Shown piece after piece: positions 1-33,364 of a stretch of DNA of 33,364 nt. The first letter of the stretch is position 1. The number at the start of each line of letters is the position of its first letter. Under the pieces are notes generated by a model. That model was not told the DNA's origin. It made no database searches and saw nothing but the letters and a program-made list of their open reading frames with translations. The stretch lies in NCBI GenBank assembly GCA_017471185.1, contig JAFUVZ010000069.1, positions 1 to 33,364 on the forward strand. Reading direction: 5' to 3'. A program made the position numbers and the translations under genes. Source of the DNA: Bacteroidaceae bacterium. Lineage in GTDB: Bacteria > Bacteroidota > Bacteroidia > Bacteroidales > Bacteroidaceae.

Positions 1-308
1 CAAAATTAGTCAATGTCGAGCATCCGATTTCTACGCAAATCTATTCAAATTTCGGCAACTCGTACCTAAGTGAGTTCGATTTCTCAAACTTATTGAATTT
101 CAACGGTTTCCATGTCCGAGAGTAACCTATTTGCCGCGATTTTCACAATCTCAGGATTTGGTTACGAATTAGAGACCTAAAGTTCTCCTTCATCCTGTAT
201 TTCAGATGTAGTCATCTGCTTTTGTCTATCTTCAGACATTCCTCAAATCCCCTGATTTGCAACGATTTTTCCGCTTTTCTCCTCTTTTGTTACCCAACCA
301 CCGCTTTT

Positions 309-373
309 TTCTGAAATAACCCTGCCTTATTCGTCAATAAGCGCCACTTATTCTGAAATAACCTTGCCTTATT
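309..373. repeat. Pair of 23-base direct repeats
   Basis: The 23-base segment at 309-331 recurs at 351-373 with one mismatch, giving a 42-base period. Both copies begin TTCTGAAATAACC and end TGCCTTATT. A small inverted repeat, AATAAG/CTTATT (336-341 and 347-352), sits between them. The function is unknown. Confidence 0.7.
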
Positions 374-380
374 TGCAAAA

Positions 381-474
381 AGTGGTAGTTACTACCACTA
401 TTCGTGTTTCTACCACCATCGTGAAAAGCCTTTACTTAAACGCATTTCAGAACATTAGTGGTAGAATGGTAGTA
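381..474. repeat. GTGGTAG palindrome cluster
   Basis: Bases 381-399 form a palindrome with 9-base arms (AGTGGTAGT / ACTACCACT) around one central T. Further partial copies of the same word follow: TACCACC at 411-417, AGTGGTAG at 457-464 and a final GGTAGT near 469. This could be a protein-binding cluster or the remnant of a mobile-element end. No gene start lies close enough to decide. Confidence 0.55.
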
Positions 475-547
475 AAATATACGAAACTTAATATTATACA
501 TCTAAATAAAAATGAGATATCTCTGAAAGAATAATAGCAATTCCTCA

Positions 548-578
548 CCCGCACCGCTGATGGCAGCGCGGGCTTTTT
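548..578 (+). terminator. Rho-independent terminator, copy 1
   Basis: The hairpin has an outer stem CCCGC/GCGGG, a 3-base bulge ACC, an inner stem GCTG/CAGC and an ATGG loop. A run of five T follows. No gene lies immediately upstream. Bases 548-585 match 2084-2121 at 37 of 38 positions. Confidence 0.75.
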
Positions 579-586
579 GTATGTTC

Positions 587-651
587 TGTACAATTTTCCA
601 TTACCTTGTACATTTTAAGCCTATACGCGAACCTTATTATATATAGTTTTG
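587..651 (+). promoter_or_regulatory. Promoter with 20-base direct repeat, copy A
   Basis: The -7 element TAGTTTTG lies at 644-651, 27 bases before the start at 679. Upstream, TGTAC occurs at 587-591 and again at 607-611, exactly 20 bases apart. The first is followed by AAT and TTTCCAT (595-601); the second half-site has lost the CCAT part. The same arrangement lies upstream of 2219 and 9142 at almost the same distance from -7. There is no clear -33, so an activator-dependent promoter is inferred. Confidence 0.65.
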
Positions 652-678
652 CATCAACAAATTAATGATGCATAAACT

Positions 679-1074
679 ATGGTAATAGAGAAATTTGAAA
701 AGGCATTCTACAGGTACGATCTGAATGAACCTTCTGATGAGTGGAACTCGGAGCCGCTCTTCCTCTACGACGATATGGACGAAGCCATTTCTGCAGCACA
801 AGCAACACTCGGGAAATGGAACAAAAGTCATCCAGATAACACCCGGAAGAAGTTTCATATTAGCATGATTAACGTGAAGGAACGACTAAACATCTTTGAA
901 CATACCAAGGTCTACACTGGCAATGGTCATACTGTCTCTGAGAACGGAAAAGGATACAAAGCAAAACTTCAGGAACTTGGTTACGACGGTTATTCTACCG
1001 AAGACAGAGATACGGGCAGACATATCTACTGCCTTTTTAACCTCAACAAGGTGAGCTCCCCCAGAAAAGTATGA
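679..1074 (+). CDS. Hypothetical protein, possible ADP-ribosyltransferase-like remnant
   Basis: This is a 131-residue soluble protein with no signal peptide or membrane segment, and I do not recognise the family with certainty. Its C-terminal third has the pattern L-x-x-L-G-Y-D-G followed by I-Y-C-L-F-N-L-N-K-V. That resembles the end of several ADP-ribosyltransferase-like domains, which commonly read LGYDG ... VVFxPxxIKS. The segment LFLYDDMDEAISAA near residue 27 also fits the strand-helix seen after the active-site strand in such folds, but the usual leading His strand is not evident. If related, it is truncated or divergent. It has its own promoter with the shared 20-base repeat, and its stop lies 10 bases before the palindromic promoter of the next operon. 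The ATG at 679 is the first start giving a long frame; an ATG at 665 is closed after six codons. Confidence 0.6.
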   Translation: MVIEKFEKAFYRYDLNEPSDEWNSEPLFLYDDMDEAISAAQATLGKWNKSHPDNTRKKFHISMINVKERLNIFEHTKVYTGNGHTVSENGKGYKAKLQELGYDGYSTEDRDTGRHIYCLFNLNKVSSPRKV

Positions 1075-1084
1075 ACTATACTAC

Positions 1085-1131
1085 TTTTCCCTGAAATCAT
1101 TTGGCGGTTTCAGGAAATAATCGTATCTTTG
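1085..1131 (+). promoter_or_regulatory. Palindromic operator/promoter, copy 1
   Basis: The -7 element TATCTTTG is at 1124-1131 and the -33 TTTG at 1100-1103, with a 20-base spacer. The -33 lies in the centre of an imperfect inverted repeat whose arms are TTTTCCCTGAAA (1085-1096) and TTTCAGGAAATA (1108-1119). A repressor sitting on this palindrome would cover -33. The same design, with perfect arms, precedes the gene at 8041. The start codon at 1141 is only 10 bases after the -7 element, so the mRNA leader should be only a few bases long. Confidence 0.75.
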
Positions 1132-1140
1132 CGGCAAAGT

Positions 1141-1356
1141 ATGGGAAAAGAAGACCAAAACACATTGTATTTTCTTTCCTTTTGCATTGAGCAGTACAAA
1201 ATGTATAAAGGATTGTCGGGTAGCGAAACGATGAAGCTATTCGATGATTGCGGCATTACCGATTATCTGGTAAAGAACTATGATGTCCTGCATACCCAAG
1301 GAGCACAATGGATAGTTCAGGAAATAGATGAAATCATTAAAAGGAAGAAACAATGA
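1141..1356 (+). CDS. DUF3791-family small protein
   Basis: This is a 71-residue soluble, helix-rich protein. The pattern FLSFCIEQYKMYKGLSG ... LFDDCGITDYLVKNYD ... LHTQG ... IVQEIDEII matches what I recall of the DUF3791 family, which typically sits next to DUF3990 genes in gut bacteria. I chose the ATG at 1141. A TTG at 1129 is in frame but falls inside the -7 promoter element, so it cannot be transcribed from that promoter. The stop overlaps the next start by four bases (ATGA), implying translational coupling. By context this may be the antitoxin or regulator of the neighbouring DUF3990 protein and might bind the upstream palindrome. That role is inference, and no DNA-binding motif is obvious. 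Confidence 0.8.
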   Translation: MGKEDQNTLYFLSFCIEQYKMYKGLSGSETMKLFDDCGITDYLVKNYDVLHTQGAQWIVQEIDEIIKRKKQ

Positions 1357-1835
1357 AGATATATCATGGTAGTTTAGTTAAAGTGGTTACTCCACGAATC
1401 ATACCTACAGGCCATACTTCTGACTACGGAACAGGTTTTTATACAACGACCTCTTTTGAACAGGCAGAAAGATGGGTAAAGAGGAAATTGGATGAAAACC
1501 AAACGAGTGGCTATGTGAATGTATACGAATGGGATGAGAATGCTAAGGATGTCCTCTCATTCCTACATTTCCCTAAGGTTAGTGAAGAATGGATAGACTT
1601 TGTCCATAACAATAGAACAGTCCCAAAGTTTACACATAACTATGACATCGTCTACGGTCCAGTAGCCAACGACAAGGTATACGCCGCCTTTGCTCTCTTT
1701 GAACAAGGCTTTATTGATAAGCCAACGCTTATTCGCGAGATGAGGGCATACAAATTGGTAGACCAGATGTTATTTCATACAGAAAAATCGTTGGAATCAT
1801 TAACGTATTTGGATAGCAAGGAGATAAGCATATGA
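1353..1835 (+). CDS. DUF3990-family protein, putative ADP-ribosyltransferase-like
   Basis: This is a 160-residue cytoplasmic protein. It opens with KIYHGS (His5-Gly6), followed by SDYGTGFYTTT (Tyr25-Gly26, Gly28-Phe29-Tyr30), then an A-E-R-W helix. This is the hallmark start of DUF3990. As I recall, the family has been grouped with ADP-ribosyltransferase folds, in which the early His and the Tyr pair bind NAD. The third catalytic residue (Glu or Gln) cannot be assigned by eye. A second conserved-looking block, YDIVYGPVANDKVY, lies near residues 92-107. The gene overlaps both neighbours by four bases (ATGA), so all three are likely made in fixed proportion, as in toxin-antitoxin modules. Toxicity is a hypothesis; a metabolic or phage-defence role is equally open. 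Confidence 0.8.
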   Translation: MKIYHGSLVKVVTPRIIPTGHTSDYGTGFYTTTSFEQAERWVKRKLDENQTSGYVNVYEWDENAKDVLSFLHFPKVSEEWIDFVHNNRTVPKFTHNYDIVYGPVANDKVYAAFALFEQGFIDKPTLIREMRAYKLVDQMLFHTEKSLESLTYLDSKEISI

Positions 1836-2050
1836 TACCAGAGATTACCCAAAAGAACTTGTATTTACTTCTGCCTGGAAAGGTGGCCGCTGTTGTTGAG
1901 CAATATGTTAATGAGCATCCAGTATCCATGCTTGATGCATTGAGGCTCTTCTATCAATCCAACACCTATAAGAATCTTGAGCAGGAAGATACCAAACTAT
2001 GGCATTATGGTCCTGTAGCCTTGTATCAGGAATTCACAGAGAAAGACTAA
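1832..2050 (+). CDS. Small DUF3990-associated protein
   Basis: This is a 72-residue soluble protein of the type often found beside DUF3990. An N-terminal helix (LLLPGKVAAVVEQYVNEH) is followed by SMLDALRLFYQSNTYKNLE and then ETKLW-like residues TKLWHYGP. It starts inside the last codons of the DUF3990 gene (ATGA overlap), so it is translationally coupled. It may be a second subunit, an antitoxin or a chaperone for the DUF3990 protein. The operon ends about 33 bases before a strong terminator. Confidence 0.75.
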   Translation: MIPEITQKNLYLLLPGKVAAVVEQYVNEHPVSMLDALRLFYQSNTYKNLEQEDTKLWHYGPVALYQEFTEKD

Positions 2051-2083
2051 ATTAATAACAGTTGGTATAAACAATCAAAATTT

Positions 2084-2114
2084 CCCGCACCGCTGATGGC
2101 AGTGCGGGCTTTTT
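2084..2114 (+). terminator. Rho-independent terminator, copy 2
   Basis: This has the same hairpin design as the copy at 548-578: stem CCCGC/GCGGG and inner stem GCTG/CAGT with one G-T wobble, followed by five T. The single difference keeps pairing possible. It closes the small-gene operon ending at 2050. Confidence 0.85.
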
Positions 2115-2177
2115 GTATGTTTTTCCATCCCTATGCACTATTCTCCATCATATTATATATTATAATGTATACCTTTG
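2114..2177 (+). promoter_or_regulatory. Promoter with 20-base direct repeat, copy B
   Basis: The -7 element TACCTTTG is at 2170-2177. Upstream are two head-to-tail half-sites: TGTAT-GTT-TTTCCAT (2114-2128) and TGCAC-TAT-TCTCCAT (2134-2148), exactly 20 bases apart. The second ends 21 bases before -7 and overlaps where -33 should be; no good -33 is present. The sequence from 2121 through the start codon aligns with 9043-9150, including the leader AATAATAACTAAAAGGCAA. Confidence 0.75.
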
Positions 2178-2218
2178 CCGTCGTTAATCCGAATAATAAC
2201 TAAAAGGCAAGAAACGAT

Positions 2219-4753
2219 ATGATGAAGAAGTTTAAGACTTTGGTATTGGCTGCCAGTATGGCAATAGCTGCTCCTGCCTGGGCTGATGGCAATCAGCGCA
2301 TGCTGTGGGGATCCATCAATGGAAGGAGTGACGCCTCCAATCCATCGAAGACTTTGGGAGTCTACAATAATATCATCCTGCTGTCGTGGCGCATGCTGCC
2401 AGGCGACGGAGCGAACACGGCTTTCGACCTCTATCGCAACGGTGAGAAACTGAACAGCGAACCTATCAAGGGCAAGACCAACTGGCAGGATATAAATGCA
2501 GATCGTTCAAAAGACAACACTTATCGTCTGACGCTTAACGGAAGCGATGAGACAATAGGCACTTATACCATGCCAGCAACCCAGTCTTCAAATGGTTTGC
2601 CATACGTGGAGATCCCCCTCAAGGGTACGGAGGATATCCATAGTAAATATTGGTATGAAGCCAACGATGTGAGTGTAGGCGACCTTGATGGTGATGGTAT
2701 CCATGAGATTATCGTCAGACGACTTCTGACACAAGGAACACCTGGTACTAACGATGACCTGAAGATAGAGGGTACTGGCGCCAAGGAGTCACCAAGTGAT
2801 GCGCGACACACTGTTCTCTTTGAGGCATACAAACTTGACGGCACGTTTTTGTGGCGTGTCTGCTCAGGCCCTAACATCGTTCTTGGTAATAGTGCGAGCT
2901 TCGCTGTGGCCGACTTCGATGGTGACGGCAAGTGCGAAGTGGCTTTCAAGACGGGCGAAGGCACCATCTTCGGTGATGGCACAGAGATAGGCGATACGGA
3001 TGGTGATGGCAGAACCGACTATCGTGGAGTAGGCGTTGAGGGTAAGACCTATCATCACTATATCGCAGCTGGACCAGAATTCTTCTCCGTGGTCGATGGC
3101 AAAACAGGTAAGGAGCTGGCACGTGCTGACTATATCTATCGTGGCGACACCAGTGAGGAATGGGACGATTCTACGAAAACCAAGAAGGATGACTATTGGA
3201 AGCGCGCTAACAGTCTGCGTGTGGCGGTGGCCAATGTCAGTGGCGGCAAGCCCTCCATCATCCTCTGCCGAGGCATCTACGGCAAGTCCGTCGTGGAGGC
3301 CTGGGACTATAGCAATGGCCAATTGACCAAACGCTGGAACTTCAATACTGACGACAACAAGACTGGCAAAGATGGTAAGCCTTATAGTGCCTATGCCGCC
3401 CAGGGTTTCCACTCGCTGAGTGTAGGTGATGTCGATGGTGACGGCAAAGACGAAGTGGTATTGGGTAGCATGACTGTCGACGATGACGGCGTGGGTCTTT
3501 ATACCAGTGGCTATGGTCACGGCGACGCCCTCCATTTAGGCAAATTCGATACTTCGCGCGAAGGTCTTCAGATCTGGTCATGTCAGGAATATGGCAAGAC
3601 AATGGCCGTTTTGCGCGATGCCAGAACAGGTGAGACCATCTGGAAACAGGATGCAGCCGATGATAACGATACTGGTCGTGCACTTATTGCAGATATCGAC
3701 CCCTCATCGCCAGGCTGTGAGATGTGGTGGTATCAGAGCAATGCGCACAGCATCAGTGGCGAAGACCTCGGCTATTCTCCCTCATCGTGCAATATGGCCA
3801 TCTGGTTTGACGGAGGCCTGAACCGCCAGTTGCTGAATGGAGCTACCATCAGTCGCCACGACGATGGCAGCCGCCCCTTTACCGTCTATCGCTATGATGC
3901 CGTGAAGATCAACGGCACCAAAGAGAATCCATCGTGGTATGGAGATTTCTTAGGTGATTGGCGCGAAGAGGTCATCTACCCCGATGCCACCCGCACCAAG
4001 AACCTGAAGGTGTTCTCTACTTGGTATCCCACGCAGTATCAGTTCCCTTGGCTGATGACGGATCATGTCTATGAGATGTCGGCCCTGAACCAGAATGTGG
4101 GCTATAACATGCCAACACAGTTGGGCTACTATCTGGGCAGCGACCTGGAGAGCGAGAAGGTAGAGGTAAGCATTGGTGCAACGGGCTATGCCACCTTCAG
4201 CAACAATACTGGGCACCAGCTGAGACCAGAGACTGGCGTAAAGGTCTACACGGCCAAACCTGGCTCCAACAACATCGTGTTGACACAGGTAAATGGTATC
4301 CCCGCTGCAACAGGCGTTATCCTGAAGGGTACTCCCAACAGCAGTGTCGGTCTCTACTATGCCGATGGCAGTTCTTATACGGTGGATAACAACTACATGC
4401 AATTGGTGAGCATGGATGAGGCCCTGCGCACTCAGCCTGACGCCTCGCACTGGAACTATATCCTCGCAGCCGACGATGCTGGCATTGCCAAATTCTTCCC
4501 AGTGGAAGACAACACAACGATTGCCAAGGGCAAGTCGTACCTCAAATCCGACAAGAATCTGGCTCCTGCAGCTCAGACCCGTGGTATCGGTATCACAGAA
4601 GAAGGGACGACGGCCATCCTGTCGCTGCCTATGACGATGGAATCGGAGAAAAACGGCATCTACGACCTGCAAGGACGCCGCATCAGCAATCCACAAGGCA
4701 CTCCACTAAGAAAGGGCCTCTATATCGTCAACGGCAAGAAAGTGGTCTATTAG
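2219..4753 (+). CDS. Rhamnogalacturonan lyase, PL11 family, secreted
   Basis: This 844-residue secreted enzyme should cleave the rhamnose-galacturonate backbone of rhamnogalacturonan I by beta-elimination. A signal peptide (MMKKFKTLVLAASMAIAAPAWA) precedes an N-terminal fibronectin-like segment (NGRSD ... LLSWRML ... FDLYRNGEKLN). The large propeller follows. It carries four Ca-binding-type D-x-D-G-D-G loops at residues 155-160, 232-237, 259-264 and 404-409, together with motifs such as RGIYGKSVVEAWDY and WYGDFLGDWREEV, all typical of PL11. From about residue 645 a C-terminal module with GATGYATFSNN continues to a tail reading YDLQGRR ... GLYIVNGKK. That tail looks like a type IX or Prevotella-type sorting signal. 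The gene starts a unit with the GH2 gene 21 bases downstream. The ATG at 2222 is an equally possible start. Confidence 0.93.
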   Translation: MMKKFKTLVLAASMAIAAPAWADGNQRMLWGSINGRSDASNPSKTLGVYNNIILLSWRMLPGDGANTAFDLYRNGEKLNSEPIKGKTNWQDINADRSKDNTYRLTLNGSDETIGTYTMPATQSSNGLPYVEIPLKGTEDIHSKYWYEANDVSVGDLDGDGIHEIIVRRLLTQGTPGTNDDLKIEGTGAKESPSDARHTVLFEAYKLDGTFLWRVCSGPNIVLGNSASFAVADFDGDGKCEVAFKTGEGTIFGDGTEIGDTDGDGRTDYRGVGVEGKTYHHYIAAGPEFFSVVDGKTGKELARADYIYRGDTSEEWDDSTKTKKDDYWKRANSLRVAVANVSGGKPSIILCRGIYGKSVVEAWDYSNGQLTKRWNFNTDDNKTGKDGKPYSAYAAQGFHSLSVGDVDGDGKDEVVLGSMTVDDDGVGLYTSGYGHGDALHLGKFDTSREGLQIWSCQEYGKTMAVLRDARTGETIWKQDAADDNDTGRALIADIDPSSPGCEMWWYQSNAHSISGEDLGYSPSSCNMAIWFDGGLNRQLLNGATISRHDDGSRPFTVYRYDAVKINGTKENPSWYGDFLGDWREEVIYPDATRTKNLKVFSTWYPTQYQFPWLMTDHVYEMSALNQNVGYNMPTQLGYYLGSDLESEKVEVSIGATGYATFSNNTGHQLRPETGVKVYTAKPGSNNIVLTQVNGIPAATGVILKGTPNSSVGLYYADGSSYTVDNNYMQLVSMDEALRTQPDASHWNYILAADDAGIAKFFPVEDNTTIAKGKSYLKSDKNLAPAAQTRGIGITEEGTTAILSLPMTMESEKNGIYDLQGRRISNPQGTPLRKGLYIVNGKKVVY

Positions 4754-4774
4754 GAAATTCTATTGACGAGAAAC

Positions 4775-6553
4775 ATGATGAGAAGAATCGCATCCCTGAT
4801 GCTGGCTCTTGCGGCTATTCTGCCGCTCAAGGCCGCCACCGACTATATCCAGAACGTGTATGGACGGCAGATACAGATGCTCAACGGCAAGTGGGGCGCC
4901 ATCGTCGACCAGTACGACCGTGGGCTGAAGAAGAAGATCTATGCCAACCCGCACCCCAAGGGCAAGACCGACTTCTACGAGTACGATCTCGACGGCAGTT
5001 CACGACTGAACGTTCCGGGCGACTGGAACTCACAGCGCCAGGAACTGCGCTACTACGAGGGCACCGTCTGGTATGGCCGCCACTTTACGGCCCGGCGAGA
5101 GGCCGGCAAGCGCCAGTTTCTCTATTTCGCTGGTGTCAGTCAGCGGTGTAATGTCTATCTCAATGGCCAAAAGCTGGCCTCCCACGAGGGTGCCTTTACG
5201 CCGTTTCAGGTAGAAGTGACGGAGGCCTTGAAGGATGGTGACAATATCTTAGTGGTGGAGGTGAGCAACCAGCGACTGAAGGATGCCATCCCCGCCCTGC
5301 AGTTCGACTGGTGGAACTATGGAAGCATCACCCGCGACGTGATGCTCGTCACCCTGCCCAATCGCTATATCAGCTACTATCAGGTGCAGCTCGACAAGCA
5401 CCAGCCCGACCTTATCCATGCCAAGGTATGCCTGTCGGAAGCGGTAGCAGGCGAGACTATCTGCATCGAGATTCCAGAAGTGAAACAGAGCATCAAACTA
5501 CGTACAAATACCGATGGAATCGCGGAAAGTTCGTTCCGTGTGAAACGACTGGAGCGCTGGAGCCCCGAGCATCCGAAGCGCTACGAGGTGCGCCTCAGCA
5601 GCAGCGAGGATGCCGTATCTGAGCAGATTGGTTTCCGTAATATTGAGGTACGCGGTACGAAGGTGCTGCTCAACGGACGGGAGACCTTCCTCCGCAGCGT
5701 GTCGTTCCACGAGGAGATACCACAGCGCATGGGTCGGGCCTACAGCGAGGGCGATGCTGCTTATCTGCTCTCTGAGGCTAAAGCATTAGGCGTGAACACC
5801 ATCCGCCTGGCCCACTATCAGCAGAATGAGTACATTGTCCGTGAGGCTGAGAAGATGGGTATCATGGTGTGGCAGGAGATTCCCGTCTGGCAGGACATCG
5901 ACTTTGGCAACACCACTACCTGTAGTCTTGCCAAGCAGATGCTGCGAGAAACAATCATGCGCGACGTGAACCGCTGCGCCGACTGCTTCTGGGGCATTGC
6001 CAACGAGACGAAGGACGGTGAGGCACGCAATGCCTTCTTGAGAGAACTGCTCCAGACGGGCAAGGACCTTGACTCCACTCGCCTCTATACGGCTGCCTTT
6101 AATACCGCCGTCTGGGACAAGCAGCGGAAGTGCTTCCACCTCGACGATGGTATGATTCCCTATCTCGACATCATCAGTATCAACCGATACATGGGCTGGT
6201 ACTCCGCCTGGCCGCTGCCGCCAGCTGAGTGTCGCTGGGAGGTGGCAAGTGAAAAACCGCTCTTTATCTCCGAGTTCGGAGGCGAGGCGCTCTACGGCCA
6301 GACTGGCGATGCCACCGTTGTCAGCAGCTGGAGTGAGGATCATCAGGAGAAGCTCTACCGCGACAATATCGAGATGTTCGAGCAGATACCCAATCTCTGC
6401 GGTATCTCCCCCTGGGTGCTCTTCGACTTCCGTTCGCCCTACCGGATGCACCCCGACCATCAGGACGGCTGGAACCGCAAGGGCCTCGTCTCCGATCAGG
6501 GCCTCCGCAAGCGGGCCTGGCACGTTGTTCACGATTACTATTTAAGGAAATAG
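4775..6553 (+). CDS. Glycoside hydrolase family 2 (beta-galactosidase/glucuronidase-like)
   Basis: This is a 592-residue secreted enzyme with signal peptide MMRRIASLMLALAAILPLKA. The jelly-roll sugar-binding domain (about residues 25-190) includes GTVWYGRHF, FAGVSQRCNVYLNG and DWWNYGSITRDV. It is followed by an Ig-like domain and a TIM barrel. The acid/base Glu411 sits in GIANET and the nucleophile Glu500 in FISEFGGEA, both in the expected GH2 places. Its length is nearer beta-glucuronidase than large LacZ-type enzymes. Specificity is not readable; removal of galactose or glucuronic acid from rhamnogalacturonan side chains would fit the context. I preferred ATG 4775 (or 4778) over a TTG at 4763 because the signal peptide begins there. 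It lacks the C-terminal sorting tail of its neighbours, so it is probably periplasmic. GC content rises clearly here compared with the genes after 9142. Confidence 0.9.
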   Translation: MMRRIASLMLALAAILPLKAATDYIQNVYGRQIQMLNGKWGAIVDQYDRGLKKKIYANPHPKGKTDFYEYDLDGSSRLNVPGDWNSQRQELRYYEGTVWYGRHFTARREAGKRQFLYFAGVSQRCNVYLNGQKLASHEGAFTPFQVEVTEALKDGDNILVVEVSNQRLKDAIPALQFDWWNYGSITRDVMLVTLPNRYISYYQVQLDKHQPDLIHAKVCLSEAVAGETICIEIPEVKQSIKLRTNTDGIAESSFRVKRLERWSPEHPKRYEVRLSSSEDAVSEQIGFRNIEVRGTKVLLNGRETFLRSVSFHEEIPQRMGRAYSEGDAAYLLSEAKALGVNTIRLAHYQQNEYIVREAEKMGIMVWQEIPVWQDIDFGNTTTCSLAKQMLRETIMRDVNRCADCFWGIANETKDGEARNAFLRELLQTGKDLDSTRLYTAAFNTAVWDKQRKCFHLDDGMIPYLDIISINRYMGWYSAWPLPPAECRWEVASEKPLFISEFGGEALYGQTGDATVVSSWSEDHQEKLYRDNIEMFEQIPNLCGISPWVLFDFRSPYRMHPDHQDGWNRKGLVSDQGLRKRAWHVVHDYYLRK

Positions 6554-6568
6554 TAACTTTTACAAGTT

Positions 6569-7942
6569 ATGAAATTCAAGGAAGAAATCAACGAGAGCTA
6601 CACGATGGCCGAGGCCATCAAGGAGGCCCAGCGATGCCTGCATTGCAAGGTGCCCCAGTGTAAGAAGGGTTGCCCCATCAGCAACGATATCCCCGACTGG
6701 ATCCACGAGTTGAAGAAGGGCAACCTGGGCAATGCCATCAGCATCATCCGCCAGAAGAGTAACCTGCCCGCCGTCTGCGGCCGTGTCTGTGGACACGAGA
6801 AGCAGTGCGAGGGCTCCTGCGTGCTGGGCAAGAAGGGCGAGGCGGTGAATATCGGCAAACTGGAACGGTTTATTGCCGACTTCGACTCGGAGAACGAGCT
6901 AACCCACGAGGACATCACGGAGAAGACACGCGGTAAGGTGGCTGTCATCGGCGCAGGTCCCTCGGGCATCACCGTTGCTGGCGATCTCTCCCGCATGGGC
7001 TTTGCTGTCGAAATGTTCGAGATGGAATCTCAATGCGGTGGCGTGCTGCGCTATGGCATACCCGAATACCGACTGCCGAAGGAGGTTGTGGCCCGTGAGA
7101 TACGCTATATCGAGAAGATGGGTGTCATCATCCATCGCAATACCCATGTCGGCGTGGAGATTACGGTCGACAGCCTGTTCCAGCAGGGCTTCGATGCCAT
7201 CTTTATAGGTACAGGTCTTGGCAAGCCGCGCTCCTTGGAGATTCCCATCTGTCAAGGTGGGCGATACATCTCGGAGGGTGAGAATGGCACGCATTGTGCC
7301 GACTTGACAGGAATTCGCTTTGCCACCCACTTCCTGCGCCGTGTAGAGCTGATTGCCGAAGGGTTCATGTCGCCTGACGAAACCCATGTCCATCCTGGTG
7401 CCCGCGTCTGGGTCATCGGTGGCGGCAACACGGCGATGGATGCCTCGCGAACAGCCTTGCGCATCGGAGCTTCGCAGGTAGACGTCATCTTCAACGAGGG
7501 TATCGACACAATGTCAGCTCTTCGGGCAGAGTACGATGATGCCGTCAGCGAGGGAGTACACTTCAACTGGTGGGCAGCCATCAAGGAGATACACGTAGAC
7601 GAGCATTTGGATATTCAGGAGATTGTGCTCGAAACAGCAGAACCGGGCCAGGAACCTGTTCGCCAGACGCTGCCCGCCAATAATATCATCATGGCCATCG
7701 GTGCCATGCCCAACACCAAGATAGTGCGCACCACGTCGGGGCTGGAGAACGACGAGCGCAAATTCCTCATCACCCGTGACCTGCCTTACGGCATGACCAC
7801 CCGCAAGGGTGTCTTTGCCGGTGGCGACGTGGCCAACCGTCAGGCCACCGTAGTCCATGCCATGCAGGATGCCAAAAAAGTAGCCTTGGGCATCGCCCAG
7901 TATGTCGATGCCGTCAAACTATTGCAGGCCATCAATATGTAG
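6569..7942 (+). CDS. gltD: Glutamate synthase small subunit-like NADPH oxidoreductase
   Basis: This is a 457-residue cytoplasmic flavoprotein of the GltD / NfnB / PreT family. It moves electrons between NADPH and an iron-sulfur partner; in glutamate synthase it feeds the large subunit. Cys23, Cys26, Cys31, Cys35 and Cys70, Cys74, Cys80, Cys84 form the two N-terminal 4Fe-4S sites. The FAD fold has G-A-G-P-S-G at 128-133, followed by GGVLRYGIPEYRLP. The NADPH fold has G-G-G-N at 284-287 and then AMDASRTALRIGA. The end carries the FAD motif GVFAGGDVANR. No gltB large subunit is adjacent, so the exact partner is unknown and the gltD symbol denotes family rather than proven role. It begins 15 bases after the GH2 stop with no promoter between, so it is probably co-transcribed with the pectin genes, which is unexpected. 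GC is high, like GH2. Confidence 0.88.
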   Translation: MKFKEEINESYTMAEAIKEAQRCLHCKVPQCKKGCPISNDIPDWIHELKKGNLGNAISIIRQKSNLPAVCGRVCGHEKQCEGSCVLGKKGEAVNIGKLERFIADFDSENELTHEDITEKTRGKVAVIGAGPSGITVAGDLSRMGFAVEMFEMESQCGGVLRYGIPEYRLPKEVVAREIRYIEKMGVIIHRNTHVGVEITVDSLFQQGFDAIFIGTGLGKPRSLEIPICQGGRYISEGENGTHCADLTGIRFATHFLRRVELIAEGFMSPDETHVHPGARVWVIGGGNTAMDASRTALRIGASQVDVIFNEGIDTMSALRAEYDDAVSEGVHFNWWAAIKEIHVDEHLDIQEIVLETAEPGQEPVRQTLPANNIIMAIGAMPNTKIVRTTSGLENDERKFLITRDLPYGMTTRKGVFAGGDVANRQATVVHAMQDAKKVALGIAQYVDAVKLLQAINM

Positions 7943-7952
7943 CCGCCGTAAG

Positions 7953-7999
7953 TTTTTCCCTGAAACGTTTGGTCGTTTCAGGGAAAAATTGTATCTTTG
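7953..7999 (+). promoter_or_regulatory. Perfect-palindrome operator/promoter, copy 2
   Basis: Bases 7953-7967 (TTTTTCCCTGAAACG) and 7974-7988 are perfect 15-base reverse complements around the 6-base centre TTTGGT. The TTTG at 7968-7971 is a good -33, placed 20 bases before the -7 element TATCTTTG at 7992-7999. This is the improved twin of the promoter at 1085-1131. No T-run follows the hairpin on either strand, so it is not a classic terminator for the GltD-like gene, though it might pause polymerase. A dimeric repressor is the simplest reading. Confidence 0.8.
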
Positions 8000-8040
8000 C
8001 AGCCGATATCACTAAGTTAAACCCTCTAAATTTAAAATCT

Positions 8041-8940
8041 ATGGAGAATCATGTAGACAAGACAACGAAAGGAGAAAAGAAAATGGATGTGAACGTCAGC
8101 GAGAGGTATGTTAACCCGTATACAGACTTTGGGTTTAAGAAGTTGTTCGGCACAGAACTGAACAAGGACTTGCTGATTAGTTTCCTGAATGCCCTGTTCA
8201 AAGGTCAGAAGGAAATAACTGATCTCACCTATCTGAATAATGAACATCTTGGCGACCGTTATACTGATCGCAGGGCTGTCTACGACGTGTATTGCCAGTT
8301 GGCAGACGGTAGCAAGATGATTGTGGAGATGCAAAAGGCTGAACAGCAATATTTTAAGGATCGCAGTATCTACTACTCCACCTATCCTATTCGCGAACAA
8401 GCCCCAAAGGGCAAATGGGACTACCATTTGGAAGATGTCTATACGGTGGGTATCCTTAACTTCACTTTCCCTGACGAAGAATATCCTGCTGACAGTTTCA
8501 TTCATGAGGTGAAACTGAAGGACGTGGAGGACAACCATGTCTTCTACGACAAGTTGACCTTTGTGTATCTTGAGATGCCGAAGTTCAATAAGCGTGAGGA
8601 CGAGTTGGAGACTATGTTTGATAAGTGGATGTTTGCTCTCTCAAACCTGACCCGCCTTTTGGAGCGTCCCAAGGCTCTTCAGGAACGTATCTTCAGCCGA
8701 CTCTTTGAACAAGCTGAGATTGCCCATTTCACACCAGAAGAGCAACGTGAGTATGTGGCAAGTAAGAAAGACTATTGGGATAACTATAGCATTGTGACAA
8801 CAGCCCATAATAAGGGTCGGGAAGAAGGCAGGACGGAAGAAAAGACAGAGATTGCCCGTAAACTCAAAAGTATGAACTTGGCTACAACAGACATCGCCAA
8901 AGCCACAGGCCTGACGGCTGAGGAAATAGAAGCCTTGTGA
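8041..8940 (+). CDS. Rpn / PD-(D/E)XK nuclease-family transposase-like protein
   Basis: This is a 299-residue cytoplasmic protein of the PD-(D/E)XK nuclease family annotated as a transposase (PDDEXK_2), related to Rpn recombination-promoting nucleases. YVNPYTDFGFKKLFG (residues 23-37) is the family signature. The nuclease core shows Asp82 in YDVYCQL and Glu96-Met-Gln98 in IVEMQK, a D ... E-x-Q active site. The C-terminal 40 residues are a charged helix, GREEGRTEEKTEIARK, followed by a small helical unit ending TGLTAEEIEAL, usual for this family. I chose ATG 8041. The in-frame TTG at 7969 lies inside the operator palindrome upstream of -7 and would not be transcribed. These genes are often multicopy and behave as selfish or genome-rearranging elements. 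Its place between two pectin units suggests an insertion. Confidence 0.85.
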   Translation: MENHVDKTTKGEKKMDVNVSERYVNPYTDFGFKKLFGTELNKDLLISFLNALFKGQKEITDLTYLNNEHLGDRYTDRRAVYDVYCQLADGSKMIVEMQKAEQQYFKDRSIYYSTYPIREQAPKGKWDYHLEDVYTVGILNFTFPDEEYPADSFIHEVKLKDVEDNHVFYDKLTFVYLEMPKFNKREDELETMFDKWMFALSNLTRLLERPKALQERIFSRLFEQAEIAHFTPEEQREYVASKKDYWDNYSIVTTAHNKGREEGRTEEKTEIARKLKSMNLATTDIAKATGLTAEEIEAL

Positions 8941-8971
8941 GCGATAAGCACAATATTTGACCATATAGCAT

Positions 8972-9006
8972 AATCCTCGCATTGCCGTCGCAAAGCGGGG
9001 ATTTTC
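8972..9006 (+). terminator. Rho-independent terminator after the nuclease gene
   Basis: A nine-pair stem is formed by 8972-8980 (AATCCTCGC) and 8995-9003, with one G-T wobble and a 14-base loop. A short T-run continues into 9005. It closes the unit ending at 8940 and, as at 548 and 2084, stands just ahead of a repeat-type promoter. Confidence 0.7.
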
Positions 9007-9035
9007 GTATGCCTCATCGCGTGGCGTACACATAT

Positions 9036-9100
9036 TGCACTTTTTTCCATTCCTCTGCACAAATCTCCATCATATTATATAATATGTATGCGTAATTTTG
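9036..9100 (+). promoter_or_regulatory. Promoter with 20-base direct repeat, copy C
   Basis: The -7 element TAATTTTG is at 9093-9100. Half-sites TGCAC-TTT-TTTCCAT (9036-9050) and TGCAC-AAA-TCTCCAT (9056-9070) are head to tail with a 20-base period. The second ends 22 bases before -7. This is the best copy of the motif in the window. It lies 42 bases ahead of the first gene of the giant operon and is followed by a leader nearly the same as that of the gene at 2219. Confidence 0.78.
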
Positions 9101-9141
9101 CCACCGTAAACTCGAGTAATAACTAAAAAGCAACAATCGAT

Positions 9142-12100
9142 ATGATGAAGAGACTTGTAACTCTGGCTTTAATGATGATAGCAGTTTTTACGCTGGTTCC
9201 TATTCAGACCTATGCCCAAAACGAAGCAACGTATAGCATTGAAGAATACGATTTCGGCTCTTGGACTAAAAAGGTGGCAGTTGACCAAACGCTCAATCTT
9301 GAATCATCAAAAACTTCAACAACACGTAAAACCGTATATCTGCTGGAGAATTTTGTCGATAAAGACCAAACTCCACATAGTCTCAATGGCCGCTTTGCCT
9401 TTGAAAAGAGCGCAGACACTCACCCATACGGATGGCAAAAGTTTTGTGGTTACTCTACAAATAACACAATTGCAGATGATTTGATGACATGCGGTCTACA
9501 GTTAAAACAAAAGAACCTGACCATCTCAATCCTGAATCTAAAGGCTGGCGATGTGGTCATAGTGTGGCATAACGGAACACTGACGGCTGAGTCCTCAGAA
9601 GATGGTTTATACATTACATCTACTAATGCGTCTTATAATGGAAGCAGCCACTCTACAGGAAGCACGAAAACAGCAGGAAATGCCTTGGTGAGTGGTACTC
9701 CCTATACCATGACGAGCGATGGAACTTTCGATTTCACATATTCTTCAGCCACAGAATCATATATCCGCAAGGTTACAATAAAGAAGAAAGAATATACTGT
9801 CAGTGCGGCAGAGGAGATTACAAACGGAACCGTTACATTCTGTAAGACTGCAGATGGTGAGTACACTAGTACATTAAAGGCATGTGAAGGCGAAATGGTG
9901 TATGTGAAAGCGCAGGCTGCTGAATCATATAAATTAGCAACTTTGACCTCAGGTGATTTGGAAAGTCTTACGACATCTGAGGCTACCAGTTTTACCATGC
10001 CACGTAAAGACGTGACGATTTCGGCTATATTTGAGGAGTCAAATACTCCAAGATATACTTTAACCATAAATACTCCAACAAACGGTCAAATCAAAATTGG
10101 CGATAATCCTGCCACAACACAATCCTATGAAGAGAACGCCACAATAACCCTCACGGCAGAGGCAAACATTGGCTATGAGTTTGAAAAATGGCAAGTGAAA
10201 GTAGGTAATGAAGATTTTGCCGACGTAACTGGGGACAATGAAGACAATATCGAAAGTGTTAATGGTAGTACATTAACCGTGAAGATGACGAAAGACTTCA
10301 TGGTATCTGCTGTGTTTAAGACTACCACATATAACATTACCTATAACTTGAGTGACGGTACTAACAATCAAGACAATCCTCTCACATATACCATTGAAAG
10401 TAATGATATTACGCTCCAGGCCCCGACAAAAGAAGGTTATACCTTTACAGGCTGGACATGGGCTGGGCAAGAAACTCCGGAAATGAATGTCACAATTGCA
10501 CAAGGCTCAACTGGCAATCGGGAGTATACAGCTAATTGGAGCCAAGATTCAGCAAAACCAAAGGTGACAGTGAGTGTAAGTGATGCCAATAGCGGTACGA
10601 TTAAGTATATTGCGAAAGTTGATAATAAAGATACTGCGAAAGACTTTCCTAATGAAGGTTTGGAAATTGATGAGAATGGTTCTGTGACGTTGGTTGCAGT
10701 ACCGGCCTCGTCAAGCTATAGGCTGAAGAGTTGGAATGTGGGAGGCGTAGACAAAGGTAATAGTTTAAAGCTAGAATTAAGTGAAATTACATCAGATGTT
10801 TCAGTCTCTGCAGAGTTCGAATCTCAGTCTGCAGTCACAGCTATAACCACAGCTAAGACTTGGACTTTTGATAGCTTCACTGCAAAAACAGAACTCTCGG
10901 GCACAGCATCATACGAATATCAGGGCCTATTCATTAATGGAAACAATAATGAACTTACTAACTTGGCAACTGCAGAGGTATCAGGCGCAAGTGCCATAGA
11001 GGGTGAAGTTTCGTTTGAGGCTCCCACAAGTAGGGTTGTTTTAAATGGATCACTTCCTACTTCCAATTTTGATGCTTCTAATTCAAAAGTAAATACCATC
11101 GGAAACCGCAATAAGAATTCTGTCGCTTTTCAAGCAGGAGTTGCAGGAACTGTTTATGTATATATGAATGGCACGTATGCCAGTGATAGGAATCTCTGCA
11201 TCTATAGCAGCGATAATATGTCGAATCCTACTACCGTAGCTTTAATTAGTAATCCTAGCCCTCAGGTTGTCCAAAGAACAGTATCGGCCAATGCTAATAT
11301 CTTCATAGGTGTCAGTGGCGGTACGGCTTATATCTATGGTGTCAAGTTCGTACCAACTCCCACCATAGAAACTATTAGTGAAGTAAATATTTCTGGCCTT
11401 AGCGCTCCTATTAAGGGTGAGGAATTAAAAAACTTATCTGATCTTAGCACATCGACTACTGGTGTAAGCATCAGCAGCATAACCTGGAATCCTACAACTA
11501 CACCTGCCGCTGCTAGTACTGTCTATACTGCTACGATAGTCATAGAGGCTACATCTGGCTATCAGTTTGCATCAGAAGTTTCAGCTAATGCCATCTCAGA
11601 AAAGAATGCCACCATTACCCGAAATAGCGACACACAAATCAGTGTGGCCTATACCTTTGATGCAACCGCGGCTGATGCTATCAGTGTAACAGCCAATGGC
11701 TATAGTGGAACATTCGATGGAGCGGCTCATGGTATCAGCGTTACAGCAGAGGAAGGCGCAACTATAACCTATCGTGAAACAGAAAGCGGAGATTACACCC
11801 TGACAGAAAATCCTACTTATACAAATGTTGGTTCTTATATCGTCTATTATAAAGTTACCAAGGATAACTGTGAAGACGTAACAGGCAGTAAAACTGTAAC
11901 CATTAACCCTGCAGCGGGAAGTATAAATGCTTTCAGTCCTGCTTCAGGATCAGTCGCTATGGGAACAACAGGCTTTGTTGTTACAACCACCGCTACGGGT
12001 GACGGAACTATTACGTACAGCTCTAGTGAAGGGAGTGTTGCCACAATAAACACTACTACAGGTGCCGTCACCCCAGTTGCAGCGGGAACAACTACCATTA

Positions 12101-14112
12101 CCGCGACAGTGACTAATAAGGATGGAGGTAACTATACTTATGCAGCAGAATCAAATACTGCAACGTATGAATTGACTGTCACAACTTCAGAACCTGTCAC
12201 ATACACAGTAACAAAGGGCAGTGAAAGCCATTGCGAATTTACTGTTGAACCTGTAGGAGATAACGTAACAGAAGGGGCTACGATTACTGTTAATGTTACT
12301 TCAGTAGAAGCAGGCTATTATGTGAAATACATTGGTTATGAATATTACGATGAGACCCAGGGTAATAAGAGTACAGTAAAGAAAAAAGAGTACACAGAAA
12401 GAACGGAAACAATCACAGAGACATTTGCAATGCCTGCATTGAACATAACGGTGAAAGTTGGTACTGCGAAACATACGCATAACTTTAGCTATGAAATAGG
12501 AACAGGTGATAATTCCAATGTTCTTACCGCCACTTGCAGTGCCAACGGCTGCGGTTTGTCGGGAAAGTCTGCTACCCTTACACTGACTGCTAATGGTGGA
12601 ATATACAGCGGTAGTGCGTTTGCTGCTACAACAGATCTTGATGCTTTCAATACAGCAACTGGATTAAGTGCTACTTGTTCCATCACATACACGGGAGACA
12701 ATGAAAACTACACAGAGACTGCTCCAACGAATGTTGGTAGTTATACAGCAAAAGCAACGGTAACTATTGATGGAACGTCTTATGTCTTGACTAAAGGCTT
12801 TTCAATAACTGAAGTTCCTGTTACTACCTATAACATTACGGTTCCTGCGGCAGTTAATGGTAATAGTATAACGGCAGATGTCTCATCTGCTGCTGAAAAT
12901 GCTACAGTAACGCTGACAATTGCAACCGCAGAGAATTACTCATTGGCAACGATTACTGCTAATAATGGAAATGTGACGCTCTCTGGCTCTGGTAATACAA
13001 GGACATTCACGATGCCTGCGGCTGATGTGACAATTACGGCGACGTGGACGATTATCCAGACTGACAGCCAGGACAGCAATACCAGCGAGACTTATACCGT
13101 GACGGAGTTGGGCGGTATAGAGGTGAGCAAGGTGACAAGTACGGGAGGTGCAACCTCCATCACCATTCCTGCTACTGTGGGATCAGCAAATGTAACGTCG
13201 ATTGCTCCGAATGCATTTGATAATATCACTAAGAGTGATGTTAAGTCTGTAGACCTATCGGCTACTTCGATTACAGATATCACGGTGGATCGTTCGAACG
13301 GTGTGTTCAGCGGATTCCCTGAGGAGACGATGATCTACATGCCTGCTGACAATACTGCAGCAGGACAGAAGAATGTGATTATCGGCGGCACCTGCTCGGA
13401 CTTCGAGATGAAGGATCAGAGTTCATATAATATTCCTAAAGCCTTTACCGCAACGAAGGCAACGTTGAGTCGCTCGTTTACCAGCGAGAAGTATTGTACG
13501 CTCTGCCTGCCTTATGATGTTCCCGCAACAAATCTGGGAGGTAAGATTTACGAATTTTCAAGTATTGAAGGAACGACTGTCAAGATGACGGAAGATACGA
13601 ATGGACTAAATGCTAATAAGCCGTATATCTTTGTGCCGAACAGCAATGCAAATAGTATTTCTGCAAGTTCCGTTACGATCAGTATGAGCAGTGATCCTAA
13701 AACGCCTGATACTTCTGGCTTTACCTTCAATGGTGTATTTGGCTACAAATTATTCTCATCGACAGAGATTACTAATGGCGTGTATGGCTTTGCGGCTGAT
13801 TCTGAACACGGTGCGAGTGTCGGCCAGTTCGTGAAGGCATCCTCTGGAGCCTGGATAGAAGGTATGCGAGCCTATCTGGCCTATAACGGAGACCTAAATA
13901 GTACGAGTACGGCCTCTACACGTGGGATGGCGTTGCCAGAGGTGCTGAACGTTGTTCTGGTTCATGCTAATGGCAGCACGACGAGTATCGGCAAGCTGGA
14001 GTTGATGACTGCTGAAGACGGTTCACCCGTGTATAACCTCAGTGGTCAGCGCGTGGACAAGAGCTATAAGGGCATTGTGATCCAGAATGGTAAGAAAATG
14101 ATTAAGAAATAA
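9142..14112 (+). CDS. 1656-residue modular surface protein, non-catalytic
   Basis: This protein is secreted (signal peptide MMKRLVTLALMMIAVFTLVPIQTYAQ) and built of beta modules. Residues 25-215 are a binding-like module with core LNLKAGDVVIVWHNG (Gly136-Asp137), shared with the next protein. InlB-like B repeats lie at 215-393 and 472-560. A Listeria-Bacteroides repeat (EGYTFTGWTW) lies at 394-468. A second binding-like module (573-740) ends YIYGVKFVP. An MBG-type domain spans about 844-925, a BIG2-type Ig domain about 930-1015, and a segment with H-T-H (1111-1113) and C-x4-C (1132, 1137) follows. More InlB-like sequence, a short leucine-rich-repeat-like segment (1314-1400) and a tail reading YNLSGQR ... 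IVIQNGKK complete it. I see no catalytic domain. By position it is the first gene of the giant operon; a cell-surface pectin-binding or display role is inferred. Module identities are by eye; the MBG, BIG2 and InlB calls are moderately sure. Confidence 0.85.
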   Translation: MMKRLVTLALMMIAVFTLVPIQTYAQNEATYSIEEYDFGSWTKKVAVDQTLNLESSKTSTTRKTVYLLENFVDKDQTPHSLNGRFAFEKSADTHPYGWQKFCGYSTNNTIADDLMTCGLQLKQKNLTISILNLKAGDVVIVWHNGTLTAESSEDGLYITSTNASYNGSSHSTGSTKTAGNALVSGTPYTMTSDGTFDFTYSSATESYIRKVTIKKKEYTVSAAEEITNGTVTFCKTADGEYTSTLKACEGEMVYVKAQAAESYKLATLTSGDLESLTTSEATSFTMPRKDVTISAIFEESNTPRYTLTINTPTNGQIKIGDNPATTQSYEENATITLTAEANIGYEFEKWQVKVGNEDFADVTGDNEDNIESVNGSTLTVKMTKDFMVSAVFKTTTYNITYNLSDGTNNQDNPLTYTIESNDITLQAPTKEGYTFTGWTWAGQETPEMNVTIAQGSTGNREYTANWSQDSAKPKVTVSVSDANSGTIKYIAKVDNKDTAKDFPNEGLEIDENGSVTLVAVPASSSYRLKSWNVGGVDKGNSLKLELSEITSDVSVSAEFESQSAVTAITTAKTWTFDSFTAKTELSGTASYEYQGLFINGNNNELTNLATAEVSGASAIEGEVSFEAPTSRVVLNGSLPTSNFDASNSKVNTIGNRNKNSVAFQAGVAGTVYVYMNGTYASDRNLCIYSSDNMSNPTTVALISNPSPQVVQRTVSANANIFIGVSGGTAYIYGVKFVPTPTIETISEVNISGLSAPIKGEELKNLSDLSTSTTGVSISSITWNPTTTPAAASTVYTATIVIEATSGYQFASEVSANAISEKNATITRNSDTQISVAYTFDATAADAISVTANGYSGTFDGAAHGISVTAEEGATITYRETESGDYTLTENPTYTNVGSYIVYYKVTKDNCEDVTGSKTVTINPAAGSINAFSPASGSVAMGTTGFVVTTTATGDGTITYSSSEGSVATINTTTGAVTPVAAGTTTITATVTNKDGGNYTYAAESNTATYELTVTTSEPVTYTVTKGSESHCEFTVEPVGDNVTEGATITVNVTSVEAGYYVKYIGYEYYDETQGNKSTVKKKEYTERTETITETFAMPALNITVKVGTAKHTHNFSYEIGTGDNSNVLTATCSANGCGLSGKSATLTLTANGGIYSGSAFAATTDLDAFNTATGLSATCSITYTGDNENYTETAPTNVGSYTAKATVTIDGTSYVLTKGFSITEVPVTTYNITVPAAVNGNSITADVSSAAENATVTLTIATAENYSLATITANNGNVTLSGSGNTRTFTMPAADVTITATWTIIQTDSQDSNTSETYTVTELGGIEVSKVTSTGGATSITIPATVGSANVTSIAPNAFDNITKSDVKSVDLSATSITDITVDRSNGVFSGFPEETMIYMPADNTAAGQKNVIIGGTCSDFEMKDQSSYNIPKAFTATKATLSRSFTSEKYCTLCLPYDVPATNLGGKIYEFSSIEGTTVKMTEDTNGLNANKPYIFVPNSNANSISASSVTISMSSDPKTPDTSGFTFNGVFGYKLFSSTEITNGVYGFAADSEHGASVGQFVKASSGAWIEGMRAYLAYNGDLNSTSTASTRGMALPEVLNVVLVHANGSTTSIGKLELMTAEDGSPVYNLSGQRVDKSYKGIVIQNGKKMIKK

Positions 14113-14127
14113 GAAAGGAAACAAGAT

Positions 14128-17100
14128 ATGACTAAGAGACTTCTTTCATTGGCTGTCATGATGACCATCGCCATCGGGGCGCTGGCAGACGTTGCAACGA
14201 TCGCAGGCAATCAAGCAATCACTTTTAGTGATGTTACAAGTCCGAACAACGGTATTTATCTGCACGCTGGTTCAGGAACGAGTCCGTTTAGTATTGACTC
14301 AGAGCATGCTAATGCCACTACAGGCAAGTTTTCTGATGAATTATCGACTCCATGGTCGTTGACGGATGGCAAGGTTCTGACAAGCAGCCAAGGTTGCGAC
14401 CTGTTATCTGTAGATAGTAAAGCAGCCGATGCGTCGGACGGGCCAGCTGGCTCTTTGGCCTTTAGTGTCAGTGGAGCGGGAAAACTTTATGTTATCTATG
14501 GTGCCACGTCGACATCGAAAGGTAAGTTCAACATCGTGCTGAATGGCTCGTCTCTTATGAGTGAGGAGATGGCCGGTGTCGAATTCAGCGGTCCCTTAGG
14601 TACTCGCGCTGCCAACTATACCTACACCAAGGCAGAGGCCGTTGTGGATATCACTGGTGCAGGAACTGTCTACCTCGGCGGCTCCGTGCCATACTGTATC
14701 TATGCCATCCTCTTCGTACCAAGCGGGTCGCAAGCAACGGAAAAGTCAACACCGGTGGTGTATGACTTTGCGGCAATGGAGTCGATAACATTGACAAATA
14801 ATGGGAAAGATATTAAGTTCAGTGATAATACAAATGGAGTAGGATGTCGTCGTATTGATAATGGACGTGTTTTGGTTGTGAACAATAAAGTGTCTCTCGA
14901 AACTGGTAAGGGTATAAAAGTAACCGAGACAAGCAGACCACTTGCCATTGATGGCTTGAAACAAGGTGATATACTAAGGATCGTATATAATAGTGATACT
15001 TCTGGTAATCTGACTCTTGATACATATAACTCAACAAATGGTGTTGTGATTACAGACATAAATAATGTTTCTTTTGCAGATAATATCATCCCAAGTGGTA
15101 AGGAAATTCTTATCAAGACACTGGGAGAAATAAACTATGCTGTATTCCGTATCTCAAGCACAGACATTACCATCTCGCAGATTGCCATCAACAAGGGCAT
15201 TAAGCCGAGGGTAAGCTTCAAGAGTCAGAACGGAACTTCTCTGGTCTATACGGCAAAGTTCTATGAGGGCGAGACCTTATATTATAAAGGTCCTGGCATA
15301 ACCGGTACACAGTCGGTGGAATACCCTTCTGCCAATAATGGGGAGGTGGATATCACTGCAACAGGAGAAGGTAACTTAGAGTGTTGGACAATGTTCGGTG
15401 GCGAAGAGGCTGCCAATAAATCTGAGGTTGATAGCCGCGTTGTAGCCCTGCCACAGCAGCCTGGTGTCACCTTGAAGACAACGAATGGCACTACTTCGAC
15501 CTATACCGTCACCTTTCAGGAGGGCGAGACGCTTCATTACACAGCACCGGGTGTAACAGATGAGCAAACCGTAGAATTCTCTACTACGAACAATGGGCAA
15601 GTAGATATTGAGGTAAGTGCAAATGGTAATCTCGTCTGCTGGACTACCATCGGTGAGCTGCTATCTTCTACGAATACCACAACGGTGTCGGGTATCACCA
15701 TCAATGACGATGTTGATACGGGTAAGGAGGACGAAACCTATGATTTCCAAACTTGGGTAAAGGGAGTTGGTGCTACTGGAGATCCGACGCGTCTTAGCTC
15801 TGATATCACGATTAGCGGTAATAATAAAGTCAAGTTGGTCTACTATTTCGCTGCTAATGGAAAGGAAGACCAATTGATGGATGTGCATAGCCGTTTCGCA
15901 GTTGATGCTTATTCGGAAGTGGGGTATGATAAGAACGATGACAGCAAGAGTGCACTACGCAATAAAGCAAACGGAGCAGCATTCAGAGCACCCAATATCT
16001 CAATCCGTAATCTGAAAGAAAAAGACCACGTGACTATTACCAGTGGCGTATCTGTAGAAGGAAAAGCAGCGGTTCGATTCCTTTCAACAAATGCTCATTT
16101 GAAAGGTATTGGCACAACTCCTTCAGCAGACGGCACGACTATCTGGGAAAACGGCAAGACATGGGTGATGGATGCTGATGGAAATCTTGATTTGAAGTTG
16201 GGCGACACCGATTATCAGGCTTATATCTATAAGATAACAATCACTAATCGTGAAAATGTCTCCGCAGCAACTTTTGCAACGGCAACGGACAATGAGAATC
16301 ATCTCGTTATCATTGGTGGTACGACTGATGAAGGAACAGCGAAGACCTACTACACACTTGATGGGACAGAGCCAACCACTAGTAGTACTGAAATTAATGG
16401 AGCATCTGTGATACTGACAGATTTGGCTGCATCTTGCACGGTTAAGACACTCACCGTTGGCAGTACAGGCAAGACGGCTTATGGGCGCTACAATTTCATT
16501 TACGTAAACACCATTCCATCGGCCTCCGTAGCCATTGACTTTGAGAAAGCCAAGGCCAACAATGAGGAACTGATTTTTGCAGATGACGCCATTACCGTTG
16601 GATGGAGTACCGGAACAGATAGCGGCTCAAAAAAAGAATTTTATAAATTGAATAACAACACTGCGAATCTGCCTATTGACGGGAAAATATCATGGAGAGT
16701 ACCAAGTGGAAAGTCTAAACCACAATTAGTAGAAAATGGTATCAAATCTAATGAATATGCATTTGCTATTCATGACCTGACGAAGAATGATGAGATTATT
16801 ATCATTCACAACGGAACCCTCAAGAGTTATGTAGCGACTGATGGCGATGGTATCAGTGTGGACGGGAGTAATGTACCTGCCGGTAGTGAAATAGCTACAG
16901 GTAAAACTATAAAAGTAACAAGTATCGGTGTCAACAACTCAATTGTTCTATTTCCGACAAAGAATACTGTAATTTCTGCCATTTACATCAACAAGACACC
17001 TCCCGTAAAACCTGAGCAGCCAAAGGTTTCATATAAGCAGAACAAAGACGGGAAGGCTGTTTATACAATTGCATCGGTTGATGATAATGCTATCAAGTAT

Positions 17101-20100
17101 CAGCTTGACAATACAGAAGTTGTGAGTCCGACAGAGAAGTCGGTAGATGTGGAAGTAAGTGATAAGACAACTTTGAAGGCTTGGGCTTATAATAGCGAGT
17201 TGGAATCAAACATACTTACTGTTGACCTCATGAAGACTCCGATCGTAGAGACTAATGGAAACTTTGACTTTACAAAGACAGGTCTTTCGGAGAACGTTTC
17301 TCTGGTTGTCGACGAGAGTAATGTTGCTATGACTGTTGGCAATGTCTCACTTTACAAACCAAGCCTTGAACAAGCAGCCACATTTGCAGGAAAGTTCCTG
17401 TTCCAAAAGCCAGGAACAACCAATACTGCCATCCGCAGTAACCAATTGCATATCAATGCCAATGAAACAAACAAGGAATTCTATATGGCCCTGCTGAACG
17501 TGGAGGCAGGCAAATGTCTGACAATTGCTGATGGAAATAAGCAGGTGAGCAAAGTATATATTGGTGAGAAGCAACTGACCTATGGAGAACCATTTGAAAT
17601 TGAGTCTAGCGATATAACAGAAGGCCACTTGATTTTGAAATTCGATGTATCAGCAGGCAGTGCCAGTGTGCAGAAGTTAGAGTTTTCAGACCCTGTTGCG
17701 CCTGCTGTTCCTATCTATGGTAAGTATAACCTCCGCACAATAGCCTCAGAGAAAGTAGGTGGTGATAGTGGTGAGGCTGAGATTACTCTCATTGACAGAA
17801 CAGAAACCGCCAATGGCGATAATACTGACATTAGTGGAAAGCTAACAGATAATGGTGCTATTAGTATCGTCTATAGAAAGACCGATGACGGTTCTAAAGA
17901 TTTCAAGTGGAGCAAAGCATCGGATGCAGAAACTGGCTTGAGAATGTCGAGAGGTGGAGCTAGTGAAGCCTCATTCTATATTAACAGCCTGAAAGCTGGT
18001 GATTGGTTCAAAATCGAAACTGGTGACAACCATCTTCTGTTCAACAATGCTGATTTCTATGATCTTAATGCCGGTAGTTCTACAAGCGTCATCAAAGGTG
18101 GTGTGGTTGAATCAGGACATACTTATGTGGCAAAGAAAGCTGTTTCAGCCCTTCAATTGTACTATGACACGAAGCAGCAGGGCTATCTCTATATCTATTC
18201 CGTGGAGATTTCAAATGGGGATGCTGTGCCAGCACCTGTCATTGGTAACTATGACTTTAGCAGCGGCAAGGTGACTATCACCGTAGAGAACAGTTACAAG
18301 GGGAATACACCTACTATATATTATGGTATAGGTGACGCAGAGCCGACGACGGCCTATACAGGTCCTATCAGCATCTCTGAAGCCTGCACCATCAAGGCTC
18401 TGGCAAAGGTTGGCGACCTGCAGAGCACATTGGCTGTCAAGGATGTTGTACTGGAGGCAGTGACTATTCCTGAGATTTCTGTTTCAGGCAAACAAGTAAC
18501 TATCACTGGTGGTACAAGTAATGATCCAAGCAGTAGCGTGACGACTTATTACACCCTAAACGGTGCAGAGCCAACAACAAGCAGTACGAAGTATGCTAGT
18601 GCTATCACATTAGACCAGACACGCATTGTGAAAGTGATGTCTGTGAGTTCGAGTGGAATAAAGAGTGACGTGATAACTCAGAAGGTTGTTATTGACGGAC
18701 AGACACCATCTACAGTGCTCGACTTTACCAGTGATGAGGCTCTGAAGCCGTTGGAATGGGGTCAGGACCATGTGACGGGCTACTACAATAATGGTAGTGA
18801 CAAGAGTGACGGCAACTTCAAATACATCACCAACGAACCTGTTCATGCCAAGATGATGTGGCAGTCGGACAAGAATGATACGGAGAACGCCAATAACAAT
18901 GCCGGAAACGGTATCGAGGGCATTGCCAGTGGTCGTGCCTTTGCGATTACAGACCTGGCTGTTGGCGATGTTATCTATATTACTTATACGACTACTGGCG
19001 ACAACCTGACTGCCAGCAAGCACTCTTCAAAAGGTAATACTATCAAAGTAGGCGAAAATACGGCTGAGGGTGACAATGCTCTGTTGCCGATTGCTTCTGG
19101 TGTAAAGATTGAGGTGACTTCTGTTGATGAAGAGAATAATTTTGTGGCGTTCATGCCAAACAGTAAGATGAACATCCAGAGGATAGAGATTAACCCGATG
19201 TATCAGATTACGGCAACAGCCACGAACGGCTCAATCAGTGTGAATAGCCCTGCAGGTACAGACCTTTCCACAGCTACATTTGCTCCTGGCTCGACTGTAA
19301 CACTGACAGCCACGGGTGCAAGCAGTGAATGGGTGTTCAGTCATTGGGTGGTGAATGGTATACAGACCACAGAATCTACGCTGACCTTGACGATGGACAG
19401 CAATAAGAGTGTGGAGGCCGTGTTCCGTCAACGGGTATCAGCAAACGGTGTGCCCGTGATTCTCGTTGCAGGACAGTCGAATACAGATGGACGTATCGCT
19501 GTTAGCGAGACTGCATTCCCCTATGACCTGAATCATACGCAGATTAGTTATTGCAATGGTGTAGACCAGACCAGCGAGGGTGTATTCGCCCCCTATGGAA
19601 CAACGCCCAAGTCTGACTCTGGTGAGCGTTGGGGCTATGACGCTATTATATATAATAAGGTACAAGAGTTGCTGACCGGTCAGGACTTCTATGTCATCAA
19701 GCAATCGAAGGGCAATACGGCCATCAATACGATGTGCTCTGGTAATAAAGAGCACTGGTGGAGTGCCAATCCTGTATGGCTTAGCAGAAACACATCGGCT
19801 AATCAGGGTGGACGCTCTCTACTGAAAGGCTTCCTTGATAATATCGATAAGTCTCTGAAGGCTCTGGAAGATGCCAACAAAGAGTATGACATCAAGTTCC
19901 TGATGTGGCATCAAGGTGAAGCTGATCACGGCAAGCAGAATGAGTATGAAATGCAGATGAAAGCGGTAGTCAATGAGCTCCGTAATTATCTGGTAAAACG
20001 TACCAATAATAATAAATACTCAAATCTGCCGATTATCTTGGGTGGAATTGCAGATGTCAGCAAGGAGTATAGTGCGGGTGTAGAGGCTGGCAAACAGAGT

Positions 20101-23100
20101 CTGGCTGAAGCCGATGCAAATATTTATTATGCTCCAACAGGAACTCTGACCCTGGAAACAGACTTCCGTTCAGATCAGGTGCACTTCAATGTAACAGGTG
20201 CTGGCAAAATTGCGAACTCTGTTTGGGATATTATTACCAGCAACAACTTGATGACAGGTATTACACTTGCTGGCTCTGACATGCCCGCTGAGAATCCATT
20301 AACAGAAGATGTGGTGAACAAGACGACGCTTTGGACGTTCAATGAAGCGAAGGCACTGACATCAAATGCAAGCATTAATGGCCTATATCCACATGGAAAA
20401 ATCAATGTAAAGGCAAAGGACTATGGTGAGACGACACTTACTGACGGAACTCCAATCAATGCCGCATTTGCAGCAGAGACACCCACAGCGCAAAGAACAA
20501 TCTCAGAGGGTCTGACAGCAGGTAATGATGCTGTGACCTGTACTTACGGTGTCAATGTGAGTGGCGAAGGTACGTTCATGGCGCTTATCAAGCCAATGGC
20601 TGTACCAGAGAATGAGACGCATGCAAAGATCTGGCTGAACGGAGAAGTGCTTCAGTCTATTCCGTTCACCACTACTGACTACATTCAATTGGCAGCTAAG
20701 TCTTCTGGTGTAGGAACATTCTATATTACATGTGATATTAAGTATGAACTGATTGCCGCCAAATTCATTGCAGGTTCCTCAAACCTTGAGATTATGACCC
20801 CGCCAACGATTCAGGCTGGTGAGAAAGTGAATACTATTAAGATCATACCTGGCACTTCTGATTTGGCCGATGCTGTTGTGAAGACCTACTACACAATCGA
20901 TGACAGCACACCAACAGCAGAAAGCACACCTTATACTGGAGCAGACATAGAATTGACGGAGGATTGTGTCGTCAGAGCAGTCAGTATCAGCAGCAAGGGC
21001 GGAAAAGCCTATTCAGAACCTTATACATTTGAAAAAGGTATTCCTGGACAGGTAATCAATGCCTCTAAGAACTTCCAAACCTGCTATGCAGATGATGCCC
21101 TCGACTTTACCGGAATAACAGCTATTGAGGCTTTTATCGTCATGGCACCATCAGACATCATAAATACTGAAGCTAAACCTGTGAATGCCAACAATGCATT
21201 AAGCCGAGGCAGTGGTGATTCTGGCATACCATCAGGTCTGCAGCTTGTCAGGGTCTATAAGGTCCCCAAGGGAACTGCCTTCCTTGTGAAGTTCTTAGAC
21301 ACTACTAATGAAAATGTCACAGTACCTTATATGGTTACTGCTATAAATGGCATCAGTACTGCTACTGAAACCATTGCTGTCAGCGAGAACCTGCTGAAAC
21401 ATGCGACACAAGCCGTGGGTATTGCCAGTGGGAAAAAGCTTTTTGAGGCAAGTAGCACTGCCGATAGTTTCGTCTTTAACGGAACTAATTCTGTCGGTGC
21501 AGGGAAATACTATCTTGATGTTCCAACAACAGCCGTGGGTGAAATGACCGTATCTATCAAGATACAAGAGGAGAATGACATGCCATATCTGGTGGAAATT
21601 GACACCTTTGAAGTCTCTGAGAGCGTCGTCTATGACTTTGCCAATACGACGGACAACATCAATGTTGATGATAAGACAAAGACCAGAAGCCTGATCTATA
21701 AAGGCGCAGACAAGGCTGCAGGCTTCCGATATGTACTGAATGGCAGCGAGCCCTTACGTGTACTGACCTATAGTAACACAGGCGGTTTTACTCAGGGCAG
21801 TGGTGTCACCGTGAAGAGCTCTCGCCAATTCGCCATCGAAGGTCTGAAGACAGGTGACATGATCCGCATCATCCACAACGGGACAGTGACAGATGCCAAT
21901 AACGCCTCCTCAGGAACGACAATCACCGACCTGAAGGGCAATGCCATTACGGGTGGGATTGCCAGCGGTCAAGCCGTTAAAGTGGCGACGGCAGACGCTA
22001 CCAACAACTATGCTGTATTCATGGCAAATGAGGGTGACCTGACTATCGCACTGATTGCCATCAACCAAGCTATTGCTCCAAACGTAGAGAAAGATGTGGA
22101 ACAGTCGTCAAGTACAGCATATAAATATAAGGTGAGTTTCTATGAAGGCGAGACGCTACACTATACCTCTCCTGACATATCGGGCGAGCAGACGATAAGC
22201 CATACAGGCAACCCTGCTACAATCACGGTGACGAAGAATGGTGAACTGAAAGTATGGACGACCTATGGTGAGACTGCCTCAGAGAAGGTGACAAAAGCCA
22301 TCGACTTCTCGACAGAGACAGCCATTGTCAACGTAGTCCCTGGTTACCAGACCTATTATACTGATACTGCGCTCGACTTTACAGAAGTCAGCAAGGACGA
22401 ACTGAGGGCATATATTGTCAGGACCAAAGAGGCATCTTCCACCAGAAATATGACAAGGGGTGCCTCGACAGCACAGTTGGAACTGCTCGAAGTGATGAAG
22501 GTGCCTGCTGGTACAGCTCTGATCCTTTGGAGCAAGAAAGCGTCAAGCGTGGAGATTCCAAAGGCCAATGAGAGTGCCACTGCAAAGATTGTGGTGGTTA
22601 CAGGTGCAGAGGTGGCATCAGAGGTAAACTTGCTGAAAAAAGCCTCAAAGACAAAGAAGGCTGATACTGACGAGACCATCTTTGTACCGAATACAGATGG
22701 TGGATTCAGCTTTGAATACTCTGCATTTGTGACACGTGGTGACATCTATCTTGAGCTGTCAGACCTAAACCTTGATGATAATGCCAGCGAGATCGTTTTA
22801 GGAGAGGTAAGTGCTGACGGAACTGTCGTGCCATTGGTCACAGAAGAAACGGACGTGGATAATGCTACCGTTGCCTTAGATACTGAGAATACCACTGCCA
22901 CGAAAAAGGTCTATGTGTTCAAGTTCCCTGCGTCACAAAAGCTTTATTACAAACGTCCTGGACAGGATGATACATTCAGAAGCCAAAGCTATAAAGACGA
23001 AACCTTCTCGGTAAACGTCACCAATAATGGCTACTTGGAATTCTATACAGAAGACATCAGTTCAAAAGAAACATCGAAAAAGAACGCTGTAGAGATCAGT

Positions 23101-25506
23101 ACGCTGGCTCCGAAGGCAACTCTCACTAAGATTGGCGACAGTTCGTCGACCTACGAGATCACCTTCTTCGACGGTGCCACGTTGTATTATACACTCGGTA
23201 ACGGTGCTGAGCAATCAGTAAGCACTGGCAGTCCTGCAGAGATTACGGTAACGGCTGGCGGTAAACTGGCTGCTTATTCGAAAACCAGTAGTGAGACTTC
23301 GGATACACTGTCTGCCAATGTCTATGCACCGACACCAAGCATCGCTGATAATGGAAAATACGATTTCAGTACGCTGAACAAGAAGATTGGTACAGACTAT
23401 GTGCTGACCACGACAGGTTATGATGGTACTGTTGATGTTGGCGACCTGACTCTGAATACTCCGAATGGACTGACCAAAAAGACGCTCGACATTTTTGCAT
23501 TCCTTGCAGCACGAGCTGACGGCAAGGGTGAGTCGACAGACTGGCGACTGCTGAATGCTGGTCGTCTGAGGGCGACAAAGTCAGCGAACACAAAGTACCT
23601 GGCTATTCTGAACGTGGAAAAAGATAAGTATGTAACCCTGACCTATTCTGGCACTGCTGTGAAATATGAAACAACAGGATCCGCTAAGTTAGAAGAAGGT
23701 ACAACCACACTGACCAGCAAACAAAGCTATCAAATAACAAACGGCGGTACATTGTTGCTAAGTATCGCTGCGGATGAAAGCAATAACTGTGACATTACCG
23801 TGATTGGTATCTCAGATTCTCCAAACAGCTCAAGTACTGACTCTTCAGACTCTAAGTCAGATGACAACAAGGATAACAGCAAAAAGAGTTCTTCACCAGT
23901 TTCTATTGACTTCTACCAACTAGAGAACGATACAACCTCCATTTACAGATTCACTTGGGAGAAAGGTTCGCTGTTACACTATATCTTAGAATCAGAGGGT
24001 ACAGAACAGACTGGCGGAACGAGCGGAACTTACGACCTCACCATCAGTAAGAGTGACAAAGTAGAAGCCTGGATAACCATGGGGAGTGATACCTCGAAGG
24101 TGGTTTCTGCTACACTCTTTGCTCCTACACCCGCGCCTACAATAAGCGGTAATATCGACTTCTTTGAGACCATTGAAGATCTACCTGCAGATATGCCTGT
24201 AACACTTGATATGAATCGAATGGTAACAATCAGAGGTCAAAAACTCTATATGCCTAATGCTCTGACTTATCAGACATTCAAAGACAGGTTCGCTTTCTCC
24301 GAACTCGAAAAGTCGAGTACACTCAGGATCCGCAAGAACCGTACAATGATGTTTGCCAAGGGTAAGGATGTGATGATGGGCATCCTAAATCTAAAACAAG
24401 GAGAGGTTGTCGCCTTCGATTATACAGGCAATATCCAGATTATGAACAGCGAAGTCTTGAGGATGGAGTCGGTTTCCGCCAGAACCAGAGCTTCTGTATC
24501 GGGAACTCTAATGAAGTCTGGAGCAGCATATATTGTGAAAGAAGACTGTGACCTGCTACTGAATGTGGTTTTAGCCGACTCGGCTGTAACCGTTAATAAG
24601 ATGTATGTAGGTTCTGTTCCCCATTCCTCTACTCCGGCGGCTATCGACTTTGTGACAGCTGGGGAAGAATTTGAATCCCTGACACTTGAAGGTTCCACAG
24701 GTGTGTATTACTATAACAAGGAGAAGGCCCAGAACTTCGTGTGGATAACCAATAACACTGAAGAACTGCCCATAAATAATAAGATATCCACAGAAAATGG
24801 AAATGGCACCATTACTACGCAGGGGTTGACAGCCGGTGGACGACGGATAGCTATTCACCATCTGGCAAAAGGTGACAAGATCAAACTCCGCTTCTCTGGT
24901 GGCTCCGTTACCTTTGAAGGACATAATATGAATAGCAATATCATTAGTGTAGAGGGAAGGCGACTCACTCCACAGGACACCCTGCAATCTGGCGATATCA
25001 TTACCGTTGATCAGGTGAACTACCTATACAATTATGTCGTACTGAAATTGGACAGTAAGGCCAGCATCAATGGCATATACATCAATGAGGAAGAGACTGA
25101 AAAAGTCTCCATGCCGACGATTGTTGATAAGGGTAATAACACTGTACTCATCACGGCTGGTGTCAGCTCGATAGGCAATCAGGTGACTACCTGTTATACC
25201 ACTGACGGTTCTGAACCTACAAGAATGAACGGCACAAGTGGCCCATATGATGAGTTTGACGTGGAACTGCTGGGCGGTGGCCTCATAACCATCAAGGCTG
25301 TCAGCTATACTGATGACGGTTTATACAGCAGGGTAGCAGAACTAACCATCTTTGCTGACGAACGTGTCAAAGAAACGAGAAGCGCAGGAACAAGAAAAGT
25401 CACAGGAACCTACGACATGCAGGGTAACAAGATAAATATTATCCAACCCGGTAAGTTCTATATCAGAGATGGTAAGAAAGTTTACTTCGGTAGAAACAGT
25501 AATTAA
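14128..25506 (+). CDS. Giant 3792-residue modular protein with embedded acetylesterase domain
   Basis: This secreted protein is roughly 400 kDa, with signal peptide MTKRLLSLAVMMTIAIGALA. The only catalytic unit I see is an SGNH / sialate-O-acetylesterase-type domain at about 1775-2045. It has GQSN with Ser1784, WHQGEAD at 1927-1933, and Asp2016 and His2019 in DQVHF. It should remove acetyl esters, plausibly from pectin. An InlB-like repeat (1690-1768) precedes it. Ten modules with a core of type A-I-x-x-L-x-x-G-D lie near residues 280, 632, 887, 1128, 1291, 1613, 2576, 3165, 3425 and 3582. Six modules of type EGETLHY lie near 380, 465, 2673, 2935, 3015 and 3279. Five chitobiase-C-terminal-like units (YYTxDGxEPT) lie near 741, 1398, 1474, 2254 and 3690. 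Two 170-residue units begin near 2300 and 2730. A Ser/Asp/Lys linker spans about 3230-3258. The tail YDMQGNK ... FYIRDGKK resembles a sorting signal. It starts 15 bases after the previous stop. Confidence 0.88.
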   Translation: MTKRLLSLAVMMTIAIGALADVATIAGNQAITFSDVTSPNNGIYLHAGSGTSPFSIDSEHANATTGKFSDELSTPWSLTDGKVLTSSQGCDLLSVDSKAADASDGPAGSLAFSVSGAGKLYVIYGATSTSKGKFNIVLNGSSLMSEEMAGVEFSGPLGTRAANYTYTKAEAVVDITGAGTVYLGGSVPYCIYAILFVPSGSQATEKSTPVVYDFAAMESITLTNNGKDIKFSDNTNGVGCRRIDNGRVLVVNNKVSLETGKGIKVTETSRPLAIDGLKQGDILRIVYNSDTSGNLTLDTYNSTNGVVITDINNVSFADNIIPSGKEILIKTLGEINYAVFRISSTDITISQIAINKGIKPRVSFKSQNGTSLVYTAKFYEGETLYYKGPGITGTQSVEYPSANNGEVDITATGEGNLECWTMFGGEEAANKSEVDSRVVALPQQPGVTLKTTNGTTSTYTVTFQEGETLHYTAPGVTDEQTVEFSTTNNGQVDIEVSANGNLVCWTTIGELLSSTNTTTVSGITINDDVDTGKEDETYDFQTWVKGVGATGDPTRLSSDITISGNNKVKLVYYFAANGKEDQLMDVHSRFAVDAYSEVGYDKNDDSKSALRNKANGAAFRAPNISIRNLKEKDHVTITSGVSVEGKAAVRFLSTNAHLKGIGTTPSADGTTIWENGKTWVMDADGNLDLKLGDTDYQAYIYKITITNRENVSAATFATATDNENHLVIIGGTTDEGTAKTYYTLDGTEPTTSSTEINGASVILTDLAASCTVKTLTVGSTGKTAYGRYNFIYVNTIPSASVAIDFEKAKANNEELIFADDAITVGWSTGTDSGSKKEFYKLNNNTANLPIDGKISWRVPSGKSKPQLVENGIKSNEYAFAIHDLTKNDEIIIIHNGTLKSYVATDGDGISVDGSNVPAGSEIATGKTIKVTSIGVNNSIVLFPTKNTVISAIYINKTPPVKPEQPKVSYKQNKDGKAVYTIASVDDNAIKYQLDNTEVVSPTEKSVDVEVSDKTTLKAWAYNSELESNILTVDLMKTPIVETNGNFDFTKTGLSENVSLVVDESNVAMTVGNVSLYKPSLEQAATFAGKFLFQKPGTTNTAIRSNQLHINANETNKEFYMALLNVEAGKCLTIADGNKQVSKVYIGEKQLTYGEPFEIESSDITEGHLILKFDVSAGSASVQKLEFSDPVAPAVPIYGKYNLRTIASEKVGGDSGEAEITLIDRTETANGDNTDISGKLTDNGAISIVYRKTDDGSKDFKWSKASDAETGLRMSRGGASEASFYINSLKAGDWFKIETGDNHLLFNNADFYDLNAGSSTSVIKGGVVESGHTYVAKKAVSALQLYYDTKQQGYLYIYSVEISNGDAVPAPVIGNYDFSSGKVTITVENSYKGNTPTIYYGIGDAEPTTAYTGPISISEACTIKALAKVGDLQSTLAVKDVVLEAVTIPEISVSGKQVTITGGTSNDPSSSVTTYYTLNGAEPTTSSTKYASAITLDQTRIVKVMSVSSSGIKSDVITQKVVIDGQTPSTVLDFTSDEALKPLEWGQDHVTGYYNNGSDKSDGNFKYITNEPVHAKMMWQSDKNDTENANNNAGNGIEGIASGRAFAITDLAVGDVIYITYTTTGDNLTASKHSSKGNTIKVGENTAEGDNALLPIASGVKIEVTSVDEENNFVAFMPNSKMNIQRIEINPMYQITATATNGSISVNSPAGTDLSTATFAPGSTVTLTATGASSEWVFSHWVVNGIQTTESTLTLTMDSNKSVEAVFRQRVSANGVPVILVAGQSNTDGRIAVSETAFPYDLNHTQISYCNGVDQTSEGVFAPYGTTPKSDSGERWGYDAIIYNKVQELLTGQDFYVIKQSKGNTAINTMCSGNKEHWWSANPVWLSRNTSANQGGRSLLKGFLDNIDKSLKALEDANKEYDIKFLMWHQGEADHGKQNEYEMQMKAVVNELRNYLVKRTNNNKYSNLPIILGGIADVSKEYSAGVEAGKQSLAEADANIYYAPTGTLTLETDFRSDQVHFNVTGAGKIANSVWDIITSNNLMTGITLAGSDMPAENPLTEDVVNKTTLWTFNEAKALTSNASINGLYPHGKINVKAKDYGETTLTDGTPINAAFAAETPTAQRTISEGLTAGNDAVTCTYGVNVSGEGTFMALIKPMAVPENETHAKIWLNGEVLQSIPFTTTDYIQLAAKSSGVGTFYITCDIKYELIAAKFIAGSSNLEIMTPPTIQAGEKVNTIKIIPGTSDLADAVVKTYYTIDDSTPTAESTPYTGADIELTEDCVVRAVSISSKGGKAYSEPYTFEKGIPGQVINASKNFQTCYADDALDFTGITAIEAFIVMAPSDIINTEAKPVNANNALSRGSGDSGIPSGLQLVRVYKVPKGTAFLVKFLDTTNENVTVPYMVTAINGISTATETIAVSENLLKHATQAVGIASGKKLFEASSTADSFVFNGTNSVGAGKYYLDVPTTAVGEMTVSIKIQEENDMPYLVEIDTFEVSESVVYDFANTTDNINVDDKTKTRSLIYKGADKAAGFRYVLNGSEPLRVLTYSNTGGFTQGSGVTVKSSRQFAIEGLKTGDMIRIIHNGTVTDANNASSGTTITDLKGNAITGGIASGQAVKVATADATNNYAVFMANEGDLTIALIAINQAIAPNVEKDVEQSSSTAYKYKVSFYEGETLHYTSPDISGEQTISHTGNPATITVTKNGELKVWTTYGETASEKVTKAIDFSTETAIVNVVPGYQTYYTDTALDFTEVSKDELRAYIVRTKEASSTRNMTRGASTAQLELLEVMKVPAGTALILWSKKASSVEIPKANESATAKIVVVTGAEVASEVNLLKKASKTKKADTDETIFVPNTDGGFSFEYSAFVTRGDIYLELSDLNLDDNASEIVLGEVSADGTVVPLVTEETDVDNATVALDTENTTATKKVYVFKFPASQKLYYKRPGQDDTFRSQSYKDETFSVNVTNNGYLEFYTEDISSKETSKKNAVEISTLAPKATLTKIGDSSSTYEITFFDGATLYYTLGNGAEQSVSTGSPAEITVTAGGKLAAYSKTSSETSDTLSANVYAPTPSIADNGKYDFSTLNKKIGTDYVLTTTGYDGTVDVGDLTLNTPNGLTKKTLDIFAFLAARADGKGESTDWRLLNAGRLRATKSANTKYLAILNVEKDKYVTLTYSGTAVKYETTGSAKLEEGTTTLTSKQSYQITNGGTLLLSIAADESNNCDITVIGISDSPNSSSTDSSDSKSDDNKDNSKKSSSPVSIDFYQLENDTTSIYRFTWEKGSLLHYILESEGTEQTGGTSGTYDLTISKSDKVEAWITMGSDTSKVVSATLFAPTPAPTISGNIDFFETIEDLPADMPVTLDMNRMVTIRGQKLYMPNALTYQTFKDRFAFSELEKSSTLRIRKNRTMMFAKGKDVMMGILNLKQGEVVAFDYTGNIQIMNSEVLRMESVSARTRASVSGTLMKSGAAYIVKEDCDLLLNVVLADSAVTVNKMYVGSVPHSSTPAAIDFVTAGEEFESLTLEGSTGVYYYNKEKAQNFVWITNNTEELPINNKISTENGNGTITTQGLTAGGRRIAIHHLAKGDKIKLRFSGGSVTFEGHNMNSNIISVEGRRLTPQDTLQSGDIITVDQVNYLYNYVVLKLDSKASINGIYINEEETEKVSMPTIVDKGNNTVLITAGVSSIGNQVTTCYTTDGSEPTRMNGTSGPYDEFDVELLGGGLITIKAVSYTDDGLYSRVAELTIFADERVKETRSAGTRKVTGTYDMQGNKINIIQPGKFYIRDGKKVYFGRNSN

Positions 25507-25515
25507 GATGAAAGA

Positions 25516-27138
25516 ATGAAAAAGGTATTGATGATGGCACTCATGTTGTCGACTATGCTGTCGGCAAAAGCCACAAGTTACTATATCTCGCCTAAGGGCA
25601 ATAATTCTAACAGCGGTCTGACTGCGAAGAAAGCATTTGCAACGCTCAGCGTAGCCCAGACACTGGTAGTACCTGGCGATACTGTATTCATCCTGCCTGG
25701 AACATACAAACTGACCAATGACGATGTCATGGGTGAAGAGGTGGCCAGCTCGACTGTTACCTACAAAGTGGTCTTTGATTTGAATAAGAGTGGAGATCTA
25801 GAGACACCCATCTACTATATCGGCGTCATTGATAAAGAGACGGGAAAACGACCGGTTTTTGACCTCACACAAGTCTCCATGGAGGGCTTCCGCATAACAG
25901 GGTTCCTAGTAAGAGGCGATTTCCTGATACTTAAAAACTTCGAGGTTGTTGGTATACAGGTGGATGCAAGTTTACACGGCAGTACCAGAAAGACGCAGTC
26001 GGAAAATATCCGTGTAACTAACGGCAGTTTCAATACCTTTGAGAACATTGCCTGTCATGATGGTATGGGCATTGGGTTTTATCTGACAAAGAAATCTGCC
26101 TGCAACTTGTTCGTCAACTGCGATGGATATAATAACTACGACCCATTGACTGATCTGACTCCGAAAGACGGAGACATTCCTCGGGAAGGAGCTATGGGTA
26201 CTGGGGGTAACAACGATGGGTTTGGTTGTCATGTTAATAACGATAGTCCTGGAAATGTCTTTATTGGTTGTCGTGCGTGGAATAATGCTGATGATGGCTA
26301 TGACCTGATAAACTGCTTTTCTAAGACAACTTTCTGCTATAGTATTGCCTATAAGAACGGATATGATGCGGACAATAAGGGAAGAGGTGACGGCAATGGA
26401 TTTAAGGCAGGTGGATATGGCATGGATACTGTGAATGTTAAAATAGATAGTAAAAGTGTGCCGATGCACGAAGTGTATCATTGCATTGCAGCATCAAACA
26501 AAACAAACGGCATTTATAGTAACCACCATCTAGGAGGTGTCTGGTTTCATGAAAACACTTCCTATCGCAATGGTAGTTTCAACTATAGTCTGGTGAACCG
26601 TATGGGACCTGGTAAAGACGAAGCCGTTGATGTGAATGGCTATAATCATCGCTTGGAATATAATCTCTCTATGGTAAGCGATGGAAAAGACAACCATGTG
26701 ACTTCATTACGAGGCGACCATAGTTATAACATCCTGACTGGTAATACTTTCTACTGGGTAGACAAGAACAGTGGCGGCTGGGCTTATACTGCATATGGAA
26801 ACTCTATTTTTGAGAGCACAAAGGTTGCTGATTTTATTGCACCACGTGATGATGACGGTATGCTTTCAGAAACGACCCTGGCAGTGATGAGGCAAAAGAA
26901 CTACTTGGGTTTAGGATGCTCTTTCGAGTCATATCAAGCTACTATCACAAGATTAAGAGAATTGGCGGGAGCAGAGATTTATATCAGAGCAACGGGGATA
27001 ATTCCTCCTGTGAATACCTGTGAAGATTATTCTGGAACCCAGAATGTGTGGTACGACTTACAAGGACGCAAAATCCATCAGAAGCCAACACAAAAAGGGC
27101 TATATATACATAATGGTAAGAAGATAATCATCAAATAA
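25516..27138 (+). CDS. Pectate/rhamnogalacturonan lyase, PL9 family
   Basis: This is a 540-residue secreted right-handed beta-helix enzyme with signal peptide MKKVLMMALMLSTMLSAKA and the usual beta-helix start YYISPKGNNSNSG. It should cleave galacturonate-containing pectin by beta-elimination. In PL9 (Pel9A type) four Asp bind calcium and a Lys is the base. Here Asp234 (NNDGFG), Asp259, Asp260 and Asp263 (ADDGYDL) reproduce the 0, +1, +4 spacing, and Lys297 in GNGFKAGG fits the catalytic base. All key residues are present, so it should be active. Bacteroides homologs in rhamnogalacturonan loci act on the RG-I backbone, but whether this one prefers homogalacturonan cannot be told. The C-terminus (YDLQGRK ... 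GLYIHNGKK) is the sorting-type tail. It lies 9 bases after the giant gene. Confidence 0.9.
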   Translation: MKKVLMMALMLSTMLSAKATSYYISPKGNNSNSGLTAKKAFATLSVAQTLVVPGDTVFILPGTYKLTNDDVMGEEVASSTVTYKVVFDLNKSGDLETPIYYIGVIDKETGKRPVFDLTQVSMEGFRITGFLVRGDFLILKNFEVVGIQVDASLHGSTRKTQSENIRVTNGSFNTFENIACHDGMGIGFYLTKKSACNLFVNCDGYNNYDPLTDLTPKDGDIPREGAMGTGGNNDGFGCHVNNDSPGNVFIGCRAWNNADDGYDLINCFSKTTFCYSIAYKNGYDADNKGRGDGNGFKAGGYGMDTVNVKIDSKSVPMHEVYHCIAASNKTNGIYSNHHLGGVWFHENTSYRNGSFNYSLVNRMGPGKDEAVDVNGYNHRLEYNLSMVSDGKDNHVTSLRGDHSYNILTGNTFYWVDKNSGGWAYTAYGNSIFESTKVADFIAPRDDDGMLSETTLAVMRQKNYLGLGCSFESYQATITRLRELAGAEIYIRATGIIPPVNTCEDYSGTQNVWYDLQGRKIHQKPTQKGLYIHNGKKIIIK

Positions 27139-27150
27139 AAGAAGAATACA

Positions 27151-28233
27151 ATGAGAAAAAGAATCTGCCGACTATTCTCAATCGGTCTTGTAACAGCTTG
27201 TGGACTACTGACAACTTCCTGCAGCAAGGAGTCGCCAAATGGTGACGTAGATATCCTGTCAGGAGATATGATGATTGTTGATGTCAACGGAACGAAGATG
27301 TTTTTCCTTGATAATCACGACGGAACAGTCAGTGTGACCTATGATCGGCGCAACCCCATGCATAAGACTGAAAACAATACTTATGCCCTTACCGACTATA
27401 CCGGCGACATCATAGTTCCGTCGAGCATATCTTTCAGTGGTAACTCGTATCTGGTGACAGGTGTAACAGAGGCTGCTTTTATTAACAATACCCAGCTTAC
27501 AAGATTGACCCTACCATCAAGTGTCAAAGTTGTAGGAGAGATGGCATTCTTCGGATGTTCGGCTTTGCTGGAAGTTACCCTGCCTGAAGGGCTGACAGCT
27601 ATACCTGACTATTGTTTCCAGAATTGCAAAGCTATGACGACCATCCACATGCCGCAGCACCTGAACAAAATTGGAAAGGATGCTTTTAAAAGTTGTACGA
27701 AACTGGAGAGACTGACCATTCCTGAAGGCATAACGGATATTCCCGCAGGGGCATTCAGCGGGCTCAGTGGTCTCACAAAACTCACCTTGCCGTCTTCGCT
27801 GAAGAACATTGGGCCGAACGCATTCTCAGGATGCAGTAGGGTGACATATATAGATATTCCCTCTGGAGTGACAGAACTTTCTGATTCTGTATTCTTCAAT
27901 TGCAGTGGTCTTTTGATGGTAAGTCTTCCGGAGTCGCTGACGAAGTTAGGCAGTAGTACCTTTGGCGGATGCCGTTCTCTAGTGGAATTGGACATTCCTG
28001 AGTCTGTCAAGGAGATCGGTCCTCTCTGCTTCTGCTCTTATAATGCAAATGGTGAGTCAAACTGGAAACGATTAACACTTAATATCAAATCGACAACCCC
28101 ACCATTATTAACGGGTTCTATTGCAAACCAGACAGATCGTAAACGTATCGTGGTGCCCAGAGGCTATCGCGACGTGTATCTGGAAACCGCATATTGGAAT
28201 GAGTTCACCCAGGTTATGGAAAGAAATTATTAA
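27151..28233 (+). CDS. BspA-type leucine-rich-repeat lipoprotein
   Basis: This is a 360-residue lipoprotein. The signal peptide ends at LLTTSC with lipid-anchored Cys24, followed by SKES, which could favour surface export. After a linker of about 80 residues come about seven LRR_5-type (BspA-like) repeats of some 23 residues. They have the pattern L-T-x-L-x-L-P-x-x-x-x-x-I-G-x-x-A-F-x-x-C, running to about residue 300. A capping region ends with IVVPRGYRDVYLETAYW. BspA-like repeats mediate binding to proteins or glycans. It sits where a SusE/F-type surface glycan-binding protein might be expected and is 12 bases from susC, so a role in substrate capture or adhesion is inferred. No enzyme motif is visible. 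Confidence 0.85.
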   Translation: MRKRICRLFSIGLVTACGLLTTSCSKESPNGDVDILSGDMMIVDVNGTKMFFLDNHDGTVSVTYDRRNPMHKTENNTYALTDYTGDIIVPSSISFSGNSYLVTGVTEAAFINNTQLTRLTLPSSVKVVGEMAFFGCSALLEVTLPEGLTAIPDYCFQNCKAMTTIHMPQHLNKIGKDAFKSCTKLERLTIPEGITDIPAGAFSGLSGLTKLTLPSSLKNIGPNAFSGCSRVTYIDIPSGVTELSDSVFFNCSGLLMVSLPESLTKLGSSTFGGCRSLVELDIPESVKEIGPLCFCSYNANGESNWKRLTLNIKSTTPPLLTGSIANQTDRKRIVVPRGYRDVYLETAYWNEFTQVMERNY

Positions 28234-28245
28234 TAAAAACAGTAT

Positions 28246-31200
28246 ATGAGAAATAAACTACTGACAACATTTGTACTTCTCGCCATGGCTGTGGCGATGA
28301 CGGCACAGGAAATGAAAAAAGTGACGGGAACTGTTCTCGACACCATGGGAGAACCGATGATCGGTGCCACCGTAAAGCCTTATGGTGAACAAGGAGGAAC
28401 CGTCACCGATTTAGACGGCAAATTCCAATTGAACGTTCCGCAAGGAACCAAGCAACTGACCATTACCTATATTGGCTACAAGACGATGACGGTAAACCTA
28501 AAAGGCAATACAGTCAATGTTGTCATGTCAGAAGACACCAATATGATGGAAGAGTTAGTGGTTGTAGGTTATGGTTCAGTCAAGAAAGGAGATGTGACAA
28601 ACGCCGTGGCACAAGTCAAGGGTGATGATCTGGCAGATCGTCCTGTATCAAACATTGCCAGTGCTCTACAAGGAGAACTGGCTGGTGTAGAGGTACGAAC
28701 TACAAGTGGAGCACCTGGCAGCGGTGTGCAGATCAGCGTACGTGGGGCCACGAGTATCAATGAGGATGGAACGAGTAATCCCTTATTTGTCGTAGATGGT
28801 GTCCCCATGGATGACGACTTCGACCTTATTACACTCAATCCACAGGATATTGAAAGTATTGAGGTGTTGAAAGACGCCTCTTCATCAGCCATCTATGGCA
28901 GTCGTGGAGCCAATGGTGTCGTTATCATCACAAGTAAGAAAGGCTCTGACGACGGTAAAGTGAATGTCAGTTTTAAGGCCGACTTCTCACTTTCGTCTCC
29001 AGAACGATATATTGGCGTGATGTCACCCGAGGAGTGGATAGAGTGGAGAAGTAAGTCGAATGATGTGCGATATGTAAACAACTATGGTACACAAGGTGCT
29101 ACGGCTAACGACGATTATATGACACGGCTACGTTTCACCAGTGGCACCAATTATGTAAATGATCCTCGTTGGTCTATGCCAGATTATGGAGGTCTGGCAC
29201 TCATTGACTGGCAGAAAGAAATCTTCCAGACTGCTTTTGCACAGAGCTATAATCTAAGTGTCTCATCAGGAAATAAGACAAGTAACTACCGTGCCTCTTT
29301 AGGTTACGTCAACCAAGAAGGAATTGTCATCACGACAAATTTCCAACGAATTAACTTGAAACTGTCTGCGCAGACGACACTGTTTGACAAATTGACTATT
29401 GGCGTTGACTTAGCACCACAATTCAGCGTGACGAAAGGAGGAGATGTAGATGGTAAGGATAATGCTGCCATGTCGGCTCTGACCATGACACCTGTGGCAG
29501 AACCTGGTGTTGGCATCCATACTGGTGCAGAGCCTTATTCCCGCTATATCTATGCAGGAGGCGGCACCAGTCCTGTTGAGGTGATGGAACGTACCAAATA
29601 CCGCTCTGAGAGCGTTCGTATCAATGCCTCTGCCTTCCTTCGCTATCAGATAACGAAAGGTCTGACAGGTGAAATCCTTGGCTCATGGTTGTTTAATAAC
29701 AGTGAACGTCATCGCTTTGTACCGGGTTCTCTCAGTTCTTATTGGGCCAGCTATCCTGAAGGATATTATACTACAGGCCGCTGGAATGGTAGTCGTACCC
29801 ATAAATATTTAGGTCAGGTTTTGTTGACCTTTGATAGGACATTTGGTATGCATCATCTGAACGTTGTAGCTGGTGCCTCCTTAGAGAATACTCGTGACGG
29901 ATCATCATGGACTTTGAACGCAACGCAATTCCCCAATGATGCCATAGAAGGCTTTGATATGAATACTGCCAGAATAACGACAGCGAACACAACCATTACA
30001 ACACAAGACAGACTGATTTCCTATTTTACCCGCGCAGAATATGGCTTTGACAGTCGTTATTTGCTGACAGGAAGTATCCGTCGGGATGGTAGTAGTCGTT
30101 TTGGAGCCAAGAACCATTGGGGTACATTTCCTGCCATCAGTGCGGCATGGCGTCTTTCTAATGAACATTTCTGGAAAGAGAGCTGGGTGATGAATCAGGC
30201 AAAGATACGTGTTAGTTATGGTGTCAATGGTTCAAATGCCATCCCAGTAAACTCTGCCTATGGTATGCTGACTGAAAGCAACTATTCGCAGGACGGGAAC
30301 TTAATTACAGGTTACACACCCAGTAGCCGTGACAACGAGGAGTTAGGTTGGCAGAAGACTGACTCATGGAATGTTGGCCTTGATCTGGGATTCTTCCACA
30401 ACCGTATCTCCCTAGCTGTAGATTACTACAAGAAGAGTATCCGTGATATGCTTTACAAAATCACGCTCCCTGCCGATATGGGTTACACCAGTGGTTATAC
30501 TAATGTTGGAAATATCGAGAACCAGGGTGTTGAATTGGAATTGAAGACCGAGAATCTGACAGGCAAGCTGCGTTGGACTACAAGTCTCTCTATTGGCTAT
30601 AATAAGAATAAAGTGAAAGATCTTGGTGCCAACTCCACCATCTACACAGGTTACGACGGTTCGACTCAGGTGATTGAGGTTGGACGTACTGCTGGCGAAT
30701 ATTATCTATATGATGCCGTGGGTGTCTACAACTCTGAGGCCGACTTGATGAACTACCCAACACAGACAGGTAGTGTAGTGGGCTCTGTCAGATATCGCGA
30801 CGCGAATGGTGATGGTCAAATTACAGAAGCCGATCGTGTGTATATGGGGCATCCCCAGCCAACATTCACATACGGTATGACAAATACCTTCAAATATAAG
30901 AATTGGGATTTTTCCTTCCTAATTACAGCTCAGACAGGTGGCAAGATCTATGGTGCTCTTGGGCGCGCATTTGACCGTCAGGGTATGGGAACCTCCATTA
31001 ACGTTTTGAAAAAGTGGAGAAACATGTGGTTTTCTGAGAGTGACACCGGCGACGGACAAACGCCAAATGCCTGGGTCAGTGGTATCAGTGAGGAATATGA
31101 TAATCGCTGGCTTTACAGCAGTGACTTCATCAAACTGAAGAATGTGAATATAGGCTATCGCTTCAAGATGCCTAAGAAATTCTATGTAAAGAGCATCCGT

Positions 31201-31356
31201 GTGAATGCGAGTGTGGAGAATGTCTTTATGATTGACAATTATGATGGTGGATATTCTCCTGAGTCAAACAACTCCACTTCTCGTATCAGCAGCTATGACT
31301 ATGGAGCTTATCCCCAGGCTCGTACTTTCAACTTAGGCGTAAATTTTCAATTCTAA
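28246..31356 (+). CDS. susC: SusC-like TonB-dependent outer-membrane transporter
   Basis: This 1036-residue outer-membrane channel imports oligosaccharides with its SusD partner. The order is a signal peptide (MRNKLLTTFVLLAMAVAMTAQ), a carboxypeptidase-regulatory-like domain at about 25-100 (VTGTVLDTMGEPMIGATV) and a TonB-box-like segment EELVVVGYG near 103-110. The plug domain follows, with the SusC signature IEVLKDASSSAIYGSRGANG near 204-223, then a long beta-barrel ending in the typical terminal Phe (NLGVNFQF). Length and features are normal. It lies 12 bases after the LRR gene and 14 before susD. Unusually, it is fifth in its operon rather than first. The imported ligand is inferred from neighbours to be pectic, probably rhamnogalacturonan fragments. 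Confidence 0.96.
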   Translation: MRNKLLTTFVLLAMAVAMTAQEMKKVTGTVLDTMGEPMIGATVKPYGEQGGTVTDLDGKFQLNVPQGTKQLTITYIGYKTMTVNLKGNTVNVVMSEDTNMMEELVVVGYGSVKKGDVTNAVAQVKGDDLADRPVSNIASALQGELAGVEVRTTSGAPGSGVQISVRGATSINEDGTSNPLFVVDGVPMDDDFDLITLNPQDIESIEVLKDASSSAIYGSRGANGVVIITSKKGSDDGKVNVSFKADFSLSSPERYIGVMSPEEWIEWRSKSNDVRYVNNYGTQGATANDDYMTRLRFTSGTNYVNDPRWSMPDYGGLALIDWQKEIFQTAFAQSYNLSVSSGNKTSNYRASLGYVNQEGIVITTNFQRINLKLSAQTTLFDKLTIGVDLAPQFSVTKGGDVDGKDNAAMSALTMTPVAEPGVGIHTGAEPYSRYIYAGGGTSPVEVMERTKYRSESVRINASAFLRYQITKGLTGEILGSWLFNNSERHRFVPGSLSSYWASYPEGYYTTGRWNGSRTHKYLGQVLLTFDRTFGMHHLNVVAGASLENTRDGSSWTLNATQFPNDAIEGFDMNTARITTANTTITTQDRLISYFTRAEYGFDSRYLLTGSIRRDGSSRFGAKNHWGTFPAISAAWRLSNEHFWKESWVMNQAKIRVSYGVNGSNAIPVNSAYGMLTESNYSQDGNLITGYTPSSRDNEELGWQKTDSWNVGLDLGFFHNRISLAVDYYKKSIRDMLYKITLPADMGYTSGYTNVGNIENQGVELELKTENLTGKLRWTTSLSIGYNKNKVKDLGANSTIYTGYDGSTQVIEVGRTAGEYYLYDAVGVYNSEADLMNYPTQTGSVVGSVRYRDANGDGQITEADRVYMGHPQPTFTYGMTNTFKYKNWDFSFLITAQTGGKIYGALGRAFDRQGMGTSINVLKKWRNMWFSESDTGDGQTPNAWVSGISEEYDNRWLYSSDFIKLKNVNIGYRFKMPKKFYVKSIRVNASVENVFMIDNYDGGYSPESNNSTSRISSYDYGAYPQARTFNLGVNFQF

Positions 31357-31370
31357 ATAACGAAACATAT

Positions 31371-32990
31371 ATGGAAACAATCAAGATAAATAGAAGAGTC
31401 TGGCGCATGATTAGCGCGTCATTCTCTATGATAGGCTGTTTACTGTTTACTTCCTGTAGCGACTATCTGGATGTAGAACCTACTAATAGTATCAGAACCA
31501 ATACATTTTATTCAACGGAATCACAAATCGATCGTGCCCTCACAGGCCTTTATGGTAATCTTAAACCATTGCCACAATATATGTTTACCATGAGTGAGAT
31601 GCGGTCTGACAATATCTGGATCACGGCTGACGTGAAACAGAATGACTATGTGGACATTGCCACGTTTAATGCCAACGGTTTATTAACCGATAATATTGTC
31701 AAAAACTGTTGGGCAGCCTATTATGCTTGTGTAGCAGCAGCTAACACACTGCTTGATAAGATTGAAAATGTGGAATTTGAAGATAATGCGGTCAAGGAAC
31801 AATATAAAGCTGAAGCACGGTTCATTAGAGCCTTGGCATATTTCGATCTGGTACGCTTCTTTGGAAACATTCCTGCAGCAACTCATGCCTTGACAACCGA
31901 GGAAGCGTTCAGTCTTCAACAAAGTCCGGCAAAGGACATATATGAGCAGATTATCGTGCCTGATTTACAGTTTGCAGTGGGGAATTTAGCAGAGACGGCA
32001 GTTGACTTCCTTGGGGCAACTCATTCTGAGCGCGTCACGAAGATTGCTGCTCAAGCCTTGTTAGGCAAGGTTTATCTTACTATGGCAGGCTTTCCAATCA
32101 ATCAGACAGAAAAGAAAGCAGAGGCAGCCACTCTGCTTAAGGCTGTCATTGACGCTGCTGCCGTGAATGGAAAATACTGGGCATCAACGATAGAAGATTG
32201 GAACCACATGTGGATACATGAGAACGACAATAAGTTTTTTATTTTCGAGATTCAGTATATTGCCGAGAAGAACGAAGGCAATCCTATGGTCTGTCTCTCT
32301 GTGCCCTCTAACCCTGGTACAGATTGGTGTGCCAGAAGCCTTGTGACTGGTACACATGTCTACATAGAGAAAGGATTGCAGAACCATTTCATTGAGCGAA
32401 ATGACACTACAAATGAATACATAGATCGACGGATTGGTGGAACTATGAATATCCGTACCAGCAAAGGAGAGGACAATGAGGACTTCACACCTACAGGTAA
32501 TACTTTCTATGTCAAGTTCTTCGAGAACAAACTGAAACGAGCAGAGCTAGGCTACACTGACATGGATGCAACCATCGTAGATCGTTCATATTGGCCACAA
32601 AACTATCCAGTCATTCGTCTAGAAGATGTGATGCTGCTTTATGCAGAATGCGTTGGGACCACTGAAGAAGGTTACGAGATGGTGAACAAAATCCGAAGGA
32701 GAGCAGGATTAGAAGAAATTGACGAATTGAGTGCTGATGAGTTCCAAGAGGCTGTTGCTAATGAACGACGTTACGAATTGGCAGAAGAAGGACATCGCTG
32801 GTTTGATCTTGTACGTCAGAACAAATATGTGGAGACATTAAAGAATATGTTTATCAACGACGATAATACAGTTAATGGTACCTATGCAGCCTTTGCCAGT
32901 CGTGTGACAGCAGATATGTACCTCTACCCGATTCCACAGTCACAAATTGAGGTGCGTGAGGGACTTTATCAGCAGAATCCTGGATATTAA
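31371..32990 (+). CDS. susD: SusD-like surface glycan-binding lipoprotein
   Basis: This is a 539-residue RagB/SusD-family lipoprotein that caps the SusC channel at the cell surface. The lipobox is LLFTSC with Cys29, followed by SDYLDVEPTNSI, the classic SusD start. Helical TPR-like sequence (YKAEARFIRALAYFDLVRFF) begins near 140. The C-terminal family signature NERRYELAEEGHRWFDLVR is present and the end YLYPIPQSQIEVREGL is typical. It is the last gene of the giant operon. No clear terminator follows before the flippase promoter 25 bases on, so read-through is possible. Sugar-binding residues cannot be picked by eye. Confidence 0.96.
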   Translation: METIKINRRVWRMISASFSMIGCLLFTSCSDYLDVEPTNSIRTNTFYSTESQIDRALTGLYGNLKPLPQYMFTMSEMRSDNIWITADVKQNDYVDIATFNANGLLTDNIVKNCWAAYYACVAAANTLLDKIENVEFEDNAVKEQYKAEARFIRALAYFDLVRFFGNIPAATHALTTEEAFSLQQSPAKDIYEQIIVPDLQFAVGNLAETAVDFLGATHSERVTKIAAQALLGKVYLTMAGFPINQTEKKAEAATLLKAVIDAAAVNGKYWASTIEDWNHMWIHENDNKFFIFEIQYIAEKNEGNPMVCLSVPSNPGTDWCARSLVTGTHVYIEKGLQNHFIERNDTTNEYIDRRIGGTMNIRTSKGEDNEDFTPTGNTFYVKFFENKLKRAELGYTDMDATIVDRSYWPQNYPVIRLEDVMLLYAECVGTTEEGYEMVNKIRRRAGLEEIDELSADEFQEAVANERRYELAEEGHRWFDLVRQNKYVETLKNMFINDDNTVNGTYAAFASRVTADMYLYPIPQSQIEVREGLYQQNPGY

Positions 32991-33015
32991 TGGCTGATAA
33001 TTGAAAAAATTGTCG

Positions 33016-33023
33016 TACCTTTG
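33016..33023 (+). promoter_or_regulatory. -7 promoter element of flippase gene
   Basis: The element TACCTTTG lies 9 bases before the ATG at 33033, so the transcript would have a leader of only a few bases. No clear -33 TTTG is found at the right distance. The short space after susD (42 bases) leaves no room for a strong terminator. Confidence 0.6.
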
Positions 33024-33032
33024 TCGTCGATT

Positions 33033-33364
33033 ATGGAATCCTTAAAGGAGAAGACGGCAAAGGGGCTCTTCTGGGGCGGGATGAACAACGGCGTGCAGCA
33101 GTTGCTCGGACTGGCTTTTGGAATTATCCTGGGCCGTCTGCTCGATCCTTCAGATTACGGAATGACAGCCATGTTGGCCGTCTTCTCTGTGATTGCCAAT
33201 GAGCTGCAGTCGAGTGGTTTCAAGACGGGACTGATCAATCTGAAGTCACCCACCCACAACGACTACAATGCGGTTTTCTGGTTTAATATCTTGGCTGGTG
33301 CGGCGATCTACGTCATTTTGTGGTTCTCTGCCCCGCTGATAGCCGATTACTATCATCAGCCCAA
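33033..33364 (+). CDS. Polysaccharide/lipopolysaccharide flippase, 5' part only
   Basis: This reads off the right edge; 110 codons are visible. It opens MESLKEKTAKGLFWGGMNNG and continues QQLLGLAFGIILGRLLDPSDYG, then MTAMLAVFSVIANELQSSGF. That matches the N-terminus of Wzx/O-antigen or capsule flippases of the MATE-like (polysaccharide biosynthesis protein) superfamily. At least three membrane segments are visible (around residues 20-36, 46-60 and 80-100). The protein should flip lipid-linked glycans across the inner membrane. It has its own -7 promoter and belongs to the next locus, not to the pectin operon. GC content is again higher than in the preceding genes. Confidence 0.88.
   Translation, partial: MESLKEKTAKGLFWGGMNNGVQQLLGLAFGIILGRLLDPSDYGMTAMLAVFSVIANELQSSGFKTGLINLKSPTHNDYNAVFWFNILAGAAIYVILWFSAPLIADYYHQP

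Follow-up and report, generated by a model that had tools for sequence, protein, structure and literature searches.

The window analysed here is the whole 33,364-base contig of a draft bin (G000; 80% complete, 85 contigs). It encodes, in this order, a 1,656-residue InlB/Big_2 protein, a giant modular esterase, a PL9-type lyase, an LRR lipoprotein, SusC and SusD, and from the upstream giant to SusD the genes lie on one strand with intergenic gaps of 9-15 bases. The upstream part of the window also holds an oxidoreductase gene. The main genes, with the basis for their assignment, are:

2219..4753, + strand: PL11 rhamnogalacturonan lyase (domain match)
4763..6553, + strand: GH2-type glycosidase (domain match)
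9142..14112, + strand: upstream giant, 1,656 aa, InlB-type repeats and Big_2, KxxxK tail (domain matches)
14128..25506, + strand: giant modular SASA esterase, 3,792 aa, ATG start, no internal stop (ORF and translation)
25516..27138, + strand: PL9-type (Pel9A-like) lyase ending in a KxxxK tail, 9 bases downstream of the giant (domain match, tail inspection)
27151..28233, + strand: BspA-type LRR protein with lipobox (domain match)
28246..31356, + strand: SusC-like TonB-dependent transporter (domain match)
31371..32990, + strand: SusD-like lipoprotein (domain match)

The locus was compared with that of a metagenome-assembled genome, 'Prevotella sp. isolate RGIG3308 Goat_Reticulum' (label G158), a comparison of only two assemblies. 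Over two long matches, at 1083-9081 and 17800-33364, the window is 97-98.5% identical to an RGIG3308 contig. Another contig of the bin (G000:C1) was compared through a 20-kb piece, which matches RGIG3308 in patches only, the two longest at 67-69%. The simplest reading of this pattern is that the window contig is probably misbinned; possibly it was recently transferred into the genome of the bin, and tetranucleotide profiles did not separate misbinning from bin membership. The search covered 158 genomes of the genus to which the bin is assigned, and the genus of RGIG3308 is larger. A PDDEXK_2-type transposase gene (7969-8940), 99.4% identical in RGIG3308, lies after the enzyme genes and before the giants, and a non-coding stretch near the left end of the contig (301-387) is matched at 78-82% by several other places in the RGIG3308 genome.

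The RGIG3308 cluster adds a hybrid two-component regulator, a PL4, two more GH2 (three in all), a deacetylase-type gene and a lone SASA esterase of 301 aa (L031:14536-15441 (-), G158:C123:54536-55441), the counterpart of which in the strain of the window would fall just past the left edge. PL9 enzymes can act on rhamnogalacturonan-I (RG-I). The presence of PL11, PL4, PL9-type and GH2 enzymes in the cluster makes RG-I the likely substrate, so that the pectin locus proposed in the initial annotation takes on an RG-I-directed look. In the RG-I scheme described for B. thetaiotaomicron, the periplasmic BT4158 takes acetyl off RG-I galacturonate (PMC8002723).

The esterase domain and the module chain

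The giant is one open frame without a stop, as had been annotated, with a computed mass of 406.8 kDa and a pI of 4.8. A signal peptide without lipobox was judged by eye at about residues 1-20. Compared as a whole with solved structures, the protein gave no notable match (best E 0.23), and none of its six Pfam matches at E<=1 was a cohesin or dockerin of the cellulosome scaffoldin type. In the titles and abstract starts of the literature on giant Bacteroidetes proteins and on modular esterases in Prevotella pectin loci, the giant was not described. Its features, all within the frame, are:

14191..14721, + strand: head module H, aa 22-198 (module profile; DNA comparison with RGIG3308)
14716..17800, + strand: variable block, aa 197-~1225, modules A, B, B, A3, C, A, B, A2 and the start of A3 (comparison with RGIG3308)
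18703..19197, + strand: module A, aa 1526-1690, one of five (module profile)
19201..19431, + strand: weak InlB-repeat-like module, aa ~1692-1768 (tile 1701 similar to part of the RGIG3308 1,815-aa protein, E 1e-8)
19444..20262, + strand: SASA acetylesterase domain, aa ~1773-2045
19477..19479, + strand: catalytic Ser1784 of GQSN (alignment with SASA domains)
19714..19716, + strand: Asn1863 in the GGT block (alignment with SASA domains)
20173..20184, + strand: catalytic Asp2016 and His2019 (alignment with SASA domains)
20401..20775, + strand: weak head-like module, aa 2092-2216 (22% identity to the head)
21034..22767, + strand: modules D (2303-2468), A (2497-2647), B (2650-2723) and D (2727-2880) (module profiles)
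within 22861..25332, + strand: modules B (2912-2984), B (2994-3063), A2 (3065-3186), B (3256-3328), A2 (3330-3448), A (3501-3654) and C (3656-3735) (module profiles)
25405..25503, + strand: C-terminal tail, aa 3760-3792, of Prevotella type and resembling a T9SS end, without terminal KxxxK (sequence)

The single acetylesterase domain of the initial annotation corresponds to a match to Pfam SASA (PF03629) at residues 1777-2028, with an E value of 7.8e-11 and 42.4 bits, above the curated cut-off of 24.8. The domain was placed by this family, and no CAZy family was given by the tools used. It was aligned with 53 others of the SASA family taken from the fetched loci, after removal of duplicates and of fragments shorter than 180 aa. 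The positions earlier proposed as catalytic turned out to be exact: the columns of Ser1784, Asp2016 and His2019 are conserved in 53, 52 and 52 of the 53 domains, respectively. The giant keeps every catalytic block, namely GQSN, WHQGE.D and D..H, and the QGE is found in all 53 relatives. It departs from them in some less conserved columns and most sharply at Asn1863, which is Gly in 52 relatives and Ala in one. In the GGT (oxyanion) block the first Gly is thus kept and the second is Asn1863, and the oxyanion Gly could be either. The oxyanion contact described for related CE20 enzymes consists of a Gly main-chain amide and a Gln side chain (PMC12313940), and the main chain of Asn1863 could in principle still supply the first of these contacts. 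Among solved structures the best match to the domain was 1zmb, an acetylxylan-esterase-related enzyme, at E 0.016.

The module chain was delineated by tiling the giant against itself, with off-diagonal matches down to E 2e-29, and by Pfam, which recognises five stretches of Fn3_assoc (E 1.6e-26). Profiles seeded by eye from the self-matches, and in this respect partly circular, count 25 modules: five A, seven B, five C (Fn3_assoc type), two D, three A2, two A3 and one H. With the InlB-like and head-like modules, which rest on weaker alignments, the total is about 27, in agreement with the two dozen first estimated. The four A modules other than that at 1526-1690 lie at residues 207-356, 798-956, 2497-2647 and 3501-3654. 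The sequence together with Fn3_assoc suggests that the modules are beta modules. Iterated profiles also find A, B, C, A2 and H modules in the 1,815-aa protein of RGIG3308; this protein was absent from the first seeds and joined the iterated profiles, and plain BLAST tiles match it independently.

The initial annotation took the flanks to be binding modules, a view that gained no support here, since no carbohydrate-binding module was recognised in the giant by Pfam, and the profiles of modules A and B matched none among solved structures. The module B profile gave nothing below E 0.19. For module A, Tako8, which we take to be a designed propeller, was matched at E 5.9e-5 and 7.6e-5 with no single stretch passing alone, and was not accepted as a relative; an antifreeze-protein chain, MpAFP_RII, was rejected at E 0.069. 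Profile comparison gave no support for treating the head and A modules as one family.

Matches of A type at E<=1e-5 were found in 17 of 249 genomes of the genus of RGIG3308, and outside RGIG3308 they lie in frames of 256-1,971 aa with much weaker scores. A single A+B query against 399 genomes of the family of the bin returned the window and one weak match only. Plasmids and viral contigs were considered as a home for the locus: one plasmid record holds a 36% identical esterase, none matched the variable block, and pattern scans gave no viral relatives. One genome (G643) carries two adjacent large A-module proteins of 1,564 and 1,382 aa (L150:447-5141 (-) and L150:5982-10130 (-)), the two being almost identical in the terminal residues compared at either end.

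About 93% of the giant is not esterase, and this, together with Asn1863 at a near-invariant Gly and the second SASA enzyme in the RGIG3308 cluster, would fit a protein that is chiefly an adhesin or surface fibre with a weak or dead esterase as passenger, the variation of its front serving escape from phage or host recognition and not substrate choice. The intact triad, GQSN and WHQGE.D argue against such a reading, as do the esterase domain DNA, 99.8% identical to RGIG3308 with one nonsynonymous change, and the oxyanion contact reported for CE20 enzymes, a main-chain amide and Gln (PMC12313940), the first of which an Asn main chain could in principle supply. We regard it as unlikely.

Variable front and constant end in two assemblies

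RGIG3308 has two genes at the place of the giant, encoding proteins of 1,815 aa and 2,807 aa (frame 2,812, esterase at about 788-1060). At the DNA level, residues 1-197 of the giant share 98.6% identity with the 1,815-aa protein and residues 1551-3792 share 99.6% with the 2,807-aa protein, the latter with 17 synonymous and 10 nonsynonymous differences (dN 0.0019, dS 0.011). The frame and the esterase are in this way seen again in a second assembly. For residues 197-1200 there is no DNA-level match in either RGIG3308 gene, only module paralogs at the protein level, mostly at 25-45% identity, and residues 1201-1550 form a mosaic of 67-100%. The dS of 0.42 against a dN of 0.074 in stretch 1225-1550 points to diverged alleles under constraint, with no burst of amino-acid change. 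As RGIG3308 has a 2,807-aa version and a separate 1,815-aa neighbour, the length of 3,792 aa and the mid-chain position of the esterase are, on this comparison, those of one allele and no fixed design.

The upstream giant behaves similarly, being 99-100% identical to RGIG3308 at residues 1401-1656, a mosaic at 851-1400 (49-87%) and unrelated at the front. PL9, LRR, SusC and SusD are 99.75-100% identical between the two assemblies and PL11 98.3%. That the fronts of both tandem giants are wholly different while these neighbours are nearly identical may also be counted in favour of an adhesin. It is tempting to speculate that the tandem giants are a recombining array, where strains attach one or another whole set of N-terminal, putatively binding modules to an invariant body with the deacetylase and the export tail, although this is rather doubtful; equally doubtful is the associated idea that the swap diversifies what the cell surface binds or shows.

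Part of the difference could also be an artefact. Strain mixing could contribute, since RGIG3308 is a metagenome-assembled genome and the assembly of the window is an incomplete draft. In the extreme case the 3,792-residue form would be partly an assembly product, the reads of two strains with the head and the constant part in common having been joined, and the real genes would be of 1,815 and 2,807 aa as in RGIG3308. The constant part of ~6.7 kb at 99.6% exceeds a short-read pair, so that mixing of strains across it is possible, and the contig also appears to be misbinned. However, the front block is a continuous open frame of homologous modules and stands with the esterase and the C-terminus in one 11.4 kb frame, and the front ends without a sharp cut inside a module A3 that is 67-74% homologous to that of RGIG3308. 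These features make an assembly origin very unlikely in our view.

Within the GH2 gene, a patch at 5083-6333 has 80-94% identity to RGIG3308 in surroundings of 96-100%, and is perhaps another recombination tract. A further genome, G672, has a pair of tailed paralogs, 413 and 407 aa long (L163:2053-3294 (-) and L163:10631-11854 (-)), which share their last ~50 residues exactly and have almost the same signal peptide but differ in between, again constant ends around a variable middle.

Tail and export

The tail of the giant belongs to the common Prevotella type KGLYIxNGKKxxxK. The sorting-type tail proposed at first is in part recovered: the PGKFYI stretch resembles a T9SS end, but the terminal KxxxK is absent in both assemblies and the type A CTD models PF18962 and TIGR04183 were not matched by the last 80 aa at E<=10, where only unrelated weak matches appeared. 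T9SS signals are described as carrying two motifs, PxGxYVV and KxxxK, within their final ~22 residues (PMC5445135), and the last residues, notably the lysines of motif E, as needed for efficient secretion (PMC10202324). The Pfam/NCBIfam CTD models matched none of the five tails tried, and since the four others were missed as well, these models may be blind to such short tails. Both PL9 and the upstream giant end in KxxxK. In the 12 A-type regions fetched, the profiles match 11 ORFs in 10 regions, and all 11 carry the tail type, ten ending in KxxxK and one in Arg.

A PorU-type T9SS sortase was found in RGIG3308 (952 bits) and in three of three other genomes of its genus, and none was found in the bin or in G007 and G041, two genomes of the genus of the bin; two of 14 control genomes matched below the cut-off. 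SprA_N is present in 112 of 120 genomes of the genus of RGIG3308, and SprA was not found in RGIG3308 itself or in the bin. TIGR04189, searched without a positive control, gave nothing in either of the two. A literature search joining rhamnogalacturonan, Prevotella, C-terminal domain and type IX secretion found no paper.

The initial description of the giant as cell-bound gained no firm support, the protein having no lipobox, no terminal KxxxK in its T9SS-like tail and no CTD model match. The same absence of lipobox and KxxxK would fit a giant that is freely secreted or periplasmic, its degenerate tail meaning release or no export across the outer membrane, the more so as motif-E lysines are reported to be needed for efficient T9SS secretion (PMC10202324). 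Against this, both flanking proteins, PL9 and the upstream giant, end in KxxxK, and RGIG3308 keeps the identical odd tail, which for that reason is not a sequencing slip. We consider a freely secreted or periplasmic protein quite unlikely.

Proposed role and related systems

The reading that we tentatively favour, and which falls somewhat short of probable, is that the giant deacetylates pectin at the outer surface (or after T9SS release) as part of an RG-I locus, its enzyme being carried on an exchangeable scaffold. The SASA-type SGNH esterase would act outside the cell, taking O-acetyl groups off pectin and thereby allowing the PL9-type and PL11 lyases to cut it and SusC/SusD to take up the fragments. 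A second, stand-alone SASA enzyme of 301 residues, such as that in the RGIG3308 cluster, would finish deacetylation elsewhere, probably in the periplasm. The module chain would keep the enzyme on or near the substrate and the cell, and the tandem giants would hold their C-terminal part constant while recombination exchanges or lengthens the front parts. We infer the activity, substrate, export route, anchoring and glycan binding of the giant, as well as recombination as the cause of its variable front.

The deacetylase role is suggested by the SASA match above cut-off, the catalytic motifs, the tight gene gaps and the RG-I enzymes of the cluster; the low dN relative to dS over residues 1551-3792, from only 27 changes, is consistent with constraint. 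Export finds some support in PorU in RGIG3308, SprA_N in its genus and the tail type of all 11 module ORFs. Asn1863, the missing KxxxK and CTD match, the absence of SprA in RGIG3308 and of SprA and PorU in the bin, the lack of a recognised binding module and the lack of a giant in three other loci with SusD relatives all speak against.

Those loci were found with SusD, relatives of which at E<=1e-60 occur in four of 259 genomes. The best beyond RGIG3308, in G672, is 54-56% identical and the PL9-LRR-SusC-SusD order is kept, and no giant was found within the 40 kb read of each of the loci in G672, G675 and G718. Just upstream of PL9, G672 encodes a tailed protein of 413 aa, and its SusD is followed by two fimbrillin-like proteins in which a lipobox was seen by eye. 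The 413-aa protein was considered as a minimal giant and dropped, the module profiles giving no match at E<=0.01 and the head and D profiles probabilities of 1.6 and 0.2 over very shallow alignments. Near the SusCD relative of G718, inspection by eye shows a 1,204-aa ORF (L166:3057-6671 (-)), the start of which looks Cas9-like by motif, and CRISPR-like repeats (L167, about 12900-20000).

Sus-type loci are commonly portrayed as having small surface lipoproteins dedicated to binding. Should one 400-kDa chain carry both the deacetylase and its modules, and should close strains exchange its front, the surface side of a pectin locus would change much more quickly in evolution than the transporter and lyases, with consequences for the partitioning of acetylated pectin among rumen Prevotella or for their evasion of phage. 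Should the swapping prove to be an assembly effect, the case would still caution that long reads must confirm the lengths of modular giants taken from draft assemblies.

Regarding its size, the expectation that carbohydrate esterases have a few hundred residues agrees with our searches, in which most other SASA frames have 250-1,000 aa. SASA matches occur in 15 of 158 genomes of the genus of the bin (its own included; other frames 295-621 aa), in 31 of 399 genomes of its family (other frames 267-948 aa) and in 69 of 398 genomes of the genus of RGIG3308. The last set comprises 77 matches, with 44 frames of 250-400 aa, 19 of 401-1,000 aa, 12 of 1,126-1,665 aa (from 11 genomes), one of 157 aa and that of RGIG3308 at 2,812. 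Large SASA proteins recur, and the forms in the window and RGIG3308 are the longest seen, well above the next at 1,665.

Like the SASA/SGNH carbohydrate esterases (PF03629), the giant has the GQSN serine block, WHQGE.D and D..H, and its domain is 26-42% identical to other Bacteroidales SASA domains, most of which lie in ~300-aa frames. Unlike them, the domain sits within 3,792 aa and has Asn1863 for Gly. The SGNH fold is reported as common to CE6 and CE20 (PMC12313940).

With the large SASA fusions (PL9-SASA-GDSL, GH2-SASA, GH127-SASA and SASA-GH115) the giant shares the placement of SASA within a large plant-cell-wall protein, some with the same tail type, and these fusions in other genomes of the genus of RGIG3308 tie the family to plant-cell-wall degradation. 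Six of the 12 large frames were scanned, and five of them have a second catalytic domain (PL9 and GDSL; GH2; GH127 twice; GH115) and no second enzyme was recognised in the sixth (1,378 aa); the fusions are less than half the size of the giant, in which a second catalytic domain was not recognised. A protein of 1,647 aa in the genus of RGIG3308 (L102:7136-12079 (+)) combines a PL9-like lyase, a SASA esterase and a GDSL esterase.

The giant may also be compared with SusE/SusF-position proteins, being an accessory protein of a Sus-type locus. A flippase-type gene and no lipoprotein directly follows SusD in RGIG3308, while G672 has its fimbrillin-like pair and no giant, a contrast which weakly and indirectly suggests that giants and SusE/F-position lipoproteins are alternatives, as was first proposed. 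The giant itself is not SusE/F-like in anchor or position: it has no lipobox, is encoded upstream of PL9 and SusC and contains an enzyme.

Large modular enzymes of rumen Bacteroidetes with a proposed T9SS exit have been described in 'Candidatus Paraporphyromonas polyenzymogenes' and its kin, whose CAZymes differ in reaching up to ~1,900 aa and having several catalytic GH5, archetypical PULs being said to be absent (PMC5831590). The variable front finally recalls the hypervariable module of Thermococcales, which is archaeal and discussed as a conflict system, and to which the likeness is by description alone: there, too, a large protein, of multiple Ig domains, belongs to a hypervariable gene module (PMC8416519).
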